From Haloferax marisrubri (GTDB taxonomy: Archaea > Halobacteriota > Halobacteria > Halobacteriales > Haloferacaceae): DNA of 64,000 nucleotides. The position numbers were made by a program, and so were the translations under genes. The DNA is taken from contig NZ_LOPW02000010.1 of NCBI RefSeq assembly GCF_001469875.2, forward strand, positions 381,942-445,941, written 5' to 3'. Within the stretch, counting starts at the first letter, position 1. Each line of letters opens with the position of its first letter. Under the pieces are notes generated by a model. That model searched no databases. It was not told where the DNA came from and saw only the letters and a list, made by a program, of their open reading frames with translations. Below are positions 1 through 64,000 of the stretch, one piece after another.

Positions 1-66
1 TCACGCTGTTTTCACAATTATCATACCGAACGTCTATATCACTCGAACGCCCAGTTACGAGTGACC

Positions 67-438
67 ATGTCAATCGACCGAGAAACGTTCGAGAACGCCT
101 CCGAGGACGAGTTGGAGGGGCTCTCTACTCCTGATCAAGTTCTCGGGTTTCTCGCTGCGCACGAAGACCGCGCGTTCAAAGCACGCGAAATTGCCTCCCA
201 AACCGAACTCGACGAAGGGGCCGTCAGTACAGCTCTCTCTCGGCTGAAGGAGCGTGGCCTGGTCGAACACAAGGCGACGTACTGGGCGGTGACTACTGAC
301 GACGCTCGTCTCCAAGGTTACAGCGGATACGAGCGGGCGACTGCGCTGTTCAACGACCAACTCGGTGAGGAAGACAAGGAGGCGTGGCATGAACACGCAC
401 CGAATGAGCCGCATCCGAGTGTCGAGGACGAGCGGTGA
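67..438 (+). CDS. Winged-helix DNA-binding protein, probable antitoxin of a MazF-like toxin
   Basis: A 123-residue acidic protein. Residues about 20-75 form a MarR-like winged helix, with the recognition-helix region EGAVSTALSRLKERGLVEH followed by a short wing. The ATG at 67 is chosen over the in-frame GTG at 61 because homologous haloarchaeal proteins, as I recall them, begin MSIDRE. Its stop overlaps the GTG start of a MazF/PemK-like fragment (GTGA), the usual spacing of an antitoxin-toxin operon. It probably binds DNA and represses its own operon. Because the toxin partner is broken, this copy may be an orphan. Family assignment is by motif only. Confidence 0.75.
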   Translation: MSIDRETFENASEDELEGLSTPDQVLGFLAAHEDRAFKAREIASQTELDEGAVSTALSRLKERGLVEHKATYWAVTTDDARLQGYSGYERATALFNDQLGEEDKEAWHEHAPNEPHPSVEDER

Positions 439-599
439 CAGACGACGAGTCGAAACCGCTCTTCGAGCGCGGCGACGTCGTCTATGGTGACGACCCGTTC
501 AAAGACGCGGGAGATTCGCGCCCGTGGTTGGTTCTCTCGGTTAGTTCAACAGTTGTCAGATTCCCTCCCGGCCTGAAGGCCGGGATTCCCTCCTCGTAG
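435..599 (+). pseudogene. MazF/PemK-like toxin, 3' truncated by an IS remnant
   Basis: The GTG start overlaps the stop of the upstream winged-helix gene. About 35 residues, including LFERGDVVYGDDPF and RPWLVLS, match the N-terminus of haloarchaeal PemK/MazF-like endoribonuclease toxins, which normally exceed 100 residues. After VLS the frame runs into a palindromic insertion-sequence end and stops at 597-599. Most of the toxin fold is therefore missing and the product should be inactive. The junction near 540-560 marks where IS-derived DNA replaced the rest of the gene. Confidence 0.75.
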
Positions 600-697
600 G
601 AAGATGGGTGGGTCGATGCGCAACACACCCCGCGCTTCCGGAGAAAAGTCACAGAGATGCAAGGAGGAAGCCCACGGCTTCAGTCGTGAGCCGATGA
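555..697. mobile_element. Relic of an IS200/IS605-type element (two palindromic ends, no transposase)
   Basis: A perfect hairpin at 566-585 (TCCCGGCC-TGAA-GGCCGGGA) is nearly identical to the end of the complete element at 13774-13793. A second imperfect hairpin lies at about 668-690, with CCCACGGCT opposite AGTCGTGAG. No transposase reading frame lies between them. The relic is about 140 bp and sits exactly where the MazF-like toxin gene breaks off. It could be a MITE-like derivative or an internally deleted tnpB element. Confidence 0.6.
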
Positions 698-729
698 CCA
701 GCGTGACCTGTTCTTGACCCTGCTCACCC

Positions 730-900
730 TTACCGCATTGACAACCCGGCACCCAGCCCCGCCCCGATTGCGACACCGATTGCGATTCCCAATGCAAGAT
801 TGTCCAGCACTAAGCCGAGTGCGACGCCGAATCCGGTCCCGATCGCAATCCAGGTACCCACCGTCGCCGAATCCATCTCGCCGTCGTCGTCCGAACTCAT
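730..900 (-). CDS. Small glycine-zipper membrane protein
   Basis: A 56-residue protein with an acidic N-terminus (MSSDDDGEMD) and two glycine-rich hydrophobic segments, about residues 14-32 and 34-54. The spacing GxxxG and AIGxAIGAGLGAG suggests closely packed helices in the membrane. The longer frame upstream of the ATG at 898-900 adds Arg/Ser-rich sequence unlike haloarchaeal proteins, so the internal start is preferred. Function unknown; small proteins of this type are common in haloarchaea. Confidence 0.7.
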   Translation of the reverse strand: MSSDDDGEMDSATVGTWIAIGTGFGVALGLVLDNLALGIAIGVAIGAGLGAGLSMR

Positions 901-1074
901 AGGTGACCAATCGCAGCGCGGCGAGAAAGTCGTTCGTGACTGACACGCGCCGACAACGCTCTCGACCGACCACGCGACCAAAGGTCAAGAGCCACACCAC
1001 GACTCGAACCGCCCGTGGGAATCGGAGACGTCGAACGGTGAGCACACCGATTCGAGTCACCCTAAGCAGGACGC

Positions 1075-1497
1075 TCACTCCTCGAGGAAGCCGAGCTGAT
1101 CGGCGATCTCCCGTGGGTCGTAGTACAGCCGCTCTTCTTGGATTTTGCCGTCGGCGATGACGAACGCGGACATGCCCTTGTGCTCGAACGTGCGTCCGGT
1201 CGGGGGGAGGCCGTTGAAGACGCCGTCGTGCGTCCCCGTTGCCGTCCACTCGGTCATGACCATCTCGGCGTCTTCGAGGAGGGCCACGGGCGTGATTGTG
1301 AAATCCGGGAATGCGGTCCGGAGTTCGCGGACGTACGCTTCGAGCGCCGCCGGGCCGTGGACTTCACCGCCGGGAGCGCTCGGCTCGTAGGCGACGAACG
1401 ACTCGGAGACGGCGTCCGTGTTCGAGTCTTCGCCGTTCCAGAGCGCGAGGTAGGCGTTCATGGGCTGTTCGTGTCTGGTCGAGACGATTGGGGTCAT
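1075..1497 (-). CDS. SnoaL-like (NTF2-fold) ester cyclase family protein
   Basis: A 140-residue protein of typical SnoaL-like size. Recognisable features are the N-terminal helix followed by HGPAALEAYVRELRTAFPDF, the strand ALLEDAEMVMTEWTATGTH, and the GRTFEHKGMSAFVIADGKI segment, which together outline the cone-shaped NTF2 fold. Family members include polyketide cyclases and many uncharacterised small-molecule enzymes, so the substrate cannot be read from sequence. It stands alone, with no obvious operon partner. Confidence 0.8.
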   Translation of the reverse strand: MTPIVSTRHEQPMNAYLALWNGEDSNTDAVSESFVAYEPSAPGGEVHGPAALEAYVRELRTAFPDFTITPVALLEDAEMVMTEWTATGTHDGVFNGLPPTGRTFEHKGMSAFVIADGKIQEERLYYDPREIADQLGFLEE

Positions 1498-1952
1498 CGG
1501 TCAAAGCACCCTGGCTAGAGGGAGGCGTCAAATAAACATATAGTTGTCAGATAGCTCTCGCGGAGCGAGAACCAGGTCCGTACCAGATACCGGCGGCAAC
1601 TCGTGGTCGTGGCCAACGCAATCAGCGCGACATTTCAGAAATCGAGACATTCATCCGAGCGATCACCTCGTCTCATCGGTTCTCGATACGTCCGCGCGCT
1701 CCGAGACTGCTCGTCGGCAACGCGCCTCGTGCGGGTCAGCGATAGGACATCGAGGTCGTGTTGGGGCCCAGACTGAACCCGTTCTGCAACAACACCTGCG
1801 CAACCACTAGGGCGTCCCACAGGTTTAGGTGTGGGAAGTCTGTCAACAACCGGTTGTGTCGGGATACCAACGGCGAATGACGGCGTACCCACGACGAACA
1901 TAGCGTCCGCGGTATCACGACGAGGGAGTTGTCGAGCACGGAACCAACAGCG
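1498..1952. other. Gene-poor stretch with a possible IS-end hairpin
   Basis: No convincing gene is seen; frames on both strands lack haloarchaeal codon bias. At 1815-1836 there is a TCCCACA...TGTGGGA hairpin with a GGTTTAGG loop. In size and loop it resembles the palindromic ends of the IS200/IS605-type elements elsewhere in this window and may be the trace of a lost element. Confidence 0.4.
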
Positions 1953-4151
1953 ATGACACTAGAGCGATATATGGGACACAAACTCACGCAGACTACGATT
2001 GTACTGTTGCTGTGCGGCCTGCTGGCCACCGCACCGATTGCAGGCGCGACGACAGTTGCCCACGAAGTACAGCCCACGGGACAGTCGAGCCTCGAAACAA
2101 CAGAAACGACACTCGCAATAAGCGGCAACGGGACCGAGGTGAATCCGTACGTCATCACTAACGCCTCTGGGCTGACCGCGATTCGCGACGACCTCGATGC
2201 CCACTACGTCCTTGGGTCGGACATCGACGCGACCGAGACGGCGACGTGGAACAACGGCTCCGGATTCGAACCAATCGGGACGTTCTCGACGCCGTTCACG
2301 GGCACGATTGACGGTGAAAATCACACCATCGAGGGGCTGACGATCGACCGGCCGTCGACGAGTGGCGTCGCACTCGTTGGCTACGCCTCAGAAAGTTCGA
2401 TTACGGACCTCCAACTGACTGACGTCGCCATCACCGGCGACTTCACCACGGCCGCCCTCGTCGGGTCGGCAACGGACACCGTCGTCCGCGAGGTGACTGT
2501 CAGCGGGTCGATCTCGGGCAGCGGGACCGTCGCCGGCATGGTGGCGACCACCGACGGCGGGACAGTCGAACACGTCGATGCAACGGTCACAGTAGAGAGC
2601 CCCGGGAGCGCAGGCGGACTCGTTGCTGAAAACGAAGGCACCGTCAGCAATGTCGTCGTGTCCGGGCACGTCACCGGTGGGACGTACGTCGGTGGCATCG
2701 CCGCACAGAACCCCGGGACGATCGAACGCGCAGCGGTGAACGCGACCGTCGTCGGAACGACCGACGACACGAGTGTCGCGACTGGCGGCCTCGTCGGATA
2801 CAATTCGGGGAACATCACCGCGACGCACGCTCACGGCCGCGTGTCCGGCACGAACTACGTCGGCGGGCTCGTGGGGTCGAGTAACTACGAAAGCGGCGTC
2901 GTCGCCGACTCGTACGCGACGGCGAACGTGTCCGGCGAGTCAACCGTCGGCGGCCTCGTCGGCGGCCTGTACTACGGCAGTTCGGTCATCGGGTCGTACT
3001 GGAACGAACAAACCTCCGGCCAACCGACCTCTGCGGCGGCGGGCAACGGAAGCGTTGGGTTCTCGACCGCGGCGATGACGGGCGAGGCGGCCACGACGAA
3101 TCTGACTGCGTTGGACTTCGCAGAGACGTGGCAGGTTGAGTCGGGAGCCTACCCGGATCTCGTCGGGGTGCGTGGCGACGAGTATTCCGCGAGCACGGCG
3201 ACTGACGAGCCCACGCCGCTCGGACTCAACGCAACGACCGAGCTGGTCGATAGTGACCTCGTCCTCACGGTCACGGCGAACGACTCGCTCGACTCGCTCG
3301 AAGCCGTCCTCGCGAGTTCCTCGACGGTCTACCAGGAGACGATTACGCTCGATGCGTTCTCGGAGACGCAAAACGGGTCGACGTACGTTTACACGACGCG
3401 ATACGTCGACACGGCCGCCGGCGAGTACACGCTTGACGTCTCGGCGAGTGACGAGACGGGGGCGCAGACAACCCTCAATCGCAGCCTCACGGTCGGCGAC
3501 GAAACGACTGCGCCGACGGTCGACCTCGAGATTGCGGTTGTCGATGACCCGCTCGGCCCGAATAGCACGACGACAGCCGAACTCGTCGCGCGAAACGTCT
3601 CGTCGGATATCGGTGCCTACGAGGCGACGATTTCCGTTCCCGAGGCGTCGGGAGTCACGATAACGGCAGTAAACGCCACCGGGTCGCCGGCGTTCGCCAA
3701 CACCACGTACAGTCGTAACAACACGACCGCGCGGGTGAGCGTCGTCGGCCGAACACCGACCGAAAGCGAGTCGCCGACCCTCGCGACGATTACACTTGAG
3801 AGTGGGACGACCATCGACGAGGGCGACACAGTCGTCAGCGTCTCGGATGCGAACGTCTCGACCGAAGGAGGCGACGAAATCACGGTCACGTCGATGACGG
3901 GCGATACCGTTCCACTCGCCGCACTCGACCCGGTCGGCGACTTCGAATCACCGCCGACCGATCCGGATGGTGACGGCGTGTACGAAGACGTCAACGGCGA
4001 CGGCAACGTCACCGTCTCCGACGTGCAGGCGCTTTTCACCCATCGGGACAGCGAGGCGGTCACAGAGCAGAGTGAGCGCTTCGATGTCACCGGAAACGGG
4101 GTGTTCAACATCGTCGACGTCCAGCGATTGTTCTACACGACGACGACCTAA
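1953..4151 (+). CDS. Secreted GLUG-repeat protein with cohesin-like module and C-terminal dockerin
   Basis: A 732-residue exported protein. After a Sec-type signal peptide (hydrophobic core TIVLLLCGLLATAPIAGA), residues about 160-365 hold repeated GLUG-like units (GGLVGYNSG, VGGLVGSS, VGGLVGG) predicted to form a beta-helix. An Ig-like region follows, then a cohesin-like module (about 523-661; starts VDLEIAVVDDPLGPNST, contains IGAYEATISVP). The dockerin is at about 668-732, with two calcium loops, DVNGDGNVTVSDVQALF and DVTGNGVFNIVDVQRLF. Starts at TTG 1929 and ATG 1971 are also possible; 1971 would place the signal peptide closest to the N-terminus. Likely a cell-surface or adhesion protein; no catalytic motif is seen. 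Confidence 0.85.
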   Translation: MTLERYMGHKLTQTTIVLLLCGLLATAPIAGATTVAHEVQPTGQSSLETTETTLAISGNGTEVNPYVITNASGLTAIRDDLDAHYVLGSDIDATETATWNNGSGFEPIGTFSTPFTGTIDGENHTIEGLTIDRPSTSGVALVGYASESSITDLQLTDVAITGDFTTAALVGSATDTVVREVTVSGSISGSGTVAGMVATTDGGTVEHVDATVTVESPGSAGGLVAENEGTVSNVVVSGHVTGGTYVGGIAAQNPGTIERAAVNATVVGTTDDTSVATGGLVGYNSGNITATHAHGRVSGTNYVGGLVGSSNYESGVVADSYATANVSGESTVGGLVGGLYYGSSVIGSYWNEQTSGQPTSAAAGNGSVGFSTAAMTGEAATTNLTALDFAETWQVESGAYPDLVGVRGDEYSASTATDEPTPLGLNATTELVDSDLVLTVTANDSLDSLEAVLASSSTVYQETITLDAFSETQNGSTYVYTTRYVDTAAGEYTLDVSASDETGAQTTLNRSLTVGDETTAPTVDLEIAVVDDPLGPNSTTTAELVARNVSSDIGAYEATISVPEASGVTITAVNATGSPAFANTTYSRNNTTARVSVVGRTPTESESPTLATITLESGTTIDEGDTVVSVSDANVSTEGGDEITVTSMTGDTVPLAALDPVGDFESPPTDPDGDGVYEDVNGDGNVTVSDVQALFTHRDSEAVTEQSERFDVTGNGVFNIVDVQRLFYTTTT

Positions 4152-4429
4152 GTTCGCGGCTCCGTGCCGTGGGCCTTCGTCGCTCTCTCCGAATGGTACC
4201 GGACGCGATGGCTGGTTCTCCGCTCATCCACAGGAGTGAATAACAGCTGTACAACTGCCACACCAACACGAGTGACGGAGAGCTGCAACCGCAGGTCGCC
4301 GGAGGTGCGTGTGAACGGCCACCACGCTGGCTGCGCAAGGACATTTCAAACGCGCTGAAAGTGTGCTTCAGAAGAAATACTTGCCAATTGAAATATTATG
4401 AAGTGGCTGTATCGGAGTAAAATCCGTAG

Positions 4430-7400
4430 ATGAAATTCAAGCATATAGTTCTGGTGGCCCTTGTGGTCGCACTAATCACCCAGCCGGTGGCCGCGGCTGG
4501 CCCACTATACGAACCGGAACAGGACGGAGTAGAATACAGTCGCTTGACAGCCCTCACGGAATCACAACTCACAACGGCTGTTACTGATTCTGCACCGCAA
4601 TCAATCACGACAGCGGACTCAACATCTGCAACAAACCGTTCAGTTCGGTATACGCTCATCAATACGTCAACTGAGCTGATCCACCGACTCGCACCGAACG
4701 AACCGCTCGCCGACCTCGCAGTTCCAGCTGGCGAGTACCGTGTGCGACAGGTGACGCAGACGGGAACGAACACAACCGAGACGTACTTCGACATTCGGGT
4801 TGCCGAAGACGGGACAGTCACCAAACTGAGTACGGAACAGTCCGATGGGATCGTTAGCGGGGCCGTCACCGAAAGCGACCTCGGTGTTCAGGTTCTTGTT
4901 GGGCATAGCTACGACGAGCCATATCTGTCGGATGAGACGGTGAACGTCTCCGTGAGCGCAGTCAATACTAGCACGGCTGTGCCGATGCCAGTTGAGGGTC
5001 CGAATCTCACGGTGACTGTCACCGGACCGGAAAATACTGAGCTCACGCGAACGGTCCAGTCGCGTTCGACTGGTCCAGTTGCCGTCCCGATTGATCTCTC
5101 GGGCCTCCCGAACGGCACCTACGATGTCGAGGTCTCGAGCCCTGAAACATCGGATACGGCGAGTGCTGACTTCCTCGCCGGGCCGACCGTCAGAGTCTAT
5201 CCACACTTTACCGACCACATCGAAGTCGGTGAACCAACGACGATCGCCGCGTCACTCGCAGAACAGGGGCGACCACAGCCGAATACGGAACTTAATATTT
5301 CGATCCGGCGACCGAACGGCACCGAAGTGACACGGACCGTGACGACTGACTCGGACGGGTTTTCGATGATTAACTTCACCCCGACGCAGTCTGGACCATA
5401 CTGGGTTCATCCTGCGGACCGGCCGGGTGAGTCGACGTCACTCACCGCTGTCGATGTCGTCGCGGAGTTGAAGACAAACACGAGAGATTACTCGACGTGG
5501 ATGCCGGCCGGTGACGAGGTCCAACTCTCTGGGCTCGTCTACGACGATGGTGCAGCACTCGCGAACACGGACCTGACGATTCGGATTATCAACACCACGG
5601 ACCGACGTGACACACCCGTCACAAACCTGAGCGTGTCGACGAACGACGACGGGCTCTATGCGACGGCGTGGCAGACGCCGAACAAACCGACAGCACGGTA
5701 CGAGGCGCACCTCTACACGAGCGACGGCGAGCGAATCGAACACGATGGAGGGCGGATCAACCTAGAAGCAGTAGATGATGGGACGAGCGGCGGTGACGAT
5801 GCTGAGCCGACTGCCACGCTCGTCACCGAGATTGACTCACCATCGTATCGGAACGTTGTTGCCCCCGGTGGAAACGTTACTGCAACGGTCCACGCAGAGG
5901 CCAACGGGAGTGCTGTCACGGATACGACGGTCAACTACACACTCGCCTACGAGTATCGAGAACAGGTCGCAGCGACAGGCAGCGTTACAACCGACGAGTC
6001 CGGCCAAGCAACGATTGCAGTTCCGGTTCCAAGCGATGCCCCGGATAGTGCTTCGTTCGAGTTACTGACGCAGGCCACTATTGACGGGACGACGATTGAC
6101 AGTCAGGATGGTGGTGAAATCCAACGCTACCGGATTGAAGAGGACCGCTTGGGTGGCCATGCGCCCGGAGACAACATTGGCTACGAGCTGCAGTTCCTCG
6201 ACCCAGCGACCGGTGCTGGTGTTTCGGGCGTCCCAATCTCGGTCGCTGCCGAGACGTTCACCCGGATGCAGGGTGGCTCCTTCGGAACTGGAACGGACGT
6301 CTCGAATGCTGATGGAACGGCGACAGTCAACTTCACCCTCCCAGGCCACGCGACGCGTGAGTTCCTGTATGGGCCACGATATCCCTACTTCGATGGCGGC
6401 TTCCCGACAGAGAACGTTCAGGGATACGACATCTCCGTTAATGGGCTTTCCAGAGAGCTCGAAGGAGGCGACACGGTCACGCTCAATTACACCACGACGA
6501 GTCGTGATGACACATCGGCAGTCGTGATGTTTAGAACGTGGGAAGACGGCGAGTCGCCGGGTGCCAATGCCAAAGTCGTCTCTGAAGGAGAGTCGTTTAC
6601 CATGACCGCCCCTGACGTCTCAGGTGAGTCCTCGTATCGAGTCGATCTGTACGTCGTGAACGGATCTGGCGTGACTGCCACCGAGAGCGAGTATCTCGAC
6701 ATCACCCCCGGAAGTTCGTCGGCGGACGAACCACGGAACGTGACAGTCACGGGGCAACTAGCAACGGCAGCTGGCAGTCCGGCGGTCAACGCGACGGTCG
6801 GGTTCACGCCGGTGTCTGGCGGCCCCACGACGTTTGTCGCCACGAACGAAACCGGCGCGTACAACAGTTCCAACACGGCACGCGTGAGCGGTGACCCACT
6901 CACCGCGAACACAACGTATTCGGTCGCGTTCTACCAAGCGAATTTCGTCAGCGGCGAGTCGCACCCACAGACGTGGGCAAACGATGGAATCGCCGATATC
7001 TACGCCTACGGAACGGTCAACACGTCGAACACCACGACGGTCTCTGGACAGCTCCCGATTGGACACCGGCTTAACGTCACCGTGACGAACGAGAGCGACG
7101 TGCCGGTCGAGAATGCGACCGTTGTCGTTCGACACACCCGTCAAGAGCGATCCGCTGCGGCCGCAGGAACGACAACTGAAACCGGGGCGTACGAGTACAT
7201 CGTAAGCGAACAGCAGGGCATCGAACTACGCGGGAACGTCTCTGTCGCAGTCTACGACTCGACCGAATTCGAGAATCAGATGGTCACCACATACACGACG
7301 GTCACAAACGACACCGCGGTTCGTGTCACACTTCCCGAAAACGAAACCACGACTGGCGATGACAGCGACTCGGCCGACCGGAACGCGACGCTCCGCCTGG

Positions 7401-8014
7401 TGCCGTCACAGGACACCGCCCAAGTTAACGAGACGGTGACGCTCGAGTTCGTCGTTGCGAACGCGAGTGAGGGTGTGGGTGCCTTTTCGAGCACGCTCAG
7501 CCTGACGAACGATACGGCTCGGATTGCGGATGCATCCGTCGCCGGCACACCGGAGGGCGTAGAGATCAACCAGAGCGACAATAACACGTCGGTGTCGCTC
7601 GCTGCCTTCGGACTGAATCGGACTGCAGCCGATGAACTCGTGCTCGCGAGGGTTAACGTCACGCTCACGCTCGTTGGCTCGACCGACCTCGTCGTCGAAG
7701 AGGCCACACTCGGGACGCCGAGTGGCTACGACTACAACCTCACCAATGAGGCTGACGCCAAGCTCACCGCCACGACGCTGACTCCGATTGGGAATGCAAC
7801 GGCACCACCGACTGATCCGGATGGTGACGGCACCTTCGAAGACATCAACGGCGATGGCAACGTGACTGTCTCGGACGTGCAGGCGATGTTCGCGAATCGC
7901 GAGAGCGATATTTTCGACGACCACACCGAGCGGTTCGACTTCTCCGGCAACGGAGCGGTGAACATCGTCGATATCCAGAACCTCTTCGTTGAGGTGACAG
8001 AAACCTCGTCGTAG
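4430..8014 (+). CDS. Large secreted multi-Ig protein with cohesin-like module and dockerin
   Basis: A 1194-residue protein with a clear signal peptide (MKFKHIVLVALVVALITQPVAAAG). Most of it is a string of Ig-like beta-sandwiches, several resembling macroglobulin MG2 or carboxypeptidase-regulatory-like repeats. It is rich in Thr, Asn and N-glycosylation sequons. A cohesin-like module (about 984-1118, VNETVTLEFVVANASEGVGAF) precedes a dockerin (about 1127-1194) with loops DINGDGNVTVSDVQAMF and DFSGNGAVNIVDIQNLF. It follows the other dockerin protein in the same direction after 278 bp. Base composition looks less GC-rich than the 45-64 kb genes. Probably structural or adhesive; no enzyme motif is visible. 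Confidence 0.85.
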   Translation: MKFKHIVLVALVVALITQPVAAAGPLYEPEQDGVEYSRLTALTESQLTTAVTDSAPQSITTADSTSATNRSVRYTLINTSTELIHRLAPNEPLADLAVPAGEYRVRQVTQTGTNTTETYFDIRVAEDGTVTKLSTEQSDGIVSGAVTESDLGVQVLVGHSYDEPYLSDETVNVSVSAVNTSTAVPMPVEGPNLTVTVTGPENTELTRTVQSRSTGPVAVPIDLSGLPNGTYDVEVSSPETSDTASADFLAGPTVRVYPHFTDHIEVGEPTTIAASLAEQGRPQPNTELNISIRRPNGTEVTRTVTTDSDGFSMINFTPTQSGPYWVHPADRPGESTSLTAVDVVAELKTNTRDYSTWMPAGDEVQLSGLVYDDGAALANTDLTIRIINTTDRRDTPVTNLSVSTNDDGLYATAWQTPNKPTARYEAHLYTSDGERIEHDGGRINLEAVDDGTSGGDDAEPTATLVTEIDSPSYRNVVAPGGNVTATVHAEANGSAVTDTTVNYTLAYEYREQVAATGSVTTDESGQATIAVPVPSDAPDSASFELLTQATIDGTTIDSQDGGEIQRYRIEEDRLGGHAPGDNIGYELQFLDPATGAGVSGVPISVAAETFTRMQGGSFGTGTDVSNADGTATVNFTLPGHATREFLYGPRYPYFDGGFPTENVQGYDISVNGLSRELEGGDTVTLNYTTTSRDDTSAVVMFRTWEDGESPGANAKVVSEGESFTMTAPDVSGESSYRVDLYVVNGSGVTATESEYLDITPGSSSADEPRNVTVTGQLATAAGSPAVNATVGFTPVSGGPTTFVATNETGAYNSSNTARVSGDPLTANTTYSVAFYQANFVSGESHPQTWANDGIADIYAYGTVNTSNTTTVSGQLPIGHRLNVTVTNESDVPVENATVVVRHTRQERSAAAAGTTTETGAYEYIVSEQQGIELRGNVSVAVYDSTEFENQMVTTYTTVTNDTAVRVTLPENETTTGDDSDSADRNATLRLVPSQDTAQVNETVTLEFVVANASEGVGAFSSTLSLTNDTARIADASVAGTPEGVEINQSDNNTSVSLAAFGLNRTAADELVLARVNVTLTLVGSTDLVVEEATLGTPSGYDYNLTNEADAKLTATTLTPIGNATAPPTDPDGDGTFEDINGDGNVTVSDVQAMFANRESDIFDDHTERFDFSGNGAVNIVDIQNLFVEVTETSS

Positions 8015-8028
8015 CGGACACGGCTTCG

Positions 8029-8053
8029 TGCCTCGGGGACAGACCCCGAGGCA
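8029..8053 (+). terminator. Strong hairpin after the 1194-residue dockerin gene
   Basis: A perfect 10-bp stem, TGCCTCGGGG pairing with CCCCGAGGCA around a 5-base loop, starts 15 bases after the stop codon. It is not followed by a T-run, so it may act as an RNA 3'-end stabiliser rather than a terminator. Confidence 0.45.
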
Positions 8054-8371
8054 GTTCACAGATTGAGTCTCGTACTTCGAAGTGCAGGACGACGACCCAC
8101 GTGGGACTGTTTTTCGTACAAAACGGTGCCATCCGGTCGACTCAACCTGGCAGTACTGACAGAGTGTTGCGACTGAGTTGTGCTATCGAAACAGCGTCTC
8201 CGATGGGATCCACGGATTCAAACTGGGACGGTTGTCCTCGAAGCGCTGACCGTACTCACCATGGACCACTCCAAAAGCGGCAAAATTCTTGACCAATTGC
8301 TTATATGTCGTTCGTACAACGGTCTCAGTAGGAGGCGCACCCGACCCGGACGAGACGGTGCGACCGAACAC
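8054..8371. other. Intergenic region with a TATA-like site
   Basis: No gene is supported here; the longer frame starting at 8180 is basic and lacks haloarchaeal codon use. TTGCTTATATG near 8297 could be the TATA box of the following small gene, which would then have a leader of roughly 40 bases. Confidence 0.4.
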
Positions 8372-8587
8372 ATGCCTACCGAAGAGAACACACAGAGTGG
8401 CGACACTCGCACACAGGTAGCCAAGGCGACACAGCTTTCACGAATACTGGCAGCAAGTGTAGTGAGTGCGGGAACGTTGCTAGCCATCGCTGCGACATCC
8501 CTCACACAGTTCATCCTCGTCCTACTCCTCACGGTGGTACTCGGAGTTGGCGTCTATCTGCTAGCGGGGGTACTTCATCACACCTGA
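8372..8587 (+). CDS. Small two-helix membrane protein
   Basis: A 71-residue protein with a polar N-terminus (MPTEENTQSGDTRTQV) followed by two hydrophobic helices, about residues 25-43 and 46-68, including FILVLLLTVVLGVGVYLLAG. The in-frame extension back to 8180 is basic and is rejected. It is not recognised as a known family. It lies between the dockerin proteins and a CNNM-like gene with no close spacing to either. Confidence 0.6.
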   Translation: MPTEENTQSGDTRTQVAKATQLSRILAASVVSAGTLLAIAATSLTQFILVLLLTVVLGVGVYLLAGVLHHT

Positions 8588-8783
8588 CGGAGCAACCGCA
8601 GTCGACACACCGAGCGCGGTCTGTCGCAACCGAGCACAGATACAGATGTCTGGTCGAGAGTGCGGTTGAATAGTAGGAGTGTAGTGTATACGGAGTGACA
8701 AACAAAACACAGCGTTCAGGCTTGGTCTGTCTCGGTCGGGCCAGTCGACTCGGACACGAACAGCGTCACCATTCAACCACCGA

Positions 8784-8793
8784 GATTCATACA
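8784..8793 (+). promoter_or_regulatory. TATA-like box for the CNNM-domain gene
   Basis: GATTCATACA is centred about 27 bases before the ATG at 8816, the spacing expected for a leaderless haloarchaeal transcript. Confidence 0.4.
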
Positions 8794-8815
8794 CCTCCCA
8801 ACGTACCACTCTGGT

Positions 8816-9334
8816 ATGAGTACATATTCGATTTTGGGGCCGTCACTCGTCGCAGTCGTGCTTCTGTTGTTACTGAGTGCGTTCTTTTCCAGCAGCGAGT
8901 CAGCGATCTTTTCGCTCCCGGATGACATGCAACCCGCGACCGAAGACAGTACAAAAGACAGCCGCACACTCCAGCAACTCCGCGCGAACCCGCATCGACT
9001 CCTCGTCACGCTGTTGGTCGGCAACAATCTCGTCAACATCGCTATCACCAGCATCGTCACACTGCTGGTTGCACGGTTCGTTCCCCCCGGATACACCGTC
9101 GTGCTCGCAACACTCTGTGTGAGCGTACTCGTCCTCGTCTTCGGGGAAATCGTGCCGAAATCCTACGGCCTCGGTCACGCAGCGTCGTGGAGTCTCCGTG
9201 TCGCCCGCCCAATCTCGTACGTCGAACGCGTACTGAGGCCACTCGTTGCGTTGTTCGACATCGTCACGCGATGGCTGACGTCACTCATCGGCGGCGACCA
9301 ACACATCGAAAAACCATATCTCGACGAGGACTGA
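8816..9334 (+). CDS. CNNM (DUF21) transmembrane domain protein lacking CBS domains
   Basis: A 172-residue integral membrane protein matching the N-terminal CNNM/DUF21 module of the CorC/HlyC family of divalent-cation transporters. The diagnostic segments FFSSSESAIFSL, LLVGNNLVNIAITS and VLVFGEIVPKSYG are all present. Family members usually continue into CBS and CorC-HlyC domains; this protein ends soon after the fourth helix. Short CNNM-only haloarchaeal homologues exist, so this need not be a truncation. A role in Mg2+ or Co2+ handling is inferred from the family. Confidence 0.85.
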   Translation: MSTYSILGPSLVAVVLLLLLSAFFSSSESAIFSLPDDMQPATEDSTKDSRTLQQLRANPHRLLVTLLVGNNLVNIAITSIVTLLVARFVPPGYTVVLATLCVSVLVLVFGEIVPKSYGLGHAASWSLRVARPISYVERVLRPLVALFDIVTRWLTSLIGGDQHIEKPYLDED

Positions 9335-9367
9335 CTACGCCCCGACGGGCGTGAAATTCAGCATGGG

Positions 9368-9541
9368 TCAGCCGGTCGAGTCGTAGACGGCCAGATACAG
9401 TATTCCAACGAGGCCGATGAGTCCAAGGCCAAGGTATCCAGATTGCGGGACCAACTGCCCGTAGCTGAACACGCCGATGACGATCAGGACGAGCAGGTAG
9501 AACTCGATCAACAGCAGGTGTCTGCGGAGGGCCGAATCCAT
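9368..9541 (-). CDS. Small two-helix membrane protein
   Basis: A 57-residue protein read from ATG 9541 to TGA at 9368-9370. It starts MDSALRRHLLLIEFYLLVLI and has two hydrophobic helices (about 9-26 and 36-52) separated by a short polar turn, YGQLVPQSG. Its composition is typical of a genuine haloarchaeal membrane protein. It converges on the CNNM gene and lies beside an IS element. Function unknown. Confidence 0.6.
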   Translation of the reverse strand: MDSALRRHLLLIEFYLLVLIVIGVFSYGQLVPQSGYLGLGLIGLVGILYLAVYDSTG

Positions 9542-9559
9542 GGATCCACTATCGTCGGC

Positions 9560-9720
9560 GGAGTTATTGTGAACTACCCCACCCTACCGCTCGCCTGACG
9601 GCTCGCGCTTGAGGGTGGGGCTTCCTGCTTCTACGACGCGCTTTGCAGACACCGAATCGGTGTCCACAGGAAGCGCAGTCTCCACAGGCGTTGATTCGGA
9701 GCGTCCCTCTCCTACATCTT
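9560..9720 (-). ncRNA. Predicted omega RNA at the tnpB 3' end
   Basis: In this family the guide RNA scaffold comes from the last part of tnpB and the right end. The stem 9577-9585/9612-9620 would be its terminal hairpin, and the guide would be read from flanking DNA below about 9575. This is inferred from the family; no expression evidence is available. Confidence 0.35.
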
Positions 9721-10807
9721 CAAGACCGCGAGAAAGGATATTCCACGCCGCGTTCGCGTCCCTGTCCGCCTCAAATCCACACGCTGGACACGAGTGTTCG
9801 CGCACCCACAGCGGTTTCTCGGTCGAACCGCCACACGACGCACACTCCTTGGTCGTCCCGCTCGGGTCTACGGCAACGAAATGTGTGCCTTCGCGTGCAC
9901 ACTTGTATTCGAGCATCCGCAGGAACGTTCCCCACGCCGCGCCTGCTCGGTTCCGTGAGTTGCCCGGCAGTTCCACCAACCCCTGTGCGTCCAAGTCCTC
10001 CACGGCTACCAAATCGTACTCGGTGGCGTAGTAGTTCGACAACTTGTGGAGGAAATCCCGCCGCTTTCGCTTGAGGTCGGCGTGACGCTCGGCTACGACC
10101 CGGCGTTGTTTCTCCCAATTTGCAGAGCCGTGTTCCTTCCGTGAGAGGGCACGTTGTGCCCGTTCCAAGCGTTCGCGCTCGTCGGAAAGGTCGGGGGATT
10201 CGACCGCCGTTCCGTCCGTGTCGTGAGCATACTTGCAAATTCCAACGTCGATGCCGACGCACTTCTCGGGGTTTTCAGGCTTCGCTGGTGGGGACTCAGG
10301 CGTTTCGACACCAAGAATGGCGTACCACTTCCCGGTTGGTTCCTGCTTGATTGTGACCGTCTTGATTTCGGCGTCGTCGGGCAGGTCGCGGTGGAAGGTG
10401 AGCGGGATTTCCCCGAGTTTCGAGAGCCACAGTTTGGTCCGACCGCTCGTGTTTTTGAGCTTGAAGCCGGATTGACTGTAGGTGAAACTGCGGTACTCGC
10501 CCGGTGCCTTCCAGTTGAGAGTGCCGACGTGGTAGCCGTTCTCTTTGCGACCGCGAAGTGTTGAGAGGTTGTCGTACAATCGCTGAACGACTTTCTGGAG
10601 AACCTTCGAGTGAACTTGTTTCAGGTCGTTCCACCACTTCTTAAGATTCGGAAGGAGCTTCTGTTCGCTGTATGCCGAAGTGTTGTCGGTTCGGTTGAGT
10701 CGGTGGAGGAAGTGGTTGTAGACCTGCCTACAGGTATCGACAGTCCACGCTAACTGTTCTTCGAGAGCGTCGGACGGTCGCAGCCGATACCTGTAGTTGT
10801 AGTTCAT
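9584..10807 (-). CDS. tnpB: TnpB RNA-guided nuclease of an IS1341-type element
   Basis: A 407-residue TnpB (OrfB) protein. The RuvC-like residues are visible as CVGIDVGICK (Asp), LVAVEDLDAQG (Glu) and DRDANAAWNIL (Asp). Between the last two lies a four-cysteine zinc finger, CASC...CPAC. The N-terminal helix-turn-helix domain starts MNYNYRYRLRPSD. All catalytic positions are present, so the nuclease may be active, cutting DNA next to a transposon-associated motif under RNA guidance. Its ATG immediately follows the stop of the small RHH gene. Confidence 0.9.
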   Translation of the reverse strand: MNYNYRYRLRPSDALEEQLAWTVDTCRQVYNHFLHRLNRTDNTSAYSEQKLLPNLKKWWNDLKQVHSKVLQKVVQRLYDNLSTLRGRKENGYHVGTLNWKAPGEYRSFTYSQSGFKLKNTSGRTKLWLSKLGEIPLTFHRDLPDDAEIKTVTIKQEPTGKWYAILGVETPESPPAKPENPEKCVGIDVGICKYAHDTDGTAVESPDLSDERERLERAQRALSRKEHGSANWEKQRRVVAERHADLKRKRRDFLHKLSNYYATEYDLVAVEDLDAQGLVELPGNSRNRAGAAWGTFLRMLEYKCAREGTHFVAVDPSGTTKECASCGGSTEKPLWVREHSCPACGFEADRDANAAWNILSRGLEDVGEGRSESTPVETALPVDTDSVSAKRVVEAGSPTLKREPSGER

Positions 10808-10930
10808 CTACGAGCGTTCTTCGATGAGTTCGTCAAGTTTCTCTTGGACGAACGACGAGAGGTTAAGATGGTTCTCCTCAATCCACTCGGCTTGGTCGTC
10901 ACGGATAGAGATGTTCTTGCGTGTTGCCAC
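10808..10930 (-). CDS. Ribbon-helix-helix protein encoded with tnpB
   Basis: A 40-residue protein beginning at GTG 10930 (MATRKNISIRDDQAEWIEEN) and ending directly before the tnpB ATG with no gap. The strand RKNISIRDDQ and the helices around WIEENHLNLSSFVQEKLDELIEE fit the CopG/RHH fold of dimeric DNA-binding proteins. The longer frame with LICVLCVYC upstream is rejected because it runs through the IS left end. It may repress tnpB or control element activity. Confidence 0.65.
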   Translation of the reverse strand: MATRKNISIRDDQAEWIEENHLNLSSFVQEKLDELIEERS

Positions 10931-11294
10931 GCCACAATATACACAAAGTACACAAATAAGCGTTGCGATTGCGTGGGCCTGTGGGCCTGCCACCGAATCG
11001 TGTATGAGAACTGTGCGGCGCTGTATCCCCTCCCTACTCGCTCCCTTCGGTTGCTCCTTGAGGAAGGGGCCTTAGCGCCTCAATTCAGGTAAATTTGACT
11101 CTTGTTCGACGACCGACAGCACGAGTGTGGTCCCCCTCAGGTGGTCGGTATCGCAGTCCCGGGGTGGCTGAGCGACCGCCACGAGAACCGAATCGGTATC
11201 ACACCCCTACAACTGCCACACCTGTCTGAACAGCACCGCACGGACTCCGAGCGAACACCATGAAGACCGCAGTCATGTCAACAACAGCGACAGA

Positions 11295-11304
11295 CACTAT
11301 ATCC
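11295..11304 (+). promoter_or_regulatory. TATA box for the PQQ-like propeller gene
   Basis: CACTATATCC is centred 26 bases before the ATG at 11325, as expected for leaderless transcription. Confidence 0.5.
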
Positions 11305-11324
11305 CGAACGCAAAACCGACGAGT

Positions 11325-12578
11325 ATGCCCTCCGAATCGCTCGTCTCACGCCGCGGCCTGCTTGCCACGCTGGCTGGGGCCGCGTCGATTGGTCTCGGGG
11401 CGGTGGTTGGGTCGGACGCCGTCCGTCCCCCGCTCAGTCTCGAACACCGAGTCCCCGCCGGCGAGTGGCCGATGGCGAAACGGACGCCGCGACGAACCAG
11501 TTTTCAACCACAGCCCGGCCCCCAAGACGGCCTCGTCGAGGCGTGGCACCAACCCGTCGAATCCGCGAACACCGTCTCTCCCGGACTGGTGGCGACGCAC
11601 GACCGAGTGTACACCGTCGGTCGATACACGGTGCGAGCGATCGCGAGTGCTGACGGCCAGCCCGACTGGACGCGACCGCGTGAGAACGCCCCGAGCGTCC
11701 TCACCAGTCGCGCCCCCTTCGAGTTCCTCCAGACGGGACCGACCGTCAGCGGCGACCACCTGTACGTCGTCGGTGGAGTGACGCTGTACGGCCTCGACGC
11801 CACAAGCGGGCAGTCGACGTGGGCGCTTCGCACGACGAGTAGCTTCGACCACGTCCTCCCGGTCGGCACCCTCGTCGTCGTCGGCGTCTCGCGTGGGTCC
11901 GACTCCCTCGTCGCACTCGACCAGGCGACGAGTTTCGAGCGCTGGTCGCGGGCGACCGCCGAGGTCCCACTCGCGTTCGCGTCGGGCACGGAGGGCCACG
12001 TGGACGCCCCGTTGCTCCTCACCGGAACCACAGCACAGAGCAACAGCCGGCAGTTGGTCGGCCGCGACCCAGTCGATGGCTCCGTCCGCTGGCGAACGAC
12101 CGCCGACGCGCCGTCGTTCGAGGCGTTCGCACTTCCCGCGATTAGCGAGGGGCGCGTCTACGCCGGTGGGCCGCGGCTGACTGCGTTCGCGGCCACCGAC
12201 GGGAGCGTCGAGTGGCAGACTCCGACCGTGGACCGTGCCGAATCGATCTCGCCGGTCACCGACGGCGAGCGTGTGTACGGCGTCGGTGGCGGCGTCGCCG
12301 TGGCGGTCGACGCGGCGACCGGCACTCGACAGTGGTCGGTATCGGTCGGGGACGTCACTCCGTTCGTCCCGCCCGTCATCGCTGGTGAGACGCTGTACAT
12401 CCCCGGCGACGACGCCGTGATTGCGCTCGATACGACCGACGGCTCGACGCGGTTTCGGCACGCGCTTCCGGAATCAACTGGTGGAATCGACGGCATGGCG
12501 AGCGCCGACGGCAATCTCTACGTGAGAACTCACGAGTCGGTCCGCGGGTATGTCGCGTCCGGGGAGGCTGACCTGTGA
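11325..12578 (+). CDS. Exported PQQ-like beta-propeller protein
   Basis: A 417-residue protein with a twin-arginine signal (SRRGLLATLAGAASIGLG). The mature part has repeated blade motifs such as LYGLDATSGQSTWALR, DGSVRWRTTA, TDGSVEWQTP and DAATGTRQWSVSV, which mark the PQQ-like/BamB-type propeller. Proteins of this class may bind a cofactor or act as protein scaffolds; no cofactor ligand set can be confirmed here. Its stop overlaps the GTG of the next gene, so the two are probably co-transcribed. Confidence 0.85.
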   Translation: MPSESLVSRRGLLATLAGAASIGLGAVVGSDAVRPPLSLEHRVPAGEWPMAKRTPRRTSFQPQPGPQDGLVEAWHQPVESANTVSPGLVATHDRVYTVGRYTVRAIASADGQPDWTRPRENAPSVLTSRAPFEFLQTGPTVSGDHLYVVGGVTLYGLDATSGQSTWALRTTSSFDHVLPVGTLVVVGVSRGSDSLVALDQATSFERWSRATAEVPLAFASGTEGHVDAPLLLTGTTAQSNSRQLVGRDPVDGSVRWRTTADAPSFEAFALPAISEGRVYAGGPRLTAFAATDGSVEWQTPTVDRAESISPVTDGERVYGVGGGVAVAVDAATGTRQWSVSVGDVTPFVPPVIAGETLYIPGDDAVIALDTTDGSTRFRHALPESTGGIDGMASADGNLYVRTHESVRGYVASGEADL

Positions 12579-13018
12579 GCGACTCTGCGTCGCCCACCCA
12601 GACAGCGATGTCGAGGTACGCTCGACAAGTGGGGCGTGGAGTCGTCTTCCTGCTTCTCCTCCAGTACTCGCTCGGCGTCGGTGTGCGTGCGACGGTCCAG
12701 CACGCGTTCGGGCCGACCCCGATTGTGCGACCCAGCATCGTCTCGACCGTCGTCGTGGCGCTCGTCGTTGCAGTCCTCGTCAATAGCGCCCACCGACCCA
12801 GCTACCGACAGCTGACGGGCTTTACCGTGGTTGCGTTGGTGATCGGGACCGCTGTCACCACGCTCGTCGGTGGTGGAGACGGACACGTCGGTGCGCTGTA
12901 TCCGACGCTGCAGACCGGACTCTCTTGGCTGGGTGCGTTCTGCATCGCGTACGCCGTCGCCTTCGAAGTCGAGTGGCGTCGCGTCATCGAGATGTTGCTC
13001 ACGCGTCCGAGAGAGTAA
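12575..13018 (+). CDS. Four-helix membrane protein co-transcribed with the propeller gene
   Basis: A 147-residue protein starting at GTG 12575, overlapping the previous stop by 4 bases. Hydrophobic segments lie at about residues 23-40, 54-72, 80-100 and 110-128. The C-terminus EVEWRRVIEMLLTRPRE is polar. Not recognised as a named family. The overlap with an exported propeller protein suggests translational coupling and a shared membrane-linked role. Confidence 0.75.
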   Translation: MSDSASPTQTAMSRYARQVGRGVVFLLLLQYSLGVGVRATVQHAFGPTPIVRPSIVSTVVVALVVAVLVNSAHRPSYRQLTGFTVVALVIGTAVTTLVGGGDGHVGALYPTLQTGLSWLGAFCIAYAVAFEVEWRRVIEMLLTRPRE

Positions 13019-13059
13019 GAACGGTGCGATTCCCAACAGTCACGCCACCGAAGAGGGAA

Positions 13060-13755
13060 TCAACGGCCCACGGCTGCAACGACGTCGTCAATGGTGAACA
13101 GTTGCACATCGTCACGCTCTGCAGCTACTTCCAGCACCGACTGTGTGAATCCACTCCGGGAAAACAGCGCATAGGATTCTGTACGAGAGCCACCGTCATC
13201 CGGTGTCCATCGGAGCTCTGCCGTATGTTGCTGGAGGCTGGAGAAGGCGTCGTATCCGAGTGGTGACTGTTGGAACTTACACTCACCGACGATCAACGTT
13301 CCATCGGTCGCGAATCCGACAACATCAATTTCGTGTTCGCCGTACCACCACTGACCGGTCTTCGTAATCGTCTGGTCTGGATACAGCTCTCGGAGGGCAC
13401 GACAGCATAGTGCCTCAAACGAACTCGAAGCGAAGTCCGGGAGTGCTGGTTCGATAAGCGTCTCGAATGCATCTTCACCAAGCGCATCATACTGTCCATC
13501 CGAGCCATAGACGAAGTGGAACCAGAACCGGAAGAACGGGTCGCGGATACGGTACCGGCTGCGCTTACTGCGGGTTTTCTGTTCGGTGATTGGGACGTGC
13601 TGGTCAATGAGACGAAGCCGCGACAGACGATTCAGATACTTCGAGAGTTGATTATACGCAATTCCAGTCGTTCCCGCAATCTCGTTTCGGCTCGTGTTTC
13701 CTCCAGCAATCGCTTCGAGAATTGAGAAATATCGCGTCGGTTCTGTGAGTTCCAT
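13060..13755 (-). pseudogene. C-terminal DUF234 part of an archaeal ATPase, N-terminal ATPase lost
   Basis: A 231-residue reading frame matching only the C-terminal half of archaeal AAA-type ATPases of the ATPase_2/DUF234 family. It has a winged helix (FSILEAIAGGNTSRNEIAGTT), the linker RYRIRDPFFRFWFHFV, and a PD-(D/E)XK-like nuclease segment (HEIDVVGF, then VGECKF). Full members are about 450 residues with an N-terminal P-loop. Here no Walker motif exists upstream; the frame meets an IS end (13774-13793) within 40 bases. The insertion probably removed the ATPase half. The remaining part could still be translated from the ATG at 13755. Confidence 0.75.
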
Positions 13756-13821
13756 CTTAATTCAAGCAGGGAATCCCGGCCTTTAGGCCGGGAGGGAATG
13801 CGACACGGTGTTGACCACCCG

Positions 13822-13959
13822 CTACTCGGTGGTTGGGCCGGAATCCAACTCCCGCTGTGCGTGGAGTAGCATCCCTTTCCACGTTAGACCGTGGCGTTTC
13901 TTCGTCTCTTTCAGCGACTCGTACTGTTCCTCGTCTACCTCGAAATTGATGTGTGGCAT
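13822..13959 (-). CDS. Small RHH-like protein divergent from tnpB
   Basis: A 45-residue protein from ATG 13959 to TAG at 13822-13824. The sequence MPHINFEVDEEQYESLKETK followed by a Trp-Lys-Gly-containing helix (GLTWKGMLLHAQREL) fits a strand-helix-helix DNA-binding protein. It lies inside the element and points away from tnpB. It is likely an accessory regulator of the element, as with the RHH gene of the element at 9.6-11 kb. Confidence 0.6.
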   Translation of the reverse strand: MPHINFEVDEEQYESLKETKKRHGLTWKGMLLHAQRELDSGPTTE

Positions 13960-14013
13960 ATCTCATTCTTGCGCCCCGTTACACTTAATTATATCTACGT
14001 TCTATCTACGGGT

Positions 14014-15249
14014 GTGTCCAAGACGGTGACGAAGACGCTACAGGCCACTCTCGCCACACCCACGGCGGGCAAAGAGCAACGCCTACAGCGGCTCTTGGAC
14101 ACCTACCGCGAAGCACTCCACGACGCCTTCGACAACAGGGCGGATACAATGTCTGCCGTCAACGACGTTGTAACGCCCTACGAACTTCCGTACCAAGCCA
14201 AAGACGCGCTTAAATCCTACGTCCCGAAACTCCGTTCGACGTACAACGCCGAGGAGTTGGACGACGAGCATCCGCTTCGACTCGTCAATCGGGCCGCGAA
14301 GTTCGACTACTCCGACGAGCGCGAACACGGCTTCGTGTGGCAGGTTCCGCAACCCGGACGCGGGACGAATTTCTGGATTCCGCTTCGGGTTAACCCCGAA
14401 CAGGAATCTCTGTGGTTCGACCTGCTCTCCGAAGACGCGAAGGCGGGCGAGTTGCGGCTACAGCGCCACCGCACGTCGTGGGAGTTGCACGTCACCGTCG
14501 AATACCCGGTCGAAGAATCGACCGACCCGGACAACCCGACGTATATTGGCTTCGACGTAGGCGAGAGCGCGTTGATAACGGGCTGTGCCCTCAAACGCGA
14601 CGTACCACGGAAGCCAATGCTCGTCAGCGGCAGTCGAGCGCGACATCTTCGCAAAGAGATGTTCACCACACTCCGGCGGCTACAGTCGAGAGACGCCGCC
14701 GAGTGGCGCGTGGACGAACGGTTCGACCACTACCAAAACGCTCTGACGGATATTGTCGAGAAAGCGTCTCGGCAGGCCGTCGAGTATGCCCAACAGTTCG
14801 AGAACCCCGTTATCGTTCTCGAAGACCTGTCGTACATCCGTGAGCGGTTGGACTACGGGAAGTTCATGAACCGCCGCCTTCACGCATGGGCGTTCGCCCG
14901 GTTACAGGGCCGACTCGAAGACAAAGCGACCGAGGCAGGGATTCGCGTTGAGTACGTCAACGCGGCGTACACCTCGCAGACGTGCCACGCTTGCGGTTGT
15001 CTCGGTCGGCGGGGTCAGCAAGCGGAGTTTGTGTGTCCGCACGACGACTGCCACGTATCGGAGTTCCAAGCAGATATTAACGCGGCGGCGAACATCGCTG
15101 GTCGCGCTAACCCGTGGGGAGAGAGCGTCCGTTGGGAACCCGGACGCGATGACTCGCCACAGGATGGGAGCGCCTGTGACAGCGCCACAGTCCACCAAGA
15201 GACGAGTCCGAGAACCGGACAGATGACGCTCTCGGTGTACTCGGACTGA
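14014..15249 (+). CDS. tnpB: TnpB RNA-guided nuclease (411 residues)
   Basis: Started at GTG 14014 (MSKTVTKTLQATLATPTAG). This gives 411 residues, the same length as the related TnpB at 15.5-16.8 kb; the frame upstream of it is non-protein-like. The RuvC-like residues are visible as IGFDVGESALITG (Asp), VIVLEDLSYIRERLDYG (Glu) and FQADINAAANIAGR (Asp). The zinc finger is CHACG...CPHDDC. All key residues are kept, so it may be functional. Confidence 0.88.
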   Translation: MSKTVTKTLQATLATPTAGKEQRLQRLLDTYREALHDAFDNRADTMSAVNDVVTPYELPYQAKDALKSYVPKLRSTYNAEELDDEHPLRLVNRAAKFDYSDEREHGFVWQVPQPGRGTNFWIPLRVNPEQESLWFDLLSEDAKAGELRLQRHRTSWELHVTVEYPVEESTDPDNPTYIGFDVGESALITGCALKRDVPRKPMLVSGSRARHLRKEMFTTLRRLQSRDAAEWRVDERFDHYQNALTDIVEKASRQAVEYAQQFENPVIVLEDLSYIRERLDYGKFMNRRLHAWAFARLQGRLEDKATEAGIRVEYVNAAYTSQTCHACGCLGRRGQQAEFVCPHDDCHVSEFQADINAAANIAGRANPWGESVRWEPGRDDSPQDGSACDSATVHQETSPRTGQMTLSVYSD

Positions 15250-15310
15250 AACCTACCAAGCCGGATTCCCCTCGTAGGGGAAGCCCCGCCGTTTACGGCG
15301 GGGAGGATGT
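15170..15310 (+). ncRNA. Predicted omega RNA of the second tnpB element
   Basis: The 3' end of tnpB plus the right-end hairpin 15284-15303 is the expected source of the guide RNA scaffold, with guide sequence taken from DNA just beyond about 15310. This is inferred from the TnpB family. Confidence 0.35.
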
Positions 15311-15479
15311 CACAGTCGTTGTTCAGCGCCCGCGAATGTAAACTCAGCCCACGAGTTCTCGACGAGACGTTCCAACAGCGCTGGCACAGAGAACAAACAC
15401 GTGCTGACGCAGGCGATTCACGTCACCCACGACTTCATTTGTTCTTGTACAGAGAGAGCGTTTCGTGTGCTTCGATTGA

Positions 15480-15640
15480 CCTCCTCCCGCGCCTAAAGAC
15501 GCGGGAATCCCACCACGGGATTTCAGGCTGGTCGTAGCCCTATGGTTTCAAGACGCATACGTCCCAAGCGTCTCTTGCTTGGTAGCATCGGCTTGGGTGT
15601 CTTGTGAGGCGGTCAAACGCCCCCCATCCTCAGCCGAGTC
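15480..15640 (-). ncRNA. Predicted omega RNA of the tnpA-tnpB element
   Basis: The tnpB 3' end and the right-end hairpin at 15485-15506 are the expected guide RNA scaffold; the guide would come from DNA just below about 15480. This is inferred from the family only. Confidence 0.35.
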
Positions 15641-16783
15641 ATCGCCATCCGTGTGTTCTCTTGAATGGCTCTCTCCACTGAGGTAGCGGTCTGCGATATT
15701 TATCGCACCGTTCACGTCCGCTTGGTACTCGCCCATCCAGCAAGCGTCGTTCGTACACTTGAACGTCGCCTGTCGCGGTCGGTATCCTACTTCACCGCAG
15801 GCATGGCACTCCTTTGAGGTGTTGCGCGGGTTCACCGTCTCGACGGGGATGCCCTTCTCGACGGCCTTGTAGCGTATCTGCGCGTGGAGTTTGGCGAATC
15901 CCCATCCGTGGAGACGCCGGTTCATGAAGTCGTCGTAGTCCATCGACTCCCGTATGTTCGTCAGGTCTTCCAGAACAAGAACAGGATTCTCGACGGACTC
16001 GGCGTACTCCACGACTTTGCGGGTGACGCGGTGGAACACGTCGTCGATCTGTCTCCACACGTCATTCCCGAAGGACTCCGCGATACGTTCGCTCCCGCGC
16101 GTCTGGAGTCGGCGCTTGGCGGTGAAGTAGGTCTTACGGTGACGACGAACGGTCTTGCCCTCGTCGGCCCACAGTTCGGGCGCGGTCGGAGAACCGTGGT
16201 CGTCGCGGTGACACACCGTGACGAGTGACGCTTCCCCGATGTCCACTCCGATGGGCGTCCGTTCTTCTGCGGACACCTCGGAGCGTTCCTCCACGTCGCG
16301 GGTGGCGGTGACGTGGAGATACCACGTTCCGTCCCGCTCGAACAGCCGACTCTCGCCCATCGTGGCGTCCCCCGCGTTTAACGCTTCCAGCCAGCCCCGC
16401 TGTTCGGGATTCGGTTGTGCTGGCATCCAGAGGTGGTAGTCCTCGTGGTGCGGGATTTTGACGTACCACTCGATAGCGTTCTCGGGCTTGTGGTCGAACC
16501 GTAGCCCCTCGTTGGTGAAGCGCACAGGGTGGTCGTCGTGAAGTTCGCCCGCGTTGTACGTCGTTGTGAGTTGCGGGACGTACTTCTTGAGCACGTTCTT
16601 CGCGTACCCGCTCAGGTCGTAGTTGACCACCACGTCGTTCGCTTCGGTCTGCGTGGTACATCGGGCGTCGAAGGCGTCTTGAAGGGCGTGTTTGTACGCT
16701 TCTCGCGTCTCTCGGAGTTTCCTCCGCTTGTGGGCGTTCGGGTCCACAAGTTTGAGTTCCAGAGTTTTCGTGAGTTCGGTCAC
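15548..16783 (-). CDS. tnpB: TnpB RNA-guided nuclease (411 residues)
   Basis: A TnpB protein with all RuvC-like residues: PIGVDIGEASLVT (Asp), LVLEDLTNIRESMDYD (Glu) and YQADVNGAINIADR (Asp). The zinc finger is CHACGEVGYRPRQATFKC...C. It resembles the 411-residue TnpB at 14.0-15.2 kb along its length, more than the 407-residue one. The start ATG overlaps the tnpA stop, so the two are translationally coupled. Confidence 0.9.
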   Translation of the reverse strand: MTELTKTLELKLVDPNAHKRRKLRETREAYKHALQDAFDARCTTQTEANDVVVNYDLSGYAKNVLKKYVPQLTTTYNAGELHDDHPVRFTNEGLRFDHKPENAIEWYVKIPHHEDYHLWMPAQPNPEQRGWLEALNAGDATMGESRLFERDGTWYLHVTATRDVEERSEVSAEERTPIGVDIGEASLVTVCHRDDHGSPTAPELWADEGKTVRRHRKTYFTAKRRLQTRGSERIAESFGNDVWRQIDDVFHRVTRKVVEYAESVENPVLVLEDLTNIRESMDYDDFMNRRLHGWGFAKLHAQIRYKAVEKGIPVETVNPRNTSKECHACGEVGYRPRQATFKCTNDACWMGEYQADVNGAINIADRYLSGESHSREHTDGDDSAEDGGRLTASQDTQADATKQETLGTYAS

Positions 16784-17169
16784 GAGTCGCCCTCCTTGTG
16801 CTGTTGAATGTAGTTCTCGACAGTCTCACTTGAAACATGCCCGGCGGTCCCTGCGTAGTATCCTCGCGCCCATCCGATTTTCTCGCCGTCGTGGTCGGCG
16901 TATCGGTGGTTGTACTTGCGCGAGGAGATACCCTTGAACCAGTTGGCGAGTAGCGCCGGTTCGTTCTTGGGTGGGCTACTGACGAACAGGTGAACGTGGT
17001 CCGGCTGTACGGTGAGGTCGAGTATTTCGACGCCTTTGTCGTCGGCTATTTCGTGGAGGATAGTTCTCACACGGTCTGCAACCTCATTGACGAGTACCGA
17101 TTGACGGTACTTCGGCAACCACACTATGTGGTAGTTGAGGTTGTAAGTCGCGTGCCGTGTGGTCTTCAT
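16780..17169 (-). CDS. tnpA: TnpA, IS200-type Y1 single-strand transposase
   Basis: A 129-residue HUH-class transposase of normal length. The HUH metal-binding pair is in VQPDHVHLFVSSPP and the catalytic tyrosine in ETVENYIQQH. The N-terminus YNLNYHIVWLPKYRQSVL is the family signature. It acts on single-stranded ends by recognising subterminal hairpins, which are present at both ends of this element. It is apparently intact. Confidence 0.93.
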   Translation of the reverse strand: MKTTRHATYNLNYHIVWLPKYRQSVLVNEVADRVRTILHEIADDKGVEILDLTVQPDHVHLFVSSPPKNEPALLANWFKGISSRKYNHRYADHDGEKIGWARGYYAGTAGHVSSETVENYIQQHKEGDS

Positions 17170-17313
17170 CCGTGTTACACACTATGGTCTGTCGGCGTGT
17201 TAATACTACTGATAGTACGGTGGAAAATCCAGCCGTGGAGTCGTTTGGTGAGTGTGTAGGCTATTGTCCGCTTGACCCCCGCCTAAAGACGGGGGTATGC
17301 GCTCGTATCTTTA

Positions 17314-17772
17314 TCACGTCGTCCCATGCGACTGTTCGACCCGCTCTCGAATCCAATCGAGGGCCGTGAACAGAACCTCAAGATGGTGGGGCTCGAGCGA
17401 AGATGGTTCTGCAGTACCAGCATCTGGCGGCGGATGAAAGTGCGTTCGGGGAGCTGTTGGTTTGGGATGGCGATCCCAGCGACAGTGGTACTGCGGTCCA
17501 TCTCCGTCGTCTTGTCCAAGTTCTAGATAGTGAACCGAGTAGTCCCCGGACGTGAACCACCGGATGTCGAGTCGGGCAGTTGCGACTCGTTCGGGATAGG
17601 CATGTGCATCGAGACTGAGCTGGAGTCGACGTGGTGAGAGGCTGGAGGGATCGAACGACCAGTCGACAACGAGCGGGTGTGTTGCCGCACGTTGTGCGAG
17701 CGTTTGAAGTGTCGGAACGTCGAGGCGGCCGACAGCGGCGTCGGGCGGCGCGTTCTGTTCGTCGTCAGTCAT
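17314..17772 (-). CDS. TumE-like toxin-family protein
   Basis: A 152-residue protein with the block SGDYSVHYLELGQ...YHCRWDRHP and, after it, THFHPPPDAG. This pattern is seen in haloarchaeal proteins assigned to the TumE toxin family. It lies 12 bases after a winged-helix gene, the usual order of antitoxin then toxin. The C-terminus TALDWIRERVEQ is helical. The assignment rests on remembered family motifs and operon context; biochemical activity is unknown. Confidence 0.6.
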   Translation of the reverse strand: MTDDEQNAPPDAAVGRLDVPTLQTLAQRAATHPLVVDWSFDPSSLSPRRLQLSLDAHAYPERVATARLDIRWFTSGDYSVHYLELGQDDGDGPQYHCRWDRHPKPTAPRTHFHPPPDAGTAEPSSLEPHHLEVLFTALDWIRERVEQSHGTT

Positions 17773-17784
17773 CGGTGCACCGAT

Positions 17785-18318
17785 TCATACCGACGCTGAA
17801 GTCCCGGTTTGACCGTTAGAGTCGCCACTTGCTCGATGGAGTGCTTCCTGAAGGACTGCAAGATCCTCGCGAACGGTCCGCCATCGAGTTAGTGCGTCCC
17901 ACCGGTCGTGGAGTGCGTCGTGGTCGGCGATATCGAACGATTTCGGCGACACCGCGTCTGGATCAGGGACGCCAAACTGCGTCTGGAACGACTCGTCTTC
18001 GGTGAGCAGTGACTCGAGTTCCGCACGGAGGTCGCTCACGGAGTGTTCTTGTGCGAGTGATTCGACCCGCTTCCATCGGAGGTACGACTCATTTCGGCGG
18101 TACGTCGTCGGACGGCCGTCACGACGTTCAACAATGCCCATCTCCGCAAGCTGCTCGAGCGCCGCACGTGCACCATCAACTGAGCAGTCCGCCCGCTGGC
18201 TGACTGCTTTCGCCGACGCATACTCGGTCATGCCCGTACTCACGTCGTACACCCGCTGGAACGTCGTGCGTTCTGCACGCCACTGGGCACGTGCATCCGC
18301 GGGCTGGTCGGATTCCAT
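17785..18318 (-). CDS. Winged-helix protein, probable antitoxin (DUF7342-like)
   Basis: Started at ATG 18318 (MESDQPADARAQWRAERTTF), giving 177 residues; the upstream extension to 18342 adds a cysteine-rich tail that is unlikely. A helix-turn-helix lies at about 35-75 (TEYASAKAVSQRADCSVDGARAALEQL) with the wing GIVERRDGRPTTYRRNESYL. The C-terminal helical half would bind the partner. It is paired with the TumE-like gene 12 bases downstream. It likely represses its own operon. Confidence 0.65.
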   Translation of the reverse strand: MESDQPADARAQWRAERTTFQRVYDVSTGMTEYASAKAVSQRADCSVDGARAALEQLAEMGIVERRDGRPTTYRRNESYLRWKRVESLAQEHSVSDLRAELESLLTEDESFQTQFGVPDPDAVSPKSFDIADHDALHDRWDALTRWRTVREDLAVLQEALHRASGDSNGQTGTSASV

Positions 18319-18786
18319 ACACGGCTGTTCGCACCCAAACACGATATTTCTTTTGTGTGGCAGAGATATATCGTCTATACGCCCAGACTCGCAGGTTCAC
18401 GTCGCCTGCAGAACCACCGTTTCCCACCTCACAACGTCATCTGTGTCGCTGCTTCTCGTGGCATCTCCCCTCCGATAACCGACACTCACGACCCATTGGA
18501 AGTGAACGGTCGTGGTGCAGTCGCTGCCGAAGATTCGGGCGTTCCTCACGAACAGATGAAGTGGTGGGGGGAGAGAGCGGACCGTATCGAATGGTCCACA
18601 CCTGGGATGTGCAGACGCTACGGAATTCGTTCTGGTGATGTGAATCAGAAATTCACCCCTGCGACTTCATCTGTTAACGCCCTGCTTGACTGCGGACAGC
18701 GTTGAGACCCATCCGACTCTGAGACACTCGCCGTGCGTCTCTGGTACTGGGCCGCTCGCTACTGACCCGCAGTCGGCGTCGTTAGC
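18319..18786. other. Intergenic region without a supported gene
   Basis: AATATCGTG-containing sequence at 18339-18353 may be the promoter of the winged-helix gene on the minus strand. Open frames on the plus strand (18291-18705) are rich in Arg, Ser, Trp and Cys and do not look coding. A short inverted pair, GTGAATCAGAAATTCAC, occurs near 18639. Confidence 0.4.
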
Positions 18787-20640
18787 TCACGACCCGCGGC
18801 CGTTGCCACGGTCCTTGTCGTGGCCGTTCTTGCGCCCGTTGCCACGGCCATTCTTACGACCGTTGCCACGGCCGTTCTTACGTCCGTTCCCCGGTAAGTC
18901 GGTGCTGCACGACCCCACAGGGACGTCCGCATTCCCGTCGCTCGTCACGCGGAATATCGCCGTCGTGCCGCTGATCTCGTGGCCGACGAAGACGAGCGGG
19001 TCGTCAATCGGGCTCTCTTCGGCGGTCGCGAAGTCCAGTCCCTCCGGGCCGAGGTCGCCAGCAGCCCCGGCGGGCGCGTCACCGTCTTCGATGGCCGCCT
19101 CGATATCGACCGAGAAGTCCCGGTTGTTGACGTACTCGACGAACGTGGCACACTCGGGGTCGGTGATGTCGTACACCATGACGCCGCCGATGCGTTCGAG
19201 GCCGATGAACGCGTAGTATCGGTCGCCGACCTGCCCGATTGTCAGCCCCTCGGGTTCGGGACCTTTGTTGTCGCTGCGACCGTCAGGGTCGTGTTCGTTG
19301 TTGTCGTTGTTGAACTGGTCGCCGAATCGCTCGGCGGTAATGGTTTCGAAGTCGCTCCCGCTGTCGAACACCCGCGTGCCGTTCGTCGTGAAGATGCTGA
19401 ACGACCGGCCACCGAAGACGTAAAGCTCCTCGTAGCGCCCGTCGCCGTCGACGTCGCCGAGCGTCGTCGTCACACCTTTTGCGCCGAGGTTCTCGGGCCG
19501 CTGGAGTTCCTCGACGCTGTCGATCCCCTCGATCCCGTCGAAGTCGAACGCTTCGGGGTCGAGTCGAAGGTCCGCGACTTCCGCTTCCTCGCTGAACGAG
19601 CCGTAATCCCGGCTATCGCCCTCGTTGGCCGTCACGAGATAGGTCTGGCCATCGGGGCTGTACGCGCCGATCGCGTCGGGCTGGAGGATGCCGTTGATCG
19701 GCCAGTTCTGGATGTTGACCCCGCCGTCCTCGTTGCTCGCGTCGAGTTCGTTCCCCGCTAGACTGTAGTCTTTGAAGCCCAGCGGCATGAGGTCCGTGAT
19801 GGTCGCCGTGTCGATGTCGACCTCTGCGATCGCGTTGTTCTCCTGCAGCGGAACCCACGCCGTCTCCGAGTCGTCGCTCACGGCCACGTACTCCGGCTCG
19901 AAGTCCTGCGACGCGCTCGCGTTCGGGCCGAAGATGCGGATGCCTCGCTTTCGGAGCTGGTCTTCCTTGCCGTCGAAGGCGGTGAAGTCGGCGGTGCTGA
20001 CCGTCGGCGCAGCCGCACCGTCGGACACGTCGACGATGCTGACCGAGCCACGGGGGTCGTACGCGTAGTTGTCCGTCGGCTCGCCCTCGTTCGCGACGAG
20101 CACTCGCGTTCCGTCGGGGGTGAAGGTGACTTTGTCCGGCAGCGGACCGACCGGGGCCGTCCCCAGGCGGTCGAGCGTCTCGGGGTCGTAAAGCCCGACC
20201 TGTCCGGGGTCCTGTGCGACCTCGGCTTCGAGCGCGACGGCGACGACGTCGGCGGACGTCGCGACGCTGTTCGCGGAGCTCACGTCGTCGAGCTCGCTCG
20301 CGGCGTCGATCGCACCGACTTTCTCGGGCGTGGTCGGATCCGACACGTCCAACACGTCGACGCCGCCGAGGTCGGCGTTGATCACGAACAGCCGCTGAGT
20401 GGGGGCGTGGTAGGCGATGATTTCGGCCCCTCCTTCGTCGAACAGCCCCGACTCGTACCGCCCGATCTGTTCTAACGTGACGTTCTCGACGCCCGAAACC
20501 CCACCCGCAGCCTCGGCGTCAGCCGCCGCCTGGTCGTTCCCCGCGACAGCTGTCCCTGCGAGGAGTCCAAGAACGGTTCCGCCGGTGAGTCCGAGCACAG
20601 CTCGACGCCCGATTTCGCTCGTCTGGTGTGTTCGTTCCAC
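18787..20640 (-). CDS. Tat-exported choice-of-anchor-I beta-propeller protein
   Basis: A 617-residue protein with a twin-arginine signal (GRRAVLGLTGGTVLGLLAG). The body matches the choice-of-anchor-I propeller family: AEIIAYHAPTQRLFVINA, VDVLDVSDPTTPEKVGAID, VANEGEPTDNY, YLVTANEGDSRDYG and the late GPEPEGLTIGQV. Some relatives are fused to phosphatase domains; none is present here. The C-terminus carries tandem GNGRKNGR repeats. A TATA-like CTTATAATAT lies upstream at 20672-20681. Likely an extracellular protein; substrate unknown. Confidence 0.85.
   Translation of the reverse strand: MERTHQTSEIGRRAVLGLTGGTVLGLLAGTAVAGNDQAAADAEAAGGVSGVENVTLEQIGRYESGLFDEGGAEIIAYHAPTQRLFVINADLGGVDVLDVSDPTTPEKVGAIDAASELDDVSSANSVATSADVVAVALEAEVAQDPGQVGLYDPETLDRLGTAPVGPLPDKVTFTPDGTRVLVANEGEPTDNYAYDPRGSVSIVDVSDGAAAPTVSTADFTAFDGKEDQLRKRGIRIFGPNASASQDFEPEYVAVSDDSETAWVPLQENNAIAEVDIDTATITDLMPLGFKDYSLAGNELDASNEDGGVNIQNWPINGILQPDAIGAYSPDGQTYLVTANEGDSRDYGSFSEEAEVADLRLDPEAFDFDGIEGIDSVEELQRPENLGAKGVTTTLGDVDGDGRYEELYVFGGRSFSIFTTNGTRVFDSGSDFETITAERFGDQFNNDNNEHDPDGRSDNKGPEPEGLTIGQVGDRYYAFIGLERIGGVMVYDITDPECATFVEYVNNRDFSVDIEAAIEDGDAPAGAAGDLGPEGLDFATAEESPIDDPLVFVGHEISGTTAIFRVTSDGNADVPVGSCSTDLPGNGRKNGRGNGRKNGRGNGRKNGHDKDRGNGRGS
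18797..18893 (-). repeat. Tandem repeat encoding basic GNGRKNGR units
   Basis: About four 24-base units, each close to CGTTGCCACGGCCGTTCTTA on the plus strand, encode GNGRKNGR at the C-terminus of the propeller protein. The resulting tail is strongly basic, unlike the acidic body of the protein, and could bind acidic polymers or DNA. Confidence 0.8.
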
Positions 20641-20671
20641 ACCCGATTCCCTCGGGCGGACACGTTAAGCA

Positions 20672-20681
20672 CTTATAATAT
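20672..20681 (-). promoter_or_regulatory. TATA box for the choice-of-anchor-I gene
   Basis: CTTATAATAT (plus strand) is centred about 37 bases before the ATG at 20640, giving a predicted leader of about 10 bases. Confidence 0.45.
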
Positions 20682-21064
20682 CTGACACTAGTGCTATGTA
20701 GTGAACTGTTGACCACGGGGGTACTGTTTATCGAATCCCAACGTATCGAGACGGCTCTCCTGACAGCCGTCACCGTTGAATCGTTGGGAGTCGCTCTGCT
20801 CCGGGTTTTCGCGGTCGCTTTGGCACTTCACTAGTCAGCAACTCGCCAGAGAGAACGGGGTTTCAACAGGCGTTTCACGCCGGGTGGTCGCCCCCGACTG
20901 GTTCCCTCGCTTAGTTGTGGACACACCGGAGCGATGCCGCGCCTGCGACAGCTCGACGCATCCGATTCGTGTGGAGAATATAACACGACGACGAACCGAA
21001 AATGTGCGCACTCCACAGCCAGCCATCCACGACCGCGCCGACGCTACCACGCCGCCCACCTCGA

Positions 21065-21653
21065 TACACCCCTGCCGAAATCCCGGCTCATTCTACACCC
21101 CTGATGCCGAGGGTGAACCGGGACAGAGGCGCTACACCCCCGACATGCAGGGGTGTACATGGACGCCGATTCTCCGCAAGGGTGTACTCGATTCACGTCG
21201 CTTCGTGACCTGTCGCGAGCACCATCGACGCCGGCTGTGTGGCTCTCGTCGCTCCTCCCAACTCCGGCCTGCAGTCGTCTCACACCGTCTCTGGGCGCGT
21301 TTGTGGATTCACAGTCGGTCCTGTAAATGCCGTCTCGACGGCCGGTCGTCGTCGCTTTGGCAGGGTCGAAAATCGTCGATTCTCCGGTACACCCAGTCGT
21401 AGATGGGGTGTATCGACCGATTTCGAAACCGGAAATCCGACTCGAAGTGGCGTCTCGATGCGGGCGCGACGCGCGTCGACGACAGTCCACAGTCTCCCGT
21501 CTCTCGCCGTCTGAACGCTCGTTTTCGCCCCGTTCGACCTGAAACGGGGGTTCGTCGAGAGGCCCCGAATTTGGCCGCGATTGCCGGCCGACGTGGAATC
21601 GACGCGACGACGGCCACAGCGGACACGTTGTTGCGGGAAACTGCGTGGGTGTA
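21065..21653. repeat. Cluster of seven TACACCC / GGGTGTA motifs
   Basis: Copies lie at 21065-21074, 21094-21103, 21133-21142, 21148-21157, 21178-21186, 21388-21412 (an inverted pair) and 21647-21653. The pair at 21133-21157 forms a near-perfect palindrome, TACACCCCCG...CAGGGGTGTA. Most copies extend to TACACCCCTG. The cluster lies wholly in non-coding DNA, so coding constraint does not explain it. It may be an array of protein-binding sites. Confidence 0.55.
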
Positions 21654-21708
21654 GAAACCCTCGGACCGCCGAGTTATTTCACCGCCCGACTCGACACACG
21701 AATACGGA

Positions 21709-22089
21709 ATGGCCGACACCCACGCGCTCGCCGAGACGAGCAAACGGCTCGGGACGTACGCGCTCATCGCCGTCGTTCTCGGTGCGCCCTTCGGTCCGTT
21801 TTGGTACGTCGAGTCGACGGTGGGCCAGCAGGCCTCACTCGTACACATCGGCGGCGCACTCCTCGCCGGGTCTGTCGTCCTCCTGTGTGGACTCGTCGTC
21901 CTCGAACGCTACGCGGGAGTCCGTGCGAAGACCATCGCGTCGTTCGACGGGTTCTTCCTCGGCCTCAACGCGGGGATCCTGTACGGGGAGTGGTTCGGCC
22001 TCTTGGGGAACGCATCGGCGTTCACCGGACTGGCTGGGGCACTCGTGTGGTCGCTCGGGTTCCTCGAGATTCACGACCGGATTCGGTGA
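21709..22089 (+). CDS. Four-helix membrane protein
   Basis: A 126-residue protein with hydrophobic segments at about residues 16-35, 45-65, 75-95 and 100-118. There is a short polar N-terminus (MADTHALAETSKR) and a charged end (EIHDRIR). No known family is recognised. It is monocistronic, with a TATA-like site upstream. Confidence 0.7.
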   Translation: MADTHALAETSKRLGTYALIAVVLGAPFGPFWYVESTVGQQASLVHIGGALLAGSVVLLCGLVVLERYAGVRAKTIASFDGFFLGLNAGILYGEWFGLLGNASAFTGLAGALVWSLGFLEIHDRIR

Positions 22090-22160
22090 CGCGGTCGTCC
22101 AGTAGCGGGTCGCCGACAGACGAGTCTCAGTCGCCCTCGATTCCACGACATTCTCTGAGA

Positions 22161-22170
22161 GATATACTTA
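22161..22170 (+). promoter_or_regulatory. TATA box for the FilR1-like regulator
   Basis: GATATACTTA is centred about 30 bases before the ATG at 22196; transcription would start at or near the start codon. Confidence 0.5.
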
Positions 22171-22195
22171 CAGTTCGCAGGGCCGTGCCGAGAAC

Positions 22196-22981
22196 ATGGC
22201 TCACCACGGACCGGACTCACACCAATTGCTGGACCAGGCACCGCTGTTGGATGCAACCCGAGATGGGCCGCTCGATAGGTCCACGCTCCAAGATGAACTC
22301 GACATCTCTCGTGCCACGGCCTATCGGTGGACGTCCGCGCTCACGGACGAGCAGTTGCTCGAACAGACGCCTGCGGGCTACCAGACGACGGGCGCGCGAT
22401 GTGCCGTCGCCGATGCCGTCTCCAGATTCGAGCGCTCAATCGCGGCGGCCGACCGGTTAGAACCACTACTCGCCCAGATTTCGGCACCGGAGTTCACGCG
22501 TCACGTCCATCTGTTCGCCGACGCCGATCTCCACGTCGCCACGCCGCAGAACCCGAACGCGCCCATCGAACCGTGGCTCGAACATTTCGCGTCGTTCGAC
22601 CACTCGCGGAGTCTGGTCGTCGCGGGGTGCCCGCCGAAGGTCACAGAACAGGGCATCGAGCACGCCCGAAACGACGTGGATTTCGAGGCCATCTGCACGC
22701 CGCTGGCGCTCGAAGCGGACCGAAACGCCTCGAAGAACGCGTTCGACACCATCGCGTCGGCTGACGCGCCCGCGCTGTACACCCACCCCGGATTGCCGTT
22801 CACCATGGGCATCATCGACGACGTGGTCATCGTCGGCGGCTTCGACGACGAGACTGCCCTCCCGATTGCCTCCGTCACGACCGACGACCCCGAGGCTCGT
22901 GAGTGGGCCGTGGACCTCTATCGGCGTTACAAACGCGATGCAGACAGGCTCGATATGACGCAGATGAGCACCGAGCAGTAG
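22196..22981 (+). CDS. Winged-helix regulator with FilR1-like (DUF1724) sensor domain
   Basis: A 261-residue regulator. The N-terminal helix-turn-helix (about 25-75) includes STLQDELDISRATAYRWTSAL and a wing ending GYQTTGARCAV. The C-terminal two thirds (FTRHVHLFADADLHVATPQN to FTMGIIDDVVIVGGFDD) match the sensor domain of haloarchaeal FilR1/DUF1724 regulators. The C-terminus WAVDLYRRYKRDADRL is typical of that group. The ligand is unknown. It lies upstream of the halogenase-like gene in the same direction and may control it. Confidence 0.8.
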   Translation: MAHHGPDSHQLLDQAPLLDATRDGPLDRSTLQDELDISRATAYRWTSALTDEQLLEQTPAGYQTTGARCAVADAVSRFERSIAAADRLEPLLAQISAPEFTRHVHLFADADLHVATPQNPNAPIEPWLEHFASFDHSRSLVVAGCPPKVTEQGIEHARNDVDFEAICTPLALEADRNASKNAFDTIASADAPALYTHPGLPFTMGIIDDVVIVGGFDDETALPIASVTTDDPEAREWAVDLYRRYKRDADRLDMTQMSTEQ

Positions 22982-23054
22982 CTACCCGACACGCGAGAGA
23001 GCAGTATACTGATTGAACAATGTCTCACGACCTGAGACGCCGTCTCAGGGAATG

Positions 23055-23064
23055 ACTATAATCC
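23055..23064 (+). promoter_or_regulatory. TATA box for the halogenase-like gene
   Basis: ACTATAATCC is centred 27 bases before the ATG at 23087, consistent with leaderless transcription independent of the upstream regulator gene. Confidence 0.5.
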
Positions 23065-23086
23065 TGATCTGTCCGTCGAGCAGGAT

Positions 23087-24796
23087 ATGGAACGGACAGG
23101 GCAGACCGATTCGGGCGACGAGAATCGACAGCACGGGCGACGAGACGACCGGGGCAACGGAGAATCACCAACGACCGACACCTACGACGTGATTGTCGGC
23201 GGCTCTGGGATGTCGGCGTCACTCACCGCGATGATTCTGGGGAAACGCGGCCTCGACGTAGTGATGCTGGAGGCTGGGTCGCATCCGCGGTTCGCCGTCG
23301 GCGAGGCGATGCTCCCGCAGAGTTCGATGTGGATGTGGATTCTCGGGGAGTACCACGGCATTCCGGAGATTCAGTATCTCAGCGACACGAACGACATCGT
23401 CGACAACGTCACGCCGTCGTGCGGTATCAAACACTCTATCGGCTTTGCGTACCACGAGCCAGATCGGTCGGTCGCGGCGGACCACAGCCACCAGTTGATC
23501 CCGCCGAGCCTGCCGTTCTACAGCGAGAGTCACCTGCTGCGCTCGGAGGTCGACCACTATCTGGTCGAGACCGCCCAGCGGTACGGCGTGGAATATCTCG
23601 ACGAGACCGAAATCACCGGCGTGGACATCGGGCACGACGAGGTGACTGTGACGACCGACCACGGTCGTATCGACGCGACGTTCTACGTCGATGGCACCGG
23701 CGGGAACTCCGTCCTCGCCGACGAGATGGGATATCGCGAGGACGCGCCGGAGTTGGAGACGGATTCGCGCGCCATCTTCACGCACGTGGAGGGGCTCACC
23801 CCGTTCGACGAGCTACTCGACGAGGCTGCCCGCCCCGGACAGTCCAACCGCCTCCACGACGGGACGCTCCACCACGTGTTCGACGGGGGCTGGATGTGGA
23901 TTATCCCCTTCGACAACTTCGACCGCTCCGAGGCGAACAAGGCGAGCGTCGGGTTGGTACTCGACCGGACGCAGTACCCCACAGACGAGTCGGTCAGCGC
24001 CGAGCGAGAGGCCCGACGAATCATCGCCGAGTTCCCCGATATCGAGCGCCACCTCGAGTCGGCGACGCCGGTGCGTCCGTGGGTCCGGACCGGGAGACTC
24101 CAGCGGACCGCCAATCAGTCCGCGGGGCACCGCCACTACCTGACCAACAACACCTACGGCTTCGTCGACCCGCTCTACGCGGTCGGGCTGGTGAACACCC
24201 TCGAATCCGTCTTCGTGTCGACCAACCTGCTGCTGGACGCGTTCGACGACGGCGAGTTCTCGGCGGCGCGCTTCGCGCCCATCGACGAGATGCACCACCG
24301 CCAACTCGCGACCAACGACCGGGTCATCAGCAACGCGTACAAGTCGATGGGTGACTTCCGGCTCTGGAACGCGTGGACCCAGATGTGGCTGGGGCAGGTC
24401 CTGTTTCACGACCTGTACATCCAGCGGCATTGCTTCACCTACCTCGCGACCGGACAGCCCGCCGAGTTCGACTCGCTTCTCGCAGAGCCGACGCCGGGTG
24501 ACGGCGCGCCATTCGTGCCGCAGAAAGCCGAGATACATCGACGAATGGGCGAGATACTGGACGCCTACCGGGCGGGCGACGCGAGCGTTGACGAGGCCGC
24601 TGGCCTGCTGTTCGCGGAACTGCGGCGAGCGGACTGGCTCCCGAAGCACGTCTACGGCTGGGGCGACGAGCGGGCGCGACACGTCGACTTCTCCGACCCC
24701 GAGCTCGTGGGGAAACTCATTCAGTGGGGAAAGACCGAGTCCCCCGAACAGCTTCGCGCGGAACTGTTCGACTTCCCCGTCCCCGAGATGGCGTGA
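23087..24796 (+). CDS. FAD-dependent halogenase-like oxidoreductase
   Basis: A 569-residue flavoprotein. The dinucleotide motif is YDVIVGGSGMSAS (about 33-45), followed by PRFAVGEAMLPQS, the proline-glycine-glutamate stretch seen in flavin-dependent halogenases. The halogenase signature WxWxIP is present as WMWIIP (269-274), and a lysine in SCGIKHSIGF (about 115) could be the chloride-transfer lysine. The late GFVDPLYAVGLVNTLESVF also fits the family. A polar extension of about 30 residues precedes the FAD domain. No flavin reductase or biosynthetic cluster is adjacent, so substrate and halogenase activity are unproven. A related FAD monooxygenase role is possible. Confidence 0.75.
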   Translation: MERTGQTDSGDENRQHGRRDDRGNGESPTTDTYDVIVGGSGMSASLTAMILGKRGLDVVMLEAGSHPRFAVGEAMLPQSSMWMWILGEYHGIPEIQYLSDTNDIVDNVTPSCGIKHSIGFAYHEPDRSVAADHSHQLIPPSLPFYSESHLLRSEVDHYLVETAQRYGVEYLDETEITGVDIGHDEVTVTTDHGRIDATFYVDGTGGNSVLADEMGYREDAPELETDSRAIFTHVEGLTPFDELLDEAARPGQSNRLHDGTLHHVFDGGWMWIIPFDNFDRSEANKASVGLVLDRTQYPTDESVSAEREARRIIAEFPDIERHLESATPVRPWVRTGRLQRTANQSAGHRHYLTNNTYGFVDPLYAVGLVNTLESVFVSTNLLLDAFDDGEFSAARFAPIDEMHHRQLATNDRVISNAYKSMGDFRLWNAWTQMWLGQVLFHDLYIQRHCFTYLATGQPAEFDSLLAEPTPGDGAPFVPQKAEIHRRMGEILDAYRAGDASVDEAAGLLFAELRRADWLPKHVYGWGDERARHVDFSDPELVGKLIQWGKTESPEQLRAELFDFPVPEMA

Positions 24797-24835
24797 CTCC
24801 CTGAATCTCGCTCCAGACGGACCGAGGACGGTGTC

Positions 24836-25159
24836 TCACTCGTCGTCGTCCGAGCCGGGAAGCCGGCGAACGGCTTTCTCCCACCTGTCGCGGGCGGCCT
24901 GCCCGGGGTCCGCGAACGGGTCATAGGTGATGTCTTCTGCGGTTCCGAGCCGACTCTCGCCATCGTGTCCGGTCGCACGCCGCCACAGCGCGACCACGGA
25001 CGCGAGGATGACCACGGCGAACAGCCCGCCCAAGAGGATATCGGCCGGGTACTCGAGCGCGGGCACGACGAACACGAGGACCAACGCGAGCACGGCTAGT
25101 TGGACCGCGTACAGCAGATAGCTGAACCACGTCCCTGAGAGTTCGAGCGTCCGACCCAT
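24836..25159 (-). CDS. Two-helix membrane protein with acidic cytoplasmic tail
   Basis: Started at ATG 25159 (MGRTLELSGTWFSYLLYAV), giving 107 residues; the longer frame adds MGRCSRQ. Hydrophobic segments lie at about 12-33 and 39-60. The soluble tail (YDPFADPGQAARDRWEKAVRRLPGSDDDE) resembles tails of haloarchaeal membrane proteins of unknown role. It converges on the halogenase-like gene. No family is recognised. Confidence 0.65.
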   Translation of the reverse strand: MGRTLELSGTWFSYLLYAVQLAVLALVLVFVVPALEYPADILLGGLFAVVILASVVALWRRATGHDGESRLGTAEDITYDPFADPGQAARDRWEKAVRRLPGSDDDE

Positions 25160-25335
25160 CTGTCGGCTGCATCGACCCACTCCGACAAAGGATTTCGCCT
25201 GAAATAGGTGGTTAGCCCCTTCCGCAAGGTACGACCGGAGAATGCAACTAGGGGGGAGCGACTGCGTTCACGAGAGTCGTGCTCTCGTGAGTGAACGAGC
25301 CGTGAGCGTCTCGTTAAGCCGAACTCCTTATTCAA

Positions 25336-25820
25336 TTAGTGGCAGACACACTCGTGTTTCTTCGCCGACTGGTTGACGACGTACTCGTGGGTCTCCAACG
25401 CGAGTTCGTATAACTTCTCTGCGCGCTCTCTCGCCGCGAGTTCATCCTGGTAATAGTCTTCGCACGGTAGTTCCGCCACAGATCTTGGAGACTCTCGGCG
25501 ACGTGTTCTGAAAGAATTCCGCGTCTCGCTGCTTCTGTGTACACGCCGGGGTGCGTTCCGGGAAGGTCTCGCGGTTCGATGCCACCTTCGAGGAGTTTGA
25601 ACTCGACGACGCGCTCGATGGCGACGAACGACGCCTCGATAACCAACGTGTAGAACCCTTGTTCCAGTAGTGTCCCTGCGCCCGCGAGTAGTCGACACGA
25701 CTTTCGGAGCTGGAGGACGTCCGCCTCGCTCGTCTCTAGGCCATCCTCGACGTTCTCGGGCCGATAGTCGAAGGCGGCTTGCACCTCGTCTACCAACGTC
25801 TCGATTCGGACACTACTCAC
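25336..25820 (-). pseudogene. HEPN-domain protein, frameshifted
   Basis: The first frame from ATG 25820 gives a HEPN-like helical protein up to SLQDLWRNYRAK. It then loses homology-like character and ends in a Thr/Ser/Arg-rich tail. The next frame resumes with YYQDELAARERAEKLYELAL and ends at 25336. Restoring one base near 25458-25462 joins the two into a single protein of about 160 residues. The gene overlaps the nucleotidyltransferase gene by 8 bases, the arrangement of an MNT-HEPN toxin-antitoxin pair. The shift may be real inactivation or a sequencing error. Confidence 0.75.
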
Positions 25821-26502
25821 CTCCCATCACCTTCATCCGGATTCGTTGGAAGTCGTCGCCGCCGTAGACGGTGGTGCCCTCTCGGAATATCTCTCGGAGT
25901 TTCTCGCCTGCTCGGGCTGCACTCCCTTCGCTCTCGACGAACGGTTCGAACGTGTATCGGTCACCGTCAAACCGCTTTTCTCCGAGTTCGCTGGCCACGT
26001 TCGAGACGACGCGGCGAGCAGCTGTTCGGTCGCCGTCGACGAGGACGAACACGTCGATGTCGCTCTTCCGGTCGGCCTCACCGCGAGCGACACTCCCAAA
26101 CACGAGCACGCCGAGCAGTTGGTCGACTTCGTCCGAGTTCTCGACGACTGTCTCGACGCGCTCTACGAACGTACGAACCGGAGCGTGGTACTCGGTCTGT
26201 TCGATGCCGAGTATTGGATCGTCTTTCTGGAGTCGTGCGGGGTCGATAGAGACGTACTTTCGCTGTGTCGTCTTTCGTACTTGAACGACGCCGAGTCCGT
26301 CGAGGAACTCGACTGCCCGCCAGACTGTTGACCGGCTCCGGCCGGTCATCTCGGACAACTCCTTTAGTGTGAACTCCGACTGGTGGGCGTCGACGAGCAA
26401 CCGAAGCGCGTCGTCAGCCGCGTGGAGCCTGAATATCTTCGTGTCGTCACCGGGTGTGACGGGAAGGCAGACTTTTATATGTTGTTTCGTGTTGTCGGAC
26501 AC
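25813..26502 (-). CDS. Winged-helix MNT nucleotidyltransferase (antitoxin type)
   Basis: A 229-residue protein with an N-terminal winged helix (about 30-85; TLKELSEMTGRSRSTVWRA). A minimal nucleotidyltransferase domain follows, with the motif VFGSVARGEADRKSDIDVFV (GSxxRG and DxD). In MNT/HEPN systems the MNT enzyme adds AMP groups to the HEPN toxin and neutralises it; the fused winged helix suggests autoregulation. The HEPN partner downstream is frameshifted, so this antitoxin may be unpaired. A TATA box lies at 26522-26533. Confidence 0.85.
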   Translation of the reverse strand: MSDNTKQHIKVCLPVTPGDDTKIFRLHAADDALRLLVDAHQSEFTLKELSEMTGRSRSTVWRAVEFLDGLGVVQVRKTTQRKYVSIDPARLQKDDPILGIEQTEYHAPVRTFVERVETVVENSDEVDQLLGVLVFGSVARGEADRKSDIDVFVLVDGDRTAARRVVSNVASELGEKRFDGDRYTFEPFVESEGSAARAGEKLREIFREGTTVYGGDDFQRIRMKVMGGE

Positions 26503-26521
26503 TATCTGATCCTGCGCAACG

Positions 26522-26533
26522 ACATATAATAAG
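26522..26533 (-). promoter_or_regulatory. TATA box for the MNT/HEPN operon
   Basis: ACATATAATAAG (plus strand), centred 25 bases before the ATG at 26502, supports leaderless transcription from that start. Confidence 0.5.
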
Positions 26534-26713
26534 TGTTGGCCAGTTTCTGCACATACTGATCGCGTGCCAGTACGTCGTCGAACGAAAGCGACGGACGTGC
26601 AGCATTCGCCGAGTGAGACGCAACCAGTACGCGCCGCGAATATCTATGATGGTTCTTCACGTCCTGTCAGGGCCGAAATGAACATATGCCGCCCGGTGAG
26701 TGTACCTGCACGG

Positions 26714-26992
26714 ATGCCGACGCGAGAGCACATCGACCAGAAGCCCACGAGCGAGCAGCGAAGCGAACTCGCTGCGCAGGACACCCGCGACGACGACGAC
26801 CGCGTCGCAACGACCCCCAACGGCGCGTACACCGGCGGCTATGCGTACCACGAACTCAACGAGGACGGCGACATCGTCTGCGGCGGCCACAGCGAGGGTC
26901 GCTTCGTCGAAGTCACCCGTGCCGAGGCTAAGCGAACGGGGAAGACGCCCTGCGGGAAGTGCGAGTGGATTCTCGGACGCAAGCAGAAGTGA
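26714..26992 (+). CDS. Small hypothetical protein with Cys/His motif
   Basis: Started at ATG 26714 (MPTREHIDQKPTSEQRSELA), giving 92 residues; the extension back to 26564 is basic and less likely. The end holds IVCGGHSEGRFVEV and later TPCGKCEWILGRKQK. The cysteines and histidine could bind one zinc ion. Not recognised as a named family; similar short zinc-ribbon-like proteins are frequent in haloarchaea. Confidence 0.6.
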   Translation: MPTREHIDQKPTSEQRSELAAQDTRDDDDRVATTPNGAYTGGYAYHELNEDGDIVCGGHSEGRFVEVTRAEAKRTGKTPCGKCEWILGRKQK

Positions 26993-27007
26993 GACGGAAC
27001 TCGGCGA

Positions 27008-28129
27008 TTAGCGGTCGGCAAGGACGTCTGACCGACTGAGCAACTCCGCGACAGACTGCCCGTCGGACTCGACGACGTCGAGGGTCACGCGTCTGGCCTC
27101 GTACGGTTCGACGATGGCACCGGGGCCGCCAACAGTAAACTGCTCAGTCCCGTCATCGATGACGAACGAGTTCTCGATCGGAATGGAATTCGTCGTTGGT
27201 TTGACCAGCCCCTGAGTGACCTCGCTCACGCGTCCCGTTCGGGTTTCGAACGCCTCGTTCGAGTCTGTGGCCCTGAGTTCGACCTCGGCAACGAGTGTGT
27301 AGCCGCGTTTCAGATAGCGGGTCGCCGTGAAAATCGCGTGTCTGAAGCGCTCGTACGTCGCCGGAAGGTCGTCCGGTTCGTGCAGGTAGACCTCCTCGGC
27401 GAGCGGCCAGTAATTGCCGAGAAACGACCCCACGAGCGCGGGGGAAAGGCGGTCCTCGGTAAACCCGATCGCCTGCCGATCTGACTCGCGCCCCATGACG
27501 AACTCCGGTGGTGAGAACAGCCCGTGCGTACGGTCGACACAGACGAGCATCGGGCCATCGTTGGCCCAGTATCGGACGACGCTTCCGAGCCCTTCGAGCG
27601 CTGACGTGGAGGCCGGTTCGCCGCCGTGGCCGTTGGCGAGGACGAGCGTGAGGACCCCCCGGTCGACGGCCTGCTCCAGTTCGGGTGCGAGGTCCGGAAG
27701 CAATGACGCCGGCACCGAGAGATTGATCTCGTTTTCGGCCTGCTGGACCAGCGACGCGATGCGCTTTTTCACGGTGGACGTGGATTTGATGACCTCGTAG
27801 CGGCGGTCTTCGCCGGGGTCGGGGTTGTGGATGGCTTCGAGCTGTGTTTCGAGCGATGACAACTGATCGGTGAGCTGTCTGACGACGACCGCCGGGTCGA
27901 CCGCGCGGACCGTCGTCGGCGTCTCGTGGTCATTGACCTCGACGAGTCCACGGTCCTCGAAGTCACCGAGGACGTTGTAGACGTAGCGCTTGGACACGCC
28001 GGCGCGCTGGGCGAGGTCGCTCGCTTTTGCCTCGCCCTGTTCCAAGAGCGCGACGTACGTGTCGACCTCCTTGTCCGAAAAGCCGAACGCCTTCAGCCGT
28101 TCGCGAACGGTTGGTTCATCGATGGTCAC
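27008..28129 (-). CDS. TrmB-family transcription regulator
   Basis: A 373-residue TrmB-type regulator. The N-terminal winged helix (about 5-75) includes LKAFGFSDKEVDTYVALLEQG and SKRYVYNVLGDFEDRGLVEV. A coiled coil (about 80-105) and a C-terminal sugar-binding-like domain follow (RRYEVIKSTSTVKKRIASLV to the beta-rich end). Family members bind sugars or nucleosides and control transporter operons. It lies 114 bases downstream of the ABC permease gene on the same strand, so it is probably the regulator of that importer. Confidence 0.88.
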   Translation of the reverse strand: MTIDEPTVRERLKAFGFSDKEVDTYVALLEQGEAKASDLAQRAGVSKRYVYNVLGDFEDRGLVEVNDHETPTTVRAVDPAVVVRQLTDQLSSLETQLEAIHNPDPGEDRRYEVIKSTSTVKKRIASLVQQAENEINLSVPASLLPDLAPELEQAVDRGVLTLVLANGHGGEPASTSALEGLGSVVRYWANDGPMLVCVDRTHGLFSPPEFVMGRESDRQAIGFTEDRLSPALVGSFLGNYWPLAEEVYLHEPDDLPATYERFRHAIFTATRYLKRGYTLVAEVELRATDSNEAFETRTGRVSEVTQGLVKPTTNSIPIENSFVIDDGTEQFTVGGPGAIVEPYEARRVTLDVVESDGQSVAELLSRSDVLADR

Positions 28130-28243
28130 TACCCCACCTTTCGAGACGAACGATAGTTGAACTGTTCGTTGGTGACAGCACTACGGACACCGCAGTCGGT
28201 GTTGTCGGTTCGAACTGGCGTCCCCGGGAGGGGAGCCAGCACC

Positions 28244-29299
28244 CTATTCCTCGGTGTCGTAGGACTCACCGACCGCCGACGGCACGCGCGTGTAGCCAAC
28301 GCCGACGAGGACGATGAGTACGGCGACGTAGGGGAACAGTCCGGTGATGCTCCCCGGCAGCGAGATGCCGATGGTCTGCAGTTGAATCTGGAGCATGTCC
28401 ATCGCGCCGAACAGGAGCGACGCGCCGTACGTCCCGAGCGGGTTGTAGTTGCCGAAGAGATACGCGACGATAGCGATCCAGCCGCGGCCGTCGACCATCG
28501 TCACGCCGGTGCCGGTGAACCCGCTTCCGATACCGATCGACAGGACAGCGCCGCCCAAGCCGGCCATGACGCCCGAAAAGATGACCGTCGCATAGCGGAC
28601 GCGGTTGACGTCGACACCGGCGGTATCGAGTGCTTCCGGGTTCTCGCCGGCCGCTTGGACCCAGTAGCCGTATCGCGTGCGGAACAGGACGACCCAGGCC
28701 GCGACGGTGACCACGATGGTCAGCAAGACGAGCGGTGAGGCGTCGAATAGCAACCGTCCGAGCACCGGAATCTCGGCGAGGACGGGCACGGCAATCGTAT
28801 CGATGTTCGGGAGCGACGGGCTGGACACGCCGCCCCAGAGGACCGTCGCGGCGAACGGCCCGAAGCCGAGTCCGATGAACCACACCGCGAGGCCAGCGAC
28901 GATCTGATTCGCCTCGTACCGAATCAGCAGGACGGCGAACAGCGTCGCTAACACGCCAGTGATGACGGCGACCGCACCGAAGGCGATCCAGAGGTGGAGT
29001 TGACTGATGTCTCCCCCACCGGCGATGAGCCAGGCGACCGCGGCACCGATGAGCGCGCCGAAGATCATGAAGCCCTCTAACCCGATGTTGAAGACGCCGC
29101 TTTTCTCCGCGTACAGGCCGCCGATGGCCGCGAGCGCGATTGGCGTCGCCGCCTGGAGGGCGCGTTCGAGCGCGCCGACAGTCACGAGGTCCGACCCCGG
29201 GAGATCGACGAACAGCAGGAGCGCGATGACGGCGACGAGCGCGCCGAGCACACCGAGAAGTGCCCGGCGGTCGTCGAACAGGGTGCCGGTCGCGCTCAT
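28244..29299 (-). CDS. BMP-type (nucleoside-like) ABC importer permease
   Basis: A 351-residue polytopic permease of the BPD_transp_2 family. Key segments are TPIALAAIGGLYAEKSGVFNIGLEGFMIFGALI near the N-terminus and AGENPEALDTAGVDVNRVRY in the cytoplasmic loop. It is one of two permeases in the operon and overlaps the upstream permease by 4 bases. Together with the BMP lipoprotein it should import nucleosides or a related purine-like solute; the exact substrate is unproven. Confidence 0.9.
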   Translation of the reverse strand: MSATGTLFDDRRALLGVLGALVAVIALLLFVDLPGSDLVTVGALERALQAATPIALAAIGGLYAEKSGVFNIGLEGFMIFGALIGAAVAWLIAGGGDISQLHLWIAFGAVAVITGVLATLFAVLLIRYEANQIVAGLAVWFIGLGFGPFAATVLWGGVSSPSLPNIDTIAVPVLAEIPVLGRLLFDASPLVLLTIVVTVAAWVVLFRTRYGYWVQAAGENPEALDTAGVDVNRVRYATVIFSGVMAGLGGAVLSIGIGSGFTGTGVTMVDGRGWIAIVAYLFGNYNPLGTYGASLLFGAMDMLQIQLQTIGISLPGSITGLFPYVAVLIVLVGVGYTRVPSAVGESYDTEE

Positions 29300-30429
29300 T
29301 CGCGGTCACCCCCGAGAGAGGTGTACTGTCCCGCCGCGCGGAACAGTTCCGGCGCGGCGACGAACAGGACGATGAGCCCGATGACGCCGTCGACGAGCTC
29401 GCTCGGCACGTCGAGCGTGAACCCGATGTACTGGCCGCCGGCGTCGAGGCCACCGAACAGGAGTCCGGCGGGAATCACACCGAGCGGGTTGTTCGCCGCG
29501 AGGAGGCTCACGGCGATCGCATCGAAGCCGAAGGTCGGGAACGTGTTGGGGTCGCTGTAGTAGCCGAGAATCATGATTGCGAAGAGTGCGCCGGCGAGGC
29601 CGGCGATCATCCCGGAGATTGTCATCGTCCGGACGATCATCCGCTGGGGGTCGACGCCGGAATATTTCGCGGCGGGCTCTTGGTAGCCGCTCGTGACGAG
29701 GTCGTAGCCGAACCCCGTGCGGTCCATCACCAGATAAATGACGACGACGGTCACCAGCGCGACGCCGAGCCCGAGAATCGAAAACGACGGGCTCTCGAAG
29801 ACGACCGATGGGAGTCCGACGTAGTCGGGGAACTGTTCGGTGTTCGGTGCGGCCGCCCCCTCCGGGCGGAGATACGCATCGAGCAGGAAGTAGACGACGC
29901 CGGAGGCGATGAAGTTCAGCATGATGGTCGTGATGACCTCGTTGGCGTCGGCGTACGCTTTCATGAGTCCCGGAAGCGCGGCGTACGCGCCGCCGGCGAC
30001 GAGCGCACAGACTGTGGCGAACGCCATCAACACCACGCCGGAGAGCGGTGACTGCGGGAGCACCGGCGCGGCGAAGAGGATGCCGAGGGTGGCCGCGAAG
30101 CCGCCGACGACGAACTGGCCTTGGACGCCGATGTTGAACACGCCGGCGCGGAACGCGACCGCGACCGCGACGCCGGTGAGTATCAACATCGACGACTGCC
30201 GGAGCATGAACGCGAGGTTAGAGACGTTTCCGACCGCGCCGTACACGAGCGACGAGACGAACTCGACGGCGTCGTATCCGGACGCGGCGACGATGATCGA
30301 GCCGATGAGCAACGCGAGCGCGGTCGCAACGACTGCGATGACGATGCGTTCGAGCACCGACGCGTCGAGCATGTAGTCGGCGATGCGATCTGCGAGGCCG
30401 CGGACCCCACCAGTTGCGGCGTCGCTCAC
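29296..30429 (-). CDS. BMP-type (nucleoside-like) ABC importer permease
   Basis: A 377-residue permease with about ten hydrophobic segments. The family signatures are FRAGVFNIGVQGQFVVGGFA and SGYQEPAAKYSGVDPQRM (the coupling region). It overlaps the ATPase gene by 4 bases upstream and the second permease by 4 bases downstream, so translation of all three is coupled. It pairs with the other permease to form the channel. Confidence 0.9.
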   Translation of the reverse strand: MSDAATGGVRGLADRIADYMLDASVLERIVIAVVATALALLIGSIIVAASGYDAVEFVSSLVYGAVGNVSNLAFMLRQSSMLILTGVAVAVAFRAGVFNIGVQGQFVVGGFAATLGILFAAPVLPQSPLSGVVLMAFATVCALVAGGAYAALPGLMKAYADANEVITTIMLNFIASGVVYFLLDAYLRPEGAAAPNTEQFPDYVGLPSVVFESPSFSILGLGVALVTVVVIYLVMDRTGFGYDLVTSGYQEPAAKYSGVDPQRMIVRTMTISGMIAGLAGALFAIMILGYYSDPNTFPTFGFDAIAVSLLAANNPLGVIPAGLLFGGLDAGGQYIGFTLDVPSELVDGVIGLIVLFVAAPELFRAAGQYTSLGGDRE

Positions 30430-31994
30430 GCGTCACCCTCCATGCCGGCGGTCGTGTGCTCGGTGTCGTTCTGCGACCGTCCTGCCATCAGTAAGCCGAG
30501 GTCCTCCTCGGTCACGTCGTCCGGATCGACGATATCGACGACCGAGCCCTCGTACATCACGGCCGTTCGGTCTGAGAGCTTCTGGACCTCGTCGAGTTTC
30601 GACGAGACGAGGAGGATAGCGACGCCCTCGTCTCGCATCTCTTGGAATCGCTGGTGAATGAACTCGATCGACCCGATGTCGACGCCGCGGGTTGGGTGGG
30701 CCGCGACGAGCACCGACGGCTCGCGTTCGAGTTCGCGACCAACGATGAACTTCTGTTGGTTCCCACCGGAAAGCGACTTCGCGGTCGCCTCCGGGTTTCG
30801 CGGTCGCACGTCGTACTCCTCGATAATCTCGTCCGCGTGGTCGCTGATTCGTGCCCAGTCCAGAAAGACCCCGTCGGAGAACGCGTCGATCGTCTGGTTG
30901 CTCAACAGCGCGTTCCTGACGAGCGTGTAGTCCTGGACGAGCCCTTCTTCGAGTCGGTCGCCCGGAACGTACGAGATGCCGGCTTCGATGCGGTGGCGGC
31001 GAGACGTCTCCGTGATATCCCGTCCGTGGAGCGAAACGGTGCCGCGTTCCGGTTCGCGCATCCCGGTAATGGCCTCGATGAGTTCCTGTTGGCCGTTGCC
31101 CTCGACACCGGCGATACCGAGAATCTCGCCTTCGCGGACGGTGAAGCCGACGTCGCGGACTTGCTCGAGACCGCGCTCGTCGCGGACGGCAATGTCGTCG
31201 ACGGTGAGGGCGACCTCACCGGGCGTGCTGGTCCCCGAATCGACGTCGAACAGCACTTCGCGCCCGACCATCATGCGTGCGAGTTCGTTCTGCGACGTCG
31301 CCGATGCGTCGACCGTCCCGACGGCGCTCCCGTCGCGGAGGACGGTGATATCGTCGGCCGCGTGCATCGCCTCGTCTAACTTGTGGGTGATGAAGATCAG
31401 CGACCGACCGTCGGCGGTGAGCTCCTCCATCACGTCGAACAGTCCCTCGACTTCTTGGGGCGTCAACACGGCCGTCGGTTCGTCGAGAATCAGCGTCTCG
31501 GCACCTCGATAGAGGCTTTTGACGATTTCGACGTGCTGTTGGATGCCGAGGCCGAGTTCTTCGATTCGCGTGTCGAGGTGTTCGTCGACGGTAAAGCCGT
31601 ACGTGTCGCAGATATCCGTGATTCGACGGCGGGCGGCGTCCTCGTCGACGAGCCCCCGTGTCGAGGGTTCGTGGCCGAGCACGATGTTCTGGAGGACGGT
31701 CATGTTGTCGACGAGCTGAAAGTGCTGGTGAATCATCCCGATGCCCGCCGCAATCGCATCTCGCGGAGAGTCAAACGACCGGGGTTCGCCGTCGATGGTG
31801 ATGGTCCCCTCATTCGGGTCGTACAGCCCGTACAGGACGTTCATCAGCGTCGTCTTTCCGGCACCGTTCTCTCCGACAACGGCGTGAATCGACCCGCGAT
31901 CGAGCGTCAGGTCGACACTATCGTTGGCAACGACGTCGCCGAAACGCTTCGTGATGTCCGTGAGTTGAACTGCTGGTGCGGTTGTGTCTGTCAT
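30426..31994 (-). CDS. ABC importer ATPase with two nucleotide-binding domains
   Basis: A 522-residue double-ABC protein of the sugar/nucleoside importer type. Domain one has Walker A GENGAGKTT, Walker B ETLILDEPTAVL and a weak signature (LGLGIQQHVEI). Domain two has a degenerate Walker A (VEGNGQQELIEAI) and a full signature, LSGGNQQKFIVGREL. One strong and one weak site is normal for this class. It powers the importer encoded by its neighbours. Confidence 0.92.
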   Translation of the reverse strand: MTDTTAPAVQLTDITKRFGDVVANDSVDLTLDRGSIHAVVGENGAGKTTLMNVLYGLYDPNEGTITIDGEPRSFDSPRDAIAAGIGMIHQHFQLVDNMTVLQNIVLGHEPSTRGLVDEDAARRRITDICDTYGFTVDEHLDTRIEELGLGIQQHVEIVKSLYRGAETLILDEPTAVLTPQEVEGLFDVMEELTADGRSLIFITHKLDEAMHAADDITVLRDGSAVGTVDASATSQNELARMMVGREVLFDVDSGTSTPGEVALTVDDIAVRDERGLEQVRDVGFTVREGEILGIAGVEGNGQQELIEAITGMREPERGTVSLHGRDITETSRRHRIEAGISYVPGDRLEEGLVQDYTLVRNALLSNQTIDAFSDGVFLDWARISDHADEIIEEYDVRPRNPEATAKSLSGGNQQKFIVGRELEREPSVLVAAHPTRGVDIGSIEFIHQRFQEMRDEGVAILLVSSKLDEVQKLSDRTAVMYEGSVVDIVDPDDVTEEDLGLLMAGRSQNDTEHTTAGMEGDA

Positions 31995-32051
31995 GGGTTG
32001 GCGTCGGTGCAGTCAGTAAAAAATCCGCGAAAGGGTGACATGGCGGCGTCG

Positions 32052-33266
32052 TTAGCAACCGCCGGCGCTACAGGGGACAGAGACGTCGCCGTCGATGATG
32101 GCTTGTCTCGCCTCTTCGAGGTTCTGCGTGACGACGTCGGGAAGCGAGTCGCCGACTGCCTGACCTAAGACGACCCGAACGGCGTCCTCTTCGAGGCCGA
32201 GGACGTTCGCGCCCTGGACTGCCGACCAGTTGTCTTGGACGACGGCCTCGGCGACTTCGTACGTCCCCTCGTTGATGTACTTCACCGCGGAGCCCATGAT
32301 GACGTCTTGGTACTCCGGGAGCGTGACCGACTGGTCCGCGTCGACGCCGATGGCGAACCGGCTGGAGTCCTGTGCGGCCTGGAACACACCTTGCCCCGCC
32401 GCCGCCGCGGCGTGGTAGACGATGTCCGCGCCGGCATCGTACTGCGAGGTGGCGATGTTGTTGGCGGTCTGTGTGTCGGTGTAGTTTCCGATGTAGCCGA
32501 CCCTGACGTCGATGTTCTCGTCGACCCACTCGACGCCCGCTCGGTAGGAACGCTCGAAGGCGTTGATGAGCGAGCCGTCGACGCCGCCGACGAACCCGAC
32601 AGTCGACGTGTCGGGGTCGAGCGAGTTCCCCTCGTGAGAGAGTTCGCGGGTCGTCATCGTCCCAGCCAACACGCCCGCCTGGAACGACATCTCGTGGTTC
32701 GCCCACGTGTAACCCGCGACGTTCGGTTGGTCGACGGACGCGTTTATCAGCATCCAGTCTTGGTCAGGGTACGCCTCGGCGTTCGTCTGCAGCGCCTGCG
32801 TGTGGTTGTAGCTCACGAGCACGATGAGGTCGTAGTCGGGATTCGTGCTCTCTGCGAGCCGCGACTGGACCGTTTGGTAGTTCGACTGGTTCGTCTCTTC
32901 GACCTGCTGAATCTCGATGTTGTAGTCTTCGGCGGCCGTCTGGAGTCCCTGGAGCGCGAGGTCGTTGAACGCCTGGTCGCCGAATCCCGCCGGACTGGAG
33001 ACGATTGCGACGTTCGTCGGCTCGCTTTCCGACTCGTCGCTCGTTGTCGTCTCGGAGTCGGTCTCCTCGTCGTCCGAGCCGGACGTCTCGGTCGTTTCGG
33101 TCGTCTCTTCCGAGCCGTTGCCACCCATACAGCCCGCGACCCCAGCCATCGCGGCGAGGCTGAGTCCCGATTTGAGAACGTCCCGCCGTCGGCTCCCACG
33201 CTGTCGTGTCTCCTGCGCTGTCGTCTCGTCTTTCGAATCGCCCGCGGTTGTGTCCCTTGGTGCCAT
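32052..33266 (-). CDS. BMP-family solute-binding lipoprotein
   Basis: A 404-residue protein with a twin-arginine lipoprotein signal: SRRRDVLKSGLSLAAMAGVAGC, with the cysteine as the probable lipid site. A Thr/Glu/Ser-rich linker follows. The mature part matches the basic membrane protein (BMP/PnrA) family: VAIVSSPAGFGDQAFNDLAL, GYTWANHEMSFQAGVLAG, VGFVGGVDGSLINAFERSY and DIVYHAAAAAGQGVFQAA. PnrA-like proteins bind purine nucleosides. It is the first gene of the transporter operon, with an AT-rich promoter around 33298-33309. Confidence 0.92.
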   Translation of the reverse strand: MAPRDTTAGDSKDETTAQETRQRGSRRRDVLKSGLSLAAMAGVAGCMGGNGSEETTETTETSGSDDEETDSETTTSDESESEPTNVAIVSSPAGFGDQAFNDLALQGLQTAAEDYNIEIQQVEETNQSNYQTVQSRLAESTNPDYDLIVLVSYNHTQALQTNAEAYPDQDWMLINASVDQPNVAGYTWANHEMSFQAGVLAGTMTTRELSHEGNSLDPDTSTVGFVGGVDGSLINAFERSYRAGVEWVDENIDVRVGYIGNYTDTQTANNIATSQYDAGADIVYHAAAAAGQGVFQAAQDSSRFAIGVDADQSVTLPEYQDVIMGSAVKYINEGTYEVAEAVVQDNWSAVQGANVLGLEEDAVRVVLGQAVGDSLPDVVTQNLEEARQAIIDGDVSVPCSAGGC

Positions 33267-33549
33267 AGTGTGGCCTCAGACTCACTCAGAGTTGAGTAAC
33301 ATAAATAATTATGCGCTATTTTCGTGTCGTAAATCGGTGAGACGAAAGTGTGAGATATTCCTTTACCGCACTTCCCTCTCGAAAACGCGGGCCAACTGTC
33401 GGAGTGACGCGGGGGTGATGACGTGGCAGGCGGTTCGTTCTCGACCGACGAGGGTTCGAGACATTTTCAGAATGAAAGCGTGGACGATTCACCGGATTGT
33501 CAACTTTCGACCGAGAGATTAATCACAATCACCTGCAAACAGACCGCGT

Positions 33550-34011
33550 ATGACCTACGAAAACCTGGATTCCGACCTCATCAATGCCCTGTTGAAAGAC
33601 GGGCGGCGCAGTCTTCGGAGCCTCGCCGAAGAACTCGATGTGTCGGTGACGACCGTCTCGAACCACCTGCGAGACCTCGAAGAAGAGGGTATCATCGAGG
33701 GCTACACGCCACGGCTCGATTACGACGCGCTCGGCTACGACGTGACCGCGGTCATGCACCTCAAAGTCGAAGGGAGCGCGCTCACGGATGTGACCGAACT
33801 CCTCGCTGACGAACCGCAGATGGTCTCGGTGTACGAGGTCACCGGCGACTACGACGTCCTCGCGGTCGGCAAGTTCAGAAACACCGACGACATGAACCGC
33901 CAGATCAAGGCGCTGTTGAGCGAAGCGCCCATCCGCGAGTCGAACACCAGCGTCGTCCTCAACGCGGTCTCCGAAAACGAGCAGTTCGACCTCGACGCCG
34001 GCGACGCGTAA
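33550..34011 (+). CDS. Lrp/AsnC-family transcription regulator
   Basis: A 153-residue Lrp/AsnC protein. The helix-turn-helix is [42 protein letters not shown], split here as [19 protein letters not shown] plus the wing. It is followed by a RAM effector-binding domain ([20 protein letters not shown]). A TATA-like GATTAATC lies 27-33 bases upstream. It is divergent from the BMP transporter operon and convergent with the kinase gene. It may sense an amino acid; the target genes cannot be read from sequence. Confidence 0.9.
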
Positions 34012-34012
34012 G

Positions 34013-36160
34013 TCAGTCCACGCGGAACTCGAAGCGCGCGCCGCCTGCGGCCCCTTCTGAAACCGCCACCTCCCAGCCGTGCGCGGCCGCGACCTGCGAG
34101 ACGATGTTCAGGCCGAAGCCGGTCCCCTCGGGAGACGTGGTGTAGCCGGCTTCGAACACGGTGTGACGGTCGTCCTCGGGGATTCCGTGGCCGTCGTCTT
34201 CGACGGCGAAGCCGTCGTCGGTCTCGCTGATAGTGACGGTCACGTCGCCGTCGTCGGATCCGTGTTCGACCGCATTGCGAAACAGGTTTTCGAGGAGTTG
34301 CTGGAGTTGGTCGCGGTCGGCGTCGAGGACGGCGTCGGTCTCGACGGTCAGCGTCGCGCCGTCGGTGACGACGTTCTGCCAGCACGACCGCGCGAGGTCG
34401 GCCAGCGCGACCGGTGCGATGTCCATGGCATCGTCGCCGTCGTGGGCGAGGACGAGCAGGTCGCTGATGAGGTCGTCCATGCGGGTCAGCGCGCGGTCGA
34501 TATCGTCGATATGGTCGCTGTCGCAGTTGTCCTGTAGCATCTCGAGACGACCCATGGCGACCTGAAGCGGGTTGCGGAGGTCGTGGCTCACAACGCTCGT
34601 AAAGCGGTCGAGGCGCTCGTTCTGTTCGACGAGTTCGGCCTCGCGTTCCTTCTGCTCGCTGATGTCGCGAATCATCGCGACGAACAGGTCCTCGCCGTCC
34701 ATGTTGAGTTCGATGAGGTGGACTTCGGTCGGGAACGTCGTGCCGTCGCGGCGTTCGAGCGCGCCTTCGAACCGGTGTGGTTCGTTCGCCGGCAGCTCCG
34801 CCCAGAACGACTTCGAGCGGGCCGGGTCGGACGAGGGGTCGAGATCCCAGACGGTCTTGCCGACGAGCTCCGCCTCACTGTAGCCCAGTTCCTCGCACAT
34901 CCGCTGGTTCACGTCTTGGATGGTGCCGTCGTCTTGATGAACGACGACGAGGTCGGGCGAGTGTTCGAACAGCGCTTCGAGTCGGGCGGTGTTCGACCGG
35001 AGGAGTTCCTCGTAGGTCTTCCGCGGCGTGATGTCGTCTTGGAAGCCGACGAAGAAGTCGATCACGCCGTCGTCGTCGAACAGGGGCGCGACGCGCACGC
35101 GATTCCAGAACTCGGTGCCGTCCTTGCGATAGTTCAGGAGTTCGGTCGTCACAGGCTCGCGTTCCTCGACCGCCGTCCGGAGTTCGTCGACGGCCGCCTC
35201 GTCCGTCCGCTCGCCTTGGAGGAACCGGCAGTTCCGTCCGAGGACCTCGTCTCGTCGGTAGCCTGTGAGGTCGGTGAACTGCTCGTTGGCGTAGACAATG
35301 GGGTTGTCCGCCGCGTGGGGGTCGGTGAGCACGATGCCGATTGGCGCTTCGTCCATCGCCCGCTCCCGACGCGACAGTTTCGCTTCGAGTTCGTCGCCTC
35401 GCGAACGCTGTGACAGCGACCAGATGAGCGCTCCGTCCGCCGTGCTCGTGAGCGTGTGCTCCACGTCGACCAGTCCATCGTCATCACGCACGAGCGACGA
35501 CCGACCCGACCACCGGCTCTCGCGGGCCTCGGGCAACACCGAGTCGTAGACTGCCGGCACGTCGTCGTCGGGGAAGAACGCCTCACAGTGGCGGCCGAGG
35601 AGGTCCTCGCGGTCGGTGCCGAACAGCGTCGCGCTGGCCGTGTTCGCGTACTCGATAGTGCCGTCCGTATCGAGGATGCAGATGGCATCGTGCGCGGTTT
35701 CGATGGCCGCGAGTCCGCGGGTGCGGTCCCGCGAGGCCCGAGTGCGCTCGACGGCGTTTTCGATGCGGGTGGCGAGCAGTCGATACTGACTCGTGTCGTC
35801 GCCCTTCCGGAGATAGTCGGTCGCGCCTGCCGAAAGCGCCTCGTTCACAATCTCGTCTCTCGCCTTTCCGGTGAAGAGGATGACCGGGAGGTCGGGGTGC
35901 TCGTCGCGGACGCGCCGCAGCACGTCGAGGCCGTCGACATCGGGCATGTCGCAGTCGCAGACGATGCAGTCGAATGCCGAGCCGTTCCGCCGAATTCGGT
36001 CGAGCGCGGTCTGCGGGTCTGCCTCGGTATGGACGGTGAAGTGCTCGCGTTCCAGAAACGCCGCAATCATCTCGGCGAACTCGGGGTCGTCATCGACGTG
36101 CAGCACGTCGATAGACGCCGACTCCAAGAGCGAACGCGGCGCGTCGCGAGGCGGATCCAT
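34013..36160 (-). CDS. Sensor histidine kinase with REC, PAS and LOV domains
   Basis: A 715-residue kinase. Order of domains: receiver (about 12-130; phosphoacceptor in VCDCDMPDVDG, lysine in YLRKGDD), PAS, a LOV-type PAS with the flavin-adduct cysteine motif GRNCRFLQG, a third PAS, HisKA (VVSHDLRNPLQVAMG) and HATPase (LFRNAVEHGSDDGD, DDGHGIPEDD, GTGFGLNI). All catalytic elements are present. The LOV motif predicts blue-light or redox sensing through a flavin. Its stop lies next to the convergent Lrp stop. No partner response regulator is adjacent. Confidence 0.9.
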   Translation of the reverse strand: MDPPRDAPRSLLESASIDVLHVDDDPEFAEMIAAFLEREHFTVHTEADPQTALDRIRRNGSAFDCIVCDCDMPDVDGLDVLRRVRDEHPDLPVILFTGKARDEIVNEALSAGATDYLRKGDDTSQYRLLATRIENAVERTRASRDRTRGLAAIETAHDAICILDTDGTIEYANTASATLFGTDREDLLGRHCEAFFPDDDVPAVYDSVLPEARESRWSGRSSLVRDDDGLVDVEHTLTSTADGALIWSLSQRSRGDELEAKLSRRERAMDEAPIGIVLTDPHAADNPIVYANEQFTDLTGYRRDEVLGRNCRFLQGERTDEAAVDELRTAVEEREPVTTELLNYRKDGTEFWNRVRVAPLFDDDGVIDFFVGFQDDITPRKTYEELLRSNTARLEALFEHSPDLVVVHQDDGTIQDVNQRMCEELGYSEAELVGKTVWDLDPSSDPARSKSFWAELPANEPHRFEGALERRDGTTFPTEVHLIELNMDGEDLFVAMIRDISEQKEREAELVEQNERLDRFTSVVSHDLRNPLQVAMGRLEMLQDNCDSDHIDDIDRALTRMDDLISDLLVLAHDGDDAMDIAPVALADLARSCWQNVVTDGATLTVETDAVLDADRDQLQQLLENLFRNAVEHGSDDGDVTVTISETDDGFAVEDDGHGIPEDDRHTVFEAGYTTSPEGTGFGLNIVSQVAAAHGWEVAVSEGAAGGARFEFRVD

Positions 36161-36286
36161 TCGTGAGACAAACGTGATCGTACCACAACATAATGGTGTT
36201 GTTGCTCGCGGGGATGCGGACGGGTGGCGACCCTTCGTTGAACGACCTGACGGAACGATTCGGAGACGGCAGCCGGCCGCACTCGC

Positions 36287-39200
36287 TCACCGCTCCGTCC
36301 GGAACTCGAAGCGCGCACCGCCGTCGGTGCCGTCGGTCACGTCCACCTGCCAGCCGTGTGCGCTCGCGATGTCGTCGACGATGGAGAGGCCGAAGCCGGT
36401 TCCCGTGTCGCTGAACGTCACGCCGTGGTCGAACACCTCGCCGCGATGTGACTCGGGGATGCCGACGCCGTCGTCTTCGACGTAGAAGCCCGCCGCGTCT
36501 TCGAGGGGGCCGACAGTCACCGTGATGTCGCGGCCGCCGTGTTCCATGGCGTCGTCGGATGAAATCCGACTGCCCGTCGAGCCATGCTCGACGGCGTCAC
36601 CAGACGAAGTCTGGTTGCCTGTGGAACCGTGTTCCACAGCGTCGTCGGGAGCATCCCGACTGCCCGTCGAGCCATGCTCGACGGCGTTCCGAAACAGGTT
36701 CTCGAACAGTTGCGTCAGTCGTCCGCGGTCGCCGGCGATCGCGCCGAGGTCGTCGGCCGTCGTGAGCGTCGCCGCGTCGGTGTCGACGTAGCCCCACGCC
36801 TCGGTCGCGAGCGCCGCGAGGTCGATTTGCGTCGGTTGCTCGACGCTCGTCGCCCCGCGCGAGAGCGCGAGGAGATCCTCGATGAGCCGTTCCATCCGCC
36901 CGTGCGCCGACTCGACTTTCGACAGATAGCTCGTGTCGCCCGTCTCCTGTGTGAGTTCGAGGAAGCCGATGGCGACGGTGAGCGGGTTCCGGAGGTCGTG
37001 CGCGACGACGCTCGCGAACTTATCGAGGCGGTCGTTCTGCCGTTGGAGTTTCGCCTCGCGACTCGCGCGGGCGAAGGCGGCCTCGACGGTCGCGCTCAGG
37101 ATGCGAAAGAGGTCGACGTCGGTCTCGGAGAACGCCGCCGTGGACGGCGAGCCAGCCATCATGAGGCCGTACTCCCCCAGCGGGACCTGAATCTCGCTGT
37201 GAATCTCCGTCTCCGGGTTGTACAGCCCCGGCTGTGAGAGCACGTCGTCGTACACCTGTGACTCGCCCGATTCGAAGGCCTGCCACGCCAAACTCTCGCC
37301 GGCGGTCAACCGCGGAATCGACTCGAAGGTCTCGCGCGCGGTGGCGGTTTCGCTGATCGGCAAGAGCGCGTCGTCCCGGTCGTCGTACTCCCAGACGCCG
37401 GCGATTTCGAAACCGAGGATGTCGCTCGCGGCGTCGACGGCGATGTCGCCGATTTCGTCGCTCGTCTGCGCCCGGCTCAGCGCTTGGGCGGTCTCTTGAA
37501 GCGCGCGCAGGTCGCGTTCTAACTGCTTTTGTTCGGTGATGTCGTCGAGCACCGCGAGCACGCTCGCCACCTCTCCCGTGGGGTCCGAAATCGGGGCGGC
37601 CGACAGGAGGAGGTCCAACTGCTCGCCGGCTTTCGTCTCGCGGCGGACCTCTTTGCCGCGGATTCGCTCGCCTTGAAGCGCCCGCTCTCGGTGGGCCTCA
37701 AACTCGTCTTCGGCGTCGTCGGGGACGAACGGGACGGGGTCGCCGACGACCTCGTCTTGCGACCACCCGAACATCTCTTCTGCGCCCCGGTTCCAGAGGA
37801 CGACGTCGCCGTCCGCGTCGAACTCCGTGATGGTGAGCGGCGCGGCTTCGATGAGCGATTCGAGCCGCTGGTTCGTGGTTTCGAGCGCGCGCTCCCGCTC
37901 GACCTGCGGGGTGACGTTGCGAGCGATGCCGACGATTCTGGCGATGTCGCCGTCGACGATGACCGGTGCGAGGCTCGTCTCCCAAAATCGGGCGTCGACC
38001 CCGAGCGGAAGCTCCTCGCGGTACGAAATCGGGGCGCGCCGCTCGACACAGCGGCGGTAGTTGGCTTCCAACTCGTCCCCGCGTTCCTCGCCGAACACGT
38101 CTCGCGGCGTCCTCCCTCGCACGTCGTCGGTCGTCAGGCCCGTCGCCCGCTCGTAGCCGGTGCTGAGACGGGTGAACTCGAAGCTCGGGCCGTCGTCGGT
38201 CGTCTCGACGTCGATGAGGAAAATCGCGTCGCCGGACGTGTCGAGCAGGGCCTCGTACTCCTCGGCGAGCGTTTTGTGGACGCGCGCCTGCTGGGTGTGC
38301 TCGGTGACGTCCTGGAAGACGCCGCGGACGACCCGGCCGTCGTGGGGGTCGCTGTCGACCGGGTGGCCCCACGCGCGAACGTCGCGAATCTCACCGTCCG
38401 TCCGGACGAGCCGAAGATCGAGGTCGAACGACTCGCCGTCTTCGACCGCCGCCGCGACGGCCGCCGAAACCCGGTCTCGGTCGTCCGGGTGGTAGAAGTC
38501 GATGGCGTCGTCGAGCGCTGGCTCGTAGTCCGGGTCGACGCCGTGAATCTGCCTGACGCCGGCCGACCACTCGAGCGTGCCGGTCGCCGGGATAAACTCC
38601 CAGATACCGATGTCAGCGATGTCTTGGACCCGGTCGAACAGGAACTGCTGGCGTTCGAGTTCGCCCCGGTCGCGGCTCCGCGAGAGCACGGCGCTTACGA
38701 GTTCCGACAGGAGTTCGACGAACGTGTGTTCGAGCGTTCCGAACGGCGTCGCCCGCGGCGACGGACTCGAGAAGTTGAGCGTTCCGAAGCGCTCGCCGTC
38801 GACGACGAGCGGGGCCCCGATGTACGATTCGAGCGCGAACTCGCGGTAGGCGGGGTGGTCTGCTTTCCCCGCGGTCGCCGCGTCCGTGAACGCGCACACC
38901 TCGCGCTGGCCGACCACCTCCTCGCAGTACGTCGCCGCGAGGTCGAAACGGTCGCCGACGTCGATGCCGGCGTCGGACGGGTGGACCGCCCGGACGGTGT
39001 AGTCCTCGCCGTCGATACGCGAGACGATGCCGATATCGAGGCCGAGCGTCCGACAGCCGACCGCAATCAGACTCGACAGGCGTTCGTCGGGCGACGGCGT
39101 CTCGGCGGCCATCACCGACTGGAGTTCGCGCAGCGCGTCGCGCTCGCGCTCTAACTGTCGTTGGGCGTCGCTCCGTTCGGTCACGTCTCGGGCGACGACG

Positions 39201-40339
39201 AGCGCGTTGGACTCGCCCGCCCGGCGAAACGGCGTCAGTCGAACGTCGAACGTCCGCGTGCCGCTTCCGTCCGTGAAATCGACTTGGAGGTCGGCGTCGT
39301 ACAGCCCCGTGGTCCCCCCGTCGCTTTCGGCGGCGTCGAGCGTGTCTGCGACCGCCCGCACGAACTCGCTCGCGTCGTCGTCGGACACGTGCCGGCCGAC
39401 GAGCGACCCTAACTGCGACCCGACGAGCGCCGACGGCCCCGTCGCGCCGAGCAGTCTGGCCGCCGCCGCGTTGGCGAACTGGACGGTCCGGTCGGCGTCG
39501 AGGATGAACACCACGTCGTGAATCTGTTCGAGAACCGTCTCGCTTCGCTCGGCGTCGAGGCGCTGGGTCCGGGTGCGGCCCCGGTCGGTGGCGCTCGCCT
39601 GCGAGAACACCGTGAGGCCGTCGTCGTCGGGGAACACGCGTAGGTCGACGTTGTCGCCGAACGGCGTGGTGCGACCCCGGTCGACCGAGGCGGCCTCGCC
39701 GCGTTCCATCGCCGTTCGGAGCGTGGCTTCGAGTTCGGTCCCGCGGACCGACGGGAACGCCTCCCAGAACCCGGTCCCAACGAGTTCGTCGGGGGCGCGG
39801 CCGAGGCGCTCGGCGAACTGCTCGTTCGCGTACTCGATGCGCCACTCGCCGTCGACTGCGAGGACGCCGTCGCTCGTCCGTTCGAGCACGCGGTCGCGTT
39901 GTGTCCGCGCTCGATCGGCGTCGCGCCGCGCGCGAGCGGCGTTCGAGAGCGTTCGAACCCGGCGCGCGAGCAACGCGAAGTTGTCCCGGTCGGCGCGGAG
40001 CGGGATGTAGTCCGAGACGCCGACGCGTGCGGCTTCGTCGGCGAGGCCGCCGCTTCCCTGCCCGCTGAACAGAATCACCGGAATCTCGTCGTCGCGCTCT
40101 CGAATCGCCGCCGTCAGTTGGAGGCCGTCGGTATCGGCGAGCGACTGGGCGGTCACGACGCAGTCGACTCGCCCGGTCGAGAGTTCGTCGAGTGCGGCAT
40201 CGGCCCGCGTCGCGGTGCGGCAGTCGAATCCGAACCCCGTCGCCCGAAGTTTCGTCTCGACCAGCTCCGTGAACTCGGCGTCGTCGTTGACGTAGAGAAC
40301 TCGAATCGGCTCGTTCGATGCGTCGGCGAGGGGGGACAT
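36287..40339 (-). CDS. Giant PAS/GAF sensor histidine kinase with pseudo-receiver and N-box insertion
   Basis: Started at ATG 40339 (MSPLADASNEPIRVLYVNDD), giving 1350 residues; 57 residues of poor upstream sequence are left out. Order: degenerate receiver (about 12-130, where the phosphoacceptor position is TAQSLADTDG and lacks Asp), several PAS domains, a GAF, further PAS domains, a second GAF, HisKA (VVAHDLRNPLTVAIGF) and HATPase. Within the ATPase N-box the segment AVEHGSTGSR is repeated three times in 15-residue units before the normal VEHGG-like end. The signal sensed is unknown; the multiple GAF/PAS domains suggest several inputs. The repeat could alter ATP binding. Confidence 0.88.
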   Translation of the reverse strand: MSPLADASNEPIRVLYVNDDAEFTELVETKLRATGFGFDCRTATRADAALDELSTGRVDCVVTAQSLADTDGLQLTAAIRERDDEIPVILFSGQGSGGLADEAARVGVSDYIPLRADRDNFALLARRVRTLSNAARARRDADRARTQRDRVLERTSDGVLAVDGEWRIEYANEQFAERLGRAPDELVGTGFWEAFPSVRGTELEATLRTAMERGEAASVDRGRTTPFGDNVDLRVFPDDDGLTVFSQASATDRGRTRTQRLDAERSETVLEQIHDVVFILDADRTVQFANAAAARLLGATGPSALVGSQLGSLVGRHVSDDDASEFVRAVADTLDAAESDGGTTGLYDADLQVDFTDGSGTRTFDVRLTPFRRAGESNALVVARDVTERSDAQRQLERERDALRELQSVMAAETPSPDERLSSLIAVGCRTLGLDIGIVSRIDGEDYTVRAVHPSDAGIDVGDRFDLAATYCEEVVGQREVCAFTDAATAGKADHPAYREFALESYIGAPLVVDGERFGTLNFSSPSPRATPFGTLEHTFVELLSELVSAVLSRSRDRGELERQQFLFDRVQDIADIGIWEFIPATGTLEWSAGVRQIHGVDPDYEPALDDAIDFYHPDDRDRVSAAVAAAVEDGESFDLDLRLVRTDGEIRDVRAWGHPVDSDPHDGRVVRGVFQDVTEHTQQARVHKTLAEEYEALLDTSGDAIFLIDVETTDDGPSFEFTRLSTGYERATGLTTDDVRGRTPRDVFGEERGDELEANYRRCVERRAPISYREELPLGVDARFWETSLAPVIVDGDIARIVGIARNVTPQVERERALETTNQRLESLIEAAPLTITEFDADGDVVLWNRGAEEMFGWSQDEVVGDPVPFVPDDAEDEFEAHRERALQGERIRGKEVRRETKAGEQLDLLLSAAPISDPTGEVASVLAVLDDITEQKQLERDLRALQETAQALSRAQTSDEIGDIAVDAASDILGFEIAGVWEYDDRDDALLPISETATARETFESIPRLTAGESLAWQAFESGESQVYDDVLSQPGLYNPETEIHSEIQVPLGEYGLMMAGSPSTAAFSETDVDLFRILSATVEAAFARASREAKLQRQNDRLDKFASVVAHDLRNPLTVAIGFLELTQETGDTSYLSKVESAHGRMERLIEDLLALSRGATSVEQPTQIDLAALATEAWGYVDTDAATLTTADDLGAIAGDRGRLTQLFENLFRNAVEHGSTGSRDAPDDAVEHGSTGNQTSSGDAVEHGSTGSRISSDDAMEHGGRDITVTVGPLEDAAGFYVEDDGVGIPESHRGEVFDHGVTFSDTGTGFGLSIVDDIASAHGWQVDVTDGTDGGARFEFRTER
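36554..36684. repeat. Array of six perfect short hairpins inside the kinase gene
   Basis: Six perfect inverted repeats alternate between 7-bp stems (36554-36570, 36599-36615, 36644-36660) and 9-bp stems (36574-36594, 36619-36639, 36664-36684). Every loop is 3 bases. The repeat period is 45 bases, three units in all. Stem sequences differ between units, yet both arms change together, for example GTCGGAT/ATCCGAC versus ACCAGAC/GTCTGGT. Translated, the array is the triplicated N-box of the kinase. Confidence 0.9.
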
Positions 40340-40580
40340 GATGCGTGAATGAATCCACGGAGATGAGGTAAGCGTTTTCCACGGACAACGACCCGGCGCG
40401 AGGCTGACCGCGGGCCCACCTCGCATCCTTGCGTGGTGCGGCTGTGCGGGAGACGTGTGTCTCATTTCTGAGTCAGTCTCCCCATCGAAGTACACGTCAG
40501 ACACCGGCATACCAACGCGTGAAACGAGTGATTATCGCGGGCTCGGGCGTGTTCAAGCTCCCCTTTCCGGGGGGATAGCA

Positions 40581-40606
40581 GGCTAATACTTTAGCCCGAT
40601 ACCGGG
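40581..40606 (+). promoter_or_regulatory. Promoter with two overlapping palindromes
   Basis: GGCTAA-TACT-TTAGCC (40581-40596) overlaps CCCG-ATAC-CGGG (40595-40606). The first lies where the TATA box of the gene at 40617 should be (about -27). This suggests an operator that would block TBP binding when occupied. Confidence 0.45.
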
Positions 40607-40616
40607 TAGGGTTGAC

Positions 40617-41621
40617 ATGACTTCGCGACGTTCGGTGCTGCTCGGGCTCGGGTCGATGCTGACTGCCGGGGGCGCACTCGTGGGGAGCGGTGCATTCACG
40701 ACTGTGAGCGCACAGCGGGCGGTCAGCGTGGACACGGCCGGCGACGCGAGCGCGTTTCTCACGCTCACCGGCGACGGCGTCTACGTGAGCGACGACTCCG
40801 CGACGGGGACGCTCACTATCGACCTCGGCGGTCCCAGTGCCGCGGGCTTCAACCAGAACGCGGTCACCACCGTCACCGACATCGTGACCATCGCCAACAA
40901 CGCGGCCGACGGCTCCCCGACGTACGTCGGCGTCTCGACGGACGCGCCGAGCGCTGACCCCACCGCCGACCCGAGCGCGACCATCGCGCTCGAAGCCGGG
41001 ACCGTCACGTTCGCGGTCGGGAGCGTGGCCTCGCCGAGCGTCCAGTCACTTTCGAGCGGCGAGTCGACCGCGCTTCACGCCACGATTGACACCACCGCGG
41101 GCGGGAACGGCTCGCCGACCGGACAACTCACAATCGTCGCGACGAACGAAGCGCCCTCTGGTGACGGTGCCGGTGAGTCCGGGGGTTCGGATGGGTCCGG
41201 CGGCTCTGGCGATGTGAGTGGCTCCAACGGCTCCGGTGACGCTGGCGGTTCCAACGATTCGACCCCGCCGTCGCCGCCGAGCGACGCGATTCGCGTCTCG
41301 GCGGACTCGAACACGCCCATCGACGCGGATGGCGCGGTCGTCATCGAAAGCGGCGTCACCCTCAGTAGCAACGTCAACAACGCTCGCAGTCTCTTCCTAC
41401 TGAGCGGGGCGACTATCACAGGGGACGTTAACGTTTCGGGAGACATCGTACTCCGCTCCGGCGCGAGGTTGAACGGTAACGTCAACGGCGGACAGAACCT
41501 CTATCTGCGCTCCGGGTCGCGAGTGAGCGGAAATGTGAGCGTGAGCGGGCAAATCTACCTGAAACAGGCGAATCAGATTGAGGGGCACGTCAATACGGGG
41601 ACGGTCAGTTTCGCGTACTAA
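40617..41621 (+). CDS. Exported DUF1102-like protein with bactofilin-like beta-helical C-terminus
   Basis: A 334-residue protein with a signal peptide (MTSRRSVLLGLGSMLTAGGA) and the GSGAFTTVSAQRAVSVDTAG motif of DUF1102-like haloarchaeal surface proteins. A Gly/Ser/Asp-rich linker (about 180-220) precedes a repetitive region with GDVNVSGDIVLRSGARLNG and SGNVSVSGQIYLKQANQIEG. Its short regular repeats resemble bactofilins and polymer-forming beta-helices. It may form filaments or a surface layer component; this is inferred from repeat pattern only. Confidence 0.7.
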   Translation: MTSRRSVLLGLGSMLTAGGALVGSGAFTTVSAQRAVSVDTAGDASAFLTLTGDGVYVSDDSATGTLTIDLGGPSAAGFNQNAVTTVTDIVTIANNAADGSPTYVGVSTDAPSADPTADPSATIALEAGTVTFAVGSVASPSVQSLSSGESTALHATIDTTAGGNGSPTGQLTIVATNEAPSGDGAGESGGSDGSGGSGDVSGSNGSGDAGGSNDSTPPSPPSDAIRVSADSNTPIDADGAVVIESGVTLSSNVNNARSLFLLSGATITGDVNVSGDIVLRSGARLNGNVNGGQNLYLRSGSRVSGNVSVSGQIYLKQANQIEGHVNTGTVSFAY

Positions 41622-41681
41622 ACCTTATTGGCCAATTCGTAAACAGAGCGCTTATAATTAGGACTCCATTTTCGAAAGGTG

Positions 41682-42074
41682 ATGACAGCCCCCGACGAAT
41701 CCGAACGCAGCACGCCATCGCGGCTCGCCCGCGCCCTCTTCGCGAGCGGTCTCGCCGTTCTCGCGATTCGCAACCTGACCGACCTCGACGGCCGCATCGC
41801 CTACGCCGAGGCGAAAGGCGTCCCCGAGGCGGACCGACTCGTCCCCGCGGCGAGCGGTCTGCTCCTCGGCGGGAGCATCGGTATCGGCCTCTGGAAACTC
41901 CCCAAACTCGCCGCCGCGAGCGTCGCGGCGTTCTTCGCCGGCGTCACGCCGACGATGCACGACTTCTGGGCCGTCGACGACGACGCCCGCGACGAGGAAC
42001 TCACCTCGTTCCTGCAGAACCTGACGCTGTTCGGTGCGGCGGTCGCGTTCTTCAAGCGCGCGTCGAACGAGTAA
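41682..42074 (+). CDS. DoxX-family membrane protein
   Basis: Started at ATG 41682, one codon after an in-frame GTG; a TATA-like CTTATAATTA at 41651-41660 fits this start. A 130-residue protein with a DoxX-like pattern of four helices: ARALFASGLAVLAIRNLTDL, VPAASGLLLGGSIGIGLW, LAAASVAAFFAGVTPTMHDF and NLTLFGAAVAFFKRASNE. DoxX proteins are linked to redox or quinone processes in some organisms; no direct evidence here. Confidence 0.8.
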   Translation: MTAPDESERSTPSRLARALFASGLAVLAIRNLTDLDGRIAYAEAKGVPEADRLVPAASGLLLGGSIGIGLWKLPKLAAASVAAFFAGVTPTMHDFWAVDDDARDEELTSFLQNLTLFGAAVAFFKRASNE

Positions 42075-42109
42075 CCACAGACCGACACACAACCCCTCGT
42101 TTTCTGCGG

Positions 42110-42286
42110 TCACACGTCGATTGCGTCGTCGTCGGCCGCGTCCTCGTGTCTGAGCGTGTATACGTTGAGCAGTCCGACGACGACCCACCCGCCCGCGATG
42201 AGTAGCGAACCATCGACTATCCAGTACACCGCAAAGACGAACGCGGCGACGACGAGAAACTGTTGGAGACGGGTCCGTCGGGACAT
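42110..42286 (-). CDS. Small two-helix membrane protein
   Basis: A 58-residue protein from ATG 42286 to TGA at 42110-42112. It begins MSRRTRLQQFLVVAAFVFAV, has a second helix around ADGSLLIAGGWVVVGLLNVY-like sequence, and ends with an acidic tail (HEDAADDDAIDV). Charge distribution and codon use look genuine. It converges on the DoxX-like gene. Function unknown. Confidence 0.65.
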   Translation of the reverse strand: MSRRTRLQQFLVVAAFVFAVYWIVDGSLLIAGGWVVVGLLNVYTLRHEDAADDDAIDV

Positions 42287-42384
42287 GATTCCAGATGAGG
42301 CGTGCGGCGGTTGTAGCTCTTACCCGTGGGCCAGACACCCCACCGTTTCCAGTATAGTCGTCGGCGACTGCGGCGACGTTCGCG

Positions 42385-43560
42385 TCAGGGCGAGTCCGCG
42401 TCGTCTGCGTCGCCGTCGCGGTCGCCCACGCGTTGGAAGCCGACGAAGCATTCGAGCGCGCCGTCGTCGTCCCGAACCGGATGGATGTCGAGACGGTTCC
42501 AGAAGGGCTCGCCGTCGACGTCGTAGTTGCGAATCTCGGTCGAAATCGACTCGCCGGCGTCGAGCGCGGCCCGAATCTCGGCGACCGTCTCCGGGTCCTT
42601 CTCGGGACCTTGGAGGAACCGACAGTTGCGACCCGTCACCGACTCGGCGTCGTAGCCCGTGAGCGCCTCGAACGCCTCGTTACAGTAGACGATCGGATTG
42701 TCGTCCTGCGAGGGGTCGGTGACGACGATGCCGACGCCGATGGCGTCGAGCACCCGGTCTTTCAGTTCGACCTCCGCTTGGAGCGCGTCGACCTCGGTGA
42801 GTTCCTGGACGATACAGACGTGTCCGCCGTCGTCCATCTGGGTCAACACGAGGCGCTCGGGGACCGCCTCGCCGTCTTTGGTGACGCCGGTCGAAAAGCC
42901 GCGCCACGACCCCTCGGCTTCGAGTTGCGGGAGGATTTCCTCGTGGAAGCGCCGGGCCTCGTCGTCCGGGTAGAGGATGTCCCAATGCTCCCCGATGAGT
43001 TCGGTCCGGTCGCGGTCGTAGAGCGCGGCGTACGCCTTGTTCATGTACTGGTAGACGCCGTCGCCGTCGATGATGCCGATGCCTTCCTCGGCGGACTCGA
43101 TGGCGAGAAAGCCGCGTCGCATGTGCGTCTCGGCCCAGTACTTCTCGACGAGGTTCGAGACTTTGTTCGCCAACACGGGGTACTCCTCGGGGCCGCCCTT
43201 CTGGAGGTACTCGTCGACGCCGGCGGAGATGGCGCGGCTGGCGATCTCTTCGCTCCCCTTGCCGGTAAAGAGGACGAAGGGAATCTCGATGCCCTGCTCG
43301 CGCGCCGCCGTGAGCAGTTCGAGTCCGTCCATTCCCGGCATGTCGTAGTCGCTCACGACGCAGTCGTACCCGCCGTCGGTGAGTTCGTCGAGCGCCGGCT
43401 CCGGGTCGGTGTACGTCGCCGTCTCGGCGTCGGCGAGCTCGCGTTCGAGGAACGTCGCGGACAGCTCCACCATCGGCTCGTCGTCGTCGACCAACAGGAT
43501 TCGCATCGCGCGTTGTTCCGTGCTGAACGGCGCGATATCGTGGAGCAGGGACACGTCCAT
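42385..43560 (-). CDS. REC-PAS-LOV signalling protein without kinase domain
   Basis: A 391-residue protein. The receiver (about 20-135) has DDDEP, the phosphoacceptor in VSDYDMPGMDG and the lysine in YLQKGG. A PAS domain follows (about 150-260). The last domain is LOV-like, with GRNCRFLQGPEKDP and WNRLDIHPV. No HisKA or HATPase follows, so it is an adaptor or output protein rather than a kinase. The start at 43560 could instead be ATG 43506 (MRILLVDDDEPMVELSAT), which fits the receiver better. It may receive phosphate from a kinase in this window. Confidence 0.85.
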   Translation of the reverse strand: MDVSLLHDIAPFSTEQRAMRILLVDDDEPMVELSATFLERELADAETATYTDPEPALDELTDGGYDCVVSDYDMPGMDGLELLTAAREQGIEIPFVLFTGKGSEEIASRAISAGVDEYLQKGGPEEYPVLANKVSNLVEKYWAETHMRRGFLAIESAEEGIGIIDGDGVYQYMNKAYAALYDRDRTELIGEHWDILYPDDEARRFHEEILPQLEAEGSWRGFSTGVTKDGEAVPERLVLTQMDDGGHVCIVQELTEVDALQAEVELKDRVLDAIGVGIVVTDPSQDDNPIVYCNEAFEALTGYDAESVTGRNCRFLQGPEKDPETVAEIRAALDAGESISTEIRNYDVDGEPFWNRLDIHPVRDDDGALECFVGFQRVGDRDGDADDADSP

Positions 43561-43716
43561 ACGGACCTACTGTGGCCTCAGAGTCATAAAAACAGCTAGG
43601 GCGACAGTCGAGCGCGACGACCACGCGCTACAGACGCTTCAGGCCGCTCACCACCGGGAGCCAAGAGAACCGAAGTCTGTATAGAATATATATTACTAGA
43701 TGATGTCAGCGGCAAT

Positions 43717-43725
43717 AATTATATG
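43717..43725 (+). promoter_or_regulatory. TATA box for the acidic helix-turn-helix gene
   Basis: AATTATATG lies 27-35 bases before the ATG at 43752, and a second AT-rich tract lies at about 43680-43695. Confidence 0.5.
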
Positions 43726-43751
43726 CGATGTGACGCAGTTGACACCCTCAT

Positions 43752-45119
43752 ATGGAAATGGTCAGAAACGTCCGAGAACTCACGGCGGTTCTCGAACAGT
43801 TCTCGGAGACGACGGGAGCGGTTCGCGAACTCGAACTGACGAGCGAGGGTGAGTCGGCTGCGGACGGCGTGCTGGCGTCGGTTACCGTCGAGTACGACCT
43901 CGCGACCGGATGCGGCGTCGAGCCGAACCGACTCTCGGTGTCGTCGCCGGCGGCGTCGATTACCGACGGCCGGCTTCGGCTCGAACTCGACGTGTCGCTC
44001 GCGCCCCCGTCGGGCGAGGACGCCGGAAGCGAATCAGTATCCTCCGGCCACGCCGCCGGGAGCGACGCCGAGCCGACGGAATCACGAATCGCCCGGACCG
44101 ACGGCTCGGGGACGCGCAACTCGGCGGTCGTCGGGCCCGTCGCGTCCGTCGAGACGCTAACGATGGAGGCTGCGGCCCCGACGGTGAGCGACGAAGCGCC
44201 CGAACGTGACCAGCCAGCATCGGCTTCGATTGATGACCCCGTTGAGGCCGACACGGTCACAGAGACGAACTCGGACGCGGACAGCGAGTCGAACGCGACC
44301 ACCAGCACGCAGACGGAGACAGAGGCGGACGCGAGGGCAGACGCCGACTCGGTGCCGGCGCATCACGACCCCGTTCGACTTCGCGAGGCGTACGAGGCCT
44401 GCGAGACGTTCAAAGAGATGACCGACGCTCTCGGCGTCGACGTGACTCCCCAGACCGTCCGCAACCAGATGATTCAACGCGGAATCCACGAGCCGGAGTC
44501 GTACGGCGCGCCGACCGAATCGTCGTCTTCGAACGAGTCGGCCGACGCGGGCGACGAGACACCGCAATCAGAGCCACGCGTCTCGGACGAGAACCGCACG
44601 AGCGAGACGGAACCGGAGCCCGAGTCGGGGGACGAAAGAGACGAGGGAGACGAAGGACCCGCCAACGCGACGGAACGAGACACGCGAGTCGACTCCGAAG
44701 CCGACGCGACCGGCGAACCGACGTCGGCGTCGGAACCGGAGCCCGACCCGAAGTCGGCATCGAAGTCAGACGCTGACACGGCCCCGGCCTCGGACGCCGA
44801 GCCAGTCGCGGCCGACACAGACGAGACGAGCGAGGTGACCGAGGTCGCGCCCACCCCGGCCACCCTCCCGCCGCTTCCCGCGTCGGTGTCTTCGCTCGAC
44901 TGCTCGACCGAAGACGTGTGTGCGGCTGTCACGGGTGCGAAGACGCTGTACGAAGTCGAGCGCCGCCTCGGACTCGACCGCGCCGACGTTCGCGAGGTGC
45001 TGACCGCGCTCGACCTCCTCGATCTCGTCACCGGACGGATGGCGCGGCGCGACGCGTCGGCGGCGAGCGCCGACGACGTTCGAACCCGAGCGCACGCTGC
45101 ACTCGACGCGAACGAGTAA
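43752..45119 (+). CDS. Acidic protein with two DNA-binding-like segments
   Basis: A 455-residue protein. After an N-terminal domain of about 95 residues comes a long acidic, Ser/Thr/Glu-rich linker. A helix-turn-helix-like segment follows at about 200-245 (DPVRLREAYEACETFKEMTD, then TPQTVRNQMIQRGIHEPESY). A second acidic linker of about 130 residues leads to a C-terminal block (DVCAAVTGAKTLYEVERRLG, then DRADVREVLTALDLLDLVTG) that also looks DNA-binding. The layout suggests a flexible regulator holding two DNA contacts. Not recognised as a named family. Confidence 0.75.
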   Translation: MEMVRNVRELTAVLEQFSETTGAVRELELTSEGESAADGVLASVTVEYDLATGCGVEPNRLSVSSPAASITDGRLRLELDVSLAPPSGEDAGSESVSSGHAAGSDAEPTESRIARTDGSGTRNSAVVGPVASVETLTMEAAAPTVSDEAPERDQPASASIDDPVEADTVTETNSDADSESNATTSTQTETEADARADADSVPAHHDPVRLREAYEACETFKEMTDALGVDVTPQTVRNQMIQRGIHEPESYGAPTESSSSNESADAGDETPQSEPRVSDENRTSETEPEPESGDERDEGDEGPANATERDTRVDSEADATGEPTSASEPEPDPKSASKSDADTAPASDAEPVAADTDETSEVTEVAPTPATLPPLPASVSSLDCSTEDVCAAVTGAKTLYEVERRLGLDRADVREVLTALDLLDLVTGRMARRDASAASADDVRTRAHAALDANE

Positions 45120-45268
45120 CCCAGCCCGGCTGTAGCGGTTCGCCTGTGGCGACGCTCGAAGCCAGACGCATCAGTTCGTGACAGGTGGCCCTACGTCTAG
45201 TCAGTACCGAGACTCACGAGAGCGGTATCCGAAGGGTGGTGGGGTCCCCCGGATGGGGGAGGATGGAA

Positions 45269-45465
45269 CGAGAACGAGAGCCACGCTATCAGCATCGGGT
45301 GATAACGTTCTCGCCCTCGTACACGTTGTTCTGGTAGGGAGTGATATAGATTTGGATAGTAGAGACTATTGGTGTATACTGATAGTGTACTCGCTTCGGG
45401 GGGAAAGAGAGAACGGTCTCACGGTGGGGGCGACCACCGGATCGAGGAGGTGGAAAACCGTTCTC
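45269..45465. promoter_or_regulatory. Two nested inverted repeats carrying GAGAACG motifs
   Basis: CGAGAACG (45269-45276) pairs with CGTTCTCG (45306-45313) and encloses TATCA...TGATA. GAGAACGGT (45409-45417) pairs with ACCGTTCTC (45457-45465) and encloses CGGTGG...CCACCG (45422-45439). Four copies of one core motif in paired inverted arrangement suggest binding sites of a dimeric regulator or structured RNA. Confidence 0.45.
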
Positions 45466-45654
45466 AACTGGCACGCAATTGGCCAATGGATTTAAATATA
45501 CCTATTGCGGCTACCGAAAGTACGTACTACTGACACTCCGTGGATGGCCAACGGCTCGTACCGGGGTCGCCGCGCGGCGAAGCCGGGTTGTGTCCACCGA
45601 GAAGGAGACGAACCGCACCACGGCGTACGAACCTCTCTATCGAAATTGTGTCAT

Positions 45655-45663
45655 CTATATAAC
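45655..45663 (+). promoter_or_regulatory. TATA box before GTG 45695
   Basis: CTATATAAC is centred 36 bases before the GTG at 45695, placing transcription start just before it and supporting that start over the 45479 frame. Confidence 0.5.
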
Positions 45664-45694
45664 ACACTTACCAGCGGTTATCACACCCGCCTCG

Positions 45695-48600
45695 GTGCGG
45701 ACAGATGTGCCTCCACACACATCACCACAGACAGCGCTCAGTCGTACTGTAACGGTGCTACTCGTGTTAGTACTCACGACCGCGACGTTTCCCGCCGGTG
45801 CGGCGGGCGTCGCGGCGGCGGAGGACGCGAGCGCACTCGATTCGAGCGTCCAGTCGGCGATGAACGCGTCCGCGCCGGCGGCCGTGACCATCACCGAACT
45901 CCAGTCGAACACGTCCGACGGCGACGCGTCGGCCTACGCGGGGCAGTTCGTCAGCGTCACCGGGACGGTGACCGCGACGAACGCCGACGGCTTCTTCCTG
46001 CAGAACGCCTCCGCGGCCGACGTGCGGCACAGCGCCGTCTACGTCTACGCGGGCGGGTCGTCGAACGCGACCCCCGGCGACGAGGTGCGCGTCGACGCGC
46101 CCGTCACCGAGTACTACGGCCTGACCCAACTCGACCTGACGAACGACAGCGCCTCGCTGTCGACGACCGGAAGCGGGTCGGTCCCCGAGGCGACCGTCCT
46201 CGCGACGGAAAATGTCTCCCAAGAGGCCTACGAGAGCGTGCTCGTCAGCGTGCGCGACGTGGAAGTCACGGCGACGCCCGGCCAGTACGGCGAGTGGGCC
46301 GTCACCGACGGCTCCGGGCCGGTCGCTATCGACGACGTGACGACGGGCGACGACACCACGCCCTCGGAGGTCGGCAGCACCGCCGACGCCATCGAGGGAC
46401 CGGTGTTCTACAGCTTCGAGGAGTACAAGATTCAGCCCGCGTCGGTGACGAACCTGACCGCCCCCGCGGGCGGTGACGCCGGCAACGACACCGCGGGCGC
46501 GAATGCGACGACAATCACGCTCGTCGGCTTCAACGACATCGGCAAGGCGGCCGCCGGCTCCGGCGACGACAAACTCGGTCGGATGATCACGCTCATCAAC
46601 CGCGAGCGCGCCAACGCCTCCGGCCCCGTCTTCGTGGCCGGCGGCGGCGACGAACTCAGTCCGCACGCCCTCCGCAACTACGACGGGCTGGAGCACGGCT
46701 ACGAGCCGCCGGTGACGGCGATGAACCTCATCGACCCCGACGCCGAGGTCGTCCAGAACCACGAACTCGACTACGACGAGGACGCGGGGACGAACGACTT
46801 CGCCGTCTTCGAGGCCATCGCCAACGAGTCGACCTACCCGTGGCTCCTCGCCAACGTCGTCCACGAGGAGACCGGCGAGAACCTCCCCGGGACGCAGAAC
46901 TACACCGTCGTCGAGCGCGGCGGTGTCAGAGTCGGCTTCTTCGGCCTGACCGACGAGGCCATCAACGCAAAGACCGACGGCGTCATCGAGCGCAACGGCT
47001 ACACCGTCGTCGACCCGACGACCGCCGCCCAGCGGACCGTCGACACGCTCCGCACCGAGGAGGACGTGGACGTGGTCGTCGCGCTGGCTCCGGTCGGCAT
47101 TCCGGACTCGAAGGACCTCGCCCGAAACGTCGATGGCATCGACGCGCTCGTCTCCGGCGACGACCAACAGCGCTACCCGCCGCAGACCACCAACGGCGTC
47201 CTCATCGGCGAGACCACCGGCAAGGCAAACGCCATCATGCGGATGGAACTGACCGTCGATAACGGGAGCGTCACCGACGCCTCCGGCGAACTCGTCGACG
47301 TGACGACCGACGTGCCGCGCAACGACTCGTGGCAGATGTACATCAACCCGCTCCGCGAGGGCTATCTCAACACGGAACTCGCGACGGCGGTCATGCCCGA
47401 GCACACGGGCGTCGGCTCCAGCTACACCGACGACTCCGCGACGGGCCACCTCGTCACCGACGGCGTCCGTGGCTACACCGGTGCCGACGTGGCCGTGACG
47501 AACGCCGGCGGCATCCGCGACACGCTCTACCCGAGCGAGTACGGTCCGGGCGAGGAGTTCAACATCACCCGCGGGATGGTGACCTCGACGCTCTCGTTCG
47601 GCAACCACATCGTCGTGGTCGAGGTGACCGGCGCGGAACTCCGCGAGGTCGTCAAGAGCCAAATCACGCCGCTGGAGATGGACAACCAGTACGGCACCCA
47701 GACCCAACAGCAGGTCAGCGGCGTCACCTTCGAGTGGGTGCCCCACACCGATAGCTCGTCGCCCGGCGAGGGCGACGCGACGATTCGCGACCTCACGGTG
47801 AACGGCGAACCCGTCAACGACTCGGCGACCTACACGCTGGCGACGAACTCCTACATCGCCGACGGCGGTAGTGGCTACCCGCTCGCCGACAAGCCGCGCG
47901 TGACTGTCCTGAACGAGACGACGATGGCCGACGGCGTCATCGGCTACCTGCAGAACCGCTCGACCATCGCGGCCGCCGAAGTCGACACCGAGTCCGACGA
48001 CCGGATGCGCCGGGTCGACACGGCGGTTGACGCCGACGCGGTCGACGTGACGAGCGACGACGGCCAGACGACGGTCACTATCGACGCACCCTCGCGCGTG
48101 ACCGGCGTGAGTGGGACCGCCGCCTTCGCCGACCGCAACGGCGGCTACGTCGAGACGACGAACGTCGCCTACGACGACGCGAGCGGCACCATCACGGTCA
48201 CGGTGCCGACGAGCGACCTCGACGCCTTCGAATCGTCGGTGACCGCGCCGGACTCGGGCGTCGACCTCTACGTCGACTACACCGACAGCGCGTATTCGAG
48301 CCAGTACGAGAACTTCGATTCGGCCGTGCTGAACGCCGACCTCGACAGCGAGGCGACCACGCCCGACCCGACACCTGAACCGGCAGACGGCGTCGCGCTC
48401 GCGGTCGGCTCGGACGCCCAATCCGTCCCCCTCGGCGACACGCAGACGTTCGATATCACCGCGAGTGACGCCGAAAGCGGCGTCGGCGCGTACGAACTGA
48501 CGCTCACGGTCGGCGATTCGAGCGTGGCCCGCATCACGGCCGTGCAGTTCCCCGATGAACCCGGCTTCTCGGCGGTCAACGTCAGCGACGACGGCAGTAC

Positions 48601-49021
48601 GGTCCACGTCGAGGCCGCTGGCATCGACGCCGCCGACGACGCGAACGACTCGCAGGTTCTGGCGACCGTGACGGTCGAGGGCGTCGCGCTCGGCGGTTCG
48701 ACGGCGCTCGAACTGACCCCGACGGCGACCTACGACCCCAACGGAACGGCCTACGCGGTGTCGCGCATCGACAACCGCCCGGTCGGCGTCGAACCCGGTG
48801 ACCTTACTGGCAACGGCCGCGCGATGGCCGACCACGACGGCGACGGCACCTTCGAGGACGTGAACGGCGACGGCAGCGTGGACGTCGTGGACGCCCAGGC
48901 GCTGTTTGTGAACCGCAACGCCGAGCCGGTCCAGTCGAGCACCCCCGCGTTCGACCTCAACGACGATGGTCGCGTCGACGTGGGCGACGTGCAGCGGCTG
49001 TTCGCCTCGACGAATGCGTAA
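45695..49021 (+). CDS. Secreted 5'-nucleotidase-fold protein with cohesin-like module and dockerin
   Basis: Started at GTG 45695 (MRTDVPPHTSPQTALSRTV), giving 1108 residues; the longer frame precedes the TATA box. Order: signal peptide; an OB-fold nucleic-acid-binding-like domain (about 45-185); a 5'-nucleotidase (UshA/NucA) fold with both halves (about 270-780); a cohesin-like module (about 898-1034); a dockerin (about 1045-1108; loops DVNGDGSVDVVDAQALF and DLNDDGRVDVGDVQRLF). Metal-ligand motifs are altered: GFNDIGK replaces the usual DxH, and SGDDQQR replaces GGHSH, so phosphatase activity is doubtful. The stop overlaps the start of a PGF-anchored cohesin gene. Confidence 0.88.
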   Translation: MRTDVPPHTSPQTALSRTVTVLLVLVLTTATFPAGAAGVAAAEDASALDSSVQSAMNASAPAAVTITELQSNTSDGDASAYAGQFVSVTGTVTATNADGFFLQNASAADVRHSAVYVYAGGSSNATPGDEVRVDAPVTEYYGLTQLDLTNDSASLSTTGSGSVPEATVLATENVSQEAYESVLVSVRDVEVTATPGQYGEWAVTDGSGPVAIDDVTTGDDTTPSEVGSTADAIEGPVFYSFEEYKIQPASVTNLTAPAGGDAGNDTAGANATTITLVGFNDIGKAAAGSGDDKLGRMITLINRERANASGPVFVAGGGDELSPHALRNYDGLEHGYEPPVTAMNLIDPDAEVVQNHELDYDEDAGTNDFAVFEAIANESTYPWLLANVVHEETGENLPGTQNYTVVERGGVRVGFFGLTDEAINAKTDGVIERNGYTVVDPTTAAQRTVDTLRTEEDVDVVVALAPVGIPDSKDLARNVDGIDALVSGDDQQRYPPQTTNGVLIGETTGKANAIMRMELTVDNGSVTDASGELVDVTTDVPRNDSWQMYINPLREGYLNTELATAVMPEHTGVGSSYTDDSATGHLVTDGVRGYTGADVAVTNAGGIRDTLYPSEYGPGEEFNITRGMVTSTLSFGNHIVVVEVTGAELREVVKSQITPLEMDNQYGTQTQQQVSGVTFEWVPHTDSSSPGEGDATIRDLTVNGEPVNDSATYTLATNSYIADGGSGYPLADKPRVTVLNETTMADGVIGYLQNRSTIAAAEVDTESDDRMRRVDTAVDADAVDVTSDDGQTTVTIDAPSRVTGVSGTAAFADRNGGYVETTNVAYDDASGTITVTVPTSDLDAFESSVTAPDSGVDLYVDYTDSAYSSQYENFDSAVLNADLDSEATTPDPTPEPADGVALAVGSDAQSVPLGDTQTFDITASDAESGVGAYELTLTVGDSSVARITAVQFPDEPGFSAVNVSDDGSTVHVEAAGIDAADDANDSQVLATVTVEGVALGGSTALELTPTATYDPNGTAYAVSRIDNRPVGVEPGDLTGNGRAMADHDGDGTFEDVNGDGSVDVVDAQALFVNRNAEPVQSSTPAFDLNDDGRVDVGDVQRLFASTNA

Positions 49022-49922
49022 GCCCAACCCGAACTGGACCGGCCGGAGCGCGCTTGCGGTGTTCGCGGCGCTCGTCTGTCTGAGCGCCGTCGCGCCGCCC
49101 GCGCTCGCCGCGACCGACACGACCGTCGGCTTCGACACCGACGCGGCGACCGTCGAACCCGACTCGACGCGGACGTTCGACATCGTCGTCGACAGCGCCG
49201 ACGCTGGCGTCGGTGCGTACAACCTGACGGTCGAACTCGACGACGCATCTGTCGGTCGCATCGCCGAGGTCGCCACCCCCGACGGCACCGACCCGCGACT
49301 GCGGGACGTGTCGTACGACACCGAGCGCACGGTCGCCTCGGTTCGCGTCGTCGGCCTCGACACCGACGACACCGGCTCGGTCGCCGTCGCGACCGTCACC
49401 GTCGAAACTGCGGATGCCACCGGTGACGGCGCGCTCGACGTGTCCGTGTCCGCCCTCGGCGATGAGGACGGCAACGCCTACACCGTCACCGACACGTCGG
49501 GACTGGACCTCTCCGTCTCGCAGTCGGCTGGTGGCGGGGGCACCGGCGGTGGTGGCGGTGGCGGTGACTCCGCCGCCGACACCGGTGACTCGACTGCCGA
49601 TGGCGACGACACCGACGGCGATTCGGACTCAGGGCGAGACGGCGATTCCGGCACGGACGACGAGTCGGCCGACGTGACCGACCAGCCCGCGACCACCGAG
49701 CCGCCGGCGGAGTCGCCAACCCCCGCCGCGTCACCCGCGAGTCCGACGACAGCCGACGACGGTGCGACGACCGCCAGCGCGACAGACACGCAGTCCGCGA
49801 CCGAGACGACCGAGCGCCGGACGACGGCAACCGGCGTCCCCGGCTTCGGCGTCGCTCCCGCGGTCGCCGCCATCACAGCGCTCCTGTTCGGGTTCGGACG
49901 CCGGGCGCGGTGCGAGAACTGA
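49014..49922 (+). CDS. PGF-anchored cohesin-like surface protein
   Basis: Started at ATG 49014, overlapping the dockerin gene's stop by 8 bases (ATGCGTAA). A 302-residue protein: a signal peptide (about 1-37), one cohesin-like module (about 38-170; VEPDSTRTFDIVVDSADAGV, GAYNLTVEL), a Gly- then Asp-rich linker, a Thr/Pro-rich stalk and a PGF-type C-terminus (VPGFGVAPAVAAITALLFGF, then RR). Archaeosortase ArtA recognises such ends and attaches the protein to lipid. It has no dockerin, so it is a candidate anchor for dockerin-bearing proteins. The coupling to the preceding gene supports this. Confidence 0.88.
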   Translation: MRKPNPNWTGRSALAVFAALVCLSAVAPPALAATDTTVGFDTDAATVEPDSTRTFDIVVDSADAGVGAYNLTVELDDASVGRIAEVATPDGTDPRLRDVSYDTERTVASVRVVGLDTDDTGSVAVATVTVETADATGDGALDVSVSALGDEDGNAYTVTDTSGLDLSVSQSAGGGGTGGGGGGGDSAADTGDSTADGDDTDGDSDSGRDGDSGTDDESADVTDQPATTEPPAESPTPAASPASPTTADDGATTASATDTQSATETTERRTTATGVPGFGVAPAVAAITALLFGFGRRARCEN

Positions 49923-49986
49923 GCGAACACGGGCCCACGGGGGTCTGTGTCGAATCTTTATCCGTGTGGGCGTCTAGCAGGGAGGT

Positions 49987-50592
49987 ATGAACGGCCCGGA
50001 CACCGCGGACGAAACGAGCTTCTATTTCGACTACGAGCTACAGGTCGATGCGACCCGTGACGCCGTAGCGAAGCTCGCTCGTGAGGTCCTCCAGTACGAG
50101 TGGGCCGACTACCTCCGTGCGTCCCCGCCGGAGGGTCCCCACACGTGGCACGCCCTCGACTCGGGGAAGCCGTGGGGCCGCGTCACGCCCGCGGCGTGGG
50201 AGCGCGGCCGCGACCGCGGCTACGACCTCCACTTCGAGCACTACCCGACGCCGCGCGCCCTCCAGCGTGGACAGTTCCGCCTCGAACTCCACCTCGAAGA
50301 CGGTATCCACGGCGACGCCGACTTCTCGGGCGACTCGCCGTACGCGGCGCTCCGCGAGCGACTCGTCGCGGCGCTCGACGAGGTGCGCGACGAACACGAC
50401 GACCTCCCGGCCGGCGAGTTCGGCACCGGGCGGACGCTCTGGCGGGTCGACTCCCACTTCCTCGCGGGCGACACCGTCGCCTACTACGAGGCGCTCCGCG
50501 AGGCGCTGTCGGCGCACGACGCGTTCGTCGACGCCGTGGCGGCCGTCCTCGACGACGAACTCCCCGAGCGCGACCCGTTCGAGCGCGACTGA
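49987..50592 (+). CDS. Conserved hypothetical protein
   Basis: A 201-residue soluble protein (MNGPDTADETSFYFDYELQV). It has aromatic- and charge-rich stretches (EWADYLRASPPEGPHTWHAL, GYDLHFEHYPTPRALQRGQF) and an acidic C-terminus. No family is recognised. A TATA-like AATCTTTATC lies at 49953-49962, and a GGAGG sequence sits directly before the ATG. It lies inside the surface-protein region but has no signal peptide. Confidence 0.7.
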   Translation: MNGPDTADETSFYFDYELQVDATRDAVAKLAREVLQYEWADYLRASPPEGPHTWHALDSGKPWGRVTPAAWERGRDRGYDLHFEHYPTPRALQRGQFRLELHLEDGIHGDADFSGDSPYAALRERLVAALDEVRDEHDDLPAGEFGTGRTLWRVDSHFLAGDTVAYYEALREALSAHDAFVDAVAAVLDDELPERDPFERD

Positions 50593-50859
50593 CGCGCCGA
50601 GGCGAACCGCCGACTCGCCGCCCGCGTCGAATCACGTGAGGACCGACCGAGAGTGGTGACGCTCCCGAGAGGAGCGCGTCCGACGCCCCGACTGCTGTCT
50701 GTGCTCAACTACGCCCCCGTCAGAGTGGCTCCTATCGGTGTGAAGGCGACTGCAACAGAAAGTGTACAATCAACTCGACAATACCACTATATAGCTACAT
50801 TTGGACGCCAATCCCCGATAACTGCGAAAGAATTATACCGTATACCGCCCGTTAGTGAA

Positions 50860-51063
50860 ATGATGACGCAAACACTCGAGGTCGCCCCGCACGTAATCAC
50901 GGAGGGGTCGACCATCCGGCATTCGACGCTGTGTACGGAACAGACGGTGGTGGAAATCGAAGACGAGACTATTCGGACGATGTACGACGACGAGGAGTTC
51001 GTCTACCCGCGCGAACAGCTCGCAGTCGACCTCTCGGTCGGTCGGTTCGAAGTCGTTTCCTGA
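50860..51063 (+). CDS. Small conserved hypothetical protein
   Basis: Started at ATG 50860 (or 50863), giving 66-67 residues; the TATA box at 50830-50839 fits and excludes the longer frame. The sequence MTQTLEVAPHVITEGSTIRH and the centre EQTVVEIEDETIRTMYDDEE suggest a small beta-rich domain. No family is recognised. Confidence 0.65.
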   Translation: MMTQTLEVAPHVITEGSTIRHSTLCTEQTVVEIEDETIRTMYDDEEFVYPREQLAVDLSVGRFEVVS

Positions 51064-51279
51064 CCCCGCTTTCGGGACGGCACGGGCCACCGTCTCGGCT
51101 TCCGTCGTCGCTCACGGTTACCGCGAATCCATCCGGCCCGCCTCGGTCCCCGTTTTCCCCGCTCTCGACTGACTCGTTCGTCACCGGACGCCCGCGAGCG
51201 ACCGCGCCGAAGCGCGTCTCGAAAATCTGTACAGTTCGATTGCCGATACTATTTTTACGACCCACATGAATCTCCGGCC

Positions 51280-52125
51280 GTGTCCTCCGCAGACCCTCCG
51301 CGCTCGCCGGGAACGCTCGCCGTGAGCGCCAAAGAGACCGGTCAATCGCTGTACGAACGGGCGTACAACACGCTGTTGACGGGCGTGGCGATTATGATCC
51401 CCATCGTCATCACGCTGTACGTCCTGCGCGTCGGCATCGACTTCGTCAGAAACGCCCTCGAACCGTTCATCGACCTGCTTCGCTGGGCGGGCGTCATCAG
51501 CCGCTTCGAGAGCGTCGAATTCATCACGCTCCTCATCGACCTCGGTATCTACTCGTTCGTCGTCGATTTCTTCACCGAACTGGTCGCGCTCCTCGTCCTC
51601 TTCGCCATCGTCGCGGTCGTGGGGACCGTCGGCCGCAACCAGTACGGCGAGAAAATCATCGGCGTGTTCGACCTCGTGGTCTCGTCGATTCCGGGCGTCG
51701 GCACGGTGTACAAGAGCTTCCGCCGCATGGGCGACGTGGTCCTCGACGAGGGGGCCGACGAGTTCCAGGACGTGAAACTCGTCCAGTGTTTCGACGACGA
51801 CGTGTACGTACTGGGCTTCCAGACGGGCGGCTCCCCCGCGACCATCGAACAGTCGACCGGCCACAACGAAATGGTCTCGATGTTCCTCCCGCTCGCGCCC
51901 AACCCGGTCACCGGCGGCCTGCTCACCTACATCCCCGCCGACGACGTGTACGACATCGACATGACCGTCGAGGAGGGCGTCCGGAGCATCCTCACGAGCG
52001 GCGTCGCCACCGACGAGGACTCGGGCGCGCTCGGCGTGAACATGTCCGAACTCCGCGGGACCGAGCGGTTACAGGACATCCGCGAGTCGATGATTACGCG
52101 AGAGCGGAAGGAAAAACAGGACTGA
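51280..52125 (+). CDS. DUF502-family membrane protein
   Basis: Started at GTG 51280 (MSSADPPRSPGTLAVSAKET), with a TATA-like TACTATTTTTA at 51247-51257. A 281-residue protein with two long hydrophobic segments (about 31-50 and 88-110) and the DUF502 signatures SIPGVGTVYKSFRRMGDVV and FLPLAPNPVTGGLLTYIPAD. DUF502 proteins are widespread membrane proteins of uncertain role. It is followed by a terminator-like hairpin. Confidence 0.88.
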   Translation: MSSADPPRSPGTLAVSAKETGQSLYERAYNTLLTGVAIMIPIVITLYVLRVGIDFVRNALEPFIDLLRWAGVISRFESVEFITLLIDLGIYSFVVDFFTELVALLVLFAIVAVVGTVGRNQYGEKIIGVFDLVVSSIPGVGTVYKSFRRMGDVVLDEGADEFQDVKLVQCFDDDVYVLGFQTGGSPATIEQSTGHNEMVSMFLPLAPNPVTGGLLTYIPADDVYDIDMTVEEGVRSILTSGVATDEDSGALGVNMSELRGTERLQDIRESMITRERKEKQD

Positions 52126-52141
52126 GTCGTCTCTCGCACGA

Positions 52142-52176
52142 CCGCTGGCGAGACTGGCCAGCGGAACAAGCTTTTT
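52142..52176 (+). terminator. Hairpin plus T-run after DUF502 gene
   Basis: An 8-bp stem, CCGCTGGC pairing with GCCAGCGG around GAGACTG, is followed by AACAAGCTTTTT. It resembles an intrinsic terminator and starts 16 bases after the stop codon. Confidence 0.6.
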
Positions 52177-52182
52177 ACTCGA

Positions 52183-52202
52183 TGTCTGTCGTGTGACAGA
52201 CA
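52183..52202. repeat. Perfect palindrome TGTCTGTC-GTGT-GACAGACA
   Basis: A perfect 8-bp inverted repeat lies just after the terminator-like hairpin and about 100 bases before the beta-helix/dockerin gene. It could be an operator for that gene. Confidence 0.45.
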
Positions 52203-52299
52203 CGTCCGCATTCCACACGCTGTGCGAGGGGCAGAACAGCGACGGTAGTAGTGCAGGGGCTGTCGAGCACGCGCTCTGTGGGCACGGACAGGTCTAACT

Positions 52300-55203
52300 A
52301 TGGCACGGAACACAACGCGTTCTGTTGGGTGGGTAGCGCTGAGCATCTTCGTCTGTGGATTACTCGTGACTGCACCAGTTGGTGCGGTCAGCGTGGGCAC
52401 GTCCACGACGGACGGGGGAACGACCCCCGCACAACTGAGTAACACGACGGTAACCGTCGACGAGTCCGGAGGGGCGGACTACCTGCGGATTCAAGCGGCG
52501 ATAGACAACGTCTCTGCCGGGTCGACGGTCGAAGTCCGACCGGGGACGTATCGCGAAGCGGTGACGGTCGACAAGAGTCTCACGCTTACCGCGCCGGACG
52601 GCGCGGTGCTGAACGGGTCGACGCTCGACTCCGAGGCGAGCGCGGTAACCATCGTCGGAGACGCCGAGCCGCTGATTTCGGGCTTTACTATCACTCGCTA
52701 CGGTACCACGGGCATCGACGCACAGGGGACGACCGGTGCGTGGGAGGCCACCGACCTCGAAATCGCCGAGACTGACGGCTTCATGGGGACCGGCGTCAAC
52801 GCCGAAGGTTCGAGTGGGAACTGGGTCGTCTCTGACACGCTCGTCCGAGACAGCTACCGAAACGGGGTCAACGCCCGACAGTCGAACGGTTCGTGGCTGC
52901 TCGAAAACGTCACCGTGACTGACACCGTGTTCGGCAACGGCATCCGCGCCGACGAATCGACGGGTGACTGGGTGATGCGGAACGCGACCGTTTCTGACAC
53001 GCGGGACGACACCACCGGTATCGCGGTGTTCGAGACCGTCGGCGACTGGACGATTACTGAAACGACGGTCGTCAACAACTCCCGCGACGGAATCGAAGCG
53101 ACGAACACGGTCGGTTCGTGGCGGATTACGAACAGCACCGTCGCCGAAAACGGGCAGTTCGGCGTCAATGTCGGCGGTCCCGCGACGGCGACCACGACCG
53201 GTGCGAACTGGTCGATTATCGGGGCGACCATCGAGTCGAACGGCGATGCGGGCATCAACGCCGAGGAAGTGACCGGGCCGTGGCGGGTTCACGAGACCCG
53301 ATTGGTCGATAACGGAGTCGGTGTCGACGCGACCGGAGCGGCCGAGCGCGGCGCTGTTGAGCGGAACTGGTGGGGAGCGACGGACGGCCCGTCGGGCGTG
53401 GCAAACGGTTCCGGTGACGCCGCGACCGGGAACCTCTCGGTCACGCCGTACTACACCGATTCGGCACTGACGGCGCTCTCGACTGCCTCGGCTGGCGATG
53501 GCGTCGACGTGTCTACGTCGGCGACGATGATCTCGCCGGACGAACCGGGGGCGCTTCGGACGGAACTCACCAATACCGGTGACACCGCCGTCTCGACCGC
53601 CGTCGTCTTCGACGACCTCGCGGGCGTGACCGTCCGAGAGGCGGACGCCAGCGCCGGCACCTGGGACAACGACACCGACGAGTGGGAGATTGGAGCCCTG
53701 CAAGCGGGCGCGAGCGCTTCCTTGACGCTCGACGTGAGTGCAGACACCTCCGGAACGTCGCTCCCGTCCGAGCGGAACGTCTCGGCGACGATGACCACCG
53801 GTGAGACGACCCAGTCGCTCAGCTACCCGGTCACCGTGGCGGCGGCCGATGACCTCTCAATGACCGTCGGAACCGTGACCGCGGAGACAGGTGAGACGGT
53901 CGTAATTCCCATCGAGACGGAACCGGTCCGCGGCGGCGTCTATTACGCCGGAACCGTCTCGTTCGACGCGTCGGTTGTGCACGTCGCGAACGTCTCGATG
54001 GACGACGAAGACGCGTTCGTCTGGTCGGAGGCCGACAACCAGAACGGAACCGTCGAGTTCGGCATCGAGAGCGCCGACTACCTCACAGACCCGGTTGTGA
54101 ACGTGACGTTCGACGTCGTCGGAGATAGTGGGACGGCGACTGCAGTAAACGTCAGCGACCGGACGGTCTACACGACCGGCGCGGATTACGTCGGCTTCCC
54201 CGTGACCAACGGGTCGGTCAGCGTCGCGTCCGGAGAGGGTGACACGGGCGACACGGCCCCGCCCGAACTCGATAGCGAGGCTGTACAGCAAGACGACGAC
54301 ATCGCCGTGACCGTCTCCTCGAACGAGTCGCTCGCGTCGCTCACGGGAGTGCTCTCCGACAGCGATAGCGTGTACCGCGAGCAGATCACGCTGAGTGCGT
54401 TCGACGAATCGGTCCTGAACGGGACGTACGTGTACGAGACCGTGTACGGCGGGGCCGGCGACGGCGAGTACGAGTTCACCGCGACCGCGACCGACACCGC
54501 CGGTAACGAGGTGACGGAGACGGAGACGTTCCTCATCGGCACCCAGTCGAGTAACGACTCGACGATACGGCTCTCCGTCGAAACGCCGACCGAGGCCGTC
54601 GGCGTAAACGACACCGCGCCCGTCGAACTCGTCGCCGGCGACGTCGACTCCTTCGTCGGCGCGTACGAGGCGACCGTGTCGGTCCCCGCCGAGTCGGGCG
54701 TCCGTTTCACGTCGGCGAACGTTACCGGCTCGCCCGCGTTCTCGGACGCGGAGTACAGCGAGAACAACACGACAGTCCGACTGAGCGCCGTGGGGATGGA
54801 GACTGCAGACGGACCGTCGCCGGACCTCGCCGAACTTACGGTGGCTGTGGACCGGGTCAGCGGAGAGCGCGAGGAACAGATACCGGTCACGGTCTCGAAC
54901 GCGAACGTCTCCGACGAGAACGGAACTGAACTGTCCGTTGAGTCCACGGAGAACGGCACGCTGGACGTCGTGACGCTGTCGGCAATCGGGCCGAGCGAAC
55001 TGCCCCCGACGGACCCGGACGGTGACGGCCACTACGAGGACGTCAACGGCGACGGGAACGTGACCGTCTCGGACGTACAAGCACTCTTCACCAGCCGAGA
55101 CGACGCGAGCGTCCGCGAACAGGCCTCGCTGTTCGACTTCAACGACAACGGACGGTTCAACATCGTCGACATCCAGCGCCTGTTCTACACCGAACTGGTC
55201 TGA
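52300..55203 (+). CDS. Secreted beta-helix protein with two cohesin-like modules and a dockerin
   Basis: A 967-residue protein. After a signal peptide (VGWVALSIFVCGLLVTAPVG), a right-handed beta-helix region of the pectate-lyase/NosD type covers about 55-370 (YLRIQAAIDNVSAGSTVEV, then repeated NGVNA, NGIRA, DGIEA turns). A Big-like domain follows. Cohesin-like module one is about 516-644 and two about 753-894 (VNDTAPVELVAGDVDSFVGA). The dockerin (about 904-967) has loops DVNGDGNVTVSDVQALF and DFNDNGRFNIVDIQRLF. With two cohesins plus a dockerin it could bridge partners. No lyase active site can be confirmed. Confidence 0.88.
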   Translation: MARNTTRSVGWVALSIFVCGLLVTAPVGAVSVGTSTTDGGTTPAQLSNTTVTVDESGGADYLRIQAAIDNVSAGSTVEVRPGTYREAVTVDKSLTLTAPDGAVLNGSTLDSEASAVTIVGDAEPLISGFTITRYGTTGIDAQGTTGAWEATDLEIAETDGFMGTGVNAEGSSGNWVVSDTLVRDSYRNGVNARQSNGSWLLENVTVTDTVFGNGIRADESTGDWVMRNATVSDTRDDTTGIAVFETVGDWTITETTVVNNSRDGIEATNTVGSWRITNSTVAENGQFGVNVGGPATATTTGANWSIIGATIESNGDAGINAEEVTGPWRVHETRLVDNGVGVDATGAAERGAVERNWWGATDGPSGVANGSGDAATGNLSVTPYYTDSALTALSTASAGDGVDVSTSATMISPDEPGALRTELTNTGDTAVSTAVVFDDLAGVTVREADASAGTWDNDTDEWEIGALQAGASASLTLDVSADTSGTSLPSERNVSATMTTGETTQSLSYPVTVAAADDLSMTVGTVTAETGETVVIPIETEPVRGGVYYAGTVSFDASVVHVANVSMDDEDAFVWSEADNQNGTVEFGIESADYLTDPVVNVTFDVVGDSGTATAVNVSDRTVYTTGADYVGFPVTNGSVSVASGEGDTGDTAPPELDSEAVQQDDDIAVTVSSNESLASLTGVLSDSDSVYREQITLSAFDESVLNGTYVYETVYGGAGDGEYEFTATATDTAGNEVTETETFLIGTQSSNDSTIRLSVETPTEAVGVNDTAPVELVAGDVDSFVGAYEATVSVPAESGVRFTSANVTGSPAFSDAEYSENNTTVRLSAVGMETADGPSPDLAELTVAVDRVSGEREEQIPVTVSNANVSDENGTELSVESTENGTLDVVTLSAIGPSELPPTDPDGDGHYEDVNGDGNVTVSDVQALFTSRDDASVREQASLFDFNDNGRFNIVDIQRLFYTELV

Positions 55204-55346
55204 CTTCGCTCGCTGGCTGACCGCTTGTTTTCGGTCCGACTGTTCTCATCAACGCCTCGGGCCCCTCGAAGCCGTATCTCGCCCTCGAATCTGTCAATGT
55301 ATCTAATCTTTATATGTCTGCTCCACGAAGTGTGGTATGATCACGC

Positions 55347-55724
55347 ATGGGGCCGCCACCGCGAGTTCTCGTCTACGGACCACCGCCAGAGCGGGCCTGG
55401 CACCCGCAGAGCGACGTCGAAATCCGATACGTGACCGAGACTGAAGCGCTTCGCCGGCTCGCGTCGTCGAAAGATCCGACGGTCGTCGTCTGTCTTCACG
55501 CACCGCCGTCTTACCGAGGTGGGGTCGCCGCGCGCGTCACTCGTCGCGTCGACGGTTCCCAGCCGGTCGTCGTCACCGGTTGGGAGACCGCCCGCTCACC
55601 CAGCCTCGAACCGGTCGATTCGGACCTCGTGAAAACCGTCGGTCTCCCGGACGACGAACCGCTCCCGGAGGCGCTGTTCGACGTCGTCGACAAAGTCGGT
55701 GCGCGTCTGGCGGCCCACGCGTGA
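55347..55724 (+). CDS. Small alpha/beta hypothetical protein
   Basis: A 125-residue protein (MGPPPRVLVYGPPPERAWHP). Alternating strands and helices such as VEIRYVTETEALRRLASS and DPTVVVCLHAPPS faintly recall a receiver-like fold without the phosphoacceptor. A TATA-like CTTTATATG at about 55308-55316 supports the ATG at 55347. No family is assigned. Confidence 0.65.
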   Translation: MGPPPRVLVYGPPPERAWHPQSDVEIRYVTETEALRRLASSKDPTVVVCLHAPPSYRGGVAARVTRRVDGSQPVVVTGWETARSPSLEPVDSDLVKTVGLPDDEPLPEALFDVVDKVGARLAAHA

Positions 55725-56042
55725 CGTGACCTCGCTCGGCCCTGCGACGACCGCCACCTGTCAGAAGTGGCAACCCTCCGACTGACCGTAACAATTAGCA
55801 TGCTCGATTCTTCTTGTCATATCGTGAACGTCGGAGTAATCACGTGCCTGCACGGCGATTCACGGCAGTACGACGCGTGAGGGGCTGCTGCCGACCGCCG
55901 TCCGACGCGGCTTCGCGCAATCCACGTCGTGCGTGGCTCGTGATGGTTCGACGGACAACCCGACACTAACTATGAGCTCTTCGAACACGCCCGGTTCAAT
56001 GCGAGTCGTCTGGACAGCGTCCAACCGTTTGGGGGATGCGAG
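55725..56042. other. Intergenic region with a possible short leader ORF
   Basis: No full gene is seen. A 24-codon frame (55972-56046; MSSSNTPGSMRVVWTASNRL) ends in an ATGA overlap with the next gene's start, so it may be a coupled leader peptide. GGGGGATG just before the start resembles a ribosome-binding site. Confidence 0.35.
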
Positions 56043-57023
56043 ATGAAACTGAAAGCGCGGCACGGTTTCCTGCTGCTTCTGGCGCTCGCGCTCGCCGTCG
56101 CGCCCGGGGTGAGCGCCGCGGCCGGGTCGACGGCCGTCGCGCTCGAACCGACGAACCAGACGGTCGAGAACGGCGAGACGGCGACGTTCGACGTGGTCGT
56201 GACGAACGCCTCCGGCGGCGTCGGCGCGGCGAACATCTCGTTCTCGGTCGCCAACGAGACGGCGACCATCACGCAGGTCGCGTTCAGTCACGAGACGGCC
56301 GAGGTCACCACGACGTACGCGAGTGACAACAGCTCTGCGACGCTCACCGGCTACGGACTCGACACGAACCAGACCGGCTCGGTGGTCGTCGCCACCGTCA
56401 CGGTCGAAGGGAACGCGACGAGTACGGCCGAAACCATGGTCACGCCGCACGTCAATGCGCTCGGTGACGAGGACGGCAACGACTACACGGTGAGCGAGGA
56501 GCAGTCCGCACAGCTTGAGGTGACGACTTCCTCGTCGGGCGGTGGCGGCTCCGACGGCGGGGACGACAGCGACGGTGATGGTGGCTCCGGTGACGGCGGC
56601 GACGGTGACACAGAATCGGCGACCGTCACCAACCTCTCGGTCGGCACGACCGATGTCGAGACCGGCGAGAACGTCGAAGTCACGGCGACCGTCCTGAACG
56701 ACGGCGACGTGACGACGAACGCGACGGTCAACCTCACGGTCGACGGGGCGGTCCGAACGACGAAGACCGTCTCCGACCTCGACCCCGGCAACGAATCGAC
56801 CGTCGTGTTCCTCCTGGCGTTCCAGCAGGCGGGGACGTACAACCTCTCCGTCGGCGGCGAGTGGGCGACGGTCACGGTCGCCGAGCCGGACACGACCACC
56901 TCCGACCCGGTGACGACCTCAACGCCGACGGAGACGGAGAGCCAAGCGCCCGGCTTCGGCGTGCTGACGGCGCTCCTCTCGCTGGTCGCGCTCGTCGGTG
57001 CGGCGCGTCTGCGGGCCGAGTAA
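56043..57023 (+). CDS. PGF-anchored surface protein with cohesin-like and CARDB-like domains
   Basis: A 326-residue protein: a signal peptide (1-27), a cohesin-like module (about 28-158; TVENGETATFDVVVTNASGG), an acidic Gly/Asp linker, a CARDB-like domain (about 195-285; NVEVTATVLNDGDVTTNATV), a Thr-rich stalk and a PGF-CTERM end (QAPGFGVLTALLSLVALVGA). It resembles the anchored cohesin protein at 49.0-49.9 kb but carries one extra domain. It lacks a dockerin and is a second candidate anchor. The FtsX-like transporter genes follow it. Confidence 0.88.
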   Translation: MKLKARHGFLLLLALALAVAPGVSAAAGSTAVALEPTNQTVENGETATFDVVVTNASGGVGAANISFSVANETATITQVAFSHETAEVTTTYASDNSSATLTGYGLDTNQTGSVVVATVTVEGNATSTAETMVTPHVNALGDEDGNDYTVSEEQSAQLEVTTSSSGGGGSDGGDDSDGDGGSGDGGDGDTESATVTNLSVGTTDVETGENVEVTATVLNDGDVTTNATVNLTVDGAVRTTKTVSDLDPGNESTVVFLLAFQQAGTYNLSVGGEWATVTVAEPDTTTSDPVTTSTPTETESQAPGFGVLTALLSLVALVGAARLRAE

Positions 57024-57213
57024 CTCGCTTTCGACTCGCTCCAGCCGAGTGAGTGGTCGGGAGTCGAGGCATCGACGTGTAACTGTTTTTGAGTTCGCCA
57101 GTACGCTCCCGAGTCTCCGACTTCCCGGGGGCGTGCAGTCCGGTCAGACGGGGGTCGGCGGAACCACACACACTTAATGTGAGTGCTCGTGAGTCTCGCG
57201 TTAGAGAACGCTA

Positions 57214-60186
57214 ATGGGCTACCGTCGAGCACTTTCGTTCAGCTGGGAGACGCGCGACACACTCGCGGTGCTCGTTATCGCCCTCACCGTCTCGTTTCTC
57301 GTTGGCGCCGCGGTTCTCGGCGTCTCGCTCGGCCAGCAGACGACGACTATCTCCGACGAGTTCGGGACGAGCTACCACGTCGAGCGCGCGGCCTCTCCGT
57401 CGAGCGTCGCGGGCGCGAGCGACTCCGAAGTCCAACTCGTCTTCGTTCGCGCGACCATCGATGGGACGCCCGCGACGATTGTGGGTATCCCGCCGGATGC
57501 GCCGGAACTCACCGTCCGGGGACAGACAATCGACTTCCCACGGCCGGCCACCGGAACGCTCGCCGTCGTCGGCGGACCGCCTTCTGGCGAGACCGTCACG
57601 CTCGAAGCGGATGGGACGGCGACGACGGCCACGGTCGCAGGCCGTTCGGGTCATCAGGTCCTCCGAGATAGCTGGTACATCACCCGCACCGAGACGGTTT
57701 CGGAGTTCGAGGCGACCGAGGTAGTCACCATCGAACGGGCGGACGGCGAACCGGCGACGCCGCTGTTGTCGGCGCTCCAGTTCTTCGTCCGCGGCACCGA
57801 CCAACTAGTCCGCCTGCTCCAACTCGCGACGCTCGCGAGCGGGATTCTCGTCGGCGTGACGACGTACAGCGTCATCCGACTCACGGTCAAAGAGCGGCGG
57901 CCGGATATCGCCGTGCTCCGCTCGACGGGCGCGACGCCGCGGCAAATCGTCGGCGTGTATACGCTCCGCGCCATCACGCTCGCGGCCATTGGGCTGGCGC
58001 TCGGCTACAGTATCGGCGTCATACTCGTCCGTGCGGTCCTGAACGCGGCCGTGTACGCCGGCCTCCCGACCTCGCTCGCGCTCGCGCTCACGCCGACGGT
58101 CGTCCAACTGCTCGGACTGGCGGCCGCCGTGCTTCTCGTCGCCGGCGTCGTCGCCGGCCTGACCGCGTCGTACCCCGAAGCGACGAAACCGCTGGACCGG
58201 CTGTCGTCGCCGGGACAGCCGACCGCCGAAGGCTCCCGGTCGCCGCTCAAACGACTGTTCGAGACGCGGCTGCTCGGGTGGGAGGCGACCGTGCCTACCG
58301 TCGCAACGCTGAGCGTGTTCATGGGCGTGGTGCTGTTGCTGTCGGCCGTCATCGGCGCGGTCGGCCCGCTGTCGGGCGTCGGCCAGCAGACGATTACAGA
58401 GCCGGACGCACCGCATCCCATCGCCAGTAACGTCCCGGAGTCGTACGCGTCCGCGCTCCGCAGTCAGGGCGTCGCGGTCAGCCCGGAGATTCTCCTCTTC
58501 GAAGTGTACCGCAGTACGCCGTTCGTCGCCCGGGGGGTGAACTACTCCGCGTACGAGTCGTTGGCGCACACGACGCTGACGGCGGGACGGGAACCGACCG
58601 GCGACGACGAGGCGCTCATCGGGGCGAGCCTCGCCGAGGCGACCGACCTCGCAGTCGGCGACACGCTCGTTCTCGGCGGCAGCACGACCCCCGGAATCAC
58701 GCGAATCGAAATCGTGGGACGGTTCGCCGGAACCGGTGTCCAAGACGACCAACTGTTGGTGTCGCTCGACACGGCGCGTCATCTCACGACGACGGGGGAT
58801 AACGGGGTTCAGTTCATCAGAACCAGCGGCCTCGCCGACGGCGGGACAAACACGTCCACAATCGTGGTCACCGACGCGACGGTCACCCGTCGTGATGGGA
58901 ACTTCGGCGTCGCCGTCGAGGCCACGAACCTCGGGCTGAGCGACGCCTCGCGGCCCGTCTCGGTCACGCTCGGCGACGCGACGGCGGAGGCCGCGCTCTC
59001 GGTGCCCAGTCGCCGGTCGACGACGACGTTCGTCGCGTTCGAGACGCCGCCGGAAGGCACCGTCTCCCTCTCGGTGGCCGACGTGACGAAGTCGGTGACG
59101 GTCGACGAGCGAGGCCGCGTCGTCGAGCCACTTCGCGTGACCATCCCCACGTCGATACCCGTCGGGAGCGCGCCGCGAGTCAGCGTCTCGCGGGGCGGCG
59201 AGCCGGTCGCGAACGCGACGGTCTTGGTCGACGGCCGGAGTCAGACCCAAACGATGGACGCGAGCGGGGCGACCCGCGTCCGGTTCAACGAGACCGGGAC
59301 GTCCGTCGTGTCGGTTCGCGCCGGCTCCCAACAGCGTAACACCACCGTGACCGTCTCCGACGACGCGACTCGGCGACCGGTCCAGACGCTCTCGCTCTCG
59401 CCGCAGGCCCCGACGCTGTTCACGTCGCCGACGGTGACGGCGCGACTCAGTAACCCGTGGGCACAGCGGCTGAACGCGACGGTGACCATTCGCGGCCCGG
59501 GGACGAACGTCGAGCGGGCCGTCTCGCTCGCACCGGGCGGAAGCGGTCGCGTCTCGGCGACCCTCCCACAGCGACCGGCCGGAGCGTACACCGTCTCGTC
59601 GCAGGTCGGCGCGGGCGAGGAGACGACGCTCACCTACCGCGTCCGAGGCGACGAGCGGTTGGCGACGGCGCTCGCGGGGAGCGGTCGCTACACGAGCGGC
59701 GGCGGCATCGCACAGGCGATTCAGCTCGTCTTCGGGAACCTCGAAGTGCTCCTCGCCGCGGTCGTCGCGCTCGTGAGCCTCATGACGGTCGGGAGCACGA
59801 CCGCGGCGTTCACGCGGAGCACCTACGGCGTTCGGAAGACCATCGGCGTGTACCGCGTGACCGGGGCGCGCCGGACCGACGTCCTCCGGCTCGTCCTCTT
59901 CGACACGCTGAAAGTCGGCCTCGTCGCGTCGGTCGTCGCGTTCGCCATCGCCACCGCGGCGGTGACGGCGCTCCTGTCGCTCGGCGAACTCCGCGTGTTC
60001 GGCGTCGCGCTCACGCCGGTGTTCTCGCCCGGCGTCGTCGCCGGGATGGTTCTCGCGGGCCTCGGACTCGCGGTCACGAGCGCCTGTCTCGCGACGGGCT
60101 ATCTGTTGCTGCAGGACCCCGCCGCACTCTTAGTGGATAGACATATACCGACGCCCGAGGGAGAGGAACGTATCACCAATGAGTAA
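57214..60186 (+). CDS. FtsX-like ABC permease with large extracellular domains
   Basis: A 990-residue permease of the FtsX/MacB/LolC type. TM1 is near the N-terminus, followed by an extracellular domain (about 38-190; [26 protein letters not shown]). The first FtsX core (about 195-310) contains ERRPDIAVLRSTGATPRQIV. A second, larger extracellular region (about 390-830) includes Ig-like sequence. The C-terminal FtsX core (about 855-990) contains GVRKTIGVYRVTGARRTDVL. It shares many motifs with the permease at 62.6 kb. Probably exports or releases surface proteins or lipids. Confidence 0.85.
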   Translation: MGYRRALSFSWETRDTLAVLVIALTVSFLVGAAVLGVSLGQQTTTISDEFGTSYHVERAASPSSVAGASDSEVQLVFVRATIDGTPATIVGIPPDAPELTVRGQTIDFPRPATGTLAVVGGPPSGETVTLEADGTATTATVAGRSGHQVLRDSWYITRTETVSEFEATEVVTIERADGEPATPLLSALQFFVRGTDQLVRLLQLATLASGILVGVTTYSVIRLTVKERRPDIAVLRSTGATPRQIVGVYTLRAITLAAIGLALGYSIGVILVRAVLNAAVYAGLPTSLALALTPTVVQLLGLAAAVLLVAGVVAGLTASYPEATKPLDRLSSPGQPTAEGSRSPLKRLFETRLLGWEATVPTVATLSVFMGVVLLLSAVIGAVGPLSGVGQQTITEPDAPHPIASNVPESYASALRSQGVAVSPEILLFEVYRSTPFVARGVNYSAYESLAHTTLTAGREPTGDDEALIGASLAEATDLAVGDTLVLGGSTTPGITRIEIVGRFAGTGVQDDQLLVSLDTARHLTTTGDNGVQFIRTSGLADGGTNTSTIVVTDATVTRRDGNFGVAVEATNLGLSDASRPVSVTLGDATAEAALSVPSRRSTTTFVAFETPPEGTVSLSVADVTKSVTVDERGRVVEPLRVTIPTSIPVGSAPRVSVSRGGEPVANATVLVDGRSQTQTMDASGATRVRFNETGTSVVSVRAGSQQRNTTVTVSDDATRRPVQTLSLSPQAPTLFTSPTVTARLSNPWAQRLNATVTIRGPGTNVERAVSLAPGGSGRVSATLPQRPAGAYTVSSQVGAGEETTLTYRVRGDERLATALAGSGRYTSGGGIAQAIQLVFGNLEVLLAAVVALVSLMTVGSTTAAFTRSTYGVRKTIGVYRVTGARRTDVLRLVLFDTLKVGLVASVVAFAIATAAVTALLSLGELRVFGVALTPVFSPGVVAGMVLAGLGLAVTSACLATGYLLLQDPAALLVDRHIPTPEGEERITNE

Positions 60187-61843
60187 CGGACGCCGCCGCG
60201 GATTCGTGATTCTCATCGCGGGTGTCGCCCTCGCGTTCGCCCTCCGCGCCCTCCCCCTTTATTGGAGCGGCTATCCCTCTACGCTCGACGGATTCGACTA
60301 CGCGTGGTTAGCGAAGACGGCCACGGAGACGGGGTCGCTCCCCCTCACGCAGCGAGCAGATAACCTCGTGTTCAGCACCTATCTGAGCGTCGTGTCGCTC
60401 GTCACCGACGCCGTTCCCCTCCGATCGATTCAGCCGCTTGCGACGGCCGTTGGCGGGATTATCTGTTTCGTCGGCGGCGTCGTCGCTCGCCGCGTGCTCC
60501 GCGACAGCGGGTCGCGCGACGAGACCGCCACGGCGGTCGGGGCGGTGACGGCGACGCTCCTCGCCATTCAGGGGCTGTTCCTCCGTCGGACCGCCGTTCC
60601 CGACGAGGAGATACTCGGCATCCTCCTCGTGATTACCCTCGCGTTCTGCCTGCATCTCGCGCTCCGCAGTCAGCGCCTCCGCTGGTGGCTCGTCGTCGGG
60701 CTGCTCCTCGCCGTGTTCCCGATGACGCACACGTTCTCGACGTTCATCGCCGCGCTCGTCGTGACCGCGCTCGTCGTGCGCCACGTCTCCGTGCGGCTCT
60801 CGCTCCGGTCGGTGCTCGGGCCGGGCGCACTCGCGGTCGCCTTCTGGGCGTACATGTTTTCGTACTACCGCTTCGCCGAGTCGTCGACGACGCTCAGCGT
60901 CCCGTACGTGAACCGAGTCATGGCCTATCCCGGACTCTTCCTCGCGTGGCTCATCCTCCTCGCCATCGGCATCGTGTGGGTCCAACAGACCGGCCGCCGG
61001 GTCAAGCAGGTCTCGTATCTCGCCGTCGTCGGCTCCTTCTTCGCCATCGTCGGGCTCAACGCCGTCTCGCCGATATTCCCGGGGACGACCCAGACGCCGC
61101 CGCTCATCTTGGGGCTCGTCGCGATTCTCGGCGTGTTCGCGGTCACCGCCGCCTTCGGGCTCGAACTGTTCGAGTCGTACCGCGGCGGCGCGATACCGAC
61201 GGCGATGTTCCTCGCGCCGGTCACCATCATCGGGTTCGGCCTCACCGCGTCGCTCACGCCCGAGTACTACGACACGGTCATGCGCGCCCAGACCTTCCTG
61301 CACGTCCCGGCGGCGATGCTCGTCGGCGTCGTTCTCGTGCGCCTCCTGCAGGGCGTCTCGCGTTCGACCTCGGGACGAACGCTCCGTCTCGCGCTCGTCG
61401 CGCTCGTGCTCGTCTCGACGCTGGCGACCGCGCCGCTCGCGTATCTCACGATGGACACCGCGACCGTCCCGACCACGACGTACGAGTCGGAGTTCGAAGG
61501 CGTCCGGTTCGCGTCCACGCACACCGACTCGCCGTGGGTGAGCGACCACTCGCTGACGCGGGTCGGCGCGCACTACTTCAAGGCACAGGTCGGCTACAGC
61601 GCCGTCGCGAACTGGCTCTCCGGCGGGCCAAGCCCTGACTGTCTCGTCATCTCACAGCACTCGTGGACGACGACCGGTGCCCACCTCTTCCCGAACGCGC
61701 CGGGGACCGTCTCGGCCACCACGTACGCCGAGTGGACCGCGACGCGCAACGTCGTCTACGCAAACACCGGGAACGACCCCGTCTCGGTGTCCCGGCCGGT
61801 CGGGAACGCGACGTGCGCGGCCGCGACGAACCAGACGGTGTGA
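60179..61843 (+). CDS. Polytopic membrane protein, GT-C glycosyltransferase-like
   Basis: Overlaps the permease gene by 8 bases. A 554-residue protein with about 12 hydrophobic segments. The first extracellular loop contains LDGFDYAWLAKTATETGSLP, with an acidic motif in the position typical of GT-C enzymes such as AglB-type oligosaccharyltransferases. The C-terminal soluble part (about 440-554) is extracellular-like and ends in a polar tail. Remote similarity only; a role in glycosylating the neighbouring surface proteins is inference. Confidence 0.65.
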   Translation: MSNGRRRGFVILIAGVALAFALRALPLYWSGYPSTLDGFDYAWLAKTATETGSLPLTQRADNLVFSTYLSVVSLVTDAVPLRSIQPLATAVGGIICFVGGVVARRVLRDSGSRDETATAVGAVTATLLAIQGLFLRRTAVPDEEILGILLVITLAFCLHLALRSQRLRWWLVVGLLLAVFPMTHTFSTFIAALVVTALVVRHVSVRLSLRSVLGPGALAVAFWAYMFSYYRFAESSTTLSVPYVNRVMAYPGLFLAWLILLAIGIVWVQQTGRRVKQVSYLAVVGSFFAIVGLNAVSPIFPGTTQTPPLILGLVAILGVFAVTAAFGLELFESYRGGAIPTAMFLAPVTIIGFGLTASLTPEYYDTVMRAQTFLHVPAAMLVGVVLVRLLQGVSRSTSGRTLRLALVALVLVSTLATAPLAYLTMDTATVPTTTYESEFEGVRFASTHTDSPWVSDHSLTRVGAHYFKAQVGYSAVANWLSGGPSPDCLVISQHSWTTTGAHLFPNAPGTVSATTYAEWTATRNVVYANTGNDPVSVSRPVGNATCAAATNQTV

Positions 61844-61856
61844 CCGAGTAGCCGTA

Positions 61857-61866
61857 CACTATACAT
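61857..61866 (+). promoter_or_regulatory. TATA box before the LolD/MacB-type ATPase gene
   Basis: CACTATACAT lies 27-36 bases before ATG 61893 and touches the alternative GTG at 61869, which argues for the ATG start. Confidence 0.55.
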
Positions 61867-61892
61867 AGGTGAAGCATGAAGGGAGCATATCG

Positions 61893-62573
61893 ATGACGGG
61901 CCCCGTACTGCGCGGCGATTCGCTCACCGTCGAACGCGGTGACTCCACCATTCTCGCGGACGTCTCCATCACCGTCGAGCCCGACACCTCCCTCCTCATT
62001 CAAGGCCCGAGCGGTGCCGGGAAGACGACGCTGTTCAACGTCCTCGGACTGCTCAGCACCCCGACGAGCGGCTCGCTGTACGTCCACGGCGACGACACGA
62101 GCGCGCTTCCCGAGCGCAAACGCGCCGTCCTCCGGCGGGACGCAATCGGGTTCGTGTTTCAGGACTTCCAGCTCATCCCGGACCTGACCGCGTGGGACAA
62201 CGCCGCGCTCCCACAGGACCACACCCGGAGCCGAGACGAGGCGTGGCTCGACACGCTGTTCGACGCCCTCGACATTTTAGACCTCAAAGACCAGTATCCG
62301 GCGACACTCAGCGGCGGGGAGAAACAGCGCGTCGCCATCGCCCGCGCCCTCGCCAACCGGCCGGACGTCGTCTTCGCCGACGAGCCGACGGGCCAACTCG
62401 ACCCGGAAACCGCAGAGCGCGTCCTCGACCTCCTGTTCCGGGTCAAAGACCAGACGGACACCGCGCTCGTCGTCATCAGCCACGACCCCACGCTGTCCGA
62501 CCAGTTCGAGGAGACGCACGTGCTGATAGACGGCTCGCTCCGCCGAAAATCGGACGAGCGCATCCCGCAATGA
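61893..62573 (+). CDS. LolD/MacB-type ABC transporter ATPase
   Basis: Started at ATG 61893 ([20 protein letters not shown]), giving 226 residues; the GTG at 61869 lies at the TATA box. Walker [11 protein letters not shown]-loop [10 protein letters not shown], signature [15 protein letters not shown], Walker [10 protein letters not shown] and the switch histidine in VVISHDP are all present. It is the expected partner of the two FtsX-like permeases around it. Confidence 0.92.
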
Positions 62574-62588
62574 GCCGCCTCGGATAAC

Positions 62589-64000
62589 ATGCGCTATGCG
62601 ACAGCGCTCCTCTCGAGGTGGTCGCGCCGCGAGTGGCTGAGCATCGCGGTCGTCGCCGTCACGACGGCGTTCCTCCTCGGAGCCGCGCTCCTGTTGCTCA
62701 CGGCGGCCACCTACACCGGAACGCTCAGTTCCGACCTGTCGAGTTCGGCGACGGTGTCGTACGAGCAGTCGTACGACGACGCCGTCGCGACCGCGTCCGC
62801 TGACGAGGTCGTAATCGCGGTCACGACCGTCTCGCTCCCGGACAGCGAGACACGCCGCGTCGTCGGGATACCGCCGGACGCGCCGCGGACGATTTCCGGC
62901 GCGTCGGTCGCGTGGCGAGCGGCGACGCTCCCGAGACCACCGTCTGACGGCGTCTCCGGGCCAGTATCGACGGTACAGCAGGTCGAGTTCGTCGGCCCTG
63001 ACAACGCGGTTTCGACGACCGTCTCGCCGCACCGCGTCGAGGAGACGCTGTTTCCCGACTCGTGGTACGTCGCGGACACCGACACCGTCCAGCAGTTGGG
63101 TGCGAGCGGTGCGTTAGTGTTCGATACCGGGAGTTCGGGCGCTCCGTCGGCACCGACGAGCGTCCCGCTCATCGCGGCGCTTCCGTTTCTGGCGGGCGGC
63201 ATCACGCAGGTCGTCCGGACCCTCTCGGTCGCCGCGTTCGCCGGCGGACTCCTGATTCTCGTCGTCGTGTACAACGTGACGAAGATGTCGATTCGGGACC
63301 GGACCCGCCTCATCGGCGTCGCCCGTGCGACCGGGGCGTCGCCGTGGCGCATCCTCGCGATTCTCCTCGGCCGCGTGCTGTCGCTCACGTTCGTCGGCGT
63401 CGCGTTGGGCTACGCGCTCGGCGTGGTCGTGACCAACGGCGTCGTCAACGCCGCGACGTACGCTGGCCTCCCGGTATCGCTTCAGACGACGGTGACCCCC
63501 GACATCGCGCGTTCGCTCCTCGGCATCTCGGCGTTCCTCCTCGTGATGGGCCTCCTCGCCGGGGTGCTCGCGGCGCTTCCGGTCGTCCGCGGCGACCCGA
63601 GATTCGACCAAACGCACCGGGCCACCGGCCGATGGCCACAGCCGATTCGCCGCTTCCAAGCGGTCGCCTCGCCGACGCTCGTCGATTGGCGGGCGTTTAC
63701 CCCCACGGCGGCGACGCTCGCCGTCTTCATGCTCATCATCCTCTTGACGGGGTCTATCGGCGGCGCGCTCGCCCCCCTCGCGACCACGTCGAGCGGGACG
63801 GTCGTCGAGAGCGGTGCCGCACACCCCCTCAACAGCCGCATCGACGAGAGCTACGCGACGGTCCTCCGCTCGTACGGTATCACGGCCAGCCCGGAGGTCA
63901 TCTACGCGCAGACGCGAGGCCGGACGCCGTATCTCGTTCGCGGGGCGAACTACACGGCGTTCAGCTCGGTCACCGACGCGTCGTTGGTCGCCGGAACCGC
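62589..64000 (+). CDS. FtsX-like ABC permease (partial, runs off the window)
   Basis: Starts at ATG 62589 ([20 protein letters not shown]), 15 bases after the ATPase stop. The frame stays open to the window end, giving 470 residues. It has TM1, an extracellular domain with [14 protein letters not shown] and [12 protein letters not shown], and an FtsX core ([20 protein letters not shown]). It then has the start of a second extracellular region similar to the permease at 57.2 kb. It is a paralogue of that permease. It probably pairs with the ATPase directly upstream. Confidence 0.88.

Follow-up and report, generated by a model that had tools for sequence, protein, structure and literature searches.

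What do cohesins and dockerins, modules known from bacterial cellulosomes, do in a haloarchaeon? The question is raised by a stretch of 64,000 nucleotides from Haloferax marisrubri (contig NZ_LOPW02000010.1; the window), in which genes for both kinds of module lie side by side. Outside cellulosomes, the function of these modules has been termed unknown or unclear (PMC5244752, PMC11452385). Our analysis points to an archaeal cohesin-dockerin display system organized in cargo/anchor gene pairs, a reading to which we assign a probability of roughly three in four. Taken together, secreted dockerin-tailed cargo and membrane-anchored cohesins look like a widespread archaeal device for retaining a wide variety of proteins on the cell surface, this function being predicted.

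Dockerins and cohesins in the window

A preliminary description of this DNA had picked out four secreted proteins that end in a dockerin, and Pfam and profile comparison bear this out, placing a type I dockerin at the end of each and a cohesin (hereafter, the cis cohesin) directly before it. All features lie on the plus strand, and proteins are named by their first position. On the evidence of sequence, Pfam, and profile, 1953 (1953..4151) is a putative secreted protein with a GLUG/M26-N-like beta-rich part, a cis cohesin (3513..3938; profile E 2e-45, the module itself being in the profile), and a C-terminal dockerin (3954..4145; PF00404, 31.1 bits). The same kinds of evidence describe 4430 (4430..8014) as a predicted secreted MG2 (macroglobulin-like) multidomain protein with a cis cohesin at 7379..7792 (profile) and a dockerin at 7808..7999 (Pfam, profile). 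Protein 45695 (45695..49021), in which a GTG at 45695 is followed by a signal-peptide-like stretch, is an UshA/YfkN-type 5'-nucleotidase (5_nucleotid_C, E 6e-31, with NCBIfam nucleotidase matches); its cis cohesin (48386..48811) was modeled with AlphaFold jointly with its own dockerin (48824..49015), which Pfam, profile, and PDB dockerin matches also support. The fourth, 52300 (52300..55203), a probably secreted right-handed beta-helix protein (Beta_helix, E 4e-12; profile), has two cohesins, which corrects the earlier module listing: an inner one (53842..54237; PF00963, profile) and the cis cohesin (54556..54990; profile) ahead of the dockerin (55006..55194; Pfam, profile).

Dockerin_1 (PF00404) exceeds the Pfam cut-off in reading frames 1929/1953, 45479/45695, and 52300, and the dockerin of 4430 fell short of the 22.9-bit cut-off in hmmscan (21.4 bits) but exceeded it in the six-frame search (25.1 bits). 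The dockerin profile matched the CelS/EndoSS dockerins in the PDB. The pattern is that of type I dockerins, with paired EF-hand-like calcium loops and a helix after each (residues 171-180 and 203-213 in the model of the 45695 tail). Two calcium loops per dockerin had been claimed; both are present, but loop 2 (D-x-[NST]-x-[ND]-G) is weaker than loop 1 (D-x-N-G-D-G) and partly degenerate, with some acidic ligands missing. Calcium-dependent folding and binding of these dockerins are predicted.

Most of the cohesin modules score under the Pfam Cohesin (PF00963) cut-off. It is exceeded once in the genome, by the inner module of 52300 in the six-frame search (E 4.8e-5, 25.1 bits), a match that hmmscan of the 52300 protein did not list, and the other modules join the family of this inner module through direct comparison. 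A Pfam Cohesin match on 56043 at 56631-56921 (E 0.09) proved to be a CARDB domain and was rejected, the real cohesin of that protein being N-terminal. A profile built from nine modules found 10 places in its own genome, all on one contig, and every one of its five PDB matches at E 1 or below is a cohesin, among them 2vn5/1g1k at E 0.002-0.004; the best two PDB matches of the anchored-module profile are likewise cohesins. Judged by sequence, the modules are akin to known cohesins (type I-like). AlphaFold models of the 49014 cohesin (pLDDT 92.0, pTM 0.85) and of the cohesin-dockerin tail of 45695 (pLDDT 93.4, pTM 0.84) find cohesins first among their structural matches, with Z up to 14.7 and 15.2, respectively, and the matches of both include the Archaeoglobus fulgidus cohesin 2XDH (Z 13.9-14.7, the lower value for 49014). 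The modules are predicted to adopt the nine-stranded jelly-roll cohesin fold, with cohesins leading the PDB matches of the models at Z 13-15. The cohesin calls, which had rested on short motifs, are now better supported.

Anchored cohesins and the proposed docking

Two short proteins, 49014 and 56043, have a cohesin and a PGF-type anchor but no dockerin, as had been described, with a linker in between. Between the start of 49014 (49014..49922; sequence, profile, TIGR04126) and the stop of 45695 there is an 8-base overlap; a putative signal peptide and a cohesin (49113..49526; AlphaFold, profile) are followed by a low-complexity linker and a PGF-CTERM-like sorting tail (49824..49904) composed of the motif VPGFG, a hydrophobic stretch, and Arg. 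In 56043 (56043..57023; Pfam, profile, TIGR04126), the cohesin (56127..56534; profile) precedes a Gly/Asp/Ser linker, the CARDB domain, and a PGF-CTERM tail (56934..57014). Against the PGF-CTERM model TIGR04126 (cut-off 24.5), the tails score 23.0 bits (56043; 18.3 bits in hmmscan) and 17.5 bits (49014), with the PGF motif seen by eye, and a paralog (L013:4446) scores over the cut-off at 40.2 bits. Archaeosortase A (ArtA) is encoded in the genome on contig C1 (TIGR04125, 340 bits).

In the arrangement that we propose, the dockerin would stand at the extreme C terminus of a secreted cargo in place of a membrane anchor, and the next gene would encode a small cohesin whose C-terminal hydrophobic segment fixes it in the membrane. 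In Haloferax, this segment would be the PGF-CTERM-like tail, to be cleaved and lipidated by ArtA. The dockerin would dock extracellularly on the anchored cohesin, noncovalently and probably with calcium. Most likely, the dockerin of the cargo is a replacement for a membrane anchor and docks on the cohesin of the neighboring gene. If it does so, one type of joint would serve to keep nucleotidase, beta-helix, macroglobulin-like, and protease cargo alike on the surface.

The cargo/anchor unit across archaea

The division between the two kinds of protein is nearly strict. The dockerin lies at most 7 residues from the protein end in 83 of 86 dockerin ORFs, and none of the 86 has a C-terminal membrane segment, whereas 35 of 38 cohesin-only ORFs do. 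The gene for the anchored cohesin usually comes immediately downstream of a dockerin gene, in many cases with an overlap; of 54 cohesin-only ORFs, 44 adjoin a dockerin ORF, mostly in tandem with overlap or abutment, in a set that was partly chosen on the cohesin-dockerin cassette. Among loci fetched by the cohesin profile alone (1.5-kb flanks), a dockerin is present in 26 of 30. Both modules occur in 86 of 292 genomes (odds ratio 10.5, p 3e-19, uncorrected for relatedness), and at least 72 of 129 cohesin matches lie within 5 kb of the Pfam dockerin matches listed, a lower bound because weaker dockerins, that of 52300 among them, are outside those matches.

The unit recurs across Halobacteria, and the tandem unit is also found in other classes of the phylum. 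Its cargo varies, being a nucleotidase in Haloferax, a PhoX phosphatase in Haloarcula and Halorubrum halophilum, an SNase (nuclease-like) protein in Haloarchaeobius, and a PKD protein in Halorubrum and Halobellus. Dockerin genes 1953, 4430, and that of locus L012 have no adjacent anchored cohesin. The set extends past the window, to a total of seven dockerins and at least four anchored cohesins across some 180 kb of contig C10; comparison with the plasmid collection gave no match. In a mirror-tree analysis of 28 units, the partial correlation favored the pairing of the dockerin with the adjacent anchored cohesin; the signal was gone after thinning to 17 units and was reversed without the Haloarcula type, and since it was this unstable, coevolution was dropped as support for pairing.

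The cohesin beside each dockerin and other readings

If cargo docks on a neighboring anchor, the role of the cis cohesin has to be accounted for. Most likely, it either binds another partner or is a rigid stalk that avoids self-docking. Cis and anchored cohesins form mostly separate lineages. At a site that corresponds to a known dockerin contact, N or Q is found in 17 of 26 anchored modules versus 1 of 28 cis modules (after 70% thinning), and a linker residue (L/V) is conserved in cis modules only. A short hand-written composite query served strand-to-strand correspondence only and was excluded as evidence.

With somewhat less than even odds, the cis cohesin binds no other protein and serves its own dockerin as a rigid stalk, in the manner of the X module next to type II dockerins, or caps it intramolecularly. 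Both the linker residue and the changed contact position speak for this, as does the model of the 45695 tail, in which the prediction stays confident across the linker and joins cohesin and dockerin in a single unit (pLDDT about 93 for blocks 141-160, pTM 0.84). Two observations count against a stalk or cap: the cis cohesin retains the cohesin fold in full together with the GVGAY strand, and a subtilase dockerin protein (L013:14263-16545) does without any cis cohesin.

More tentatively, the in-chain cohesin of one protein might bind the dockerin of another, yielding a polymer or scaffold rooted on an anchored cohesin, much like the assembled complex of the preliminary description. Such chaining would be in keeping with the cohesin present in all four dockerin proteins of the window (two in 52300), with the two or three cohesins plus dockerin in proteins of Haloarcula pellucida (L097, in a row) and Haladaptatus (L106), and with described ANME proteins that have a dockerin and up to five cohesins (PMC9012536). 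It is harder to reconcile with cis cohesins that are mostly separate in lineage from the anchored ones and differ from them at the dockerin-contact equivalent, and the subtilase protein again counts against it.

It is improbable that the modules are cohesin-like Ig sandwiches serving as adhesin repeats or spacers, with the dockerin-like tail as a calcium-stabilized cap and no docking at all. Weak sequence scores to Pfam Cohesin and the many Ig-like, PKD, and CARDB domains around the modules would fit spacers, but the strict split between terminal dockerin and cohesin plus anchor, the tandem adjacency, and the co-occurrence in genomes would be unexpected for them. Furthermore, cohesins lead the structural matches, and mutual binding of archaeal cohesins and dockerins is reported in PMC9012536, with reference to Bayer 1999 and Haimovitz 2008.

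Very unlikely is a single machine formed by the set and the neighboring FtsX/ABC transporter, such as an FtsEX-type activator of surface proteins: synteny of 56043, a 125-aa ORF, and FtsX is shared by the window with Haloferax sp. Q22, H. prahovense, and H. gibbonsii, and the ABC ATPase is similar to FtsE/LolD, but no FtsX-like protein was found beside the units of other genera, and in H. prahovense and H. gibbonsii the 56043 homolog adjoins FtsX while the 52300 dockerin gene is missing there. FtsX was seen as a neighbor only at Haloferax loci. The proposal that a large set beside FtsX represents an assembled complex finds no support in that form: the conserved element is a pair, and the organizing principle is a two-gene cargo/anchor unit, which is narrower. 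The cellulosome reading is rejected, as the six proteins have no cellulase, glycoside hydrolase, or CBM (Pfam, over cut-off), dockerin-bearing glycoside hydrolases and a multicohesin scaffoldin with a CBM are missing, and each window protein has at most two cohesins. With archaeosortase A present, the view of an archaeal, noncellulosomal surface system with anchored cohesins stands.

We tentatively extend the display reading to the phylum of haloarchaea and methanogens. The translationally coupled pair, any secreted cargo ending in cohesin-dockerin followed by a membrane-anchored cohesin, may be an old, general-purpose form of noncovalent surface display in which a change in the dockerin-contact strand of the cis cohesin keeps the cargo from docking on itself and directs it to the anchor.

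Related systems and implications

The noncellulosomal cohesins and dockerins of A. fulgidus have the same folds (2XDH) and are likewise archaeal and outside cellulose degradation; this comparison covers the folds. The system described here differs in its multiple cargo proteins and in its multiple single cohesins, which are PGF- or TM-anchored. Among related archaea, ANME surface proteins (Halobacterota in PMC9012536) carry dockerins, cohesins, and in some cases S-layer domains, with unknown function (PMC9012536, PMC5244752). There, a scaffold has up to five cohesins and dockerins sit on ABC substrate-binding proteins, whereas here single anchored cohesins are paired with an upstream dockerin gene. 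The anchoring cohesins of clostridial cellulosomes (OlpA, OlpC, SdbA) offer a parallel in that a surface-held cohesin receives a dockerin-bearing secreted protein, as is predicted here, and structures 3ul4, 4dh2, and 2bm3 are among the cohesin matches of our models. Unlike those systems, ours has no scaffoldin, CBM, or cellulase, and by sequence its anchor is an archaeosortase-type or TM tail in place of SLH domains.

Haloarchaeal enzymes with a type I dockerin on a secreted protein have been described, and in the papers on Natronoglomus mannanases (PMC10963439) and a GAG lyase (PMC13260240) the dockerin was taken to bind substrate. That anchored cohesins lie next to the dockerin genes in our loci points to docking at the surface instead. 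From the gene pairs, a partner and a location can be predicted for each dockerin. Haloferax is a genus with an established genetics model, and no dockerin was found in its model species, H. volcanii, in our dockerin searches, so this species could be a clean host for reconstitution. If our reading is true, the dockerin tails of haloarchaeal enzymes would serve surface attachment, not substrate binding.

Cohesin and dockerin modules of the window proteins

Four secreted proteins of the window, named by their start positions (1953, 4430, 45695, and 52300), end in a dockerin, which Pfam Dockerin_1 detected over its cut-off in three of the four with hmmscan and in all four in a six-frame search. 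Each dockerin is immediately preceded by a ~140-residue module that bears the motif GVGAYE or a close variant, and 52300 carries an additional, more internal cohesin module. The same module follows the signal peptide in 49014 and 56043 and is itself followed by a low-complexity linker (accompanied in 56043 by a CARDB domain) and a tail made up of PGF, a hydrophobic stretch, and arginines. At least one cohesin-like module is present in each dockerin protein, as proposed in the preliminary description, and 49014 and 56043 do combine such a module with a PGF-type tail.

Pfam Cohesin gave a single match over its cut-off in the whole genome, which is weak taken alone. When a nine-module profile was compared with the PDB, all matches with E values up to 1 were cohesins (best, 0.0023, C. 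cellulolyticum), and a profile of 16 anchored modules had R. flavefaciens cohesins as its top two matches (E, 0.003 to 0.006). Cohesins were also the best PDB matches of the AlphaFold models of both the 49014 module (pLDDT, 92.0; pTM, 0.85) and the 45695 cohesin-dockerin tail (93.4 and 0.84); 6kgc gave Z values of 14.7 and 15.2, respectively, and the A. fulgidus cohesin 2XDH gave 13.9 and 14.7. The dockerin part matched the CelS and EndoSS dockerins in sequence.

Loop 1 of all four window dockerins has the motif D[PH]DGDGxxED[VI]NGDG, which adds a TSP3-like DxDGDG loop overlapping the first dockerin loop and is kept in nearly all haloarchaeal copies. The N-terminal part of 45695 (45695-49021), ahead of the nucleotidase, is similar to the first domain found in extracellular nucleases of the ExeM/NucH type (E, 5e-15 to NCBIfam NF033681, under its cut-off).

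Dockerin genes beside anchored cohesin genes

The 3.9-Mb Haloferax genome, which has Haloferax sp. Q22, H. gibbonsii, and H. prahovense as close relatives, holds seven Pfam-detected dockerins, all between 282 and 460 kb of the contig on which the window spans positions 381942-445941; H. volcanii, one of the control genomes, gave no dockerin match. Outside the window lie a second MG2 protein with a cohesin-dockerin tail (locus L012) and, at locus L013, a subtilase with a C-terminal dockerin and no cohesin (L013:14263-16545, minus strand; contig ~459.3-461.5 kb) and a canonical archaeal dockerin protein (L013:5703-7034, minus strand) next to a PGF-anchored cohesin (L013:4446-5702, minus strand). 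The latter cohesin is more divergent in sequence, and these two proteins may make up an orthogonal pair in this genome. Divergent to the subtilase is a fourth anchored cohesin (L013:16719-17591), with PGPS in place of PGFG in its tail. The layout at the window and L013 loci thus places a dockerin gene beside each of the four anchored cohesins, directly in three cases and across one small ORF for 56043. An archaeosortase A (ArtA) is encoded in the genome (340 bits), and motifs predict secretion, processing by ArtA, and a dependence on calcium.

Across all collected loci, none of 86 dockerin ORFs with a complete C terminus has a C-terminal membrane segment, and in 83 the dockerin lies at most 7 residues from the C terminus; such a segment is present in 35 of 38 cohesin-only ORFs. 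Of 54 cohesin-only ORFs, 44 adjoin a dockerin ORF, and most of these are located downstream of it in the same orientation, with reading frames that overlap or abut; the count is biased because some loci were retrieved using the cohesin-dockerin cassette. Among 30 loci retrieved by the cohesin profile alone, 26 have a dockerin within 1.5 kb, some of these 26 via the in-chain (cis) cohesin itself. Both modules occur in 86 of 292 Halobacteria genomes, only the dockerin in 29, only the cohesin in 39, and neither in 138 (odds ratio, 10.5; p = 3e-19, uncorrected for relatedness). The tandem unit also occurs outside the class in the same phylum (L141-L144, L147, and L148), with PGF or plain transmembrane tails. 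In an alternative layout of the pair, L061:1959-3390 and L065:2067-3396 carry the dockerin toward the N terminus, ahead of TSP3-like calcium repeats, and are divergent to a transmembrane-anchored cohesin.

Archaeal cohesins and dockerins have been described in Archaeoglobus and ANME (PMC9012536, PMC5244752), enzyme anchoring by archaeal cohesins has been proposed in Methanococcus (PMC11452385), and haloarchaeal enzyme dockerins have been interpreted as substrate-binding (PMC10963439, PMC13260240). The open-access papers searched did not describe the cargo/anchor gene pair, its haloarchaeal PGF-CTERM link, or the cis/anchored cohesin difference, parts of which may appear in the main catalogue (Peer et al. 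2009).

Differences between cis and anchored cohesins

The cis and anchored cohesins form mostly distinct lineages: the tree has 7 changes between these two labels, and 15 when the third label is included, compared with a shuffled mean of 45. The most class-specific site within the fold is cassette position 41 in strand 3, where 34 of 37 anchored modules have N, D, or Q and cis modules usually have E, S, T, D, or R. When the set was thinned to 70% identity, N or Q occupied this site in 17/26 anchored versus 1/28 cis modules (p = 1e-6, for a column chosen after inspecting ~130). In the profile-PDB alignment, position 41 falls on the Asn of VGTCNFYLGY in the C. cellulolyticum cohesin, and from cohesin alignments we take it to be Asp39 of the C. 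thermocellum cohesin. Asp39 is among the residues contacting the dockerin Ser/Thr motif (PMC5772552). The change suggests that the cis module may have another partner or have lost binding. An L or V at linker position 142, conserved in cis modules only, points to what would be a rigid cohesin-dockerin unit, as does the confidently modeled linker of the 45695 tail.

Genomic neighborhood and exchange of cargo

In several Haloferax genomes, an FtsX-type permease (57214-60186) and a 125-aa ORF without a Pfam match (55347-55724, upstream of 56043) lie beside 56043; neither neighbor was seen at the units of other genera. Two of them, H. prahovense and H. gibbonsii, lack the 52300 gene between DUF502 and the 125-aa ORF, and this beta-helix dockerin protein is therefore a variable cargo. 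Because of these two observations, the assembled complex with FtsX that had been suggested is not supported as a general feature. Between this permease and a second one of the FtsX type (window position 62574 to L013:2524; the two are ~36% alike) lie a PMT-like membrane protein and an FtsE/LolD-like ATPase, and the cluster has an anchored cohesin gene on either side.

In the upstream gene of the unit, Haloferax has a 5'-nucleotidase, Haloarcula and Halorubrum halophilum have a PhoX-type phosphatase, Haloarchaeobius has an SNase and DUF4350-like protein, and Halorubrum and Halobellus have PKD repeats. A constant joint with varying cargo is what a docking system would predict, and the cargo of homologous units, often a phosphatase or nuclease, hints that the system may serve phosphate or DNA scavenging.

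Follow-up and report, generated by a model that had tools for sequence, protein, structure and literature searches.

An overlapping gene pair of Haloferax marisrubri encodes a secreted dockerin protein and a cohesin with a PGF-type tail, a probable unit for cell-surface display

Two overlapping genes on the forward strand of a 64,000-nt stretch of the Haloferax marisrubri genome (hereafter the window) probably form a two-gene cell-surface display unit, the products of which are made in a coupled manner and dock to each other outside the cell. As we infer it, gene 1 would give rise to a secreted protein ending in a calcium-binding dockerin, and gene 2 to a cohesin joined through a flexible linker to a PGF/transmembrane tail, which would probably be cut and then lipid-linked by archaeosortase A. 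The gene 1 dockerin would dock in the gene 2 cohesin outside the cell, and the gene 1 product would thereby be held on the cell. Both genes would be co-transcribed from a promoter ahead of gene 1, with ribosomes that finish gene 1 restarting at the gene 2 ATG within the overlap. The features of the locus, in window coordinates, are the following.

45656..45662, + strand: TATATAA, resembling a promoter element and lying about 33-39 nt ahead of the likely start of gene 1 (sequence; putative function)
45695..49021, + strand: gene 1, 1108 aa when read from GTG 45695, for a secreted protein with a 5'-nucleotidase fold, a cohesin and a dockerin (ORF, domain searches)
46583..47893, + strand: 5'-nucleotidase fold of gene 1, metal-site residues changed (alignment, PF02872, motif comparison)
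48398..48790, + strand: class-1 cohesin of gene 1 (profile; AlphaFold2 model)
48803..49009, + strand: class-1 dockerin of gene 1 with a pair of Ca-binding F-hand repeats (PF00404, alignment)
49014..49021, + strand: stop/start overlap of 8 nt, ATGCGTAA (sequence; same length in 7/7 Haloferax pairs)
49014..49922, + strand: gene 2, 302 aa, cohesin protein with an anchor (ORF)
49014..49109, + strand: signal peptide of gene 2 (sequence, by eye)
49110..49526, + strand: class-1 cohesin of gene 2 (AlphaFold2; Foldseek, VIA-align)
49530..49838, + strand: Gly/Asp/Ser/Thr-rich linker of gene 2 (sequence)
49839..49919, + strand: PGF motif, hydrophobic segment and basic tail of gene 2, a PGF-CTERM-like anchor (sequence)

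The start of gene 1 was placed at GTG 45695 with some uncertainty, the alternatives being 45707 and 45764. PF02872 matched the protein with an E of 5e-31, its solved-structure matches included 3ivd and UshA, and an OB/DUF5689-like region was matched weakly, under the cut-off. Gene 1 shares with UshA-type 5'-nucleotidases the two-domain fold and the substrate-domain motifs NAGGIR and GGSGYP, but differs from them at metal-site positions. In 9/9 gene 1-type sequences, the VALAH motif has Pro in place of its His and the GH motif reads GD; the GD change is common to most of the wider haloarchaeal family, and the Pro change was seen in the gene 1 type and in L023. With the metal ligands taken to be those of UshA, motif comparison did not find in gene 1 the metal-ligand residues of an active 5'-nucleotidase N-terminal domain. 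As these positions are changed, activity is doubtful; the metal site looks degenerate, and the gene 1 product is probably a binding protein or a weakened enzyme.

With PF00404 scoring 27.1 bits (cut-off 22.9), and with both F-hand repeats present in the alignment, the module at the end of gene 1 is a type I dockerin. Gene 1 also has a cohesin of its own (48398-48790), which was absent from the original prediction. Its AlphaFold2 model (pLDDT 84.5) matched cohesins with a Z of 15.2, the fold-search matches spanning the cohesin part of the model only. Because gene 1 carries this cohesin, its dockerin may have another partner.

Gene 2 matched no families in Pfam and none in NCBIfam. PF00963 did not exceed its cut-off in gene 2, and a whole-genome search with this profile matched two other places only. 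The best sequence match of gene 2 to a solved cohesin was weak (E 0.08), and the solved-structure sequence search likewise matched a cohesin-like module weakly (E 0.018). An AlphaFold2 model was obtained from 26 sequences, comprising that of the window and those of named relatives (Haloferax, Halobellus and Halorubrum species, of which the closest, at 96, 93, 77 and 61%, are Haloferax), with a mean pLDDT of 94 and a pTM of 0.87. Its best match in the PDB was CaCohA2 (6kgf_A), with a Z of 15.1 and an rmsd of 2.4 over 130 residues, the cohesin 2xdh of Archaeoglobus fulgidus gave Z 14.3 over 124 residues with an rmsd of 2.4, and the top Foldseek matches listed for gene 2 were cohesins or cohesin-like modules. 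A non-cohesin identity for gene 2, which the missing Pfam match might suggest, was rejected because the fold search returned cohesins. The curated PF00963 profile is too narrow for the haloarchaeal lineage of gene 2; the module of gene 2, like that of gene 1, is therefore called a cohesin on its predicted fold and not on Pfam membership.

The C-terminus of gene 2 combines a PGF motif, a hydrophobic segment and a basic tail (VPGFGVAPAVAAITALLFGFGRRARCEN). Neither of the PGF_CTERM profiles, TIGR04126 and PF18204, matched gene 2 at an E of 0.01 or 0.05, and the tail is therefore labelled 'PGF-CTERM-like'. An archaeosortase A homologue that could process the gene 2 product is encoded in the genome (TIGR04125, 340.4 bits, cut-off 75).

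At the junction, the 3' end of gene 1 reads ACG AAT GCG TAA, the stop codon occupying 49019-49021. Gene 2 begins with ATG CGT AAG, its ATG lying at 49014. This confirms the original prediction that the gene 2 ATG lies inside the last codons of the dockerin gene, with 8 nt shared (49014-49021). The start at 49014 is preferred over the longer mechanical ORF from 48966 and is credible because it results in MRKPNPNW and a signal peptide, and because relatives conserve the same start. When junction sequences were compared, the overlap was exactly 8 nt in all seven Haloferax genomes that have the pair. Five of them (H. mucosum included) have ATGCGTAA as the shared sequence, one has ATGTGTAA, and H. 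massiliensis has ATGACTGA, so that the stop codon and end residues vary while the 8-nt overlap stays. Of 14 Haloferax genomes searched, seven contain gene 1 at full length, and these seven also have a close orthologue of gene 2; in the other seven, neither a gene 2 match of comparable quality nor a full-length gene 1 match was found. A restriction of the overlap to part of Haloferax was considered and rejected, as the H. mucosum junction too has an in-frame ATG start and not a +4 gap.

An AT-rich promoter-like element precedes gene 1 and none was found in the searched stretch upstream of gene 2, so the two genes are likely to lie on one transcript. A sigma-70 promoter scan was uninformative, as expected for an archaeon. 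The spacing of gene 1 and gene 2, at -8 nt, falls within the range of -8 to +10 nt in which same-strand pairs of H. volcanii are treated as coupled (PMC10666635, available text). According to the same text, 253 of the 560 unidirectional H. volcanii pairs at this spacing encode complex subunits, compared with 51/910 above 20 nt, and restart is nearly abolished by a 20-nt gap. Among tested overlapping pairs of H. volcanii and E. coli, 13/14 were strictly coupled (PMC6728339, available text). Gene 1 and gene 2 resemble the coupled overlapping H. volcanii pairs described in the available portions of PMC6728339 and PMC10666635 in having a spacing within the coupled range, coupling here being predicted from sequence.

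These spacing data support coupling of gene 1 and gene 2, yet they also show that short spacing is common, and the overlap could be ordinary genome compaction with gene 2 translated independently. The 560 closely spaced pairs of H. volcanii (PMC10666635, available text) fit such a reading, as do the overlaps that our own gene caller found in 4/37 same-strand neighbours in a 103-kb region, two of them by 8 nt, and the same pair in other genera often has gaps above +20 nt. A short overlap is by itself ordinary; exactly 8 nt across seven Haloferax genomes is not, and it persists despite three different overlap sequences. Together with the 13 of 14 strictly coupled pairs (PMC6728339, available text), this makes independent translation of gene 2 somewhat unlikely. 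The original prediction held that coupling would keep the two proteins in a fixed ratio. Coupling is plausible by analogy, given the -8 nt spacing and the lack of a promoter-like element found for gene 2. The fixed ratio itself stays conjectural. Many pairs outside Haloferax have gaps too long for coupling: among 60 direct pairs from the fetched loci (see below), 19 have gaps above +50 nt, and coupling is therefore no general rule for such pairs.

Other genes of the window encode related modules, as identified by domain and profile searches.

1971..4151, + strand: GLUG-repeat protein with cohesin and dockerin, no adjoining anchor gene
4751..8014, + strand: MG2-domain protein with cohesin and dockerin, no adjoining anchor gene, start uncertain
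52300..55203, + strand: beta-helix protein carrying a dockerin in addition to two cohesin-like modules
56043..57023, + strand: another anchored cohesin protein, made up of cohesin, CARDB and PGF parts; second gene downstream from the dockerin gene that starts at 52300

Whole-genome searches found six strong class-1 dockerins, five besides that of gene 1, and three class-1 anchored cohesins, namely gene 2, the gene at 56043 and one at C10:461739, which is divergent from a dockerin subtilase gene. A fourth anchored protein, at C10:449445, has a weak Pfam cohesin match and lies directly downstream of a dockerin gene.

The original prediction that the adjacency would be found in other haloarchaea held. 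Anchored cohesins, defined as having a cohesin, no dockerin and a C-terminal hydrophobic segment, lay directly downstream of a dockerin gene in 60 of 75 cases in the fetched loci, and seven more were divergent neighbours; gene calls came from our own simple caller. The first set of loci, chosen by match to gene 1 or gene 2 and not by adjacency, took in the context of all 47 family genomes with a gene 2 match, though not every single match. Its 44 anchored cohesins comprised 29 directly downstream of a same-strand dockerin gene, 7 divergent neighbours, 2 located two genes downstream and 6 without a dockerin neighbour, three of which were orthologues of the window gene at 56043. The 29 direct pairs span 8 genera, with gaps of -8 to +142 nt (+10 or less in 16). 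Beyond Haloferax the overlap is mostly lost and the adjacency kept.

A second cohesin class, found through genomes G070 and G127, had matches in 112/392 genomes of the order and in 40/95 genera. The second set consisted of 40 hand-picked loci, roughly one or a few per genus, drawn from the listed matches with listed pairs favoured. In this set 31/31 anchored cohesins, counting only recognised ones, were directly downstream of a dockerin gene, across 23 genera. Cohesin-dockerin genes without an adjoining recognised cohesin-only gene occurred in 8 of the 40 loci, and in G247 the neighbouring cohesin had no called C-terminal hydrophobic segment. The second-class client in G070 is a PhoX alkaline phosphatase (PF05787), an identity that comes from the G070 protein alone; the other second-set clients share a similar length. 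Gene order is fixed: in both sets together, an anchored cohesin adjoined a dockerin gene on its downstream side in 60 cases and on its upstream side in one. G070, which belongs to a genus other than Haloferax, also has a gene 1 orthologue (63% identical) without an adjoining anchor gene. The recurrent adjacency supports the originally proposed reading of the pair as client and anchor as the most likely one.

Cohesins and dockerins each fall into two classes. Mean identity between classes was 0.24 for cohesins and 0.43 for dockerins, compared with 0.33-0.49 and 0.52-0.63, respectively, within classes. The anchor cohesin and the upstream dockerin were of the same class in 60/60 same-strand pairs (27 class 1, 33 class 2), and a protein's own cohesin and dockerin agreed in 99/100 cohesin-dockerin proteins; the class profiles had been trained on many of the same loci, and the two-class split is one old divergence, so that pairs are not independent. 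The count was repeated on proteins outside the training loci, where 16/16 neighbour pairs (10 same-strand, 6 divergent) and 36/37 own combinations matched in class, class 2 contributing 2 of these pairs and 6 of these combinations, two of the six being marginal. In the G070 orthologue of gene 1 both modules are class 2, unlike those in Haloferax; the same genome encodes a class-2 anchor elsewhere, as well as a class-1 anchor beside a class-1 dockerin gene.

The strongest differences between the two dockerin classes lie at F-hand positions 10 and 11, in the first repeat as well as in the second (JSD 0.70, 0.48, 0.75 and 0.64; rank test against the other 65 positions, p = 0.001 on rounded values and ignoring shared ancestry), and positions 14 and 18 were likewise high. 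Positions 10 and 11 are described as specificity determinants of bacterial dockerins (PMC8063739, available text), and positions 10, 11, 17, 18 and 22 are listed as specificity positions in the available text of PMC3413522. Class-differing positions of the cohesins were not enriched on strands 3, 5, 6 and 8, the expected docking face (mean JSD 0.230 vs 0.219, p = 0.65); the two top class-differing cohesin sites sit on strand 3. Anchor cohesins formed their own lineages in both classes, with 7 label changes on the class 1 tree compared with at least 30 when shuffled, and 1 compared with at least 19 for class 2. Since these lineages stand apart from those of client cohesins, the anchor and client positions may have different roles.

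The class match bears on how exclusive the pair is. Gene 2 could be one of several interchangeable anchors usable by any class-1 dockerin, with the overlap serving only to co-regulate the two genes. We regard such sharing as a serious possibility, although its chances fall short of even. Six strong class-1 dockerins for only three class-1 anchored cohesins would fit it, as would a module match that goes by class and not by pair; G070, with a class-2 gene 1 orthologue, no adjoining anchor and a class-2 anchor elsewhere, has what sharing needs. However, the three class-1 anchors are each near a different dockerin gene, and these separate neighbours, along with the kept 8-nt overlap, suggest some pairing preference. 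It is also conceivable, but distinctly unlikely, that the gene 1 dockerin mainly binds the cohesin of another gene 1 molecule or other cohesin-dockerin protein, leaving gene 2 as at most the start of a chain. The near-complete class agreement between own cohesin and own dockerin points that way, and so does the G070 orthologue with both of its modules in class 2, but self-binding alone needs no anchored cohesin beside dockerin genes, yet the adjacency exists, and it does not lead one to expect anchored cohesins in lineages of their own.

The cohesin-like modules might, finally, be structural spacers that do not dock, their adjacency reflecting shared descent of a module cluster. The lack of a Pfam cohesin match in gene 2, the E of 0.08 for its best solved-cohesin sequence match and the null result for docking-face enrichment are in keeping with this. 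On the other side, the fold match is specific to cohesins, that of A. fulgidus included, and spacers would leave both the class match and the signal at the dockerin recognition positions unexplained; we consider this explanation quite improbable. Several observations count against the display unit itself, namely the anchored cohesins without a dockerin neighbour (6/44), the G070 orthologue without an anchor, the unmatched PGF_CTERM profiles and the null docking-face test. A display unit of gene 1 and gene 2 nevertheless remains our preferred reading.

In Archaeoglobus, ORF2375 has a dockerin and also a cohesin, and the A. fulgidus cohesin 2xdh is, as noted, among the closest folds to the gene 2 cohesin (Z 14.3). 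The ORF2375 dockerin binds the ORF2376 cohesin with Ca2+ (PMC9705933, available text), and on that description these consecutive archaeal ORFs, with a dockerin in one and a cohesin in the other as here, are the closest precedent. The present pair differs from them in its PGF-type anchor tail, its nucleotidase-fold client and the two module classes. ANME archaea likewise have non-cellulosomal cohesins and dockerins, including proteins with one dockerin plus cohesins; their clients are mainly transport substrate-binding proteins, and a conserved client-anchor gene pair is not described in the available portions of the two sources (PMC9012536, PMC5244752). Archaeal cohesin-dockerin binding and the client/anchor architecture already have a precedent in A. 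fulgidus, and ANME archaea are known to have dockerin/cohesin proteins (PMC9012536, PMC5244752, available text).

The bacterial cellulosome with an anchoring scaffoldin uses the same folds, and there too a dockerin client docks on a surface-anchored cohesin, as predicted here. In contrast to it, Pfam searches of the genes examined here (the cohesin/dockerin genes of the window and of L010, with the gene at C10:276000-289000 left out) found no multi-cohesin scaffoldin, cellulose-binding module or glycoside hydrolase, and the anchor is neither SLH nor sortase-LPXTG. No paper on haloarchaeal cohesin/dockerin gene pairs was found in the literature searched, which covered subscription journals thinly. 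An order-wide client-anchor pair, matched classes, a PhoX client and a conserved overlap are unreported in that literature, although Peer et al. 2009, reportedly a survey of non-cellulosomal modules, may already list cases from haloarchaea.

What cohesins and dockerins do in organisms other than cellulose-degrading bacteria is described as unknown in the available text of PMC5244752, and a conserved client-plus-anchor pair in genetically tractable haloarchaea makes their role directly testable. H. volcanii gave no match in Pfam dockerin and cohesin searches and should therefore be a clean host. If the display unit is real, haloarchaea would use a plug-and-socket system to display enzymes such as the PhoX phosphatase, so that such display would extend beyond cellulases, and they would offer two candidate orthogonal, salt-loving module sets.

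A more far-reaching arrangement, which we put forward as speculative and think improbable, is that haloarchaea build calcium-dependent surface chains of secreted proteins, with two non-crossing classes keeping the chains apart. Anchored cohesins would start such chains, cohesin-plus-dockerin proteins like that of gene 1 would extend them head to tail, and proteins with a dockerin only, for example the subtilase adjoining 80 kb in window numbering, would end them. One class would then be used by the PhoX phosphatase and the other by the gene 1 type.

Client-anchor pairs, in which a dockerin-bearing gene (the client) neighbours an anchored cohesin gene (the anchor), were observed in several gene arrangements. 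In one arrangement, repeatedly seen across the order, an anchored cohesin gene comes after a PhoX-type cohesin-dockerin gene (among the 40 fetched loci L124-L163; e.g. L127:2538-5928), the PhoX-type label for these clients coming from a Pfam check on one protein. No literature on this arrangement was found in the searches made. In a further, differently arranged pair, a subtilase whose only such module is a dockerin is transcribed divergently from an anchored cohesin ~240 nt away, at C10:459262-462590 (C10 being the window's contig in its own coordinates) and in the orthologous loci L103-L106, five Haloferax genomes in all. Runs of three genes ending in an anchored cohesin were also found, with similar loci in several genera, as represented by the haloarchaeal locus L063:894-10409, in gene order:

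~2000-aa protein with malectin and PKD domains
PKD-cohesin-dockerin protein
anchored cohesin

In some genomes the ~2000-aa protein itself carries a C-terminal dockerin.

In the window's genome, every anchored cohesin lies within ~79 kb (C10:383912-462590), from window 1971 to past the window's right end, together with six of the seven dockerin genes; the seventh dockerin is outside this cluster, at C10:282 kb.

We also examined the 5'-nucleotidase fold of gene 1 (window 46583-47893), in which metal-site residues are lost in all nine cohesin-dockerin orthologues:

VALAH to VALAP
GH to GD
DxQ to DIG

Because of these losses, the fold may be a pseudoenzyme or a nucleotide-binding protein.

As another 8-nt stop/start overlap, between an FtsX-type gene and the next gene, occurs at window 60179-60186, the 8-nt length shared by genes 1 and 2 is not special by itself. 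Below gene 2, window 49987-50592 encodes a protein of 201 aa that matches no Pfam family, with its own AT-rich element upstream; this gene is present in 6 of 7 Haloferax loci, 64 nt below gene 2 in all but one of the six, where the distance is 63 nt. The second anchored cohesin gene is followed, at window 57214-62573 and on into locus L010, by genes for FtsX-type permeases, for an ABC ATPase and for a PMT_2-like membrane protein, a linkage conserved in several Haloferax. Elsewhere in the window, putative IS200/IS605-type transposon genes were recognized by eye (ORFs at 9584-10807, 14014-15249 and 15548-17169).
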